Assembly (NCBI GenBank): GCA_026929865.2
Contig: CM049397.1
Location: 29,900,698 to 29,964,697, forward strand
DNA: 64,000 nucleotides
Source: Hyperoplus lanceolatus
Lineage: Eukaryota; Chordata; Actinopteri; Uranoscopiformes; Ammodytidae
Direction of reading: 5' to 3'
In this document: in pieces, positions 1 to 64,000 of the stretch
Numbering within the stretch: position 1 is the first letter of the stretch
Layout of the letters: every line of letters begins with the position of its first letter
Notes under the pieces: generated by a model
Databases searched by the model: none
Told to the model about the DNA's origin: nothing
What the model saw: the letters and a program-made list of their open reading frames with translations, nothing else
Position numbers and translations under genes: made by a program

Positions 1-253
<253 letters not shown>

Positions 254-394
254 AGTGTTATGACTTTTGACGGGAACCATTATGTTCTCGCGGGAACACT
301 CCACCCACATTCAGTGGACACTCAACAGGGGAAGGGCAAAACATATAAAAGATTATCTGCATGGGAGTCCTACCAACATTACACACTTTACAAC

Positions 395-930
395 ATGAGC
401 AGCAGAAGCAAAAGGATGACAGTCCAGGAGGCTCTGGAAGTCATCATTGATCATGACAGTAAATAGAGGAGGATGTATCTTGAGCTAAATTCTGATTCTA
501 ATGATTCTGATTTTGAACCAGATGAGGGAATTGCTATTCCTATTCCTCCAAGAAAGACATTCATGTCAAACAATGGTGAAATACAGTGGTCTTCATCCCC
601 AAATATGCGTCAGGCAAAACTCGCTGCAGAAAACATAATAAAGACAGTGCCAGGGCCCAATAGGATGGCAGTGACTCGTGTGACATCAAGTCAGCTTTTG
701 CGCTGGTCATGCCAGATTCAATACACAAAATCATTCTGGAAATGATTAATCTAGAAGGGAGGCGTGTTTTAATGGGAGAAGTGGAAGGAGCTGGACAAAA
801 CACATTTAGATGCGTATTTGTGGCTCCTTATCCTGGCTGGGGTCTATATGTCGAATTATGAATTGACAGCTAGTCTGTGGGATGCAGAGACAGGCTTGCA
901 CGCGTGTGCACGCGCAGCTACACAAACAAA
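395..930 (+). pseudogene. piggyBac-type transposase N-terminal fragment, broken
   Basis: The translated fragments read like the N-terminal part of PGBD/piggyBac-family transposases of fish. They include an acidic Ser/Asp-rich start, then a segment with AAENIIKTVPGPNR near 626-665, then INLEGRRV near 744-770, then LLILAGVY and ASLWDAETG near 824-893. These pieces lie in different frames. There is an in-frame stop at 464-466, a frameshift near 680 and another near 795. After 930 the homology stops and a CA microsatellite follows. The DDD catalytic core is absent, so this is a dead 3'-truncated copy. The family assignment rests on recalled motif similarity. Confidence 0.75.
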
Positions 931-935
931 CACAC

Positions 936-989
<54 letters not shown>
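930..989. repeat. (CA)n microsatellite
   Basis: About 25 CA units directly after the last recognisable transposase codons. The piggyBac relic is truncated or expanded at this point. Confidence 0.95.
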
Positions 990-993
<4 letters not shown>

Positions 994-1254
994 TGTCACT
1001 CAGAGGAGTCGAGGGGCGCTCCCAAAAAGACAAGAGGAGCGGTTGGAACGTTAAACTTTAGACACACGCGCGCACATTTATCCTACAAAATCGCAATCGC
1101 AGCCATTTGTGCGGAATGTAATTGCACTAGCTCACATCTTGATTAGATGAATCGTGCAGCACAACACCCAATATTACATTTCATATGACGTGAAACATTT
1201 CAGGTGCACTGGTGCGACCAGTGAAAATATCTGGGCGCACTCACAAGATTTTTG

Positions 1255-1510
1255 GGCGCACGTGCGTCAAATCAAATCAGTTTTAATTGTATAGCCCAAA
1301 ATCACAAATACATTTGTCTCAGTGGGCTTTACATTTCATACAATATGACACAATATGATACAATATGACACCCTGCCCTTACACCCTTAGCTCGGCTGAG
1401 AAAATACTCCCAGTAAAAACCCTTTACCGGGGTTAAAATAAATCTCAGGGAGAGTCGACAAAGTAAGGGATCCCTCTCCCAGGACGGACATACTGCAATA
1501 GATGTCATAA
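1255..1510 (+). repeat. Dispersed fish repeat (SINE-like or non-autonomous, class uncertain)
   Basis: The segment contains a recognisable run: ATCAAATCAGTTTTAATTG, then TATAGCCCAAAATCACAAA, then CTCAGTGGGCTTTACA. It continues into AACCCTTTACCGGGG and GGATCCCTCTCCCAGGACGG. I recognise this as a very common interspersed repeat of percomorph fish. I am not sure of its class or of its exact ends. Confidence 0.65.
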
Positions 1511-2399
1511 GTAGAGAAAATCACGAAGGAATTTGATCATTGACCAGATGTTTACATTGTAATACTAAAGTAAAGTGCGAATAGTGTGGATGCAGGAAGA
1601 CTTCAGATGCTGCCAGAGGATCCACACCGTCTCGTCTCCACCAGAGAAAACTAAGGTTTCCAGCGCCGGGATTATATCCCGCGTCTCCAGGTGGCATCCT
1701 TAACCACTGCAACATCTTCCGCGTTGATGGTCCATTCTCAGATGTTACCAGAGGGGGGACCAGATCCACACCGTCTCGTCACGACCAGGGAAAAATGGAA
1801 GAGGACAGACAGGCAACCAATGAGCAAAGCAAAAATTAATTTAAAGATTGAACAAGCAAGCGAGTAGAAAGAGTACTATCCTGATGGACGGTGAATCAGA
1901 TTACTAAATGTTATAACATTACTGTGTTGGTCGAAACGTTGTTGCACGTACTTGTTGGTGGAATTAATAGTATCATGCTGTTTATTTTGTTTTATTTTGA
2001 AAGGTTGTATGAAATGCATGACTTTACAGTTAAGAACCAGACTTTCTATATTACTTCATTGATGGCAAATGATCAAAGGATGCACCGTAGCATAGATGCA
2101 TTATGTAAGATGCTCTGACACCGTTTGTATATTCACTGGATTTTTTTTTTTTTTTTTTTCGTGTATTAGCGAATGGACCTCAGAGAGAGAATGAGTCAAG
2201 AATCCAAGATTAAAGCACTGCCGGATAAGTAGTGATTTAATATATTAAATATCAGCAGGGAAATACTATTTTTCCTCTCCCACATCTAGTACCGTACATG
2301 GAGATCAAAAGATTAAACCACAACATCCGAACTGCTGCTTTGGAGTCTGTGACTTGCTAAGTGGCACCACAGATTCCTCCAAAATAAATATATATAATA
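1511..2399. other. Intronic or upstream sequence, no gene seen
   Basis: No convincing coding exon. It holds a poly-T tract at 2141-2159. From 2408 comes a stretch (GCGCCTTTCAAGTCACCCAA) that resembles another dispersed fish repeat. A pair of similar segments around 1610-1640 and 1756-1785, both containing ATCCACACCGTCTCGTC, points to a local duplication. Confidence 0.5.
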
Positions 2400-2769
2400 T
2401 TATATACATTTTTGCTGTGAGCGCCTTTCAAGTCACCCAAGGACACTTTACAAAGTTAAATATTACACAAAAATAATAATTAAGTCATATATACATACAA
2501 GAACATGTACACATTGATACATACACATACATACATACAAGCAATGACAATAATAACATTAAAAGCATAGTTAAATAAATAAAATAAAATGTGTCTTACA
2601 GAACATCAGGGAATGCAGATATAAACAGGTAATAGTTAGGTAGTTGAAAGTTTGTAATATATAATGTAATATAATATATAATATAACATTTTATCCAGTG
2701 CACGGGAAAGTTTATTCTTTGATAAGATAGTGACATGAATGGCAATGTCAGGTACTCGGTCCACCAATT

Positions 2770-3160
2770 TAGTCAAAAGTCAAATATCTTAAGAACTTTT
2801 TGTGATGAAATTTGGTACAGATATCTCTGGTCCCCAGAACATCATTCACAATGGCTTTGATGATCATTTGACTTTCCCGTTACTAGTGCCACCAGCAGGT
2901 CAAAGTTTATATGTATCTAACTACAAAGGAAGATATCTTTGTCTACTGTATGTGTGCGTGTCCAAGTTTTTCACCAATTGTTGATCTGATATACTTTACA
3001 CTTGGTGTGTGTGTTGCTGAGGACCCAATGCAGTGCAGTGCAGATTGTGAATATTGTTTGGATCTGAGGTTCTGTAGTATAAGTAGCGGATTGTTAGGGG
3101 ACAGATTTTGACAGCAAGCGTTCTCCAGAATCGCTGACTCCACCTTTAAAATAAGAAAGT
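2770..3160 (+). repeat. Dispersed fish repeat, copy 1
   Basis: The stretch TTTTGTGATGAAATTTGGTA at 2800-2819 followed by GGTCCCCAGAACATCATTC is typical of an abundant teleost interspersed repeat. Its 3' portion (GGAAGATATCTTTGTCTACT to GTGTGTGTTGCTGAGG) is repeated in diverged form at 8748-8960. The segment TTTTGACAGCAAGCGTTCT at 3106-3124 recurs near 38295. The class is not determined. Confidence 0.5.
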
Positions 3161-3164
3161 TCAT

Positions 3165-4296
3165 ATTTTCTATATAATATACTTACTACTCTACCCGCTC
3201 AATTCACTTAAACCCCTCCTAGGGCTCTCACTGAATGTGGCTTGGCTTTAACTCCTGCTGAACAAGCTGGGGTGTCATCTCTCTGTATAGATGTGAGGCT
3301 TCTGATGTTTATAAAAAAAGAGGGCCTTTACTTCAGCACTAAGAGGTTATTTCCACCTGTGAGCTTCAAAGCAGCACTTTAACATTTCACTTCAAAGAGA
3401 TCAAACCAGTATCCACCGGCGCAGTCATTAAATCTAATCACTCTCTTCAATCTAATGAAGAGAAGAATGTAATTTGTCACTGACTTTGTACAGTGGAAAT
3501 GACATATAATCTTATCGGCTTTGTAATATTTTTTTCAGCGTGGTTATTTCTTTCAAAGCCATGCAGGCTAAAAATGACAGTCTAGATTGACGGCTGTTAG
3601 CCTTGAGTAGAATTTGGACAAGGGTTGCAAACACTCTCACATTTATTGTTGATGTCATGGCTGGATGTTGTACTCTCTTGGGGATCCAATAACCTCACTG
3701 CAAATGTGAATACGTGTGTGAGAGAAAACATATGCCTCTGTTGTGTGCACATGGCAGTTTGGTTTTGCCAGGGATATTGTTTATATCTTTAAAAAAAATC
3801 ACATTTTGTCCATCTTTGTATTGCCAGATTATTCAAATACAGTTCTTGCACTGTATAATATATCAAAGGCAGTAGTCTAACTAATAAACTATTTTATCTT
3901 TGTTTTTGTTGTAGTTGTTTAGGGATGATTGGTTAGTTTAATAATTTTATGTAGTACTGCGATGTCACTAAAGAATAGTCTGACACACAATCAGCCACAC
4001 AACAAACAAGGTGTAAGAAAACCGGCAGGTCAGCCAAATGTATGTAGAAGAGGAAAGATGGTAAATATTAAAATTGTTAAGTCAACTTTATTAAATGACC
4101 AACTTTGGTTCAAGTTGGAGTGGTAGTTGATCCTGCAAAACTTCTCCAGTAATCTTTTTGCCTGTTGTGTTTCCTGAACCATTATAGTACTTTGGCGAGT
4201 ACAATGATGTCATAACTGACACATGGCCAAGACACGAAAATGAGCCCAACGTTAAAGCAGTGAAAAAACCTACTTTTCATATTTTCGTAGAAGATA
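3165..4296. other. Non-coding stretch, nothing recognised
   Basis: AT-rich sequence between a dispersed repeat and a Tc1 element. I see no exon with splice sites and homology, no RNA gene and no tandem array. Confidence 0.5.
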
Positions 4297-4522
4297 TACA
4301 GTATCTCACAAAAGTGAGTACACCCCTCACATTTCTTCACATTTTTCTTTATATCTTTCCATGGGACAACACTGAATAAATGACACTTTGATACAATGTA
4401 AAGTAGTCAGTGTACAGCTTGTATAACAGTGTAAATTTACTGTCCCCTCAAAATAACTCGACACACAGCCATTAATGTCTAAACTGCTGGCAACAAAAGT
4501 GAGTACACCCCTTAGAAAAAAT

Positions 4523-4858
4523 TTACAAATTGGGCCAAAAGTGTAAATATTTTGTGTGGACACCATTATTTTCCAGCACTGCCTTAACCCTCTTGGGCAT
4601 GTAGTTCACTAGAGCTTCACAGGTTGCAACTGGAACCCTCTTCCACCCATTCATGACGACATCTCGGAGCTGGTGGATATTAAAGACCTTGCGCTCCTCC
4701 ACCTTCCGTTTGAGGATGCCCCAACGATGCTCAATAGGGTTTAGGTCTGGAGACATGCTTGGCCAGGCCATAACCTTTACCCTCAGCTTTTTTAGCAAGC
4801 CACTTGTCGTCTTGGAGGCGTGTTTGGGGTCGTTATCATGTTGCAATACCACCCTGCG
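4523..4858 (-). pseudogene. Tc1 transposase C-terminal fragment (inverted duplicate)
   Basis: The minus-strand reading contains HDNDPKHASKTT, then WPSMSPDLNPIEHRWG and then VEERKVFNIHQLRD. These are the second and third acidic blocks of a Tc1-family DDE transposase, with Asp in HDND and Glu in NPIEH still present. The N-terminal helix-turn-helix and the first catalytic Asp are missing on this strand. It is the duplicated copy of the C-terminal part that also occurs on the plus strand at 5390-5690. Confidence 0.85.
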
Positions 4859-4867
4859 GCCCAGTTT

Positions 4868-5690
4868 ACGAAGGTTGAGTGCACATGGTCAGCGTCGTAC
4901 ACAGAGGTTGGCTTTGGAAAATAGACGTATGAGTGCTGCCAGCATTGCTGAAGGGCTTGAAGGGGTGGGGGGTCAACCTGTCAGTGCTCAGACCATACGC
5001 CGCACTCTGCATCATACTGGTCTGCATGGCTGTCGTCCCAGAAGGAAGCCTATTCTAAAGATGATGCACAAGAAACCCCACAAAAAGTTTGCTGAAGACA
5101 AACAGACTACGGACATGGATTACTGCAACCATGTCCTGTGGTCTGATGAGACCAAAATACATTTATTTGGTTCAGATGGTGTTAAGAGTGTGGACCGGCA
5201 ACCAGGTGAGGAGTACAAAGACAAGTGTGTCTTGCCTAGAGTCAAGCATGGTGGTTGGAGTGTCATGGTCTGGGGCTGCATGAGTGCTGCCAGCACTGGG
5301 GATCTACAGTTCATTGAATTCTAACATGTACTGTGACATACTGAAGCAGAGCATGATCCCCTCCCTTCATAAACTGGGCCACAGGGCAGTACTGCAACAT
5401 GATAACGACCCCAAACACCCCTCCGAACGACCACTGGCTTGCTAAAGAAGCTGAGGGTAAAGGTTATGGACTGGCCAAGCATGTCTCCAGTCTTAAACCC
5501 TATTGAGCATCTTTGGGGCATCCTAAAACGGGAGATAGAGGAGCGCAAGGACTCTAATATCCACCAGCTCCTTGATGTCGTCATGAATGGGTAGAAGAGG
5601 GTTCCAGTTGCAACCTGTGAAGCTCTAGTGAACTACATGCCCAAGAGGGTTAAGGCAGTGCTGGAAAATAATGATGGCAAAACAAAATAT
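4868..5690 (+). pseudogene. Tc1 transposase, N-terminally truncated and frameshifted
   Basis: The open part (4868-5324) contains NRRMSAASIAEG, then TIRRTLHHTGLHGCRPRR, then HVLWSDETKIHLFG with the first catalytic Asp, then HGGWSVMVWGCMSAA. After a stop at about 5322 the homology goes on in other frames: CATGATAACGACCCC encodes HDNDP near 5398 and the NPIEH block lies near 5495. The first N-terminal DNA-binding helices are gone, because the inverted duplication starts just upstream. Several frameshifts and stops make it non-functional. Confidence 0.85.
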
Positions 5691-5940
5691 TGACACTTTG
5701 GGCCCAATTTGGACATTTCTTCTTAGGGGTGTACTCACTTTTGTTGCCAGCAGTTTAGACATTAATGGCTGTGTGTCGAGTTATTTTGAGGGGACAGTAA
5801 ATTTACACTGTTATACAAGCTGTACACTGACTACTTGACATTGTATCAAAGTGTCATTTATTCAGTGTTGTCGCATGGAAAGATATAATGAAATATTTGA
5901 AGAAATGTGAGGGGTGTACTCACTTTTGTGAGATACTGTA

Positions 5941-8639
5941 TGTCATGGTTGGACATCTCTATCTGTGTGTGTATGACACAATCATTTTCATACAGTACAG
6001 CTTTTCAGTATATCAGATGCGTGTAAAAATGCCTATTTATGAAGGACAAATGACTATGGACAAAGGTGTAATAATCCAGGATCTAGGCCTCAGTATTTTA
6101 TTTGAGTAAATTGACAAGGCAGGTTGACAGGACAGAAAAGCAGGAAGCAGTCAAAAAAGAAGTGAGCCCCCTCTCATCAGCAAGGGGTTTTATTATCTCT
6201 AACATCATGACAATGTCTACTGATTGGTTAAAGCTTGTTGTCAGGCAGATCTCAGAGTCCGTCCTCTTGTTCTCCTGACCGAAACCAGATATCATGAAGT
6301 TGTCCCCCCCCCCGGCCCTGAGAAGTTACCAAGACTTTGTTCTAACTTAGGAATGTATCTTATCTGATGGGAGATCAGCTTCAGTTTTTATTGCTCAGCC
6401 TCCAAACTGAGACTGAAGTGAATCATTTCTTAAAGTTAAATGTGAAGAATATACAACTTGTTTAAATTGATTATACAAGAGTAAATGCATATTAATGGGG
6501 GAGGCATAATATCATTAAAATTAGGTTTATTTTTCCTAACAAGTAGCAGTACCTAATCCATGATAAATCACATACAGTAAATCAGGCATCAGAATCCAAT
6601 ATCTTCGAAAAACCTAAGATTCTAATGCTTCATAAGGTCGGAAGGTGCCCTATATTTTTGGTGCGTCACAAAGTTGCTTCTGCTTTTTTACCCACTCGGC
6701 CCCATTCTCTTCAGTATTTATCCTCACAAACAATACAGCAGGGTCTGATAGATGACATCCCTGCTTAAGGCATTAGCTCGGAAGGGATTAAACCCACCAG
6801 GCAAACCCTCGTTCACTCAGCAGCACACATCCTCCCATAGCCGCTCTCTCCGTATATGGCCACGTGTCTCATACTTGTCCTGTTTCGACCTAGCGATGAT
6901 GCTCGCCATCTCATGGATCTCTGAGGGATGCTAACATGCTAGAGCTGGAAATGCTACATTGACCTTTGTCGTATGTTCTGTGGCATAATGACCAATGACA
7001 GCAACTTTCCATTATTTTATTTTTTGTAGAATTTCTCTAGCCTTTGATTTGATTTTTTTTCTTCTTCCTTGAAGGTTATATTTTGTCATTCGGACCAGGC
7101 ACGATAGATAACTCTTTATTTACCTTTTTTTATGTTTTGGTCTGTTGTTTATTGAACAATGTTCATGTTATTTTTTGTTAATTTTAGAATATCAAAAACA
7201 AATCATCTGTTCAGAAAGATTGATGAAATAAATGCCCAACATACAACAAATACATATAGTTTTACAATACAATAAATACAATATATTACTGAAGAAGATG
7301 GAGTGGCCATTCCCCATACTGATGTGAGGGGTTTAGCTCTCTCCAGGTGGCACAGACAATACACACACAGCAGTGCTCCTGTGTTTTCTAAATAAGCCTG
7401 TCTTCTCTGTGACTCATTCTTAGCCTCTTTCACAGTGTGGGTCCATTCACACAGGTATTGTCACAGCCAGGTTGGCGTTGGTCCAACAAGGCCACGGTGC
7501 TGCTGCCTGTGTGAGCCTCCGCCAGACGAGTGACACGCCAGGCAAACTGTGCAAACTGACAGCTAAAAGACAAATGACCTGTTAACGATCACTCTCTCTC
7601 TCTCTCTCTCTCTCTGGCTCTCTCTCTCTCTCTATCTATCTCCCTCTCTCCCTCTCTCTCTCTCTCTGCACATTCTTCTCCCTGTCCATCTCTCTTAACA
7701 CATGTCTCGCTTTCGGGCTGCGATTGATTCAAACATATTGACCTCTGTTAGTGGAAACCTGCATCTAAACCTGATTTAAGTAACTACATTATCACTAAAA
7801 AGACAATCAACTTCTATACCGCTCTACAGCAAGATGACATTAACACATCTGCTGAGGGGGCGGTAATGTCATTGTAGATCAATATTAACGTGTCACATTT
7901 GACTCTAACGCTTAACACACACTGACGTTTGAGAATACTGTGTCATTTTAAGACATGTTGTTCAGTATTGTTTGTGGTATCTCACTGCTGTTTTAAGTAT
8001 TTCTTTGAATAACTCCTACCTTTTGTACACATGTCCCCAATATAAGTTTTGTCCACTCACATTTTCTGAGACACTCTATCTCTTTCGGAATGCTAGTTAA
8101 CAACACACTTGTTAGAGCATCGAGTTCCCGAGTTTGGAAGCCAAGGTTTGTTTAGGTTACTAAAAGGTCTTATAATAAGAAGAAATAGCATATTATACTT
8201 TTGGCATGTTTTTGACAATGTGCACACAATCAACATTTGGCAGAAAGTCTCCAGTGTTTACATAAATGAAATACACAAATAATCTACTGTACACAAATTG
8301 TTCTCCATCCTTCCAGATTTTGGTCTATGAACAGAAATACAGTAGTCATAAGGCAGAGGTTTTGAGCTGTTTGTTTACATGTTCTGACTGTGAACGGTCA
8401 GACTCTTTTCATATTAATTTACACATGAAGTCTAAATTATTTCTCATTTTATATAATCTATGTTGTCGCACCTACTTTACCTCAATCCTAGGGGTCAGAA
8501 CACCACCCTTCCCCCAAAACATAAAAACAAAACAAACATTAAAGTTAAACAACAAAATACTGAAAGAGACTCAAGATAAATCAACGCAAATATATTAACC
8601 TTGAGACTAATGTGTGTTTTTTCTCATTTTCTCTTTCAG
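5941..8639. other. Long non-coding stretch, probably intron 1
   Basis: No coding exon was found. A C-run lies at 6303-6313. A CT-rich simple repeat lies at about 7590-7668. The rest is ordinary AT-rich sequence. An exon that would supply the start codon and first few residues of the unc13b protein is not evident here. Its absence means the start lies further upstream or is too short for me to find. Confidence 0.5.
7590..7668. repeat. (CT)n simple repeat
   Basis: Imperfect CT array with GG, AT and CC interruptions. Confidence 0.9.
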
Positions 8640-8669
8640 TGAAGAAAGCCAAACTACACGGGCCTCCAG
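8640..8669 (+). CDS. unc13b: unc13b exon encoding start of C2A (VKKAKLHGPP)
   Basis: This 30-nt exon lies between a pyrimidine-rich acceptor (TCTCTTTCAG, ending at 8639) and a donor GTAAGA at 8670. It enters in phase 1 and leaves in phase 1, giving (V)KKAKLHGPP and then the first base of Asp. This matches the second coding exon of vertebrate UNC13A/UNC13B, where VKKAKF or VKRAKF opens the C2A domain. A preceding exon must supply the initiator Met, the next few residues and the first base of the Val codon. That exon was not located. Such a short exon cannot be called without the family match and the perfect phase fit to the exon at 18156. Confidence 0.85.
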
Positions 8670-8747
8670 GTAAGAGCTAATACACCACTCTGAATAGCTT
8701 ATGATGTTTGAACATTGAAAGGTGTTGGCATTATACTCTAATATAAA

Positions 8748-8965
8748 GGAAGACGGCTCTGTGTGTGTCTCGCCAACCTTTTATCTAATTGTCTTCGCAC
8801 TTGGTGTGTGTGTGCGTGTGTGTGTGCGTGTGCGCGTGTGTGTGCGCGTGCGTGTGTGTGTGTGTGTGTTGCTGAGGCCCCAGGGTGTAATGAAGAGTGT
8901 GAAGTGTTTGGATCGGCGGTTTTATAGAAAACTTTGACATCCAGATCAAGCCAGACCAGATCCCA
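8748..8965 (+). repeat. Dispersed fish repeat, copy 2, with internal GT microsatellite
   Basis: Diverged relative of the 3' part of the repeat at 2770-3160, sharing GGAAGA, the CGCACTTGGTGTGTGTG-type core and TTGCTGAGG. The GT core has expanded to about 64 bp (8807-8870). It starts some 80 bp downstream of the first exon. Confidence 0.55.
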
Positions 8966-9968
8966 GGTGCACGACTATCAAAATCGAATTTGATGAGAAC
9001 TTGGTGGTGCACCAATCAAAATGCGGTTGGATGTTGACCTCTGAACCTTAGAGTATGATTGGCCAGCAGATGTAGTGAGAGTATGATTGGCCGGCCGTGC
9101 AGTTAGTGGGCCTTCAAGACAAGGGGTTAAGAAGTGACAGCTGTCTTGCAGTTTCTAGTTTTCCTCTTTCAGCATAGATATTGATATATTTTGGTTGCAG
9201 GTATAACCTTCATCTGTTTGTTTGCATGCTAACATTTGATAATTAGCACTACACTTAAATATTTACAGAACGCAAGCTCTTCAAGGACAACACATCAACC
9301 AATCCCAGTCAGTGGGAATCCATCCATCTTCCCATCCTCCTTTCTTCCTTGCATCCTTGTGTGTTTTCTTGTTTTACCTCTTGGCTGGAGCTGCAGCTGT
9401 TGGGTCCCACTTTCTTCTCAGGCTGATGATGGAGGGAGAACAACACGCAAAAGAGTGGGAGAATGAAAAGTCAAGTCGGAGGAGGAGAAGGAGGGAGAGA
9501 ACAAAATCAATAGATCATCACAGACAAAGGGGCCACCTGCTAGCCTCAAATGACAGCTTGTCATCCCGACATAAAGGAGATGATTGAGACAAATCCCCTC
9601 GCTCGTCCTCCAGACAGACTGAGAGACACACTCCAGATACAGGACATGATTTGTCATCGGGCTATACCTCTGGCCTCCGGCTTTCACAGCAGATTTTTTG
9701 CAGAACAGGAAGCAGTAGATTTGATTGGGCCTTTGCAGGGTTCATAAAACAGAACGTGAGTGATGAAGGGGTTGCTCCTGTACAGCCATGGCTACTGTAG
9801 AAATGCCCTTTAATTCATTTATCCTGCAGTTCTGCTGTGTAACTTATATTGACAATGTTTTATGGTTAAGTTGATGTGTAATACCATACGAATTGCTCAT
9901 GAAAGAAAAGTAATGATCAGCAGACTCAGTAGACCTTCCTTGTAACTTGAAACGTAACGACGGACCTA

Positions 9969-10199
9969 CAGCTCTGGAAAGAATTAAGAGACCACTCCAA
10001 ATATCCAGTGTCTCTCGTTTTACTATTTAGAGGCATATGTTTGAGTGGAATTAACATTTTGGTTTTATAATATAAACTACTGACAACATTTCAACCAAAT
10101 TCCAATACATTGTTTGTCATTAAGAGCATTTCCATTAAGTATGTAGAGATGAGGATTTAAGAAAAATCCAGACTGGTCTCTTAATTTTTTCCAGAGCTG
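9969..10199. mobile_element. Tc1/mariner-like MITE, CAGCTCTGGAAA family, copy 1
   Basis: The termini are CAGCTCTGGAAA and TTTCCAGAGCTG, flanked by TA at 9967-9968 and 10200-10201. It is 231 bp long with no coding capacity. A second copy is at 19294-19504. Both contain GACCACTCCAAAT followed by CAGTGTCTCT close to the left end. Confidence 0.85.
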
Positions 10200-10201
10200 T
10201 A

Positions 10202-11156
10202 TGGAAGTGGATACAAGTGAAGCAGGTAGTGATGTGTTTTCCTTTTGGCTTCATGATGACAGCGTTGTCTGACCGTTACTATGACTAACAGCAAACACAA
10301 TGATGGAAAATTCTGTTTGTATTAGCCGCAGACTATTAGCTCACTGTCACAGTGTTATGATGACGATGGAGCACCTGATGGTGTCAGGTTTAGGGCAGAG
10401 TGTGATATTGGATAGATTTTTTTATAGATTTACCTGAGGCTATACTTGTGATGGTATTGAGTGTGCCATTTATGAATCCTAGTGACGACAATGGTAGACA
10501 GCACTGCTCTCAGAAGTTAAAATGTTTTAACTTTTGCCAATCTCTGCGACGGAATTTACAACTGGAATTATTACATGGCTCCTCAAAATGTATCATGGAC
10601 CATATGCGCCTCTTGTTGTTTCTGGTATATTTTCCTTCTTTTTTCACACAATAATGAACTAGGTACAAACCAAGTGCTGTCCGTCTTTCACAGCCCATTT
10701 TGTAAAACAAAATAAATAAACTTCAACTCAGTGTCTGCTTATGACAAAAACTTTTAAAGTTTGACTTCTGTAATTTTTAAAGGTTGACACACCTAGCCCA
10801 CTTTTCCTCCGGGCTATAACATCCATTCTATTATGTGATAAAGAAAAGATACTCAGAATGCAGTTCTGTCATGTGACATGATTATTAGCCTCAGCCAGGT
10901 CAGACACAACTTGTAGAATTTGTCCCACTCTCCATTCAATGCCCCAGTTTGGGATTCATGATCTGATTTATCTTTAATAGTAAGAAGCAATAGATATTCT
11001 GTACCCGGGGGAACTGGCAGCTGTCCCATGGCTCTTCTTAAAACTCCACCTGTTGACGAGCCCTGAGGGATGGCGTCTGCTATATGTGTCACTTTATTAG
11101 TTTAGAAGACTTAAGCGCTTTTTTTCCTGTTTTTAGCCATGACATCACTGCAGACA
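10202..11156. other. Intron sequence, nothing recognised
   Basis: No exon, RNA gene or clear repeat boundary seen. Short open frames here lack homology. Confidence 0.5.
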
Positions 11157-11158
11157 TA

Positions 11159-12741
11159 CAGTGGAGGAAATAAGTATTTGATCCCTCACTGATTTTGTAA
11201 GTTTGCCCACTTACAATGAAATGAACGATCTATAATTTTAATGCTAGGTTTATTTTAACAGTGATAGACAGAATATCAAAAATAGAATCCAGAAAATCAC
11301 AGAACAAAAAGATATGAATTATTTTGCATTTCATCAAGTGAAATAAGTATTTGATCCCCTATCAAAACATTGCATAGTACTTGGTGGAGAAACCCGTGTT
11401 GGCAATTACAGATGTCAGACGTGTCTTGTAGTTGATGACCAGGTTTGCACACAGCTCAGGAGGATATTTGGACCACTCCTCTTTGCAGATCCTCTCCTAA
11501 TCTTTAAGGTTTTGAGGCTGTCACTTGAGCTTCAGTTCCCTCCACAGATCTATTGGATTAAGGTCCGGAGACTGGCTAGGCCACACCATGACCTCAATGT
11601 GCTTCTTCTTGAGCCACTCCCTTGTTGCCTTTGCTGTATTTTTAGGGCTATTGACGTGCTGGAAGACCCATCCATGACCCGTTTTTACAGACCTGGCTGA
11701 GAGTATTTCACCTAGTATTTCATGGTACATGGCCCTATCCATATTTCCTTTGATGCAGTGAAGTCCACCTGTCCCCTTAGCAGAGAAACACCCCCAAAGC
11801 ATAATGTTTCAACCTCCATGCTTGACTTTGGGGATGGTGTTCTTGGGGTCCAGGTCAGAATTCCTCTTCCTCCAAGCATGGCGAGTGACTATGATACCAA
11901 AGAACTTGATTTTTTTCTAATCTGACCACATCACCTTCTCCCAAGCATTCTCAGAGTCGTTCAGGTGTTCATTGGCAAACTTCAGACGGTTCTGTGTATG
12001 TCCCTTCTTGAGCAGGGGGACCTTACGGGCACTATAGGATTTCAATCCATTATGGCATAGTGTGTTACCAATGGTTTTCTTGGTGACTGTGGTCCCAGCT
12101 GCTTTGGGATCATAAACAGGCTCTTCCCGTGTAGATCTGGGTTTATCCCTCACCTTTCTCATGATCATTGATACCCCACGAGGTGAGATCTTGCATGGAG
12201 CCCCAGAGGGAGATTGATGGTCATTTTGTGTTTCTTTCATTTTCGAAAAAATCTCACCAACAGTTGTCTCCTGTTCACCCAGCTTCTCGCCAATGGTCTT
12301 GTAGTCTGTTCTAGCCTTGTGCAGGTCTACAATCTTGTCCCTGATGTCCTTAGACAGCTCTTTGGTCTTGTCCATGATGGAGATGTTGGAGTTTGATTTA
12401 TTGACTCTGTGGACAGGTGTCTTTTATACAGGTAACAACTTGAGACAGGTGTGTGTTATACAGGAAACTAGTTTAGGAATACTTTTTTAAAGCAAGAGGA
12501 CTAATCTGTGGGAGCCAGAATTCTTTATGGTTGGTAGGGGATCAAATACTTATTTCACTCAATGAAATGCAAAATAATTTAATTTATATTTTTTTTCATG
12601 TGATTTTCTGGATTTTCTTTTTGATATTCTGTCTTTCACTGTTAAAATAAAGCTAGCTTGAAAATGATAGACCGCTCATTTCTTTGTAAGTGGGCAAACT
12701 TACAAAATCGGTGAGGGATCAAATACTTATTTCCTCCACTG
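11159..12741 (-). mobile_element. Tc1-like transposon, family B copy 1
   Basis: A 1.58-kb element flanked by TA (11157-11158 and 12742-12743), with termini CAGTGGAGGAAATAAGTATT and its complement. An internal copy of the AAATAAGTATTTGATCCCC block at about 11341 on the left and near 12540 on the right gives the IR/DR arrangement usual for Tc1 elements with long inverted repeats. The transposase frame runs on the minus strand. It is closely related to the copy at 39623-41229. Confidence 0.92.
11520..12375 (-). pseudogene. Tc1-like transposase, inactivated
   Basis: On the minus strand from 12375 the protein begins [20 protein letters not shown], a Tc1 paired-like DNA-binding start. It continues to KVMWSD near 11917 and then meets a TAG. 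The C-terminal part (11802-11521) contains [22 protein letters not shown] and [14 protein letters not shown]. Active relatives have SDE, HDNDPK and NPIEN at these places. So the codon after the first catalytic Asp is a stop, the second catalytic Asp is Val, and a 3-nt deletion removes the catalytic Glu. It is clearly dead, and the same three lesions occur at 39.6-41.2 kb. Confidence 0.9.
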
Positions 12742-12991
12742 TAGATACAGAGATGCGATGTCCATTGGTCTGTCAGTCCAAAACTTTGGACCAACCTACA
12801 ACTATTGGATGAGGACTAAACTAGAGACATATGATATGCAGTATCATGGAGATTTCTGATCATTTGACGAAATTAAACATTTTCTTTAATGAAAATTGAA
12901 TAATTGTAATGCTTGAAAATAGTTTTGAAAGTAGCCTTATCCTTTTTTTCAGAGTTGTTCCTTTGGCTGCCTGATGTTCTTCTTTACTTAA

Positions 12992-13916
12992 AGTGGCTAC
13001 GAGTAACATTTAAATATATTTTAAACAGCCTCATGTTTCCTCTGATAATCATAAACTACCTTTAACAGCAAATGAGACCATCAGTGCAAAGAAAGACGTT
13101 TTTAAATAGTTTTTATTACTGCTTTTGGTCTGGTCGCACACCCAGTCCGATTTTCGGTTCGCTCGTGCAAGCTCTATGGTCACATATCCGTATTGGTCGC
13201 AGATTTCAGTGTGGCGCAGCAACGTGAATTGAGAAGCCTATCCCTCCAGGTGAGGGAAGGGGAGCGGGAGCCTTGTTTGATACAGTTATTTGTCGTCATA
13301 ATGACTGATAACGGGGCTGAACCATCAAAGAAAAAAAAGAAAATGCAATGAAGAAAAGCCAAAAGGGAGAGTGATATAGGCTACGGGGGGACGAGGGCGT
13401 TGCCAAGCAACGTGTATACAATTTCACGAGAGCGAAACTAGACTGCAGTGTTTACTCCTAAATGAATGAGCGGTTGGTACTAACACAAAGTTTGCTTTGC
13501 TTCACCATCATCAGATAACCATTATCTGAAATAGTAATTATTTACAACAACATAAACACATTACCTCATCGTGATCCATACTAATTGCCGTCTCTCGTTC
13601 TTTCGCTTTCTGTGAGGACACATCTTTCAGCTCCGTGAGAGAGAGAGTAGTTAGGTGAACCTGCATCAACTCATTGCAATCAGGTGCGTGTGGCAGTGAC
13701 TGGCATTAGTTCATGCAGTGTCAAAACCACTCTCACGGAGCCGAAAAGAGTCCTCACACTTTCAACACACGGACATGCGCTATATTGCTCCCTTCTCAGT
13801 TCACACTCAAGCGCCTGGCACGCGCTAGAAAACTGCTTTGCGACAGCGGGCGTCGTAAAAATACTACCGCTTTTGTCCAAAGGGGACGCCAACGTGCCAT
13901 GTTACTCGTAGTGGCT
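12992..13916. mobile_element. TTAA-flanked non-autonomous element (piggyBac-like)
   Basis: It is flanked by TTAA on both sides (12988-12991 and 13917-13920). The terminal inverted repeats read AGTGGCTACGAGTAACAT at the left and, complemented, AGCCACTACGAGTAACATG at the right. The inside is GC- and CpG-richer than the intron around it. No transposase is recognisable. TTAA target duplication is characteristic of the piggyBac superfamily. Confidence 0.75.
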
Positions 13917-13968
13917 TTAACAGTTAATTTGATGCTGGTCCATTCAGAGCTAGATACAGGGTTAATAG

Positions 13969-14278
13969 TAGCCTGGCACCGCCCGCCTACTACTTCCGCT
14001 CAATTTTCATTTCCCTTTAGTAGTCAGTCTGGGTGTGCGGTATATTCTTAGGTTTTCTCCGGACAGATTTCTGCCGGTCCAATCAGCGAACAGAAGGAGT
14101 GGCTCAGAAGCCGGCACATGACATGGTTGGTTGGCAGATCCAGAGTGGCACTGGGCAGATCCAATAGTTTTAAACTTCAACAGACACCCGCCTTAACGAG
14201 TTAACATTTGTCAATTGAGCGATTCCAGACCTTCTGTAGAAATGAAATGAAGTACGATGGTCTGGTAGAACCAGGCTA
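13969..14278. mobile_element. hAT-like MITE with 9-bp direct flanks
   Basis: The short termini TAGCCTGG and CCAGGCTA are bracketed by identical GGTTAATAG at 13960-13968 and 14279-14287. An 8-9 bp target duplication with short terminal repeats suggests the hAT superfamily. It has no coding capacity. TCTGGTAGAACCAGGCTAG at the right end is a motif I have seen in many fish introns. Confidence 0.75.
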
Positions 14279-14703
14279 GGTTAATAGGGCATCATACAAT
14301 GTGAATGTAACGCTGGACGTTGTGGTAAAAGTTATTTGATATTAAGATACATTCTTCTAAAATTAAAATGGAACATCTGTGTGCGCTTTTGAGACTTCAC
14401 AAATTTATTCTAGGTTTGATATTTCCTTCAGCTATCTTCATCCACCAAAATCTCTCCTCTGCCCCCCCCCCTCCCTCCCATCTCCTCTCATAATAGAGTA
14501 TTCATTACTGTAGACAGCCTACTAAATGTCATCTCGCCCGGCAGCGCAACACACGTCCATGTTTAACTGAATATAACTTATTTATTTTCACAAGTCAACA
14601 CTTAATTATAAAGTAGACGGTGGCTGCTCCCCATGAGGGGGGACGCACTGCATGCTGGGATATGTCCTCCCCACCCCAGCTATAGTTGCTGTTTACTGGA
14701 TGG

Positions 14704-14810
<107 letters not shown>

Positions 14811-14860
14811 TTTGTCTGTCTGTCTGTGTGTGTGTGGATGTGTGTTTGCGTGTTTGTGCA

Positions 14861-16370
14861 TTTATAAAGGCCTGCTAACTGTCATTCAAATATCTTACAT
14901 GGCAAACCCGGTGGTGCTTAATTTAGATGATTAGTTAGGTGTTGACAATTTTTCCTCCTTGTTTTTCTGCGTTTTTTGCTTTCCTTCGAGCCTTGTCGGA
15001 TTGTTGTATATTCCTATTTTTTTTTGTTGCCCTTACCATTTTTAGCTCAGGCAGTAAATGGGGCTGTCTGTAACCTGCCAGTCCCGTCATCCCCCTTAAT
15101 CACAGACCTGGCAACCCCCCTAAGTGAATGATGGATTATTCCTGATTAACCTTTTCACGTCTGCCCCCCCCCGCCCTGTCTCATGCGTCTGTCGTGACTT
15201 CTGATATCCGCTGGGTGGGGAGAAAAAAAGGACTCAATTATACTCAACATCTCTTGCGTCTTTTGTCAGTATAAATCCTTAATCAAGTCCACATATCAAC
15301 AACACCATATTGTTCACTTACTCTACAGTACTAAAATGAGTGCCCACAATGTCACTTCACCAAAGATATCACATTTGGTAATTTCTCTCTGTAACTTTTC
15401 TGAATGTTTGCAGACTGAATTTTGAAGCAGACTAAGAGGAGATAAATGTCTTAACACATTCATGAAGACATTACGTTCTATTTTTACCATTACTTGTGAA
15501 GACATCCAAACTAAAAATGGTGTTATTATAACCAAACCCTGGCCGTAATGTTCATATATACGTGTCCCTCACGTACATTCAATCTTCACCCCAGATCCAA
15601 TGGCACTGCCCCTAAGGCTCTACTAGCTCTTCAAAAGAAAAGTGTTTTCGTAAGATTGAGAACACAGTGACGTAGAAGGACACTCTCTCTCTCTATCGCT
15701 CTCTCTCTCTTTCTCTCTTTGTACATCTCTCTCTATATGTGAAGAGTGGGCTCTTGAGGCAGGTAATCAAACAGGGATTAGATGGCCTGTAGCTCCTCAC
15801 TTTATGCTGATTATTCTGATATTTGTGAGATACACTGCAGGACACAGTGTATCTCTTTCTGCCAGCAGAAGTGGATTTTCAATTCAGAGATACTGTGATA
15901 TTTCATCAAGTTTTGAGGTGTCTATGTGAGGGTGTTCTGCAAATTATTCTGTATATTTTATCTATTATTCTCTAAGAAAATTTGAAAGTTACATATTTAG
16001 CCTTCAAACGAAGGTGGCAGATGGTTGTTATACTGATAAGGAAAGCTTCTGGTAGCAGTGCTATCATGGTTAACAGCATTGGTGTGTCTAAAAGCTAACA
16101 TTACAGTCAATGTTACAGTAAATGTGCCAAAAAGCAGGTGCAGAGATCTTGCAAGGGCAAAAAAATTCCGCTTGCGCACTGTGCGCGCTCGCATCGTCGG
16201 TATCTCTGCCCACTATTATTTCCAGTAGCCCACCCTAATCTAACTGGCTAGAACTGGCCTTGTGTACAGGTATGTGTTTATGTAGGAATAAGCGCATCAT
16301 GCACATTGATACAAGTTCAGGGCCCAATGACTGGACCTTTTCAGGGTCCCAGTCATTTGTCTGGGCAGGC

Positions 16371-16468
<98 letters not shown>

Positions 16469-18155
16469 TTTTGCCACTTAGGGGGACATTGGGTTGACAT
16501 TAAAATGAATTCCAGGGTGACTTTACCCAACCCTAACCCCTTAACCACTGCCTTGACTTTACACTAATCTTAACCATGAAACCAAATCCACCAGACTTCG
16601 CATACAGATTAGAGTCTGACATATTCTATTATTTTGCACCGCTGATATTTCAAAAGTATGCAAACACATAAGCAGAAACAGCTACATTGTAATTGAATAA
16701 TCAGTAACCTATAGATATCTAGACAGACAGACAGACAGACTTTATTGTCCACCACAACACAAATACACACATTATAAATTTAAAAAACACAACATTAAAA
16801 CAGTCATACACTTGTCAATTCATCTGGGTGTTTTCACATTAATCAATGACAAACGCTGATAAAAGTGGTCTCTGAAAGACACGTTCCAATAATCAGTTCA
16901 TTCTTTGTTAGCATTTATGTCACCCTCTTAAGTGGATTTTCGAACCAAACCAGATCGATTTGAATCATTAGAAAAACAGGAGATGTTTGCAGCAATTCAA
17001 AAGTCTGCAAACAGGCAACATCCTTTCCAAGTGCGAATGGGTACAGATATTTTATTAGTATTATTATTTTTATTATTATTAGATGTACAGTAGACACATA
17101 CTGTAAGAAGAAGACGTAGTGGAGTTGTTGACCCATTAACAGTTAAGTGCTTCACAACAGCCACGTTGTGAAATGATTGTGTCTGACACTCAGCGAGAAA
17201 AAAGGAAGAACTTCCAGGAAAGACGTAGGGGGTTATTATCTTTGCAGCAGTTCATCTCTGTAGAATAATGACAAGTAGCTTTTAACATGACGTGAAATGA
17301 ATATAAAAAAGCCTGTTTAAATGCTGAAAAGCATGATAGAAACGTAGGTAGACTAGGTGGTCATATACTATAATAGTTCTCTGTACAGCCATGTGCCTGT
17401 GATTGCTCGTGAAGCAAGATCTACACGTTTGTTGATTTTATTTTTCTTGTATTTTAGAACTCTGTTTTGATGAGTTATGACTTGTGCGTTGATTGCCTTT
17501 AATCCGACTTGCTCTTCCGACAGCTTTGAACAAATATGCTGTCGTCTTTGGTTTGTGTTGTTTGAAAGAAGCATAACATATTGCAAAGTCTACTAATAAG
17601 ATCTGTGTTTCGTGTTCATATCCCAAAGATAAGCAGGGAAACAACGTATTATCCATTTTAGCATGTATCACATTTTGCAAATCCATCTAACTTACGGTTT
17701 TATGTGTGTTTTATAGTTTTTTATTGTTTGTCCTATGTGAGTTATTGCAATTATTTCTCATGTCTGAGAAATCCCTTTGTTGTGATTGTTTAGCCTTTTT
17801 TTTCTCCCATTCATCTTTTCTTGAGCTTTAAAGATGCCTTACTGCTCCAGAAATAATGGCTGTTTACTATAATGTTATGCAGTGAGGGAATTTATATTGT
17901 CTTCGGTTCGATCAATAATTGGCATTTATGGGTCACTGAAGCCTGTGGATGGTATGAACAAGAAAAGGGATGTTTGTTTTATAATATGAGGCTAATATTT
18001 CAATTAGTTTAGCTATGATATTATAAATATGTAAATGTATACATTACAAAAATGATTTTCTTTTCGTATACAATAAACTTGCTTCATAAGGTATTTACCC
18101 TAATGGCTATTTGATACAACATCTAAATCGACATTTTCCTCTCCTCTTTTTCTAG
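14861..18155. other. Distal part of the intron before the C2A exon
   Basis: It holds a CT simple repeat at about 15685-15730, a CA array at 16374-16465, and a short repeat tail (AGACAGACAGACAGAC, then TTTATTGTCCACCACAACAC) at about 16720-16815 that looks like a LINE or SINE 3' end in reverse. I recognise nothing else. The pyrimidine tract of the next exon begins near 18135. Confidence 0.5.
16374..16465. repeat. (CA)n microsatellite
   Basis: About 46 CA units without interruption. Confidence 0.97.
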
Positions 18156-18255
18156 ACAAGTTTAACGCCTATGTAACCTTAAAGGTGCAAAATGTGAAGA
18201 GCACCACCATCACAGTGCGTGGGGACCAGCCATGTTGGGAACAAGACTTCATGTT
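18156..18255 (+). CDS. unc13b: unc13b exon encoding C2A core strands
   Basis: This 100-nt exon follows a TTTTTCTAG acceptor and ends at a GTGAGT donor (18256). It encodes [17 protein letters not shown], then [17 protein letters not shown]. This is the conserved first half of the Munc13 C2A domain, the domain that homodimerises or binds the zinc finger of RIM to place Munc13 at the active zone. The GDQP wording agrees with UNC13B rather than UNC13A (GSQP). It enters in phase 1 and leaves in phase 2, and the final Phe codon is completed by the exon at 37671. One difference from mammals is Cys in place of Ser in QPSWEQ. Confidence 0.96.
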
Positions 18256-18519
18256 GTGAGTATATAACCTTATAATTACAATACAGACCAAGACAATCCC
18301 TCTGAGCCACCATTTCATTTCAATCAGATGGGCTTAAACAAAGTATTCATCTAACATGCTTGTGATGAGATACATTGCAATATAAGAGTCTTTGGCGATT
18401 CGACCCCATCATGATGTCATCTTAAAGGCGCAGTGTGTTAAAGGAATTTGTGTTTTTTTAAGATCAGTCTTGCTAGAAATTAATATTCATGTATGTTTTA
18501 ATTAGTGTAATGTGGGTAT

Positions 18520-18725
18520 GGGGGTCGTCCACTGGGTTGCAGGGTCGGTGGTTTGATCCCCCGTCTTCCCGCCACATGTCGAAGTGTCCCTGGTCAAGAC
18601 TTTTAACCCAAAATTGCTCCCGATAGTTAGCTGTGTGGTAGCTGCTGTTATCTGTGTGTGAATGTGTGTGGCACCGATTTTAGTTTAATACGAGTTCCAC
18701 TTTTGTCCACTCTTGCCTTGGGTTT
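18520..18725 (+). repeat. tRNA-derived SINE-like repeat (diverged)
   Basis: Contains a B-box-like GTGGTTTGATCCC at about 18548-18560, followed by a body with AAGTGTCCCTGGTCAAGAC, similar to the SINE at 34.2 kb (CTTGGGCAAGACACTTAAC). The A box is not clear, so the 5' end is uncertain. Confidence 0.5.
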
Positions 18726-19293
18726 TCTAGTTTCTTCCAGTTGCTTTTTTACTTTCTTGGCTGAGTGTCACTTGTATTAGCAGGGACAGCCTGTTCGACA
18801 GCGGCCCTCTCGGGATGCATTAAGACAAATTCAGAGAGAAATTGAAGCTTCGGTGTGTGTGGGACAGCCTCTTAGATGAAGACAGGCCAGGTATCCCACT
18901 TCTATAGCCCGACTTGCTATATCTGGCTTTAATAGGCCGCACTGAAATTGAAAAGCAGCTTCAGCCGGCCTGTGGGACTCCAGTCATGGCATGGGACACT
19001 ACATTTGTGGTTGGAGCAGGTAGGATGGATGGAAAGTGAAATTACATGGCGAGGGCTCAGATAAGTGGAATGAGTCTGTGATAAATCTAATGAATTGTCC
19101 AGGCTTAGTCTGATTCCATGTGGGAGAAGGAGTACAGATGTAGCCCATGTAGAAATCCCACTTCAGTTTTTGGTGCTAGCGGCAGTAAGGCTCCTCCTTG
19201 TATCCTCAATGCATAAGGACTTATATTTAAGGGACTGTGTGTGTCACCTGTTGGTGTTTTAACAGGAGCCCAGAAATTAGGCTTTGCTATGTA

Positions 19294-19504
19294 CAGCTCT
19301 GGAAAAAGTTAAAAGACCACTCCAAATGTTCAGTGTCTCTTGTTTTACTATTTATAGGCATACAGTATGTTTGAGTAGAATGATTTTTTTTATATAATAT
19401 AATCTACTGACAACATTTCTACCAAATTCCAATAATTATTTTTTCATTAAGAGCATTTTCAAAAAAATATGTAGAGATGAAGATTAAAGAAAAATCTGGA
19501 GCTG
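19294..19504. mobile_element. Tc1/mariner-like MITE, CAGCTCTGGAAA family, copy 2
   Basis: It starts CAGCTCTGGAAA after TA at 19292-19293 and ends TCTGGAGCTG before TA at 19505-19506. It is somewhat shorter than copy 1 (9969-10199), having lost part of the right terminus. Confidence 0.75.
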
Positions 19505-21467
19505 TATTTAAGGTAAATTGACTGGTACTTTTTTCAGAATGGTCTCCATTGAGTTTTTTTAGTATGTTACGAAACAGTACGTCGGTCATCCAGACATGTT
19601 AAGTCAAACTGAATCTGTTGTTTTAATATTACTTAGACCTTGATTTATAAATCATATAATGAGTTATATGACATGAGATGAACATTTAGTATTCTAACCG
19701 CTTCATACTAAAGCAAAAGAAAATAGAAATTCCTAACACAAAAAATGGTCAAACTGACCCTTTATATTTGTTAAACACCAAGACCACAGCCTATAAAAAG
19801 GTGTACTGTGTGGGCAGTGGTATGACCCAGGCTGACACTCTTTTTTTTTGTCACTGGTTGAAGACTTTTGTCTTTCCTTTTTAGCTGGTCTGACTGACTG
19901 GTCATATGTGGCTGAGTGGTAGAGAAATACATTTTCTTTTATATTGGATTTTGGAACATGTTTTTTTGGTCTGAGCTTTCATTCTTTTATTCTCTTTCTT
20001 TCTACCTTTTTCCCCCTGTCTGCTTTGTTAAGTCCAACCTGTAACAATGACCTCTGGTCCATGCTGGAGGAAGTTATTATCTGCCCGCATTGTTCTGTGC
20101 TCCAATGGCTGACAGGGGTGTTGACACGGTGCAGAAAAAAGGAACAGTAACTCATCAAAACTTAACTGGATAATTGAATTTGATATTCTTTTAATATAAC
20201 CTCTTTTTCACTTATTTTTTTAATTTATTCTACCAGCATTTATTCTTTTTATCTTCATAAACTACACTAGCGTAGTGTCAGAGGCTTTTAAAAGTGATTC
20301 TTCTAACCTGTATATCAGCAGGTCATTATATTCTTTAAAAAATGTGAAGGTATTTAACATACTAAAACAATACAGACACACTTTAACACATTCTGCTTGG
20401 TAGGAACAAACATTGGTATTGCATCACTGATAGGACTGATTGGAAAGCTGGAAACGTTTGTCTCAAACATGATTTTTTTTTTACATGTAAATAAACTTTA
20501 AAAACACATAGGGGAGAACGGGGTAATGTGAGACACTTTTTACATTTGCTCTCCTCTTAGCGAGCTAAAATGATTTATCAGTCAAATGTACACACTTCCC
20601 ATTAATTCAGGATGTTTCCTAGAACGGCGGCAGTGAAAATGTGATTGTTTCAAAAAAAGTTGTCTCACTTTACCCCAGCTTCGGGGTAAACTGAGACAGA
20701 CCAAACAAATTAAGGGGGTAAACTGAACCACTTGCTTTTTCCACTCTTAACTACCATAACAACACATGTTGTCCAAAACTATTGTTGGACGAGTATCAGA
20801 ATCATGGGGTTTGGCCAATTTAGCAAAACATTTTTCTAAACACTTGAAAGTAACTCTGATCAAATACAACATGTAATTCATATTCAAAAATTATCATTCA
20901 AATGAAAGATAGAACTAGTTAGTTTAAAAAACAGTCTTGGGGTCAGAACACAAGACCCTTAGAGACAGCTTGTGTCTGGGGGTCAGAGCAAAGGACAATC
21001 AGGACCAGCTTGAACAGCCTGGGACTCAGAACACAGGACTAGACCCAGCTGTCATTTTCCATCTTTTGAGTTTTTGATTAATATTTTTCTGCATTTGTTT
21101 TATTTGGATCATTCATTTAATAAAGACATAATATTAGAGTCCATTGAAGTTAAAGGTCACTCTTCTGTCCCCCAGATACATACCTGCCAAACCATGCCCT
21201 TGCTGACACCCCTATGACCATACAACCTCCACCTCTGGCCCGCATTGTCTTTTGTCCTATTCAAACTAGTCTCCTTGCTACCTCAAATATAATGGATTCA
21301 TTAAAAGAGGGCACAGACGGAGACTTCCGGTTTGAGCATGCAGTGAGCAGACGTACGAGAAGTGGCTCCCGAATTACTTTTTATTTTCTACCTCATTTTT
21401 CGAGCATAAAGTTTGGCGAGTCTTGGTTTGATTCGGTGTACTTCAAGAAATAACTTTGCACGACTAA

Positions 21468-22911
21468 ATGAGTCCAAGGAGACTCGGCCGAGGGCAAAAA
21501 ACTGCCGAAATGGACGAAGACGCTACAAGTGAAGACAACATGGACGCACAAGCTAGCCCACGCTCGAGGTTACCTGCTGATCTTGCTCAGCTCCACTCGG
21601 TGCTTCTTTCCGACCTCGCACAGTCAATGGACTCCCTCCTGAAAAAAGCACTTGGCGAGGCATTGGCACCAATCTCGGCATCCCTTGAGCGGGTAAAGTC
21701 GTCTCTTGATTCCCACGAAGAACGCATTCATGACATGGAAGAAGGGCTAAACAACCACAGCGACAGGTTCGAGGCTATCGAAACAACATGCGCCGCACTT
21801 GTAGCTGACAACGAGAGGCTGAAAAACAAAGTGGAGGACTTAGAAAATCGCTCCCGTAGGTCCAATCTGCGAGTTGTCGGCATCCCAGAGAATCTGGAGG
21901 GGCCGGACACAGTTAAAGAGGACCTATTATGCTACTTTTCTGGTCTTAATTTCTTGTTTTACACTGCTATAGAGCAACCTGACACGAATCACATCACAAA
22001 AAACTATGTAGATTTTCGGGAAGCTCTTTCTCTTATTTTGGCGATCCAGCACATCCTGTCAACACTTGAGTGTGTGTGCTTCGCCCCTCCGCCTGTCTTT
22101 CATCCCCGCCCCCTCCCCCCTCCTGCAAACCCCACCCGTTGATTGGTTACCTTCCTTCCGGAACACTTTCAGTGGCGGGAAGCGCACATGGACCTATAAG
22201 GGCGCGAGGCAGACGCAACAGGGAAGTGACAGCATTACCATACATGGAAACATCCGGGAGACGTCACAAAGTTTTATGCGACGTCACAAATTATGAAAGG
22301 GTAGACCGCTTTGAAGACGTGACTTCTCGACTGGCTAGAATAGTGTTTAGTGCTCTGCACAGACACCCCAGACGGTCAGCAGGGAATATGTCGAAATGCA
22401 TGTAATTCATTATTTGATAATTTAGTATGGTTAAGCATGACTATGAATCATCATAACAACGTTTATAGGTCATAAAAGTCAAAAAGCATCATAGGTCCTC
22501 TTTAAGTTCATGACTGAGTTTTTCGAGGAAGTCCTGGGAAAAGAATTCTTCCCGCATCCCGTCATTCTCTCCCGTGCGCATCGAGTGGGACCCAAGCTGA
22601 CAGCGGACTCCGGCCCCAGCCCCAAACGGCCGAGGATATTCCTCGTTCTCTTCCACTCCTTCCAAAACAAACACCGCATAATAACGAGGAAGCGAGAGCA
22701 GCTGTTCTTCAGGGGACACAAGGTATTTTTCCATGAGGATGTCAGCGCGGAACTCGGCAAGAAACAAGCTGCCTTTAAAGAAGTGAAATCCCTCCTGTAC
22801 AAGAAGAGCGTCAGGTTCGCCCATCTATCCCCCCGCCCGTCCTCACGACGACAGACCTTTCTTCCAGACACGGAGAAGGCCAGGAATCTCGATCTTCACT
22901 GGGGAGAGTAA
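21468..22911 (+). pseudogene. L1 ORF1p, interrupted by a MITE
   Basis: From the Met at 21468 the frame encodes a Ser/Asp-rich head, then a heptad-like coiled coil (LKNKVEDLENRSRRSNLR) and the start of the RNA-recognition part (RVVGIPENLEGPDTVK). A TTAA-type element occupies 21917-22501. The reading resumes exactly as FMTEFFEEVLGKEFFPHP, and runs through AHRVGPKL and PRIFLVLFHSF to a stop at 22911. With the insert and one TTAA set aside, the two halves are in frame (VK then FM). ORF1p is the RNA-binding chaperone of L1 particles. Confidence 0.92.
21917..22501. mobile_element. piggyBac-like MITE inside L1 ORF1
   Basis: 585 bp flanked by TTAA (21913-21916 and 22502-22505). The inverted termini read AGAGGACCTATTATGCT and, complemented, AGAGGACCTATGATGCT. 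The insertion point is known to the base because the L1 ORF1 reading frame is restored across it. It has no coding capacity of its own. Confidence 0.9.
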
Positions 22912-23853
22912 ATATGTGAGCATAAACAATCTTGCAAAGGTGAAATTAAGCCTAGCTTTGGCTTAGACACTTAGATTCTTTGGGACTGTTTCTATATGCT
23001 TGGTTAATATTTATTGTATGGGGAAAAAAAAAAAAAAGTTCAACTAACTAATGCCTACTGACACGATTATATTTAAGTTAATGTGGTCTAATGTGGTTCA
23101 TACACGTTTATGGTACAATAACAATGTGGCCTGTGATTTAAATATACAACAGTTATGTTTTTCAATAGCATGGACAGTTTGTTTCAGTTGGGTGGTTTTC
23201 ACACATAACTTTGCATATGGCTTTTACAGACTGTGGTCAATTTTAGTAGGGTAAAATAAGTTACATTATGGTCCTGAAAGGCTGAATTATTTTATTTTAA
23301 CAAGCACCACTCTGATTTATTTGAAATAGTTTTTCTAGTCCAATCGGTTTGTAATCGTACAGTGAGCACTGGTGATCCAGATGCAAACGGGATATTTGTA
23401 TTATTTTCCTTTATTTATTTTATCTAGTTTGGCCCCTTTTATTTTTTCCCAAGGTGAGCGAATAGATAATTGTATATAGGTAGAACATATATCATTTAAT
23501 GAGAGGGGAGCCCCCTCAGGTTAGGATAGGTGTTATGACAACTAGTCTTGGAACTTTCATGGAATTCGTTTTCTTTTGGAAGATAGGTTTGGGTTCATGG
23601 GTTTGTTTTCACTTAGTTTCATGAAAACTGGGGAATTTTATTTATATGGCAACACTTTATCTTCTAAGAGACACTATGGTAAAACTTTTTATTTGATACT
23701 TTTTTTTTCCTTTTTTTTTTTTTTTTTTTACTTCTCACAACTGGACATCACTTATGACCATCTGTACTTATACACCATGTGGTTCGAGCTAATCATACCC
23801 ATTTGATGTCTGCTATGATAAATAATGCAGGGGGTACAAGCCCAATAGGGGAG
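22912..23853 (+). other. L1 inter-ORF region
   Basis: AT-rich and without a recognisable gene. It lies between the ORF1 stop and the start of ORF2 homology. It includes a poly-A run at about 23023-23037 and a poly-T run at 23711-23729. An inter-ORF spacer of nearly 1 kb is long for L1, so a further insertion or extra ORF2 leader is possible. Confidence 0.5.
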
Positions 23854-26800
23854 CGTTAGGTTTGTGTCCTGGAATGTTAAGGGATGAATGGTCTGGAAAG
23901 GTCTAGGATTTTTTCTCATCTTAAACAATTGAAAACTGATGTTTTGTTTCTACAAGAGACACATTTACGGTTAGAAGACCACACCAGACTTGTAAAGCAT
24001 GGGTTAATCATATCTTCCATTCTAAATTTAATAACAGATCAAGAGGGTGGAATTTTGATTAATAAACGAACAATTCTCACTAACTGCTTAATTGCTGACC
24101 CCAATGTCGATATGTCATTTCTGGGCCCTATTTCAAACACCTGTTATTTTGGTAAAGTGTAGCCTAATTGGAGTGAATTTGCAATAGCTTTGTCATCCCT
24201 CCCTAATTTAGATACACATGATATCCTTGCAGGAGATTTGAATTGTACAATGACCCATTGCTCGATAAATCTAGCCAAATGCCTCACCCTGTAATGTCAA
24301 GGGTCTTCTCAGATTTTATGAGACAAAATGGTGTGAGACCCATGGAGGTTTCAAAATCCAACCTCCAAACAATTTTCTTTCTTTCTCAGTCCACCACTCT
24401 TTCTCAAGGATAGATTACTTTTTTATAGATAGCTCTTCATCCTGCAGGAATCTGTTGAATATTTGCCATCATCATTTAGATCATGCACCACTCATCTTAG
24501 ACCTTTCTTTTACTTTGAACGTAGAGAGCAACTTCTGGAGACTTAACTCCTTGCTGCTTTCAAATGAGAAATTTTGCAAACATGTGACTACTAATATAGA
24601 TACTTTTCTGGAAGTAAACAAGAAGGAAGGTATATCATATTCCCTACTTTGGGAAACTCTAAAAGGACTTAAGAGGACAAATTATCTCCTATGAGAGCCA
24701 ATAAGGAACGGAACAAATCGACTTGAGATTTAATTTTAATTTAGACAGCACTCTGAAACCCCTCCCCAGAATTATATAAAGAAGATAGCTTTAGCTAAAC
24801 TCAACTTCTATCCACCAACCAGCTGAGACTTGTTACCGGACGGAGCACTTATTATGAGACGGAGAAAGTGCGATGCTGGCTCACCAGCTGAAACGCCAGG
24901 CTGGCACGGCTCATACCCCAAGTGAGAGATCAGGATCAGAACATAGTCACCAACCCAAAGGAAATTAATAATACTTTTGCAACATTTTACTCTACACTTT
25001 ACACCTCTGAATTCCCATCAGATGCTACAAATATGAACCGTTTCTTAGATAATTTGGATATACCTACTATTGAGCCTGGAGATAGGGAAGGGTTAGACGA
25101 CCTCTTCACGTCAGAGATCACTACAGCCATCGGGGACGCGAACTGGTAAATCTCCAGACCCAGGTTACCCCCTGAATTTTTTAAGAAATTTAAAGATAAA
25201 CTTGCACCCATTATGCTAGAATATTTAACGACTTTGGGAAAGGGTTCTTCCCCCAACCCTCACACAACTACGACACTACTCCTCAAAAGGACAAGGACCC
25301 TCTAAGTGTGGCTCTACCGTCCCATCTCCCTCCTAAATGTTGATATAAAATTTAGCTAAGGGATGGCACACCGTTAGAACGTTCTCCCTAAAGTAATATC
25401 TGAGGACCAGCGGGCTTTATAAAGGGTCGCCACTCTTTTTCAAATATTCGGCGACTGCTAATGTGACTACTCCCCCGGTCCTTCCTTGACTGCAGAAGCT
25501 GTTATCTCTCTAGATGCGGAGAAGGCCTTTGATCGGGTGGAGTGGAAATACTTATTCGCCGTATTGCAAAGGTTTGGGTTTGGTGACATATTTCTGGCAT
25601 GGACCGTCTGCTTTATTCGTCCCCACAAGCTCATTCAAACTAATCAATCTCATTCCAAATTTTTCCCCTGTCACGTGGGACACTCAAGGATGTCCGTTAT
25701 CCCCCTCCTGTTTCAGTGGCAATTGAACCTCTTTCGATTGCATTGAGGTCATCGTTGTTGTTACGGGGTGGGGTGGGAGCGAGGAACATGGTCTCTCTGT
25801 ATGCAGACGATCTCTTGATCTATGTAAGCAATCCAGAAGCTAGCGCCCCTGTAATCGTATCACTATTGAACAATTTTGGGTCTTTTTCTGGCTACAAACT
25901 TAATTATCAGAAAAGCGAATGCTTCCCCATTAATGAGTTGGCAATGCAAATTAAACAAGAGTCATTCCCCTTCCACTTAACACATTCTGGATTCAAATAT
26001 CTTGGAATAAACGTCACACGTTCTTTCACCTCTCTTCTTGGAGCCAATTTTACACCCCTAAATAATCAAATGAAATCTGACTTTCAGAGGTGGAGCAGTC
26101 TACCTCTGACTATTGCAGGGAGGGTACAACGGTGAAGATGAACATACTCCCAAAGTATTTGTATTTGTTCCAATGCCTACCGTTATTCCTGACGAAATCA
26201 TTTTTCAGTCAGTTAACACATCCATTACCTCCTTCATCTGGAATAATAAAGTACCAAGAGTTAATAAAGGCTTACTTCAGCGGGGACGCAATGTGGGGGA
26301 CTAGCTCTCCCCAGTTTTATTCACTACTATTGGGCAGCCAATTTGCAGAAAATTTTATTCTGGCCCATGTGCCAGATGCAGATTGGTGTACACTTGAAGC
26401 ACATTCTTGCCACTCGTCATCCCTCCCTGCATTGGTGTACTCCTCCCTGCCCACAAAGTGGTCCAGGTTTACCTCCAATCCTGTAGTACTGTCCACCCTT
26501 AGAATCTGGGCACAGTTCCGAAATCATTATAAATTCACTTCTCCCTCCCCTTTAAGTCCTATTTGTAAGAATCATTTATTTCCAGCCTCCTCTCTCGACT
26601 TAACGTTTACTCAGTGGGGCAGGAAGCAGCTTTCCTGTTTTAAAAGCTTGTACTGTAAAGAAGGGTTCGATAGTTTTGAAAATATATGCCAGAAATATGA
26701 TTTATCACGCAGTAATTTTTTTAGGTATCTCCAAATACGCCACTGTGTCAAAACGCTGTTTCCCTCTTTCCCTGTCCTCCCTACTGAGGCAGCATGGGAA

Positions 26801-27476
26801 GAAATGACCCTCCTCTGTCCAAAAAAAGGACTGATATCATTGTTATATTCTCAACTAATGTCTCTAGAAAACCATGACCTTTCAAAAATTAAGATCAGAT
26901 GGGAGGGCGAGTTGATGATTGAGTTGTTGGACAAACACTGGGAGGATGCTTTACAAAGGATTAACTCATCCTCATCATGTGCCGCTTGGGGCTCATTCAG
27001 TTTAAAGTAGTGCATAGGGCTCATTTCAGTAGGGCTAGGTTAGCAGATATATTCCAGGAACAGACGGCAGCTGTATTAGATGCTCCCTCTCCCCAGCTGA
27101 TTTAACACACCGTTTTGGTTGTGTCCCCGTTTAAATCAATATTGGTCATCTGTTTTTCAAACTTTATCTGAAGCCATGAAAATTAAAATTAAGCCCTGCC
27201 CGTTGATTGCAATATTCGGTATTCCAAGCGAGAGTTTAACCTTAACCCGGAATCAATCGGACATTATTGCTTTTACATCACTTCTTGCCCGTCGAAGAAT
27301 CTTATTGGCCTGGACTTCCCTGCTCCCCAGCAGTGGCCGCATGGTTACAGGATGTTTTATTTTTTCTTAAACTAGAAAAAGTTAAATTCACGGTGAGAGG
27401 CTCAGTCCAAAAATTTTATGTAAAATGGCAACCTTTTGTAACATATTTTGAGAATCTTAAAGTAATGCCTGAATAA
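23854..27476 (+). pseudogene. L1 ORF2p (endonuclease-reverse transcriptase), many breaks
   Basis: Homology starts with RFVSWNVKG, a stop, and then MNGLERSRIFSHLKQLKTDV and LFLQETHLR, the apurinic endonuclease domain with its Asn and Glu. The reverse transcriptase part shows VISLDAEKAFDRVEWKYLF near 25500 and the catalytic YADD at 25800-25811. The C-terminal region (26090-27010) keeps a long open stretch with THWQWGR-like spacing (TQWGRKQLS). It ends FYVKWQPFVTYFENLKVMPE at 27476. Numerous frameshifts and stops make it non-autonomous. Confidence 0.9.
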
Positions 27477-27961
27477 TGAGACACTTTTACATTTTCCCAT
27501 CTATTATCTGTTTCCTTTGTTTATTTTTTTGTGTATTTTTATTCAAATCAATGATCATCTACGCTGATGGGGTGGGAACTGATTAGCCTGACTGACAATT
27601 GTGAAAACGTGAGTTTAAAACCTTGTAAACCATTTGTGTAAATATGTTGACATGCGGACGTGTGCTTGTTTTCAGTGTGTAGACCTTTAAAAGTTTTTGA
27701 AGAAATGTGTACCAAACAGAGTGGAAAAAAAGCTTCCCAGAATGTTGTCAATATGGGGATGGGGTGGGGTGGGAGGGTGGGATATTTTTGTTGGGAGGGG
27801 GGATAATGCTTAGCAACGTTCTTTTTGCTACTTTTCTTTGTTTTGTTTGTAATATTTTTTATTTGGTTACGAGAAAATGAAAATGGAGAACTGTCTTACT
27901 TCCTGTACAAGGTAACATGCTTGCTCCTCCAATAAAAAGATTTATAAAAGAGGGCACAGAC

Positions 27962-28070
27962 TGTTGTGTTTTGTGTGATTTATTTTGATTTTATTTGAGC
28001 TCGGAGACACCTGTTCTTTGTGTGTATGTTTTTGTTGTGCCTAAAAATTGAAAAACCCAATAAATAATAA
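27962..28070 (+). mobile_element. Second, 5'-truncated LINE 3' tail at the same target site
   Basis: About 109 bp ending CCCAATAAATAATAA, the style of an L1 3' tail. It lies between the second and third copies of the 16-bp target AAAAGAGGGCACAGAC (27946-27961 and 28071-28086). Its sequence differs from the tail of the full-length L1 next to it. Confidence 0.7.
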
Positions 28071-28501
28071 AAAAGAGGGCACAGACACTGTCTCACTTTA
28101 CCCCACATAAGTTGTCTCACTTTACCCCACTGCCACAATTTGAGAAAAAACTACGTCTCTCAGCAATTCAGTCTAATCTTCAGTTTTCATCATCACATGG
28201 TTTCATATGTTGGTAGTTCATCAACATGTATGATATAAGTTTTTCTACCTGAATCAATTTGCTTTGGCACAACAGTTGATTAAGTTGAAAGCAGGAAAAT
28301 GTACTTTTACATGCAAAAAATTAATTTTTGTGAAAAAAAAACATGCTTATAACATCACCATGAGGTCCTCCCTTTCATGGCCACGGGGAAATGAGAGGGG
28401 CTTTAAAACATATATCTAACATGACCAAAAATGTGTTCCGTTGCCGAGATACAGGGGGTGTCTCACATTACCCTATGTCTCACATACCCCGTTCTCCCCT
28501 A

Positions 28502-29292
28502 CATATCAGGAATACACACATCTCTGTCTTTCTCTCAGACACACACACACCCACACACACCCCCACAGTCATAAAACATCAGTAAGTCTCATAGTGTACG
28601 TCATACACAGATATTTCAAGCAGACTGATTCCTGTAGACTAGTTATAAAGTGATTGGAGAAAGTGACTGTAGAACCACAGTATTATTTCTCTCTCTGCTA
28701 TTAGCCCATTCTCTATTCAGACAAAGAATAATAAATGACACACCACATTTGTCCGTTCTTTCCTGTATGTACATTGTTATAAAAAGAATGATAGATGTAT
28801 GATTAATTCAACTCTCGCAGTGGGAGGGAAGTTCACTTCCTGACTGACTAGCAGGTGACTTTAGAAGAAAGTTTCTTTGAATGTCTTTTCTTTTCAGGGA
28901 CCAAATGGTATAGAAAGAATGTATGTCTCTGTTCTTATTTTACTTGATTAAATGTGCTGTATTTTGTCGCATGAGTGGTGCATGATTTAACAAGCTTGCG
29001 TAACAAAAATGTCCGGCGCCATCTACTGAAGCAATGATTTTTAGAAATGTTCAGTGTGTTGTCTCAATTCTTCTTTGGGCTTTCCCTACATAGTTCACTC
29101 ACTGTTTGATAAACACCATATAGGGAATAGTGAGTGAGTGAATGGGTTTCCAACACAGCAGTATTTCAGTATTATTTACGTCGGTGAGTTAAAGGCTTAA
29201 GCAGCTATACTAGTCTGGCGAGCTGCCATTCTGGCCTTATTTACACCAGATTAAAGAGGTAGAGAGTGAGAGTAAATGGGAGAGAATGAGCA

Positions 29293-29323
<31 letters not shown>

Positions 29324-29346
29324 GCTCACCTGAAAATACAAATAAA
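28502..29346. other. Intron sequence with short simple repeats
   Basis: Contains a short CA tract near 28540-28560 and a GA array at about 29296-29320. No exon or RNA gene seen. Confidence 0.5.
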
Positions 29347-29724
29347 GGCCGCGTTTCCCAGATTCGATCGTTCTTTGGGACCAAAGAAGGGTCGAAAGAA
29401 GGGTTCGCCTAAGAAGGAGCGTTAAGATACGGGTGTTTCCCAGATGCCATCTTAAGTGCCATCTTTGGAGAAGCCGTAAGATGAAGCGAAAGAAGCTCTT
29501 TAGTGAGAGCTGTCCACCGCGGTGGTGCTGAAACTGAATAAATCAATGCCAGGCGAATCGATCACCCACCTCTTTATCAGAGCATAAGTCACACACAGCG
29601 CCCCGTGGTCTCCCCCACACAGGTGGAATTAGGCTACGCAGTAGTAATCAAGCCCATTAGCGCATCTATACCCCATGGATATAGGCACACACATGTGAGA
29701 GCGGAAGAAACCAGCAGCAAAAGA

Positions 29725-30031
29725 AACAAGCGGGCACCGTTGTTTACCGCGGAGGAGATGGCGTCTTAGTGGACGAGGACTAGCAGCACCGGGAGTTTTA
29801 TTCGGGGGAACAAGGGGCAAAAAGAACATCACGGTGAAGAACCGTGTTAGGCAGGCCATAGCCGAAAATATGTCCCCCTCCAGCCCATGTGGCCTGCGTG
29901 ACTGGCGTGCTGTGAGGAAGAAGTGGCAGAAGTTCCAGAACCAAACAAAAAGGAAGAGTGCGACAGTTTCACTAATCAATCTCCCTTCGTTGCAGGTGAT
30001 GCAGACTCCCAGTAAAGACAGCGCGGAGTAA
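29725..30031 (+). pseudogene. Harbinger Myb/SANT-like DNA-binding protein, broken
   Basis: Fragments read APLFTAEEMAS then a stop, HREFYSGEQGAKRTSR in another frame, and then NRVRQAIAENMSPSSPCGL and RDWRAVRKKWQKFQNQTKRK. This is the trihelix/SANT-like DNA-binding module that Harbinger elements encode beside their transposase. An in-frame TAG and at least one frameshift disable it. The family call is from recalled motifs. Confidence 0.7.
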
Positions 30032-30385
30032 CCCCTCCCCCATATGGTTTCAATAAACTATTTTGGTTTCTTTTCAACCATGTATTGCGTGGATCATTTT
30101 GCATTGAATTGAGGGTGTCAAACCTAGCAACAAAAATCCCAGGCAATTTGTAATTTATCTAAGCGTAGGTTAATGACGTGTGCGTATTGTGCGCCCTTTC
30201 AACAGCATTCCAGTGCCAGACTTTCAGGTAAAGCACCTGGACACTGCAGCAATAATCATAGTGTGCAGGACGTTACATGTAGCCTACATCTGCTGGTTCT
30301 GTTTATTTATTTCAGCCTTCAGGCCTGACAGTTGATATGGGTGGTGTGGTGATTGTGGGTTTATGGTTTAGTGCTCAGTGCTTGG

Positions 30386-30613
30386 TTACTGGTGGTGAAG
30401 AGACACCAGAGTGATCAGCCGTTGGATCTCCGCACGGGGCAGCCAGTACTTTGCCTGGACGGCCCGGTCTGATAGCACGTCCAGTGGGGAGAAGTGCCGA
30501 CGCACGTATGCATTTATGTAAACCGTCTGGGTTCGCGCACAGCGAGGCTGTTGGTTCACAGCGAGAAGGTGTTGTATCGCAGAATGGTCTTTCACACGTG
30601 CAGAGTTTGGCAA
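30386..30613 (-). pseudogene. Harbinger transposase N-terminal fragment
   Basis: The minus-strand peptide has YVRRHFSPLDVLSDRAVQAK, then YWLPRAEIQRLITLV. This resembles the N-terminal region of HARBI1-like transposases, where a Phe-Arg-Leu-Pro-Arg-x-x-Ile pattern is common. The catalytic DDE region is not present in this relic, so the element has lost most of this gene. Confidence 0.6.
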
Positions 30614-31515
30614 CGCCTTTATAGCAGGTGGAGCCGCTCTGGATGAGGTTCAGCTGAGTTCAATTAAATCTGTTTCTTTGATATCTGTGAAATGCCACAT
30701 GGTTGTTGATGTTTTTTTAATGTGTAGTACTATAAACTCATGTAAACGTCTAATTCATAAAATAAAATAAAAATCTCTACTATTAGTCTATGTTTATTGC
30801 GCCAGGTCCGCATTGAGCATTGTTTTATTATTTCGAAAAGTGGAGGAAATAAATTTCCCTGATGCGGCATGATCACTGACAATTTGGTCGCTAAGAAGGT
30901 TGTAAGAGTGGATCAGCTTCATCTTACACTTCCGTCTTAGTGAAAGAGCTTCTTTCGCTAAGAACGAATCTGGGAAACGCATTCTTCTTTCATAGCGTTC
31001 TTAAGAGCGCTCCAAAGAGGCTCTTAACGAATCTGGGAAACGCGGCCAGTGTGTGTATGAGTGCCAGGCTGCTTTCTCGGAGCTCCTCTCAGTCTCTCAA
31101 TCTCTCGCCCGCTGCTAGCTCTACCTTGTTAGTATATTCTGTTTGCATCCTGAAATCCTGATTGTTCTAAACTGCAAGCAAGCCATCCATTTAACATGTA
31201 GGGTTTAACACACACTGCTTTGAAGTGTCTCTTCATAACATTAAGCACATTTGTAGGACAATGAAAGAGGGTGTTGCTTATTATTTATCTTCACGGTGTT
31301 TTGTTAAACCGGGTCCATCAAAAGGTATTTTTGGCTTTACTTGCCACTGGTCAAATTTAAAAAGTTTGGCCTTATACTGAAGAAAACTAACTTTCCTTGA
31401 AGCATACGGACAATAGTGGTTAAGGCAATTGGTTACATTCTCACTATCCCCACTGACATTTATCCATCTATTTTAGCATATGAAAGTCTAAACGTCAAAT
31501 ATTATATCAGTAGTG

Positions 31516-31591
<76 letters not shown>

Positions 31592-31601
31592 ACACACACA
31601 T
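31516..31601. repeat. (CA)n microsatellite
   Basis: About 40 CA units with one phase slip (CC) at 31590. Confidence 0.95.
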
Positions 31602-32529
31602 ACATGCTAACACCTGCCTTTTTTGATTTGCCGCCATCTTTACCCTCCTGCCAAGCACCTCAGAAACCAGCCACCAACGATTATACTCCGAGAATCCAAT
31701 TTATTATCCTCATTTAGTGAGCAGGCAAGACTCATGCATGCACACACCGAGTGATCATTTACTGCTGTCTCTCACAAGCGAGGAAAAGTGTGAAAACATG
31801 CACATAGCACTTTTTGTTGTAACACTCCGAGGTGAATACATTTCCTCTTTCTAATGAAAATGCTTTTTGTTCGAGAAAGAAAGAAAAAAATGTTTTATGC
31901 AATCTAGAGAATGGCAAAAAATAACCTTTTACCACATTTTCAGCTACAAAGAAATGTACGTAGAGAGAGTCTCAAACAACAAGCTGCAACACCTGTTGTA
32001 AAGTGATTTGATTTCAAAATGGAAAAGTTACATGTGCATTTTCCAGCCCTTTCTAATACATTGAGGCCTATTCATGAAGGCCTTTTATTTGACAGCAACA
32101 GTGAAGCGATGAAAGGTGGATAGAAATGTGGAATTATAACAGAGCATTTAAACCTGATTTTACAGTTCACCGTTGGTGCATTAACTCCTTATGCCACCAC
32201 GGCGCCACAGCTTTCAACTTGTATGGCTACACACAATGTTAACCCATGATGTGTGTCGAGGGACCAGCTGACACAAATCCAATCACTGTTTTCTAACCTA
32301 CACAATACCTGTAACTTAGTGTGCGTACCCAATATACAGTATATCTTAACAAATTCAAATATAACAATAGTAATATATTATAAAGTATATACAGTACATA
32401 TGCACATTTTAGTACAATATTAACACAATGTGAGCAGTGGAATTAATATGATGGATATATTGAATATGTAATATTTACATCGGAAATATTTATATATATG
32501 TATACAGTAAATATGCACATTATGGTTCA

Positions 32530-32581
<52 letters not shown>

Positions 32582-34223
32582 ATTTTTTTCCCATGTTCAA
32601 TTCACATTCCAGCAGAAAAGCACAATTTTTCATTTTTGTAAATGAAATCCTGCAACACTTATTCATTATGTAACTGCTACAACTCTATGGCGTCATATCC
32701 TCGACTAGTCTGTATAAAAATCGGATGCTGTGATACGTCAGTGGTTACTTGCCTGCCTGCATTCCTGTGGGTGTGTGTTTGTGTGTGTGTTTGTGTTTAT
32801 GTGTGTGTGTGTGTGTGTGTGTGTGTAATGGCTGATGATTGGTGGGTTGGTTGGCTAGTGGGATAAGGGGATAAGCCATGAACGTTGATCCCTGTACACT
32901 CGGGGTCAATAGGTCGTATATGCTCATCTCTGCTCATGCATCCATTTAATCTGTCTGTGTTGGTCACCAGTTGTTCTTACTGTCCGTAGTATTGTATTTT
33001 TTCTGAATTGTAACTAAGGCTAGTAAGATTTATACTTTTGCCTATTCCTCTGTCTGTCTGTCTGTCTCTCTCTCTCAGTGCAGTCTTGTACACACTGCTA
33101 GAAGTCTTAATCTTTTGACCCGATTCCCAGTTTCGTGTCAGAAGTCAAAGGCGTTGTGTCACTCCTGTGTCTTTCTCACCACACCAGCGACCGACCAATA
33201 ATCTTAGGATTTCTTCACTGGCACAGCTTGCAAATCTCCTAATAACGGTGTTGCTAACTGCCTGTCTAATGTAGGTTACTGTTACTTTGATGTCATCCTA
33301 CTACTATAATTGGCTGTGTGTGTGTGCGTGCGTGTGCATTTATGGAGTATGTGCCTCCTTGCAACTTACACCACTACTACCCCGGCCTCCAAATTTTACT
33401 TTCACTCTGTCCAGGATTGGGAAATGTTTTAGGCACAACAAACATAATACTACCTTTGTTAGGGCGACCAATTAATTATTTTCTAACCTTAAAATATACT
33501 GTATGAAGCGCAGTATCCGATTACATTTTAGAAATATCAGGATATATTAAACATGCATAAATGTATAACAAGTATTATTGCATTTGAAATAAATATATGT
33601 ATAAATATTTCAATCTAGATTCTAGAAAATAGATTATATTATATAGTTTTTTGTTTGCTTTTTGCCCATTTTTTTCTTCAGATTTAGAGACAGAAAGCTT
33701 TCCTCTTGAGGCTCCTTCCATCACTGTTTTTGGTGTGGACTTTCTGTCTGTCTGCCTCTCTGCTCACTCGAGTCATAGTCTGCTCTCTCTCCCCTAAAGT
33801 TCTCTGTCAATTTAGTCGTGTGAAAGTCTAAAAAAAAATGGCGACTGTTTTCCTTTGCGCCACATCAACCTCTGTTAGTCTTCGGACAAAAACGTTATCC
33901 AGTTATAATGACAGGAGGGATTCAGTGCTGTCTGATCGCAGCCTTTGGCCCCTAGCTTGTATTCACGCTGTCAACAGCCCTCTCGGTGCTGCTGTTTGTC
34001 AGAAAGAGTATTTTTTGGCTTTAAAGGAAGCATACCTTGGTTATTTATATCAATTTAAGTTGCACATTAGAAATGCATTAAAAAATAACTATATTTGCTT
34101 GGTATGTAATGGTGCTTTTACATGCTATGGGATGTATACCGGATAGTATATAGAAGCATACTGCATTCACTTGGGAAAATAAATCCGCTCTGATTTTTCG
34201 AATTAACAATTTATCTTGTAATT
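31602..34223. other. Intron sequence, no gene seen
   Basis: Contains a TA array at about 32526-32578, a GT array at 32767-32826 and a TCTG/CT simple repeat near 33048-33078. An open frame at 33838-34146 begins MATVFLCATS, but lacks homology, splice context and codon bias, so I do not call it. Confidence 0.5.
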
Positions 34224-34504
34224 GTTTGGGGTGACTGTGGCTCAGTTGGTAGAGCGGATTGGCTGATGATCAAAGGGTTGGAGGTTCGATCCCCGCCCTG
34301 CCACTTGTGTTATAGTTTTTGTGTCCTTGGGCAAGACACTTAACCCACCTTGCCTTATGTGAATGTCGATAGTTAGCCTGCTATCGGTGTATGAATGTTT
34401 GTGTGAATGGTAACGTGGGAAAGGAAAACAGGTCTCCCTTGCAAAAGAGTCTTCGGTCTCAATAGGATTTACCTGTATAAATAAAGGTAAAAAAAAAAAA
34501 AAAA
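34224..34504 (+). repeat. tRNA-derived SINE
   Basis: The head carries an A box (TGGCTCAGTTGG, 34238-34249) and a B box (GGTTCGATCCC, 34283-34293) at tRNA spacing, so it has an internal RNA polymerase III promoter. A body with CCTTGGGCAAGACACTTAAC follows, and the tail is AATAAAGGT followed by poly-A. It is a retroposon, not a functional tRNA gene, because the acceptor stem does not close. Confidence 0.85.
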
Positions 34505-35147
34505 ATCTGATATTTTTTTTTAATGGGTAAAATAAAACTGCTCTGTTTTTACTACTTACTGTATGTACTATATGTGTATCTACTTATACATTCAATTCCA
34601 AACCTTCAAACCCAACGCAAAATAAAGATGGATTACAACAAACATGTGAATGCATCACACTTGCGTAGGATAGTAAAGAGTCACATGGTTGATACTAGCA
34701 CACGTCATAGAGAGGATTTCATGATTCCAGAGTTGGTCATGTGAGGATTTAAAAAACTCTTCATTGACAAAATAGGAACAGAACAAATTTGGATATTATA
34801 TATATATTTGAAAAATATGCAATATAGGCAATATAGTAGTTGATAGGATTTCCCTAATATTATAAGTAATATTATAAGTAATAAATGGAAATAAGACTTT
34901 TATTCCAGTAATCAGGGGTTAAATATCTTGTTATCAGACGATAACAGAATCAAAAACATGGCCGTTCTCAGCTTCCGTAGGTTGAGCCATATTGTGAGCT
35001 GCCAAGTTTAATACTGATTTCACTTCTCAATTAAAAAAGTAGCAGAATTCCTTGCTACCTGGAGTGGTCTCGGTCCTCATCTCTCATTGTATGTGTATAA
35101 TCTACTTTACATTGGTTAACCATCATTGTAAAATTATTATTACATCT

Positions 35148-35325
35148 ACGGTGTCCTTGAGCAAGACACTTAACCCCAGGACCTTCGTCTAAGTCCCTGT
35201 GTGTCCCCTATATGTAGAGCTGAGGGGGTGAGCTAAATGCCATGTGTGTGTGACTCACCTTGCATGTGTGTGCAATTGACAAAATAAAAACTTAACTTAA
35301 CTTAACTTAACTTAACTTAACAAAG
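35148..35325 (+). repeat. SINE 3' portion with (CTTAA)n tail
   Basis: Shares TCCTTGAGCAAGACACTTAA with the body of the SINE at 34.2 kb but lacks the tRNA-like head. It ends in a pentanucleotide CTTAA array (about 35290-35322). Confidence 0.65.
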
Positions 35326-35464
35326 ACTTTAGTAACACAAGCATGGAAACAAACCAACACACAACTCATGTTTGGACCATCATATTTTTTTTACTAAAAT
35401 CATTGTTAAGCTGGCTGACTCTCTCCAGTGTGTGGCAAGAAACACTCACTCATTCACTCATTCA

Positions 35465-35472
35465 CACGCACG

Positions 35473-35561
<89 letters not shown>

Positions 35562-35597
35562 AAACAAACATACAAACACACAAACACACACACACAA
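35465..35597. repeat. (CA)n microsatellite
   Basis: About 45 pure CA units followed by CAAACA/CACAAA variants. Confidence 0.95.
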
Positions 35598-35733
35598 AGC
35601 ATATCCCACCCACCCTCAGCACTCCATCATCCCAGCTGTGAAGTGTTATCGGAGATGACTGACAGCCAAACTGTGGGAAAATGAATTTGAATAGAACTGT
35701 GTGAATGTGAATATGCAGATGAGGAGGGGACAC

Positions 35734-36600
35734 TCTTCTCTTTAAGACAGATCTGTCAGAAAGTGACGGCGGCTGTCATCAGCCTCACTACTTTAGGATA
35801 AGTCTGGCCCACTTACTGACCTGATGCTAAAAACAAAAGGAAGCTATTGTGTGAGTGTAGTACAGGCCAAACCAAAGTAAAACACTCCAGTATGTGTATG
35901 TAAAAACAGGTAAGATATGGACAAAATCTACAACATAAGCTGAAGCATAGCAATTTAAAACAAAAGAATTTCTAACAAATATATATGGTATTTTGATATC
36001 ACAGATCATTTCAACCAATTTTAAATTCAGATGCACACCTCCCCCAAAAAAACCCAAGTGTAATATACACGTATTAATTTAATATGCAAATAAACTACAA
36101 TGAAATTTGAACACTTTTATTTATATGACAGCTGAAGAAATAGAGTGAAATAGTGTGGGACTAACCAACAAAAAAATCCCGCACATTGTTGTTATTATTG
36201 CCTCAGACTGTATGCTAACAAAATGTATGCTTCCTTTGTTCTTCTTTAAGCGTGTGAGTTTTTCCATCACTACCTTACGTGTTCCTGCCACACAGCTGCA
36301 GCCTGCTGCCTGTCAGTTAATGTCTGGAAATTGGTTACCAATGGTTACTTGGAACAAAACCTCATTCTAATTTTAAGAAGATTATAGTCCTCCTCCTCCA
36401 TGACAACCCCTGTTGGCGCTATGGGTTGCTATTTACAGTATTCTGTAGGCATTCACACTTTAATGAAAGTTTTTATAAATGTTTTTCACTGCTAAATCAA
36501 TGTCAAGTTGATCTTTAAGAAAAAAACTCCTTCAGCTGACCGGAAAGGATGTAATTTTTTGAGAATATACAAAATAATTGGGTTGCTCATGCAAAGGGAC
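35734..36600. other. Intron sequence, nothing recognised
   Basis: No exon, RNA gene or clear repeat. A short unexplained open frame at 36155-36370 has no family match. Confidence 0.45.
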
Positions 36601-37235
36601 AACAAAGAGTTCACTTGTTGAGAATGCTCAACTCTTTCAGTGTCTCCAAAGTTATTTTGAGAACTTTTTATCAGTCTTTCATTGAGAGTCTTTTAACTTT
36701 TTCATTTACATGCTGGTTTAACTGTCTGTCAGTAAAGGACCAGAACAGTTTAAATAACGTTGTAAAGAGCTGTTCAAAGATCACTGGAATCCAGCTGAAG
36801 AGAATACGTTCATTGTGGAACAAACATGCCGTCCAGAAAGCCAAATGCATTATGAGTCAGCCTGACCATGTCCTCAGTGAGGAATTCACACTATTGCCCT
36901 CCGGGCGGCGCTATCTTTCAATCAGGGCAAGAACAGTGAGGTACTCGCACTCTTTTATTCCTGCAGCCATCAGGTTACTGAATGATCACAAGGGTCAGGA
37001 GTAGGTGGAGAGCAGCAGTGTAGCTGGGTGGTTGTTCTGACAGGTTGAGTTGAAATGAATGTAAGTTGAATTTGTGTGTTGGACTGCTGTTTGTCTATTT
37101 ATGTTATTTTCTACCTCGTACTGCTTTTTATAGTATTTATTCAAATGTTTTTTTTTACTGCGAACTGGAACTGTGAACTAAATTGCCCTTCTTGGGATAA
37201 ATAAAGCTTTTTCTGATTCTGATTCTGATTCTGAG
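36601..37235 (+). mobile_element. 5'-truncated LINE of CR1/L2/Rex type (3' end)
   Basis: The open part (36615-37004) reads FYQSFIESLLTFSFTCWF, then LLPSGRRYLSIRARTVRYSH, then SFIPAAIRLLNDH. This is the C-terminal end of the reverse transcriptase protein of CR1/L2/Rex1-group LINEs. The 3' UTR ends GGGATAAATAAAGC followed by a short (TTCTGA)n tail at about 37209-37234, as is typical for these elements. Only the last tenth of the element is here. Confidence 0.85.
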
Positions 37236-37380
37236 TCTTGGCCTGGTCACTCTTGAAAAAAGAGATTTGTATTCTCATTGGGATTCTCCTGTTTAAATAA
37301 TGGTTAAATACTTTTTGGCCTTTTTAGGCAATTTTAAATTTCAGGTTTGAACTTTTACATTGCGATTTAGGCAATGCATA

Positions 37381-37612
37381 ATTGCCTAAATCATATTTAC
37401 TCTTCTCTTCTCTACTTTTACTCTACATCTACTCTATTCTTCATCTACTCTACATCTACTTTTTGTTAGCCTAATAGCATAATTGCCCAAATCATATTGT
37501 AAGGGTTATAAAGTAGGGTAAAGTAGATGTAGAGTAGAGTAGATGTAGAATAGAGTAGATGTAGAGTAAAAGTTGAGTAGAGTAAATATGAATTAGGCAA
37601 TTATTCTATGAG
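37381..37612. repeat. Fold-back repeat next to an exon
   Basis: An imperfect inverted repeat with arms of about 80 bp: TTGCCTAAATCATATTTACT through CTACATCTACTTT (about 37382-37462) pairs with AAGTAGATGTAGAG through AAATATGAATTAGGCAAT (about 37519-37603). The arms contain tandem AGAGTAGATGT units. The loop repeats TTAGCCTAATAGCATAATTG, which resembles the outer right flank. It ends about 60 bp before the acceptor of the 37671 exon. Confidence 0.8.
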
Positions 37613-37670
37613 GCTAACGATTGTATTTACTGCAGTTGATATATATATATTTCTTTTCCTTCTTCTACAG

Positions 37671-37788
37671 CGAGATCAACCATCTAGAGTCGGGTCTGGT
37701 GGTGGAGCTGTGGAACAAAGGTTTGATCTGGGACACTATGATCGGCACAGCACTGATTTCCCTGGACTCTATTCGACAGTCGAATGAG
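37671..37788 (+). CDS. unc13b: unc13b exon encoding second half of C2A
   Basis: 118 nt after acceptor TTCTACAG, ending at donor GTAACT. It completes Phe and encodes [18 protein letters not shown], then [21 protein letters not shown]. This matches the Munc13 block [15 protein letters not shown]...IRQSNE. It enters in phase 2 and leaves in phase 0. The intron upstream is 19.4 kb and holds the nested transposon stack. Together with the two earlier exons this covers most of the beta-sandwich. Like mammalian Munc13 C2A it is not expected to bind calcium, but this was not examined residue by residue. Confidence 0.96.
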
Positions 37789-39055
37789 GTAACTCAAACT
37801 GTTATGACGTATAGACACAACATTTTTTGTTTTTCCTCACAGAATTTCATTGTTTTTAACCAAAATGTCGCTATGTGTGACAAAATGTTTAGTGTACTGT
37901 ATGGCTACTCATACGCTTTTGTATTACTTCCAAACACATCAAATAGTTTTTAATCAGCAAATCATCTAAAATGGCATTTTTTTCCAATCTGTCCTAATGC
38001 ACAGATTCTAGAGAATGCTTTGGTCAAAATCAATATCTGTCCGTGCTGTTTCTGCTCTGATTAAAAAAACCTGGTGTTGATACTATAGGCTCTGTAAACT
38101 AAATGTTTTTCGCATGGTGGGCCCACTTTGTTTACATAACATTTGTTTACATACTACTTTACAGAGCCTAGGCTATGTATTAACACCATAAACTGTATAT
38201 TAAAGCGATTAACATTATTTTTTTTTCAGCACACACATAGTACAGACAGGTAGCTGATCTTGAGGAAATATTCACACATTTGAACTAAAAGTGATTTTGA
38301 CAACAAGCGTTCTTTAGAATTACTGACCCCACTTTTTAGCAGGGTTTCCTGGCTGTAATCTTTCCTGTTCATACTGACTGTGTGAGAAATCCCTTCAGAG
38401 TTTCCACAACACTGGTTATAACCCAGTGTTGTTCTGTTTATCGACAGTTCCCTTTATTCACAAAGTGGGAGAATCAAATTTTTCCAAATCTCTTACGTGG
38501 CTAATGACAATGTTATTTTTCCACCTGGCTGCTTGTGTGACATGTGGCGTGATGCTCCACACCCTCGCCGTTTTCTTTTTACAAATAACTTGTCATCAGG
38601 TCATGGCATGCCAACAGGAGGTAGAGAAGCTCAGAGATGATGTGGCCGTCAATTTCAACCTTGCAAGTCCTCAGTATAGGCTGGTGCGTGGGGGTTAACA
38701 GCTATTCCTAAAACCTTTCATATACATGTTAGCATTCATTTTACCACCCAAATAACATAGGTACAGGGATTTAGTGGATTTGGGGAGCCAGGGCCTTTAA
38801 AATTATATTATTATTTTATTATTTTTTTATAAAATAAAGCTCTCTCACATCTATCTTGCAAGTAATTTTTAATTTATTTTATTTTAATAGCAAACTGCTG
38901 GAGGGCTTGCCTCGTTGGTCGCTGGACCTCATTATTTTCTCTGGGGAGTTTTAAAGCGATGCAGCAGTTCGAGTGTAGTCATTGATAATGCACAATATTT
39001 GACTTCTATACTGTAGTTTGAAGTACAGTTAACGTTTTTTTTTTTTTTTTATCAG
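37789..39055. other. Intron sequence
   Basis: No further gene. A segment at about 38290-38340 (TTTTGACAACAAGCGTTCT) is a diverged piece of the repeat seen at 3106. A T-run of about 16 bases precedes the next acceptor. Confidence 0.5.
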
Positions 39056-39179
39056 GAAGGACCGGGACAATGGACGTGTGTGGACTCTGAAGTGCTAATG
39101 AGAGAGGACGAGGTCTGCGGGACGTCCAACCCAACTCCACATGAAGTGCTGCTGGACACTCGCTTTGAGCTGCCCTTTG
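39056..39179 (+). CDS. unc13b: unc13b exon, end of C2A and start of linker
   Basis: 124 nt after acceptor TTTATCAG, with donor GTACTT at 39180. It encodes [18 protein letters not shown], then [18 protein letters not shown] and FELPF. The wording [17 protein letters not shown] fits UNC13B ([17 protein letters not shown]) better than UNC13A (DPTFHRILLDAHFELPL). This is the best single piece of evidence for the paralogue. It enters in phase 0 and leaves in phase 1. The donor GTACTT is weak, but the phase and homology fix the boundary. Confidence 0.95.
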
Positions 39180-39622
39180 GTACTTACACGTTCACAAACA
39201 CACATTTAAAATAAAAAAGGAATAGTATTAGTATATAATACAAACGCAGAGCTACAGGGCCCCAGAAGTGGATGCAGCTTTAAAAAACTGACACGGTCTA
39301 ATTTATCTATGGACCTAACATCGAATTGAGCTTATATTGAGGTCTCAAAATCACTTTAAAACTCTGTAAAAGTATTGTGTCTCTTTATAGCGACCATAAT
39401 ATTGATTGTAAAATAATACAGAGTCTTTTATGAGATGACTTTTGACCAGATTCCAAACCAAGTAAAACAGAAGGAACCTCCATGTGTTTTGCTGAAGAAA
39501 AAAAAATATCTCTTTTAATGTTATAGACTCAATTCAGTCGGCCCATTTAATTTCTTGTAACAACAGCCTTGTACTTGGCTGCTATAGTCACTATATGTAT
39601 GCTATAACCTTTTATATATATA

Positions 39623-41229
39623 CAGTGGAGGAAATAAGTATTTGATCCCTCACTGATTTTGTAATTTTGCCCACTTACAATGAAATGAATGGTCTATAAT
39701 TTTAATGCTAGGTTTATTTTAACAGTGATAGACAGAATATCAAAGATAGAATCCAGAAAATCACATAAAAAACAAGATATACATTATTTTGCATTTCATT
39801 GAGTGAAATAAGTATTTGATCCCCTATCAAAACATTGCTTAGTACTTGTGAGTACTGGTGGAGAAACCCTTGTTGGCAAGTACAGATGTCAGACGTGTCT
39901 TGTAGTTGATGACCAGGTTTGCACACAGCTCAGGAGGATATTTGGACCACTCCTCTTTGCAGATCCTCTCCTAATCTTTTAGGTTTTGAGGCTGTCACTT
40001 GAGCTTCAGTTCCCTCCACAGATCTATTGGATTAAGGTCCGGAGACTGGCTAGGCGACTCCAGGACTGTATGTGCTTCTTCTTGAGCCACTCCCTTGTTG
40101 CCTTTGCTGTATTTTTAGGGTCATTGACATGCTGGAAGACCCATCCATGACCCATTTTTACAGACCTGGCTGAGAGAAAGAGGTTGTCACCTAGTATTTT
40201 ATGGTACATGGCCCCATCCATATTTCCTTTGATGCAGTGAAGTCCACCTGTCCCCTTAGCAGAGAAACACCCCCAAAGCATAATGCTTCAACCTCCATGC
40301 TTGACTTTGGGGATGGTGTTCTTGGGGTCATAGTCAGAATTCCTCTTCCTCCAAGCATGGCGAGTGACTATGATACCAAAGAACCTGATTTTTTTCTAAT
40401 CTGACCACATCACCTTCTCCCAAGCATTCTCAGAGTCGTTCAGGTGTTCATTGGCAAACTTCAGACGGTTCTGTGCATGTCCCTTCTTGAGCAGGGGGAC
40501 CTTACGGGCACTGCAGGATTTCAATCCATTACGGCATAGTGTGTTACCAATGGTTTTCTTGGTGACTGTGGTTCCAGCTGCTTTGGGATCATAAACAGGC
40601 TCCTCCTGTGTAGGTCTGGGCTGATCCCCTCACCTTTCTCATGATCATTAATACCCCATGAGGTGAGATTTTGCATCGAGCCCCAGACCGAGGGAGATTG
40701 ATGGTTCTTTTGTGTTTCTTTCATTTTCGAAAAATCTCACCAACAGTTGTCTCCTGTTCACCCAGCTTCTCGCCAATGGTCTTGTAGTCTATTCCGGCCT
40801 TGTGCAGGTCTACAATCTTGTCCCTGATGTCCTTAGACAGCTCTTTGGTCTTGCCTATGATGGAGATGTTGGAGTTTGATTTATTGACTCTGTGGACAGG
40901 TGTCTTTTATACAGGTAACAACTTGAGACAGGTGTGTTTTATAAAGGAAACTAGTTGAGATTAGGAATATTTTTTTAAAGCACAAGGACTAATCTGTGGG
41001 AGCCAGAATTCTTTATGGTTGGTAGGGGATCAAATACTTATTTCACTCAATGAAATGCAAAATAATTTATATCTTTTTTTAATGTGATTTTCTGGATTTT
41101 CTTTTTGATATTCTTTCTATCACTGACTGTTAAAATAAACCTATCTTGAAAATGATAGACCGCTCATTTCTTTGTAAGTGGGTAAATTTACAAAATCTGT
41201 GAGGGATCAACTACTTATTGCCTCCACTA
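39623..41229 (-). mobile_element. Tc1-like transposon, family B copy 2
   Basis: It starts CAGTGGAGGAAATAAGTATT after TA at 39621-39622. The right end (CCTCCACTA) has lost its last G and is followed by TA at 41230-41231. It is nearly collinear with 11159-12741, with small indels. The transposase frame is on the minus strand. Confidence 0.92.
40000..40857 (-). pseudogene. Tc1-like transposase, inactivated (second copy)
   Basis: Minus-strand fragments match the copy at 11.5-12.4 kb: [13 protein letters not shown], then [13 protein letters not shown] and [20 protein letters not shown]. The initiator codon has decayed (the CTTGCCTATGATGG region near 40850). As in copy 1, the codon after WSD is TAG, the second catalytic Asp is Val (HVND), and the NPIEN Glu is deleted (the AATCCAATAGATCTG region near 40020-40035). 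Additional private frameshifts show that it has drifted since insertion. Confidence 0.9.
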
Positions 41230-41231
41230 TA

Positions 41232-42429
41232 TACTATATATACTATCACAATGGGCTTCCTTGTAGAACCAACCACCATATTAAAACATGTTGAAGCAGC
41301 ACTAAATAAATAGTTTCTTCTTGGTAACAGGTTGGTGGCCCTTAATAAAATCCATAGTTTTTTTTCAGCACTCTTTAATCTGACTTATTTAAATTTTTAT
41401 TTCTCAAGTGTTTACACCTAAGTAGCATCGTTTCTTCGGACCATTTTTTTTTCTCCCCCTCGGCGAGACATAAATCACAGGGAGCTGTCTCAAGGGTGTG
41501 CTCTTCAGCTGCCTCTGTACGACTGTCTAGCACTCTATTTATCAACACTCCACACTCACCCTGATGTCAAGAAGGCCCCCGGTTCACGCTGCCGTCAGCT
41601 GGCCTTGACACAAATGCCGGTGCCTGAAGATGGAGATAAGATAGTGCTTGGCCTGTTTTAAGTAAACTTTGACAAATCCTTTTGAAAAAAAAAAGTTAAA
41701 GTAATTGACATGTAGTTTAAAACGTAGATACCAATCGGAGCTGAGTTGCATCTTTTTGGTCAACACTTTTGCAAATACCAGCAGAGTTTGGGATAGTCAG
41801 AAGGTAAAGACATGGGGGCAAATAATCTGTCTGGGGAAACAGATAGGTGATGATTTGAAACCTTGGAACTAGATTTATGAACATACTAGTTTTTTGTTGT
41901 TGAAATAAAGTACTTTACTTCCAACATATTAATGACATACATTTTATACTTGGGGAAATGGCAGAGACCATGGCCAAAGCCTTATACATTCTCTTTTCTC
42001 TACTCTTCTCTTCATCCACACACTCACACTTCTGTTCTCTGGCTTTGGTGGAGGACCTTTGAGGCCCAAGGGGTGGCTGTTAATTCTATTTTTAGGCCCC
42101 CAAAAGGAAACTTCCTCATTGGTTATTGAACAGCCATGAATATAAGATGGGAGCACATCATGCAACGTGGATGGGATATGACGGGGCTTCTTTTCGCACT
42201 TTGTTTCAAATTCAGTGTTTTGCATTATCCTAGTTCTCTATCCCTTCCCTCAACTCTACCATCCGTGCCTCCAACTATTCCTCCATTGCATGTCTCCTCC
42301 ACATCTTTCACCGCCCTCTCTTACACTCTCTCGTGAATTCAGTCTTTTGATTACATTTTTCTTTTTAACTTTTTTATTTTTTTTTTTTTTTCTCATTTTC
42401 AAACAATTTATTTCCTCCACCCTGTCCAG
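41232..42429. other. Intron sequence
   Basis: Contains CT-rich and T-rich stretches close to the acceptor (42340-42420). No gene or clear repeat element was seen. Confidence 0.5.
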
Positions 42430-42503
42430 ATATCCCGGACGACGAGGCGCATTACTGGACCAGTAAACTGGACCGGATCAACAGCATGCGGATACATGAC
42501 GAG
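42430..42503 (+). CDS. unc13b: unc13b exon encoding DIPDDEAHYW segment
   Basis: 74 nt after acceptor CCTGTCCAG, with a strong donor GTAAGT at 42504. It encodes (D)IPDDEAHYWTSKLDRIN, then SMRIHDE. This corresponds to the FDIPEEEARYW stretch that follows C2A in UNC13A and UNC13B. It enters in phase 1 and leaves in phase 0. The residues after the Trp diverge from mammals, as is usual for this linker. Confidence 0.94.
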
Positions 42504-43445
42504 GTAAGTTTATTTAAATGGTCATTTTAACAGTCAGTTGATAAGTTATACATTATTAAGCTATAAGAAGTGATCCAATACAAAGTGCAAATGTAAACTC
42601 TTGGTGTCATTTGAAACTAAGTGTACCAAGCTTTTCTTTTCTTTTTTTTAATTTCTCTAATATTATAATTTAAAAAAAGTAAAAATAAAATAAAATTAAA
42701 TTAAATAAAATTAAATTAAATTAAATTAAATTAAATTAAATTAAATTTAACAAACAAACAAACAAACAAACAAACCAAAACACATTCTTGATATAGAAAC
42801 CCAATACGATTCATACAAACTTTAAAAACGGCTGCTTTTATATGTCATGCATTCACTCTATCCTGAATTCACCCATACCGCAGAAAAGCCATGTAAATGG
42901 GACCCGAGCAGAGGTAAAATTGCACTGAAACGTTATTGTATCAGATCACGTTCTGCTGTAACTGCTGTGGATAAAAAAACGCTAAAATATTCAAATGTGT
43001 TTTAGCCGCAGCCCCTTCTGATGCTGAATTGCATTAGCAGTTCATCAAGTTCACCCTGACTCCGCTATAGTCCTAAACTGATCCTAACAAGATGCATGTA
43101 GGTTTCATGGGAGAAAGAAATAATGCATCTGAAATCTTTAATTTATGGGTTTTTATGGAGATGTTTTGTCTGTTAGAGCTGTTTCCTACACAATCTACTT
43201 CATGCGTTTTGTTTTTTTAGAGTATTTTTCTTATTTATTTAGTTTTCCCGAAATAGTATGTCACAATTTGTTCCCTTTCTAAGTGATGTGTTTTTATATA
43301 CTGGCTCTCTGCTGCCATCTGATGGGCAATAATGTTTACTACAATACAGATGATCAATAACTGTATTTATTTTATTTTTATTTTTTTTAACTAATAAATC
43401 ATTTTGGTTTAATTGTACTTAACACCCATGTTTCTTTTGTGACAG
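42504..43445. other. Intron with AAATT and CAAA arrays
   Basis: An AAATT pentanucleotide array at about 42687-42749 is followed by a CAAA array to about 42775. Otherwise unremarkable. Confidence 0.6.
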
Positions 43446-43503
43446 TATCCACTACAAGAAGAAGTCCAGAGAAGAAGAATGGCATCTGTGCCTTCTCAGT
43501 GCT
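43446..43503 (+). CDS. unc13b: unc13b linker exon
   Basis: 58 nt after acceptor TTGTGACAG, with donor GTGAGT at 43504. It encodes YPLQEEVQRRRMASVPSQC plus the first base of the next codon. Mammalian UNC13 proteins have EYS.QEE...PLP...QC at this place, and the closing QC is conserved. It enters in phase 0 and leaves in phase 1, as required by both possible next exons (44614 or 46629). Confidence 0.9.
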
Positions 43504-43949
43504 GTGAGTATGGAAGTAGAAATATGGTACAACGCACTCATGCCATAGCACTTTCACAAGCGTGTTTTTGTATGTTAATGTGATGTGGGTCTATCTTCAT
43601 TGCATACTGATGACTTTGATTTGTAAAAACACATTTTCCTCATTCCTTGTTGTGTTTTGTGAGCAGGAAAATACATTTCATATAAGCCATCGGTCAAGTG
43701 CTGCTGCATTTAGGTTCTGACTTGTTCCATTTAAATTCACTTCAATGCCAGCAAATAATAAATAGTTTGAGCCTCCCCTTAAAAATCAAGCAAGGATTTT
43801 GGGGATGCACTATCCACTATTATCGGTAGTTATAAAGAGTTCCTGGAAATACTTTTTCCTGGTGATGTTTTGGTGTGTCAGAGTCAGTGATCTATTTTTC
43901 TTGTTCTACTCCACATTATTTCACAGTCACATTACTTCATGTGACTTAA

Positions 43950-44402
43950 AGGTACTGTAAGCGGAATGGTTCTTTTAGCTAACTTCCTGTCAGTTACTGC
44001 AGTTAGCGGTCCCCTCGCTCGTCCCTACGTCACCACATTAATGCACTGCGGTCTTCAAGCAGCGAGTTATCTAGAATCATCTCAGATCCATAAGTGTGAT
44101 AAAACATCAAAACAGACATTGGGAAGGATTTTTACCTGCTCCGCCATTGTAGGCGCATACACATTCACCCATATGTTGCTCTGGCGTGCACTGGCAGTGA
44201 GACGGGTGTCGGTTTGTAGCGTTCTCTCTTGTGATTGGATAACATTTTTGGGATCCTCCAATAAGTTTATTTGCCGATTACATGCAGAGCAGCTGACTGA
44301 GAGATTGGCTTTATGAAACGTGCACATTATGTAAGTGATCACTGTATGAATAAAGAGCTATTTAACACTTATATTAACATAAATAAACCGCTTACTTCAC
44401 CT
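43950..44402. mobile_element. TTAA-flanked MITE
   Basis: 453 bp between TTAA (43946-43949) and TTAA (44403-44406). The inverted termini AGGTACTGTAAGCGG and CCGCTTACTTCACCT share most positions. It has no coding capacity. It is a different family from those at 12992 and 21917 but has the same piggyBac-type target. Confidence 0.75.
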
Positions 44403-44613
44403 TTAATCACATTGTTTCAAACAATTCCAGTTCATCTCACACTGGTTTTACCATTCATCATTTCCATCTAGCTTCCCAGATTTGGGTGTTTTCAGTCCCA
44501 TTGCATGTTACACACTCATTGGGCCATTAACCTAAAGTCAGTGATTTGATTCTTCAGCTATGAATCTAACTTTTCTTCCTGACTTCTTTGAACACTTGCC
44601 TCCATGCCACCAG

Positions 44614-44649
44614 GCAATTGGAGTTATTTCGGATGGAGTGACCAGCAGA
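44614..44649 (+). CDS. unc13b: unc13b 36-nt microexon (CNWSYFGWSDQQ), likely cassette
   Basis: It follows acceptor CATGCCACCAG and ends at donor GTACGT at 44650. It encodes (C)NWSYFGWSDQQ, which matches CNWNYFGWGEQ of mammalian UNC13A. It enters and leaves in phase 1, so skipping keeps the frame. The skipped junction would read [13 protein letters not shown], which parallels the human UNC13B form QCSFEDPDSAVDD as I recall it. So it is probably an alternative exon whose use differs between paralogues or tissues. Confidence 0.9.
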
Positions 44650-44665
44650 GTACGTATAGTGGTTG

Positions 44666-44680
44666 CCCCCCCCCCCCCCC
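44666..44680. repeat. C15 homopolymer downstream of the microexon
   Basis: Fifteen consecutive C residues starting 16 bases after the microexon donor. This is a plausible site for poly-C binding proteins, though possibly just a simple repeat. Confidence 0.85.
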
Positions 44681-44809
44681 TGTAATTTGTCATTCACTAT
44701 GCATGGTACAGGACTGCTATTTTCCTTTCTTTTATATTAAGGAACCAGTGCATGTTCTCTGTCCTTTCCTTGTCCTGATTGTATTTGACATGTCACATAA
44801 GGTACCCTC

Positions 44810-44913
<104 letters not shown>

Positions 44914-45253
44914 GATTTTCATTTTAAGTTGCAAAACCCCTTGTTTCTAGAAACCGTGAAAAATTGGAAATGTGACCACATATTTAAGAAGAGCCATCCA
45001 TTTGACTCATCCTGTAAAGAAGGGAGACACAAGGAATAAGATATAACACATTTAAGCTCAAAAACTGTGTTTTGCCTTTCAAAGTAAAATTTCCATGATC
45101 AAGGTTTTTTGATTATTGTGTCTGAACAATTATAGACACGTTTGAAAACATTTGACACATGTTTTAGTGCTTTGGTATGCTACACTTTGAGTCTATATAG
45201 TTAGCACAATGTCAACCCTAAATTGCTGCATCATGCCTATTATCCAAAATTCT

Positions 45254-45985
45254 GGGGATGGGGTGATTTGTGCGCAAGGGCCTGGGTGAGTTATAAGTAA
45301 GTAAGTAAGTAAAATGTATTTATAAAAGCACATTTATGACAGTTTGCACTGTCCAAAGTGCTGTACATAGCGCATTCAGTAGGTAAACAATGAAGGTACA
45401 ATAACAATAACCAAAATAAAAGACGAAAGCCCATACATCCACATAAACACAGATAGTAGTGCAGAGGTAAGATAGTTAATGGGGAGGAAACACCAGGGTG
45501 TACATATGGGTTTTGAGCCTTGATTTAAAGGCAGAAATGTAGGGGGAATCACATTTGTCAGGTGGCAGTTGGTTCCACAAGCACGGAGCAACTAGTGCAA
45601 AGTACATTTCTGAGAGTTGTGCCAGTGGCATGGCTGTATACGCTGGTCACCAAAAGAAAGTGATTGTCTACAGTAGCTCAGAAGAGAGTGACATCTTAAT
45701 TCCACTTAACGACACCACTGATGAGAGTTCAGATGGCCAGAAAGATGATGATGGTGACTTTGTCATTGTGACACAATGACCACAAATCACCCCACGTAGT
45801 GTCAAGACAACTTTTTTCCGAAAGCTATATTTCTTAAACAGTTTATTCCAGATCCAAAGTTTTTATTGCCAGGGATGCACAACATCCTGAAATATATGTA
45901 CATATTTGAGTTGGAGACATAACTGTCAAGGCCTCACTTTAAAATCACTTTGAGAAAAAGTTGCACAAATCACCCCACCTTCCCC
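45254..45985. mobile_element. MITE with GGGGTGATTTGTGC ends, itself interrupted
   Basis: The left end GGGGATGGGGTGATTTGTGC and the right end, complemented GGGGAAGGTGGGGTGATTTG, are inverted repeats. A further CACAAATCACCCCACG block lies at about 45781. The interval contains a second dispersed repeat (about 45290-45625), so it is a nested pair. The termini recall those of the 20511-28499 MITE (GGGGAGAACGGGGTAATGTG). Confidence 0.6.
45290..45625. repeat. Dispersed fish repeat inside the MITE
   Basis: Starts with a (AAGT)n-like run (TAAGTAAGTAAGTAAG), then AAAGCACATTTATGACAG and CCAAAGTGCTGTACATAG, a motif I recognise from a widespread teleost repeat. It ends near GGTTCCACAAGCACGGAGC. The class is uncertain. 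Confidence 0.55.
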
Positions 45986-45989
45986 TATA

Positions 45990-45994
<5 letters not shown>

Positions 45995-46041
<47 letters not shown>
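45995..46041. repeat. (TA)n microsatellite
   Basis: About 23 TA units directly next to the MITE right end. Confidence 0.95.
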
Positions 46042-46043
<2 letters not shown>

Positions 46044-46628
46044 AATGTTTATGAACAAGTGCAAATTCTGTTGATCTGACAATGTTAAAGTAGTTCACAT
46101 TATTGTCAACCAGGGATTCATGCTTTTTGTATTGCATGCCTGATACCACTAGAGGGGGCCTTTTACTCAACAATTTATTTTGTTTCGAAGTCTTCCTCGC
46201 ATTATATAGCAGCCAGCCATTCAGGCCAAACATCTGAGTTAGAGCATTTGCCAGTTGTACATATTTGTCTTTTGTATAAATCACCTTTATAATTTCTTGC
46301 CTGTTTCATTACTGTTATACTTCACAAATATAGCTATACTATGTGCTTACAATGACATATGTGTATGTAGTACAAAAGAAGGGTGGAATCAGGGTGGATT
46401 TTTTCCATAAATTATAAGCAGTAAGCAGACTGTTCAATATGTAAATCTATTAACACATTAAACAATTGAATGAACAAGAGCATAGTATTATCTTCAGATA
46501 TATCTATTGGAGGTGTTAGAGTGGATTTCTTCCCTCCATATATTTTGAAGGTATCAATCATTTATCATTTGTAATTTTAATAGGATCTTACTTTGTTTTA
46601 CTGAACTGTTTGTGTTGTCTTTGTCCAG

Positions 46629-46842
46629 CTTATGATGACCATGATAGTGCAGTGGATGACCGCGACAGTGACTACCGCAGTGAAACTGGCAACAGACCTC
46701 CCCGGTTCCACAACACCTCCCAGACAAATTCATCAATGCACCAGTACCCTATAGGACGCAGTCTCCAACATCAAACCCTGTCTAGGGAGACGGACTCCAT
46801 GCAAAGTTATGAGCTAGACTATAGAGAAATAAGGGGGCCCAG
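46629..46842 (+). CDS. unc13b: unc13b exon with [15 protein letters not shown] block
   Basis: 214 nt after acceptor TTTGTCCAG, with donor GTAAAC at 46843. It encodes [18 protein letters not shown], then [20 protein letters not shown] and [16 protein letters not shown]. The block [17 protein letters not shown] is nearly invariant in UNC13A and UNC13B. SMQSYDLDYPERR is the UNC13B wording. It enters in phase 1 and leaves in phase 2, with AG as the first two bases of an Arg codon. In known UNC13B proteins the next residues are ALSPTSSSRYGSS. Here the nearest compatible exon is instead the giant exon at 47330. Confidence 0.96.
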
Positions 46843-47329
46843 GTAAACAAATACAAGCTACACTAACACACACATCCCTGCCTCATCATTGAAATACCAT
46901 TTGATATTTATATTTTGTATGAATGCATGCTTTTTAATTTGTGGAGTCAAGTTACCAAGAGCAAACATAATCCATTGATTGAGGTTTTGAAAAAAAACAT
47001 CTTAGAAATACAGTGTTGCCATGAAAGAAAATGAGAAACAACTGTGATCCTACCAGGAGCTGAAACTTAACTTCACATAGGTTTTTCATGTGCTTAAGAA
47101 GCAGCAAAACAAACAACAGTCCCTATGCAATTGTGCATGGTATCAAACAAATACAGTTACTACCACTAGTGTACTTGGCTATTTTTCATTTGCTATTATA
47201 TTCCTTCTTTTTCCATGAATACTTTCTTTGCATGATCTTTTGTTTGTCTAATGCTTAAATCCTTTCCTTCCTTTCTTTTTCTTTCTTTTTCTCTGCTTCC
47301 TGCATGGCCCCTTTTTTTCTTAAATCCAG

Positions 47330-50300
47330 GCGGTCAAACAGTCAGGGTGCAGTTAGAATAATCCCTGTGGACTCGGGTATGGGTGTGGAGGATTGGGAGA
47401 GTAAATATAAAATTCCTGACTCAGGTGTCTTGGATGACTACTTGGATGCCGAGCAAAAACTGTGGGTGGACGAAGATAAAAGCATCATCTACCGCTTAAG
47501 TAACAACCCTTCTGAGTCCAAAAGCAGTAGGTTCTATCAGACAGTAGAATGTGATGCACTATCCCCTGACGATATAGAGGAGCCAAATGGCAGGCCACAC
47601 AGACAGAGGCGTGGCTTTGGTAGTGGAGAAGTCCGGTTAGTTTATAAGGAAGCTGGCAGCTTTGAGGATGAATTTTCCCCTCCAGAAATTGATATAATTC
47701 CGTCAGTTAAACAGCAACGGCAGCAGACAGATGGAGAAGGTCTTCTTTATAAGACCAGACTCTGGGCCAAAACTGCCTTAGAGGACACACTGGAGAGCTA
47801 TGCAGCTTTTCGTGAGGAGGAGGCTGCTCGGGAAGAGGCTGCTATGATAAGGGGGAGGAGTGAATATGGCTCAGTTGGTTCCGATGAAATGCAGTTTTAC
47901 TTTGGATCTGAGGAGGAACTAGATGACCTGACATTCACTGAGGGGGATGTTAGCTATGGATATGAAAGTTACTACTACCCTGACAAGTATATATCACATT
48001 TCGAAGGACAAGGCTATTCAAACAAAGGGAAAACATGTCATGGAGAAGATCCTATGTTGTCTCCTGTAGAGGAGCCAGGTGATGAATATGTAGATGCAAT
48101 GGATGAACTCCAGAGCTTAGTTCACTCAGTGTCTGAATACCTGGCTGTAAAAGAGGAGGAGATCAACAACTATGAATCAATTCCTAAACCAATTAGAAGA
48201 AAACTCCCAGCACTGCCAACCGAAGTTGTACCACCTGTGGACAGCACCGAAGGCAAACCTGAGGTTATTGAGGAGAGTGCTGTTGAACAGGGCATAGCTG
48301 GAGTAAAGAATGTCATGAGCTCATTATTTAGTTCAATCACAGGAGCCAAGTCTCCCACTGAGTTAGAAGCTTCTGCAAGAAGTCCATCTCCCCAACCAAC
48401 ACAAGCAGAATCTGGTATTTCAAAACTGCTGTCTTTCATCCCTGGTGTTAGCAATGAAGCCACGGACAGCTCTGGTGTCACTGCAGCAGATCCAACCACC
48501 ACCCACCCAGTATCACCCCAGCCTGAGACTGGTATTTCAAAGCTGCTTTCATTTATTCCAAAAAGTGGTGGCACTTCCCCACCAGTAGCCATAGTTCCTC
48601 CTGCCTCTCAGGAGCCCACAACAGAAAAAAAGTTTTCCCTCCAATCTCTTTTGGCATTTCAATCCCCTGAATCCAGTCGCCAAGCTGACACTGATCAGGC
48701 ATCAACACCTGTTGGCACAGGGGAGCAAGGCAGTGCAACTACTGCTAACCAATCTGGGTTTGAATCCATGTTAGGAAGGCTTAGTCCTTTGAGACTTTTT
48801 TCAAGTGCACCTCCATCTAGAGAGCCATCACCACAGCCATCAGAACAAATAAGTGTATCTTCTGCAAGCAATGAATCCCAGCAAGGGTCTGTTAAAAGAG
48901 CTGCAAGTCTTAATAGAGAGGGCTCACAAATAGAGCGACAGCTGTCAGGTGAGACAAGACCAGGTTCAGGAACTGGATCAGTTGATCTATTGCCAGATAC
49001 AGGGAGTGGATCACTTGAAACATGTAGTGGGTCAGTAGAACTTCTTCCAGAAACAGAATCATCTGGCGAACTACCTGATATTCAGCAAAGAAGAACTTCT
49101 GCAATATCCGAACCAAAACCTGAAAGCAGTTCAGAGGAAACAGGATTCTTCAGTCCTTTTAAGAAATCAATATCTTCCCTCATATCATCAGATTCTTTGC
49201 AGACTGACACCAAGCCTGAAGAAGAGTCGTCTTTAGGCAGCAAGCTCAAAATTCCATTTTTCACATCTGACAATAATTCGACAGCAACCCCACCAAAAAC
49301 AGAAGGAGGTATGCTCTCAGGGTTTCTTAAGTTTGCATCAGGTGAAGATACAAATGCCCCACCAAAGAGTGCATCCCCCATCCCTGCAAGAACTCCCTCT
49401 CCAAGTCGTGCTTCCCTACTTGAAAGTAGCCCTAAAGGAGCCCAGGAAACTGGCTGGTTTTCAAATCTGTTTAAGGCAACACCAAGTGAACCTGTTAAGC
49501 AACCTGCAAAACAACAAATCCCCCCCACTGTGATTCTAACCACACCTAGCGATCAAACTGAGCCACATACTGAACAAATGGTCCCTGACACCAAAGAGAT
49601 CACTCTCTGTAAAACAGAACAATTGTCTCAAGATCCTCAGAACAAGACAGATTTCCAGCCAGAAGCAATTGTAACAACTAAAGATCAAGCGTCTCCCAAG
49701 CCTGAGGAACAACCACAAGCCTCACAGGCTCAGGGAATTATGGCTGGATTACTGAAACTAGGATCAACAGAAGACGTATCGTCTGAAAAGAAAGCCCAGG
49801 GAGGGGATAATCAGCCTCAACAAGGTGGTCTATTTTCAGGCCTATTTTCATCACCTTCCCAGTCTCCCCAGCAAACTCAACAGAATTCTGCCACACAACA
49901 GTCGGGAGGACTTTTGTCTGGATTTCTAAAATTTGCCTCTGATGCCTCTAATGTTTCTGCTCCTACAAATCCGTCATTGTCAACCTTGTCAGGAAGCCAA
50001 TCTGGCCAAATATCTACACAAAATCAATCAGGACAACCTGCTGCTGCACAGCCACCTACTGAAGGATATTTGTCTGGGTTTTTGAAAAAAGCTGCTGACA
50101 CAGTAACCGGGTCTCAACCAACCCTGTCCAGTCAAGAGCCACAACCAGATACAGCTGGCCAAATGGTCAAAAAGGAAGGGTCTGAACAAAACTTGAGTCA
50201 AGGGACCACACCTCCTACAAAGTCAGCAGAAAGTTTGAAAAGATTTGGTTCAACAGAATCACCTCACCTTGACAAAAGTCAACCTGACCAGCAACAAAAG

Positions 50301-53300
50301 CAAGCTGGAGCTTCAGATCAACAACCAAACGTACAGCAACAGCCTGATCAAACAACAGAACAACTACCTCCTCAACCTAGTGGATTGTTTGGAGGTTTAT
50401 TTAAACCTACAGAAACTGCTACCCAGCCACCAAAAGGACCTACAGCTACACAATCTCCACAACCAAAACCACAACCAAGACTAGCACAGCAAGCACCTCC
50501 TCAACAAGGAGGCTTCTTCTCTGGTCTGTTTGGAATGGGGGGCCAAGACTCTGCTAATCCGAATCAAGCCCAGCCTTCACAAAACCAGCAGCAGCATAGT
50601 AGTCCAATGAGACAACAACCTAATCAGCAACCAGGAAATAGACAAAACCAGCAACAGCCAAACAAAGTCCCTCCACAACAGCCGCCCAGTAGCCCTGGAG
50701 GGATGCTCACTGGGTTATTTAACAAAATTGCAGATGCAGGCACCCCAGAGACTACAGTGGGGAGTCAATCACAGCAGCAACAGGCACAAAGAGCAGACCC
50801 TAAGACCAGCCAGCAACCAGCTAATCAACAGACAGGCTTCTTCTCTGGGCTATTTTCAGCAGGTCCTCCTCCGCGAGCACAGCAGCAGCCACCTGTTAGT
50901 CATCCAAACCAACAGCAACCCCAACAAGGTAACAGACAGCCTCTGCGTAGGCAAAATCAGATACCTCCACAAACTGCTGCCTACGCACCAGAGCCACAGC
51001 AGGGTGGGCTATTATCTGGCCTCTTTAATAAGTTAGCATCAACAGAAACATCACAACAGCCCACCCCACAGACTGGGCCTCAACAGGGCAATAAACCAAA
51101 CACTGTTGGACCTGGTCAATCTGCAGCTCATCAATCATCTCAACCAAGTCAACAAGGAGGATTCTTGTCTGGTCTGTTCGGTCCGACTGCACCCCCAAAT
51201 CAGCAAATGTCAAATCCTCAACAAACAACAACCCAACAGCCTATTCCAAGTGGAGGCTTGCTTTCAGGTATACTGAAACTTGCATCTGGTGAAAATGTGC
51301 CACAAGAACAACAGTCACCTCAACCGGCTCAGACCGATCAACCTTCTGTTAAGTCAGAAGCAAATCCAGTCCAGTCTGAATCAGGGGGATTATTCTCTGG
51401 CCTTATTAACAAAATTTCAGGTAGTGTGGAACACTCATCATCACCTTCTGATCAGGTGAACCCTCAAACAACACAGAACCAACTTACACAACGTGCAGGA
51501 CAGGGGCGACCACAGATTCAGAGAACCAAACAAGTGGAGATGAATTCCTCCCACGATGTGTCCACGGACAAAGATTTAAAAGGTCCAGCTCAGAAAGGTT
51601 TTCTCTCAGGTATTTTTAGTACCAAGGAGGAGCCATCATCAAACACACAGCAGCCATCAACCCCTCATATTGGCAAGGAAGAGCCAAAAACCAACACAGC
51701 TCCTGGTTTGTTATCCAGCGTTTTCAAAACAGGCTCCAGCGACAGTAGCACTTCTACTCCAGGGAAAGAAACAGAAAAAGGTCCTCTTGATCGTTTACTA
51801 CCAAAGGGTAAGGAGGATATTCCTATAAGTACAGCAACACTCACACCTACTGTTGTTACAGCAACTTCATCTGTGGATGCCTCTAAAGAACCTCTGCAAC
51901 CTCAGGTTTGGCAAGATCCCACAATTAACCCAACCCAGTGTTACCTTGAGGAAATTCAACGTCTCTTGTATGGGACAGCACATGAATATGGTTACAAGGA
52001 TCTTTTATACAACTTTACAGAGAGTGGTGTTATTCCACCAGACCTGTATGAACATCAGTGTCTCATTGAAGCTCTTCTGTGGCAACAACTCAATGATTAC
52101 GCCCTTGCTGAAGCCCTTGCCACTGAAGCTCAGAAACGCTCCCAGGCATGCCAAGGGCATATGCCCCCAACGATTAGAGAACCTCAAATGGAGAATCGCC
52201 AATGGTTAAATCCTGTGGAAATGGACATAAGTAACTTCAATGTACCCTCACATCCTTGGAGAGATGCTAATGCCGACCTTTTTGAGAGCAGAAATCGCTT
52301 TTTTGAGCCAGATGAAGATCTTGTGTTGTTTGACATGAGTTCAAGAAACAAGAAATCCTGGAGTAGCTGTGACCACTTGAATGGTCTTGATGGGAACAAA
52401 AGACCATGGATTGTGGAAAGTAGTGCTCTTAATCTGTCCACAGAAAAACCAAAGAAACGGTATAGTAGATGTCAGTCACTTACAGAATGCAGTGCACAGG
52501 AAATCAGCAAAGTATTGGACAAGAGTGGTGTTATTTCTGATGTAAAAGATGAAGCCTTGGGTTTGAAATCAGCAACTGATTTTTTAAAACAACTTGCTAA
52601 AAAAAAGGGTCCAATAGACTTAACACATGGTGCTATTAATTTAAGCAGTTCTGCAGGAGCTATAGGGGATGTGGATGGTGAAATGCTATTTGAGGATTCT
52701 GAGTGGTATCAACAATGGCTTTCACTACTGGAGCAAGGGATGTGGTGGCCAGCTGAGGCTGGGGACTGTGGTTATTATGTTTATACAGAAGAGGGTTACA
52801 TTTATTCCCTTTTAACTGACAGAGCTGGTAAACACCTATATGCCTGTGCTGCTCCAGAAGATGTTCAAGCTCTAGAAAATATCACTGAAAATATTGCAAG
52901 CATTCTCAAACAAAAACAGAAGGAAAAAGTTACCCTTTGTGGTTTTAAAATCCCCCTGTGCACCGAAGATAATGGTTTCTGGATTCCAGGTCAACAACAG
53001 AATAAAGTAGTGCTTTCAGATGCTCCCGTGGACTTAACTTATGCCCTTAGGAAAGGTGAAAAAATTATGAACATGAATTTGGAAAGTTTCTCTCAAATGT
53101 TTCAGGAATCCATATCTCATCAAGCAGAGCAGGCCGTAGACTTCAGTGTGTACAAGCTTCAAAAGATCAAGGTGGAATCAGTACAAAATGGATATAGCTG
53201 TCAGGAGGAGCCAACTGAAGCAGCTGATCTAACTTTGAATACGATGAAAGGTGGACATGGAGGGCCATACTGGAAGAATCAGGATATGAAAGACGTGCTA

Positions 53301-56300
53301 ACCCTTTCACCTGCAACTTCTCCAAGGACATTTACAAAACAAATTTCTCCAAACAAACGTTTCCCAATTCCTGAAATTAGGATTGCACATGCAGGTGATA
53401 CAACTGTCCAACCAATACAAAAACCAATCACCACTGTAATGCCTTCTAACAGTGGTGCAAGTAAACAGTCATCCCCAATACCTGCTGCATCCCCATCAGT
53501 GTCTAATCTTCCTGAAACCCCATCAGCTTCAAAAATACCAGGACCTGTACATTTAGGAAGGAAACTGCCTACAACATCAGCTGCCACAAACGTGACTTCA
53601 GCTATTTCAACAACAGCTCTGGCAACTTCTGTTAAGAGTTTACCCACTATATCTTCTACAACTGTGACTGCTCCTTCTGTTTCTCCACAGAAACCCCAAC
53701 TTGTAAGGCAGCCATCTCAGGCAGACAAACCTAGAGTATTACCACAAGTGAATAAGACTACAGTCACAGGGATGGGTGCCTTTAGCAAAGTTACTGGTAC
53801 ACTAGTCATGGACAAAACATCTCCCATGTCTCAAAAACAGCTACAGGAATCAACTCCGGAATTTAAACCGAAGTTACACATACTGAATGAAAACTTGACA
53901 TATAATGAAGCCCACCTTTACAATAGAAATCGTAACATTGGCATTCCTGTGGGTGCTCAAATGGGAAATAAAGTCCTAGATTTTTCTCCAAAAATTAATA
54001 AAAACAAAGATGTCAAACAAAAAGATGCATCAGACCACAAATTAGAATCTAAACAAAAAGATGATGTTGTTGATTTCACAAAGTACAAGTTGAAAAATTA
54101 CAAAGAGAAAAAGCAAATGGAAACTACTACAAATGTGAACTCAACTGACAAGACCAAAAATGCTGTAGATCTTACTAAACAGAATGAGGAAGAAGAAGTT
54201 GAATGGCCTATTTCAGAACATACCACTGTGGCCACATCACAGCAAAGTCCAAAAATGTCAGTTGTGATAAGAGATGCTCAAATCAACTATAGGTCAGTAG
54301 CTGAACAGAGCAAATCAGAAAGAAGATTGTCCAGTCCAGACGCAAGAGTTGGCCATGTATCCTCTACAATGCATATCCAAAGACCACTAGTCTCCCAGAG
54401 TGTCTCCATAACTGATATGAACCAAACTGGCATAAAAGTCTCTGCAAAAGATGCAAAAGACATTTCATCCAAATTGTCTCTTACATCAGCTGATACATTT
54501 CCAAAGAGTTCTGACATTAGCATTGTGGTATCAGAAACAAGAAGGTCTTCCATCACTCATATTTCTGGTAAAGCATCTGCCCATGATGCAGGTCTTCAAA
54601 AAACTCCAAACACGCAACCATTGCAACCCATATGTCCTCCACACTTGGTAAGCCCTGTTATGAGAAATCAAGATAACACCAGAGGAGGGCAACTGAATTA
54701 TTCATTACATTTGCAACCAAATATGCATCACAATCCACCAATAGCTTCAACTGGTTTTAGGCAGCAAATTCCTGCTGACAGTATGATAGCAACTTTTACA
54801 CATCCTTCCCATCAATATAGTGGAAAGGGGACCAGTGCACCAGCAAACTCAAATAAAACTTTATTAGATATGTCTGCTAAGGCAAAAGTCACAAAGAGTC
54901 CAGAAACTGTTGTGCCATCAAAAGATCCTGTCTGCGAGGCACTATCATTGACAAACAGAAGACCAGTATTTTCTGAGAAGGCAGCCACACGTACTAGTCG
55001 TCATGAATCCATTGACTTATCATGTCAAGGAGAATCACCAGAGCCTCAGGGAAAAACCACAGAATGTATTAATTCCCTTCCTGTTGATGAACATCCTTAT
55101 TCTACTATAACAGATACTCCGGTAAATGGCTCTGTGGGGATAAACGAATTTCCATCTGGTCGTAGGAGACCATTGTTACCTAGACAACAGTCTCCATTAC
55201 GTCAGTCTTCTGAATCCCTTGAAGCAACAGCACCAGCCAATACAATTAAAGCCACACTAGATATGACTTCTAAGTCTTCTGCCAAATTGAAGGAGGGGGT
55301 TCTTGAAGTAAGAACAGCTGACCCTTATACTGAAGCTATATCACTATCGAAAAGCAAGCCAAGTGCCCGTGAACTTGCACGAGAATATTCTGTTGGTGTA
55401 CCACTAGTTGTTGATATCCCTTCTCAAGAACCTCTCAGAGACATTTTTATCAGCTCTCCTGCACAGCAGGGGTTTGAGAATTACAATCAGAGTCAGTCTA
55501 CTGTATATCAACAACAATATTGTCAGAGAAAACCTGATGTTGTTGTCTCACCAAATCACTCAATGTTACAGCTGTCAGCAACTGTACAAACACATCAGAC
55601 ATCCACTTCAACAAAACCTGACATGGCTACTGTAATGGATATGTCCCCCAAGCCATCCCAAATCACACTGCAAACAGCAATGCTAAAAGAGTCTACACAA
55701 AGTGAAGCAATTTCGCTTCTTAATAAGCCAAGTGCAAGAGCTGTTGCCAGAAAAGATTCTGTTGGTCTTTCCCTAGTAGTTGAACCAAGATTGGAATCAA
55801 CATGTGAGAAGCAACCTCAAACTGTGGACAGGAATAGTCCCTGCAATGGAACTGTCCCTGTTTTCAATGTACTACCTTCCAGCTGTAGGACAGAGCCGCG
55901 TTCTAGTACAAGTGAGACCACTGCTATGCCACAGTCCATTATCCATCCACTCCTTTCTGCTCCAGCAAACTCTATTAAAGGCACGTTAGATATGTCAACC
56001 AGGTCATGTAAATCAGACACAGTGCTAAACTATTTGGATCCAGTATCGCTGGTAAGGGCTAGGGCATCGTCATTGGAATATTCTCAAAGAGATTATGTTG
56101 GTGTTCCACTAATTGTGGACACAAACCAGGCCCTGGAACAACCTAAAAGGCAACAGACACGGACAGGATCACGAGAACAGATGCAACAAAGATGTATTTG
56201 CAGTGAATCTCCAAAAATGGATCCAAGAGCATCTGCACCAGCAAACTCCATCAAGAGCTTCCTAGACATGTCTCCAAAACCACATCAGATTGAATCTTTT

Positions 56301-59300
56301 CCTGAAACAGCACCTGATTTCTCGTCATCTGAACCAGTGTCATTGGTCAGAAACATGGACACAGTAAAAATCAATTATTCTGTTGGTGTACCACTCTTAG
56401 TGGAGCAATCTGCACCCCAACAAGAAAATACAACTGAGGCCATGCAAAGACAGAAATCAACCAACCACAACGCTGAGATCATGTGTGGTTCAAGGCATAC
56501 ATCTAAGGAAACACACCAACAAAATAAGCCAGTGGATTTCTCAGCAAAAGACAGCCTAAATACAATAAACATTTCAAGTAATCACGTTGAGCAGGAGGAT
56601 GGCCAGCCAATGAATTTTACTAGCAACAAAGAAAAGAAGGAAATGTTTGAAAGATGGCCAACTCGAGGGCAGTCAGGATATAAAGCAAATATTATGGACC
56701 TAACTATTAATCATCAAAACAAAACCACAGTTATTGGTCCTGAAGATGTGAAGGATCTTTCCTCCAACATGCCTTCTCTGTCTCAAGGTACCCTTCATCA
56801 TCATCAGCAATATATACCTCCACCCACTCCAAATGTGCTCAGAGAAGATACAGTATTTTCTCCAACTCAGAAGACACTACAGCATAGAGAATATTCTACT
56901 GATAAACCTGCCACCACACAACCTGGAATACATTGCAGAAGGCAGTCAGGACCAGAATTGAATGCTGCCCCAATGAATACTTTAGTATCTCCTTTGGTGC
57001 CTATTCAAATGAAGATACAGCATCCTCCGCTCCAAACACAACATTCAGTTCCACAACAGCAATACCAGCAACCTAGTCAGGATATCGGTTTGTATTCATC
57101 TATTGCCAGGTCTCAGCCAAAGCCCCCAAAGTTGACAAGACAAGAGACAATGGTTCAGCATGACGTAACCCATGTACCGAAAATTCTTATCAGGCAGCCA
57201 ACTGTGGAAAGCTCTGGGAGCAATGAGCAAAGCCCATTAGATAGTGGAGCAATGACAAGTAATATTCAGGAATTGCCACCAGTTTCTACCCAGCAACTCT
57301 ATGGCAGAACCCAAACAGTTTTTACCCCACAGCCTGTTAATCTTGAGTCATCACCTGCTCCATTTATTCAGAAAGCACATGATAGACAGCCTGTGCAGAA
57401 CAGTACCAGTATAGATCTTTCTTCAAAAGCTCCTGTTCAACTCTCAAAACAACCGGATCCGAACCAATACCCCGTCACTTTCCAGAATTATCCCACACAT
57501 ACTGTACCCTCAAATACTGTTTCAACTCAACGTGCACTTATATCACAACCCAGCACTAAACAGGACTCAATGCTTGCAAAACCTGTCAAGAGTACTGATA
57601 TAAACCAGGGCTTTGGAGCTGAAATGCGAGGACCACCGGTATCTTTGACACCAGCTGGATCCAGCTCTGTTAAGGGTTTGATTTCATTATTCAGTGGAGA
57701 AGTTTCACAGCCCTCTGTCAGTACAAAACCAGTTGCTGTTATGCCCCACCACACTGAAATTGCATCTACACCTGTGGACCATAGGACACAAGTTTCTCCA
57801 ATACAGACTTCTGCTGTCAGCCATTTTGCTCCTGACAAGAACACAGCATCTGCATTGAGCACATCTACCGTGCACAGCAATGTTGATGGAACAATTGCCC
57901 CAGCAATACATGTTGTTACAATACCAGAGAAAATTGATTTGGGCCCACAAATGCCTGTTGTTGCTAGCTGTCCGCCCAGCACACCAGCACCTGTTAGTGA
58001 CCAAGATGTCTCAACAGATAACAAAACAACTCAAGCTAAATTATTTGCTGAATCTAGCCCACTGTCAACTGGTGAACCATCTGAGCTATCCAACAATCAA
58101 TTTGCAGCTAGCTCAGCAAGAGATACACAAGTGAAAGAATTGCCCCCTCCTGATTCCTCGACAGCTAAACCAATAGAATCCATGACACCTAAAGAAATTC
58201 TAAGTAAAGTGGGCCCAGGACCTTCAGAAATATTGTCAGATGCTACAGCTAAAACAATCACAGAAGAAGTTTTGGCCACCACAGATAGCATGGCTGTATC
58301 TGCATCAGACATATCACAGGAGGAAATTAGCCACCCACGGTCAATTTACATTGGCATTAATTCCTCATCTCCTGTTGATACCAAAATGGAATCAGGTGAG
58401 CAACAACCCTATATTAGACTACCCCATATTTTTGTCTCAGCAGCAAGCTCACCAGAAGAGGAGACAGTTGAACATGAATTAAATGAAAGTTGCAAGACTG
58501 AACTACCAGCAGTCAGTGCTTCTCAAGATATCAATCAAATTCCGACAATGGCACTAGAAATTAAGGATTCTATACCTGTTGATATTCTTGGACAGTCTAA
58601 AATATCTGAGGATGCTGGAACTACAGACATCATCAACACAGAGGCATTCATTGAAACTGAGCAGGTCAAGACATGCTCACCAGACTTGTCAATTACACTG
58701 ACTTCCGCAGATGATACGCTTGCAGATGAACATGACTCACAGTACTTAACCAAGATAAGCTCAAGCACAGAAGCTACTAACTCAGAACCTGAAGTAAAAA
58801 CAGAGACCACTGACGTATCTGAACAACCACTTGAGCCATCTTCTGAGGAAATTAAATCAACAGCAGCAGATATAACACCACTTGAAATATTACCCGGTGA
58901 CCTGCCCAGTAAGGTTGCAGACACAGCATCACCAGAAGTAGATAAAACTCTTGAGGAGTTAGCCCAAAAGGATACAAGCACAATTTCAGACGTGATATTG
59001 TCTAGAGTTCAGTCTGTTGATAATTTGTCCCTGAAAGAAGAAGAATCAGATGTAAAATCATCTGAAACATTACAACAGCTTCAGGACAAAACCGAAATGC
59101 AAGTTAACTTATCTGATCCTGAACCCAGTCCTGTCAAACCTCCCACAGAAGAAATCACAACCTCCAAGGAAAGTTTAGATGTGAAAGTTGATCAGTCCGA
59201 GGCTGAAAAATCTAATGACCAACCGGGAAAAGGCATATTTTCCACATTGAGTGGCTCTTCAGCAACCCCACAGCAAACACCTTCCCAATCTGGATTATCA

Positions 59301-62300
59301 ATGCTTGGTGGCATTCTTCCTGGCTCCGCTACCAAAGACATTCCTGGCACAGGCTTTCTCTCAATGTTTGGTGGGTCAAATGCCCCATCTTCACCTGGAT
59401 CCAAAGATCCACCACCACCACCACTGTCAGCCCCACAAGAGCCACAGGGAAAAGGCTTATTCTCCATGTTTGGTGGGCCCAGTAGTCAGCCACCAACTGG
59501 CCCAAGAGGTCCAACTAGTGGAGGTGTGCGACCTCGAGGTCCTCCGCCCAAAGAACCTCCAAGCAAAGGCCTGTTTTCCATGTTTGGTGGATCTGCACCT
59601 CAACAGCCACCGGGTCCCAGAGGTCCTCCAGGAGGTACTGCCACGCCAAGTGGGTCTTCCATGTTTAGTGGCATCCTCCAAGGTTCTACTACACAAAACG
59701 AAACCCCTGGTGCAGGTTTGTTTTCCAAGTTTGGAGGACTTGGTTCCCAGCCACAAACTGGACCTAGAATGACCACAGCAGGACCGAGAGGTCCCACCCA
59801 AGGGCCCAGAGGTCCCCCCACAGGACCAAGAGGCCCACCCCCAGGACCCAGAGCTCCGGAGCCCTCAAGTAAAGGAATGTTCTCTATGTTTGGTGGACAA
59901 AACCAGCAAGCATCGGACGCACATCCCGCAGCCTCAAACCCACCTGAATCAGAGAGTGTTTTCAAAGTTCCCTCTGTGTTTTCACTTGGTGGGAATTCTG
60001 ATAGTAGCAAATCTAAAACTGGATTTGGCCTATTTGGAATGTCTTTCATGGAGGAAACCAAGACAGAGCCTGAAATAATTATTCCTGTGAAGGAGGATAT
60101 TGCTCAAAAAGTAGACACAATTGATATTTCTAAAGAAGGAAAGGATCACATCGTTGAGTCCTTGGAAAATGTACCCGCTGGGCCTCTTTGTGATTCGTCA
60201 GATAAGTTGGAGCTCCAAGTAGATCAGGCAAGCCAAGATGGTTCAGATTCAACCTTGGATATCAATAAAATTACTACTGACCTTGCCTGTAATGAAAATC
60301 CCTCAGCTGTGGCTGCAGCTCATGCCACAGACACAACTAATATGGCCAGTGATTTTCTAGAGAAAGAGACATTATTGGACCAACAAGCTGCACAACCTGT
60401 TAGTGAGGAACAGTCAGACATCCAAAAAGAATACAAAGAAGTCAAAGATACCGTGGATGCTGAAAAAGATGTGGCTGACACAGAAACAGATACTTTTAAA
60501 GTAGTGACCTTAGGTCAGGAAACTGACAATATGCTGACACCAATAGGAGTTTCTACAGACGAAAATAAAGTATTAGATACGGATGTAGTTGAACATGTAC
60601 AAGATGTGGTTGAAGGAGACAAACCAATTCCAGAGGTAGAAAAAGAAACTGAAGAGTCTCTGAAAGTATCTGGTGAAGGGCATACTGCAGTTGTAGATGC
60701 AGTTAAAACAAATGAGGAGCCTTTGGAAGTTGATATTAAAGAAGAAGTAGTTGCAGATGTGACCAGCTTAAGTACGAAACCTGTGGAAGGTGTTGGTGTG
60801 GAACAAACAGCTGTTACAGATGTTGAAGAATTAACTAAAGAACCTACAGAGGTTTTTGGTGATGAAAAGGCAGCTGTTGCAGATGTGGAAAAATCTACTG
60901 AAGAGGCAACTGTAGCTGATACAGTGATAACAGAGAAACCTACTATATCTATGCCGGGTTCAGATACAACAGAGTCTGCTATTTTAGAATCAGACACATC
61001 TAGCAAAGATGATTTGAAAGCCACAGTTGATGAGACTGCTATTGAACCAATTGAGGCTAAGTCAGAGCCTGGAGATGACATTAAAGAACCTGCACTTGGG
61101 TTAGAGAAACCCGTTGAAAGTACTATTTCTGTGGTGGCGGTCTCATCATCAGATGAAGAAAAAACTATCATCACTAACTCACCAGAGATCATGACATCTC
61201 AAGTGGTCGGGCCTCTGACAGATCCATCAATGGTCCCTGCTTGTCTTCCTCCACAGCAACAACCCAGGCCAGGCATGGCCAGGCCACCTGGCCCACCAGG
61301 ACAAAGAATGGGAGCACCAAGGATGGGAGGGCCACGGATGGGGGGATCAAGAATGGCAGGGCCAAGAATGGCTGGACCAAGACAGACAGGACCACAGAGA
61401 CCCCCTGAACCAGCTCAATTTTCTGGCTTCATGTCTATGTTTTCTACCCCAAGTGCCCCAAGTAAACCACAAAATGTTGGTGGATTTTTTTCAAGTTCAC
61501 CTGGTTCATTTTTTGGATCATCACCTGCTCCTCGCCAGCCACAACAACAACAACAACAGAAAAGCTCATTTTTTGGTCTTCCAACTAACATTGCTACAGA
61601 ATCCCTTACCAGTGACATATTTGGTATGTTTAAAGGTCCTGAAACAACACAATCTGAGGAACATAAACAGCCTGACACAGAGTCTGGAAAGGGGGATCCT
61701 TCTGAGGTAGCAAAGGTAACAGTCTCTGAGAGCACTGAACAGACAGATACAGAGAAGACACCTGTATCTGGAAATGAACATGTTAAAAGCACTGATGACT
61801 CTGAGGTCCTGGAAAAAGGATTATTGGAGGAGGCAGAGCAAACTGACAAAACAGGGGAAGAACAAACTGACAAAACAGAGGCAGAAGAAAGTTCTCCGAC
61901 AGAATCCATCGTGAAAACGGCTTCACTTGACAAAGAAGCAGAGCATGCTGAGAAATTAGAGGGGCCTGGTAATGCAGAGGTTGACAAAGCCGCACCACCC
62001 CCAGCTCCTGAAACCAAGGGAATGTTTGACATACCAGGTCTGACCACCCCTTCATTTGGCTTCATGTCTGCTGCTGCTGAGGGCACATCTATTGGATCCC
62101 TTTTCTCCACCACTCCATCTCCAACCACGGGGGCTAAGACAACACAGCCGCAACAGACAGATGGCGGTCTCTTTTCTGGTTTTAAAAACCTTTCAGCTGG
62201 TATTTTCCAGGAGGAAAAGCCACCTGGGAAGGAGGAGCCATCACCTGCTTCATCATCTATGTTTGGCATGAAACTTGGCTCAATGTTTGGGAGCCCTGAC

Positions 62301-62690
62301 CCTCCAAAAGCTGAACCCACCCCTCCAGTGATCACAGTCCAACCTCAATCACAAATTCCCAAATCTACAGATGAACCTTGTGAGCCGGACCCTGACACAC
62401 TTTCTCAAGGTTCTGAAGCAACTGGAAGTCCAGATGCCAGTGACATAGAAGGACCAACAGACACTTCCAAAACAGGAAGCTGTGACTCCTTAGCACAGTC
62501 CCCACTGTCTGGCCTCCCCTCTGACCCAGTTTCTCTAATAGAAGGTTTCGATAAACCTGAGTTAAAGATCACCCCATGTGAGGTAGACAAGAATCAAGTT
62601 GACACACCTGACACTATGCATGCAGATTTGGGAACAGAGCAACCAAAGGACCTGTTGGAAGCTGATAAAAGGCTAGTACAATTTGTGTGA
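47330..62690 (+). CDS. unc13b: Giant ~15.4-kb coding exon of unc13b (about 5,120 residues)
   Basis: The exon begins after acceptor TTAAATCCAG (AG at 47328-47329). Its first base completes the AG|G Arg codon of the previous exon, giving RGPR then RSNSQGAV. The frame is open to TGA at 62688-62690. The ATG at 47304 lies in the pyrimidine tract before the acceptor, so it is not the start of this exon in the spliced mRNA. The composition is that of a disordered scaffold (Gln, Pro, Ser, Thr, Glu). Numbering from 47304, the parts are: acidic head (about 30-330), aromatic modules (332-1484), a helical segment (1535-1614), a Trp-rich segment (1793-1959), short D-L-S/T motifs (1676-3372), a five-unit repeat (2512-3035), an acidic region, FSMFGG modules (3973-4253), an acidic repeat, and further F/G modules (4653-5003). 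The function is unknown. An active-zone scaffold role is inferred from the gene. An internal donor before the stop that rejoins the Munc13 frame is possible. Confidence 0.9.
47388..47890 (+). other. Protein region: conserved-looking acidic head of the giant exon
   Basis: Residues about 29-195. It contains EDWESKYKIPDSGVLDDYLD, EQKLWVDEDKSIIYRLSNNP and then LLYKTRLWAKTALEDTLESY with FREEEAAREEA. The last part is a predicted charged amphipathic helix. Lower Q/P content and Trp, Tyr and Leu spacing suggest that it can fold or bind a partner. I do not recognise a named domain. Confidence 0.55.
48297..51755 (+). repeat. Protein repeat field: about 20 GGLLSGLF-type modules
   Basis: Short modules of pattern G-G-(L/F/M)-(L/F)-S-G-(L/F/I)-(F/L)-(K/N)-x-A recur every 30-70 residues. 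Examples are SGISKLLSFIPG, GGMLSGFLKFASGED, GGLFSGLFSS, GGLLSGFLKFASD, GYLSGFLKKAAD, GGFFSGLFGMGG, GGMLTGLFNKIADAG, GGLLSGLFNKLAST, GGFLSGLFGPT, GGLLSGILKLASGEN, GGLFSGLINKISG and KGFLSGIFSTKEE. The linkers are Gln/Pro/Ser/Thr-rich, most strongly at 50280-51540. Each module could form a short amphipathic helix with a hydrophobic face. Confidence 0.85.
51906..52145 (+). other. Protein region: helical segment of the giant exon
   Basis: Residues 1535-1614. It contains CYLEEIQRLLYGTAHEYGY, KDLLYNFTESGVIPPDLYEH and CLIEALLWQQLNDYALAEAL. The composition is Leu, Tyr, Glu and Gln with almost no Pro after the middle, so it should be an alpha-helical folded unit. It differs sharply from the disordered sequence on both sides. 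I do not recognise the family. Confidence 0.65.
52680..53180 (+). other. Protein region: Trp/Tyr-rich segment of the giant exon
   Basis: Residues 1793-1959. It contains EWYQQWLSLLEQGMWWPAEA, DCGYYVYTEEGYIYSLLTDR and HLYACAAPEDVQALENITEN, then TLCGFKIPLCTEDNGFWIPG. It is rich in Trp, Tyr and Cys and poor in Pro, so it is the best candidate for a globular domain in the exon. It ends with two D-(L/F)-(T/S) motifs (PVDLTYALRKGEK and AVDFSVYKLQKIKV). I know no named domain that fits. Confidence 0.65.
54837..56409 (+). repeat. Protein tandem repeat: five APANSIK...LDMS...VGVPLVVD units
   Basis: The units begin near 54837, 55230, 55614 (decayed start), 55959 and 56235, so they are 276-393 nt long. 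Each has APAN(S/T)IKxxLDM(S/T)xK, then (E/D)xxSLxxxxxSA and then (Y/D)SVGVPLxV(D/E). The last motif is present in units 2-5 (YSVGVPLVVD, DSVGLSLVVE, DYVGVPLIVD, YSVGVPLLVE) and is replaced in unit 1. Coding sequence between units is diverged, so the duplication is old and the motifs are kept. Confidence 0.85.
58140..59220 (+). other. Protein region: acidic Ser/Thr/Glu-rich stretch
   Basis: Residues about 3613-3973. Dominated by Glu, Asp, Ser and Thr with few aromatic residues, for example VKTETTDVSEQPLEPSSEEI. Predicted disordered. No motif recognised. Confidence 0.6.
59220..60060 (+). repeat. Protein repeat field: FSMFGG modules and GPRG linkers
   Basis: Residues about 3973-4253. The modules are GKGIFSTLSG, SGLSMLGGILPG, GFLSMFGGS, KGLFSMFGGP, KGLFSMFGGS, SSMFSGILQG, GAGLFSKFGGL, KGMFSMFGGQ and FGLFGMSFM, spaced by about 30 residues. 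The linkers include (G)PRGP repeats at 59755-59860, for example GPRGPPTGPRGPPPGPR, which are collagen-like in pattern but too short to form a triple helix. Similar design to the N-terminal module field, but with Met and Gly-Gly at the end. Confidence 0.85.
60630..60930 (+). repeat. Protein tandem repeat: acidic VADVEKSTEE units
   Basis: Residues about 4443-4543. About four units of 25-35 residues with the pattern (A/T)(A/V)V(A/T/V)DVEK-T(E/K)EP-EV--(D/E)E. Examples are AVVDAVKTNEEPLEV, AVTDVEELTKEPTEV and AVADVEKSTEEATVA. Confidence 0.7.
61260..62310 (+). repeat. Protein repeat field: RMGGPRM repeats and C-terminal F/G modules
   Basis: Residues about 4653-5003. A run of GAPRMGGPRMGGSRMAGPRM (61312-61371) is followed by SGFMSMFSTPS, GGFFSSSPGSFFGSSPAP, a Q7 run near 61540, SSFFGLP, SDIFGMFKGP, KGMFDIPGL, GSLFSTTPSP, GGLFSGFKNLSAGIF and SSMFGMKLGSMFGSPDPP. 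It mirrors the N-terminal module field. Confidence 0.8.
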
Positions 62691-64000
62691 TGAATGGCAT
62701 TATTCATTTATCATGCTAACATAGACAACTGTATAGCCTCTTTCCTTCTCCTCGTGTGTTTGATATCAGTAGCTCTGTAGTTTTCTTTTTCCTATTCCAC
62801 AGCTTTAAAATCCTAAGCATCTTTAGACATTTTTAGATATAGGTCCACACAAACACATGCACTACTGCATATCCACATGAAACCATACATACAAACCCAT
62901 TTAGTCAGAATCTGACATTTTAAGTTTCATCATCAAAGCTCGAAACTGTCACATCTGCTTGAAAGTTGGTCAGCGTAAATGTACTGGAGCTACTATGTCG
63001 TACTTAGAGCAACTCAGTAATAGCTTTTCTGACAGTGATGGAAGTGAACGAAGAAACCAATGGCCTTTATTTATTAGCTTCGTATTTGTGAAGCGTGTAT
63101 AAAGCCCCTCCTTTTCTGTCCCCTGCAGTTCTTTGAATTATTCTCCAAGCTTTAGCCAATTTGTTTATAGAAATTAAAGTCTGCTATATTTATGATGGTA
63201 TGACAGTGCACACCATGGAGGCAGGCTGGACACTGAGAAGGGATTTGGCCTTCACCCAAGACAAAGTAAATCATGACAATTAAAGCACAGTGCCACTTAA
63301 CTTGTGGGCCGTCTCAATCATCCAGCAGCCACACAGGCTCTTTCCAATCTGGTCAGCCACTTCCATCAGGGAGGTGATGTGGATTCCCATAAACCTTTAG
63401 TTTCAGTCTGGAAAAAAAAGAAGGTTAAGACGTTTGAATACTGTGCATTTGTCTCATTGTACTGTATGCTACACACTTTAGCAGATCCTGTAAAGGTGCT
63501 TTAGTAGAAGTAGATTAATCAATCATTTATTTTATCCAGGCTGTTAGACAAAACATTCAAAGCTGTGAAACAATAGTAGGTATTATATAAACATACTATT
63601 ACTGCCTTAAACTTGCAGGCTGAGGACCTCCCAGTGCAGATGGCAGCCCTCTCTTTACATAACTGTTAGAGAAAATATAGCTTAATCTATTTACCATACC
63701 CTACTGAACCCTGTGAGTTGGCCTTGTTTTGTGTCACCTTCTTCCCTGGATCTGATAATGATGATGATGATCTTCTTATTTTGCCCTGAGATTTACTGCC
63801 AGTTCCTTTTATAATTAATTTGACGCAACATTAATTGAAAAGTTTAATTCCAAAATCAAGGTACACCATTTAAATTTAAAACTCCCTTTTTGAATCAAAG
63901 TGCCAATCAAAATTACACTTTATTTTATAGTCATTTCCCAATTATATATATCTTAAGAAAAACACATGAATTTCAAGTGGTAGTTTCCCATTTTCCTGAA
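62691..64000 (+). other. 3' flank of the giant exon: 3' UTR or intron, undecided
   Basis: No coding exon matching the next UNC13B segment (ALSPTSSSRYGSS-like) was found. Two ATTAAA hexamers (63173-63178 and 63279-63284) could serve as polyadenylation signals if the transcript ends here. The donor-like GTGATG overlapping the stop (62687) and GAG|GTAGAC near 62581-62589 are the only splice donors I noticed close to the end. Neither is strong. Confidence 0.4.

Follow-up and report, generated by a model that had tools for sequence, protein, structure and literature searches.

The UNC13B locus and its giant open frame

The window (the whole 64-kb stretch of DNA analyzed, without N bases) was found to carry the C2A-side exons of a UNC13 gene on the forward strand. 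Two exons coding for the C2A domain were located by their matched stretches at 18155-18256 and 37672-37788, and the exon after C2A by a matched stretch at 39053-39181; the same C2A-side exons were found on three other contigs, C18, C9, and C12. When these exons of the window are joined, Pfam C2 is hit at E 6.9e-10. They are followed by an exon reading DIPDDEAHYWTSKL at 42426-42503, the end of which was placed by eye before gtaagt, an exon reading YPLQEEVQ with its matched stretch at 43446-43508 (match to C18), and a last exon at 46629-46842, the protein sequence of which ends in RGPR. This last exon terminates in GGG CCC AG followed by gtaaac, giving a phase-2 donor, and the homologous exon in both UNC13A genes (on C9 and C12) has the identical end phase.

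The exons for the C1 domain (L008:2485-2712, Pfam C1_1, E 5.8e-16) and the MUN domain (PF06292 matches at C3:30025336-30052557, +) were found further downstream on the same contig and strand, and MUN exons were also found on C18. On both C3 and C18 a b-type first exon, with open frames of 944 and 763 codons, respectively, sits between the giant exon described below and the common exons. It is related to a 1466-codon frame on contig C1, which also carries MUN exons. The gene pair on C9 and C12 has the C2A-side matches and gave no b-exon match at E 0.001. The genes of the window and of C18, each combining a b-type alternative first exon related to Munc13-3 with the C2A side, were assigned on this combination to Munc13-2 (UNC13B); the naming of UNC13A, UNC13B, UNC13C, and the b-type and Munc13-3 exons follows features that we take to be characteristic of the family members.

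Downstream of the last C2A-side exon a single frame is open from stop to stop at 47259-62690 (+), corresponding to 5143 codons. It reaches just 71 bases upstream of an acceptor at 47329/47330, where the tract TTTTTTTCTTAAATCCAG directly precedes G CGG. This acceptor is in phase 2, matching the donor after 46842, and the junction AG/G formed at 46842/47330 is an Arg codon. When 15.4 kb of sequence was simulated 20 times by a first-order Markov model with the exon's own dinucleotides, the longest open run in any of the six frames was 232 aa (mean of maxima 149). In the real exon, each of the five remaining frames contains 160-427 stops. The original prediction of more than 15 kb without a stop, of a length not to be expected in random sequence and with an acceptor whose first base completes the Arg codon of the preceding UNC13B exon, was thus borne out. 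We conclude that the giant frame is very probably a real coding exon of UNC13B.

Architecture and conservation of the giant exon

In the second UNC13B gene, on C18, the corresponding intron also holds an exon of this type, with a 3479-codon frame flanked by the same UNC13B exons. In both genes the junction to the C2A side is in phase, with a phase-2 acceptor. In all four genes the donor of the host intron is in phase 2, and on C18, C9, and C12, where the next exon was seen, so is its acceptor; on C18 the acceptor of this next exon reads CATTGTAG/T CCA, and the second exon downstream of the giant exon holds a Trp-containing calmodulin-site sequence. The same AG/T phase-2 intron is present in both UNC13A genes, where the gene's strand carries no giant frame.

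Four blocks of the giant-exon protein match the C18 protein in blastp with low-complexity filtering, two of them at E 5.9e-69 and 6.9e-50, while no block matched the reversed C18 protein under the same filtering. The matching blocks begin ahead of the first Met and continue almost to the end of the exon. The N-terminal block (47337-48461, +) has 36% identity (E 6.9e-50) and the C-terminal block (62055-62366, +) 39% identity (E 9.1e-6). The central block (51942-53342, +; blastp E 1.5e-67) contains a Trp/Tyr-rich core, EDSEWYQQWLSLLEQGMWWPAE-GDCGYYVYT, at 52677-52994. According to two single-sequence structure models of low confidence (mean pLDDT 33.2 and 43.0), this core may consist of two helices with three strands between them. 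Among 3201 aligned codons, identity between the window and C18 was 0.467, 0.570, and 0.335 at the first, second, and third codon position, and within 1066 better-aligned columns only 87 of 269 fourfold sites at conserved residues (32%) were identical. Matching protein blocks alongside silent sites this diverged, as compared between two UNC13B genes of one genome, indicate that the protein is under selection and has been so since an old duplication. The claim that the exon is protein-coding is supported on the same grounds.

The remainder of the giant segment appears mostly disordered, judged by composition. Ten short hydrophobic motifs of the GGLLSGLF type lie in Q/P/S-rich sequence at 49305-51617 (+). 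The whole exon protein has 11, against a mean of 0.04 and a maximum of 1 in 200 shuffles, for a motif that was picked after the sequence had been read. Pattern scans located three APANSxKxxLDMS and four VGVPLVV-type repeats at 54837-56402 (+), neither of which was found in the C18 counterpart by the same scan, and three KGLFSMFGG-type motifs in P/G-rich sequence at 59451-59738 (+), compared with two on C18.

The giant exon had no relatives above cut-off in Pfam or NCBIfam, and the central block no Pfam match. The sole Pfam line, DUF2076, scored 21.4 bits against a cut-off of 38, within Q-rich sequence, and was rejected. PDB sequences gave no significant match to the central block, either with a single query (best E 0.36) or with a two-row profile (none). 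In viral_contigs and genome_contigs 2 and 27 pattern matches were obtained for the block, with 0 confirmed; these collections hold viral and prokaryotic DNA and are silent on absence in vertebrates. A UNC13A linker exon on C9 matched the first 400 residues of the giant exon at E 6.7e-4 (22% identity) without composition correction, which looks like a reflection of common Ser/Gly/Glu-rich composition.

The end of the giant exon and the competing readings

The original prediction placed the end of the exon at its stop codon, 62690. The start and the frame were correct, but the exon perhaps ends at 62671, before a proposed GC-type donor, AAG/GCTAGT, at 62672-62673 (+), rather than at the stop (62688-62690, +). 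The C18 counterpart has the identical site, and in each giant exon it lies in phase 2 and precedes the stop by 5-6 codons. The giant exon would then span 47330-62671 (+), i.e., 15,342 nt or the length of 5114 codons, with phase 2 in and phase 2 out, and would therefore be an in-frame cassette, the stop being intronic. The distance from acceptor to GC site is a multiple of 3 on C18 as well (10,233). Over the final 1.5 kb, neither exon yielded a phase-2 GT donor scoring above 0. Among phase-2 GC sites scoring at least 4.4, the C18 exon has this one alone over its full length, and the window exon has one other besides it. The donor matrix, a simple table of frequencies, separates weakly, two neighboring real donors scoring 3.6 and 1.1. 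GC donors usually read GCAAGT, to which GCTAGT compares poorly. At the exon end, the identical 12-base stretch AAAAGGCTAGTA also encodes the conserved residues KRLV; in the pair, 7 of 87 identical four-residue windows, the KRLV one included, are identical at all 12 bases. Cryptic GT donors in the giant exons were not depleted relative to synonymous shuffles, the observed counts lying inside the shuffle range. On C3, where 10,000 of the 164,000 bases read (window and fetched loci) are N, the next exon did not turn up.

We favor the giant frame being an alternatively used cassette exon of UNC13B, with a probability of roughly 0.6. If it is skipped, the C2A-side exons would be joined to the linker exon that comes next, and ordinary ubMunc13-2 would result. 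Inclusion, through the acceptor at 47330 and the putative GC-type donor at 62672, would add about 5,115 residues between C2A and the calmodulin-binding/C1/C2B/MUN part, for a protein of more than 6,500 residues; the phases are compatible with C2A, the giant segment, and MUN in a single transcript. Two outcomes had been proposed originally, a scaffold between C2A and the rest of Munc13 or a C2A-scaffold protein; the first is suggested by the GC-type donor that the two genes share and by the next exon on C18, the acceptor of which is in phase 2.

The main rival is the second, with the giant exon as an alternative last exon joined to the C2A side and ending at the stop. This would give a C2A-scaffold protein of more than 5,300 residues without C1, C2B, and MUN, which could bind RIM and not prime vesicles. 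Neither in the window nor on C18 did an in-frame GT donor show up close to the exon end, and conservation continues past the proposed junction to the LV of KRLV, after which both copies stop within 5-6 codons. In the window, ATTAAA occurs 483 and 589 bases past the stop, and on C18 AATAAA overlaps the stop codon itself, where polyadenylation would be possible with a very short 3′ end. Such a signal would leave almost no 3′ untranslated region, however, and the window copy lacks it. The C18 stretch from the stop to the following exon has no other AATAAA and no ATTAAA, just rarer variants, TATAAA and CATAAA among them. The final residues also differ (QFV and EA), with no common C-terminal motif, and phase-2 sites such as AAG/GCTAGT are rare in the giant exons. 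We regard an alternative last exon as less likely than the cassette.

A separate transcript, starting from its own promoter inside or just before the giant frame and not joined to C2A, is improbable. The gene does have long introns, and the b-type first exon is another start further downstream. However, both genes conserve VRI-PVDSG, a stretch that lies ahead of the first Met and behind phase-2 acceptors, so translation should enter from an upstream exon, and the frame hardly extends beyond the acceptor. That the frame is a decaying relic or a chance opening without protein product is very unlikely: although much of it is low-complexity and poorly alignable, with identical residues at 1088 of 3201 aligned positions compared to 753 of 3112 in a reversed control, the stop-free length, the long frame in two copies with diverged fourfold sites, and the strength of the blocks at E 5.9e-69 and 6.9e-50 all stand against it.

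Relation to known Munc13 forms and implications

The form closest to the proposed product is ubMunc13-2, the C2A form of UNC13B, which comes from the same gene with the same flanking exons and would equal the product of giant-exon skipping, but lacks the 5,100-residue insert. It has about 1,600 residues. The amino-terminal exons of bMunc13-2 and Munc13-3 (UNC13C) are likewise long single exons in the UNC13 family, but are separate exons of different sequence; they replace C2A, whereas the giant exon follows it. Piccolo and Bassoon are very large active-zone scaffolds, likened here by description, and differ in being encoded by separate genes. In giant ankyrins (ANK3 and Drosophila Ank2L) a very long exon adds a long insert to an otherwise ordinary neuronal protein (PMC5135030). 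The likeness drawn here is one of gene layout, and the ankyrin inserts organize the axon initial segment.

Some vertebrate UNC13B gene models, human included, may list a very long transcript; this is an unconfirmed lead, and a literature search for accessions of such transcripts found nothing. If the models are true, the novelty of the giant exon is lower. Among the literature matches listed, no giant or long UNC13B exon or isoform was described, zebrafish genes included. The giant exon is likewise undescribed in the portions seen of PMC7660176, PMC11446547, PMC12457776, PMC7017353, PMC10616205, PMC11802453, PMC1794582, and PMC10839115. The exon itself suggests a giant Munc13 form that the usual descriptions of the synapse do not include.

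Release probability is set by Munc13 proteins, whose positioning at release sites has yet to be explained. From its composition and motifs, the giant segment may act, in the manner of the giant exons of neuronal ankyrins, as a long flexible scaffold with spaced docking sites, namely the N-terminal block, the GGLLSGLF motif array, and the Trp/Tyr-rich module, which could tether the priming factor at long range to vesicles or to other components of the active zone. At photoreceptor and bipolar ribbon synapses of the mouse retina, the Munc13-2 form is ubMunc13-2 (PMC7660176). If true, a Munc13-2 that incorporates a scaffold three times as large as itself would be a direct candidate to position priming at specialized synapses. 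A further question on which the finding bears is the recognition of an internal exon of 15 kb whose donor is weak and not GT.

Altogether, this fish gene for Munc13-2, a protein that primes synaptic vesicles, very probably carries one enormous, evolutionarily maintained exon, which would more than triple the size of the protein if included. We consider it slightly more probable than the contrary that UNC13B of this fish, and likely of teleosts generally, encodes a priming factor of more than 6,500 residues with a giant scaffold, Trp/Tyr-rich module, and GGLLSGLF array, spliced via a conserved GC donor, in which active-zone scaffold and priming factor would be one molecule. If the exon is present in other vertebrates, work on the form of about 1,600 residues may have overlooked it.

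The open frame and its position in UNC13B

The giant exon, very probably a coding exon of UNC13B (Munc13-2), starts at position 47330 on the forward strand and lies within a frame that is open for 5143 codons (47259-62690). The window contains no N bases, and the longest open run in sequence simulated with the exon's dinucleotide make-up was 232 codons (20 trials, six frames). This agrees with the original prediction that more than 15 kb of open frame is beyond random expectation. The preceding exon (46629-46842) ends with GGG CCC AG followed by gtaaac, and the G CGG at 47330 is preceded by a pyrimidine-rich tract and AG. The AG|G junction is read as Arg, and the first base of the acceptor was thus correctly proposed to complete the Arg codon of the previous exon. 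With a start inside the giant exon, VRI-PVDSG, conserved in both UNC13B genes and located ahead of the first Met, would be lost.

The C2A-side exons in the window, when joined, match Pfam C2 at E 6.9e-10. Further along the contig, the same strand carries a C1 exon (Pfam, E 5.8e-16) and the MUN exons (G000:C3:30025336-30052557), all downstream of the window's exons. A 944-codon frame located between the giant exon and the C1/MUN exons has two relatives: a 763-codon frame on C18, the contig with the second UNC13B gene, and a 1466-codon frame on contig C1, which also has MUN exons. From family features, we take the 944-codon frame to be the first exon of bMunc13-2 and contig C1 to hold UNC13C. 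The donor of the b-type first exon (L006-L007 on the window's contig, L020-L021 on C18) was read as phase 1, while the common exon after it on the window's contig is apparently entered in phase 2; at least one further exon is therefore expected between them. Contigs C9 and C12 have C2A-side and MUN exons, no b-exon match was found on either, and their genes are taken as UNC13A.

Elsewhere in the window, a Tc1/mariner-type transposon remnant (4281-5953) carries a frame (4605-5321) matching Pfam HTH_Tnp_Tc3_2 at E 6.8e-15, and related copies occur near the C18 UNC13B gene. A 309-codon frame without a Pfam match (26081-27010, +) lies within a UNC13B intron.

Conservation and origin of the giant exon

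The counterpart on C18 is a 3479-codon frame flanked by the same UNC13B exons, with exon order collinear across both genes. The 223 residues after the acceptor matched elsewhere in the genome at E 0.001 only within this frame, and for a 483-residue central query C18 was the sole other match with the cut-off set at E 1 (C18 match, E 6.3e-62). With low-complexity filtering the two giant proteins share four matching blocks (E 5.9e-69, 6.9e-50, 9.2e-8, and 9.1e-6), whereas none was found against the reversed C18 protein. Global alignment gave 1088 identical residues in 3201 aligned codons, compared to 753/3112 in the reversed control; between the blocks, therefore, the alignment is in large part no better than composition. 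Identity at codon positions 1, 2, and 3 was 0.467, 0.570, and 0.335. Restricting the comparison to windows with at least 40% identity (1066 of the 3201 columns), a choice biased towards the first two positions, gave 0.588, 0.695, and 0.380. The matching blocks, and fourfold sites identical in only 87/269 cases at conserved residues of these columns, bear out the proposal that the frame is protein-coding. In the core of the two UNC13B genes (12 matched stretches) 98/215 fourfold sites and 508/599 residues were identical. The duplication behind the two genes is old and probably the teleost one. By these comparisons, the giant protein has been retained since then and changes far faster than the UNC13B core.

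On C18 the phase-2 acceptor CTAAG|A gives RLLNQKGRVRI, aligning gap-free with RRSNSQGAVRI of the window, and a second phase-2 acceptor a few codons further on (GGAAG|G) may be an alternative. In both UNC13A genes the counterpart of the UNC13B exon before the giant exon has the same donor phase, and the next exon starts AG|T after approximately 1.8 kb (C12) and 3.6 kb (C9). No giant frame was found on the gene's strand in this intron in the two 10-kb loci, where the longest frames on that strand (394 and 317 codons) begin just before the linker exon. These introns are natural empty sites; the giant exon, known here from the two UNC13B genes only, occupies an old phase-2 intron.

The window protein is taken as mostly disordered because of its richness in S (12.4%), P (9.8%), T (8.2%), and Q (7.8%). 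No family above cut-off and no matching solved structure was found for it, and structure models were poor. It comprises a conserved N-terminal block (47337-48461), ten GGLLSGLF-kind motifs (49305-51617; 0.04 expected on average from shuffling the whole protein), a central block with a Trp/Tyr-rich core (52677-52994), and KGLFSMFGG motifs. The APANSxKxxLDMS and VGVPLVV motifs (54837-56402) were not found in the C18 counterpart, and parts of the scaffold therefore seem to turn over fast. Within the giant exon, three short tandem arrays (59779-59857, 61298-61382, and 61830-61890) have periods divisible by 3 (21, 15, and 24). The 309-codon frame opposite the 3' part of this exon (61415-62344, -) has no Pfam match and is probably a shadow of codon bias.

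Downstream end of the exon

The next UNC13B exon on C18 opens CATTGTAG|T CCA in phase 2. The exon after that carries RVRWLKAINKIRVQL, similar to the calmodulin site of Munc13-1 and ubMunc13-2, in which Trp occupies position 1 (excerpt of PMC7017353). Neither giant exon has a phase-2 GT donor scoring above 0 in its final 1.5 kb, and over the final 1.2 kb of both the only GT donor of any phase scoring above 3 is at window position 62578, in phase 1. Near the end of both exons, AAG|GCTAGT stands in phase 2 with a stop 5-6 codons later; phase-2 GC sites scoring at least 4.4 number two over the whole window exon and one over that of C18. With AAG|GCTAGT as donor the exons would be 15,342 (window, ending at 62671) and 10,233 nt (C18) long, both multiples of 3, and splicing into the phase-2 UNC13B exon would keep the frame.

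We favor such a cassette, roughly two to one, over a last exon whose product ends at the stop (62688-62690 in the window). Against this donor, the 12 identical bases there also code for the conserved KRLV, and this window is among the 7 of 87 comparable four-residue windows that match at all 12 bases. Furthermore, GCTAGT is poor as a GC donor. The poly(A) signals give mixed evidence: the window has ATTAAA 483 and 589 bases past the stop and on C18 AATAAA overlaps the stop codon itself; however, from there up to the next C18 exon only rarer variants, and neither AATAAA nor ATTAAA, were found.

Possible roles of the giant segment

No description of a giant UNC13B exon was found among the literature matches listed; long UNC13B gene models may exist in vertebrates. 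A part of Munc13 other than C2A responds to calmodulin and diacylglycerol and contributes to the opening of syntaxin. Inclusion of the cassette would insert approximately 5,115 residues between C2A and this part. The giant segment would most likely act as a long tether that carries docking sites at intervals, a role modelled on that of giant ankyrins (excerpt of PMC5135030). The C2A domain of ordinary Munc13 is thought to homodimerise, with RIM disrupting the homodimers (excerpt of PMC5436228). If the giant exon were terminal, the product would consist of C2A and the scaffold without the priming domain, and could serve as an anchor or as a competitor for RIM.
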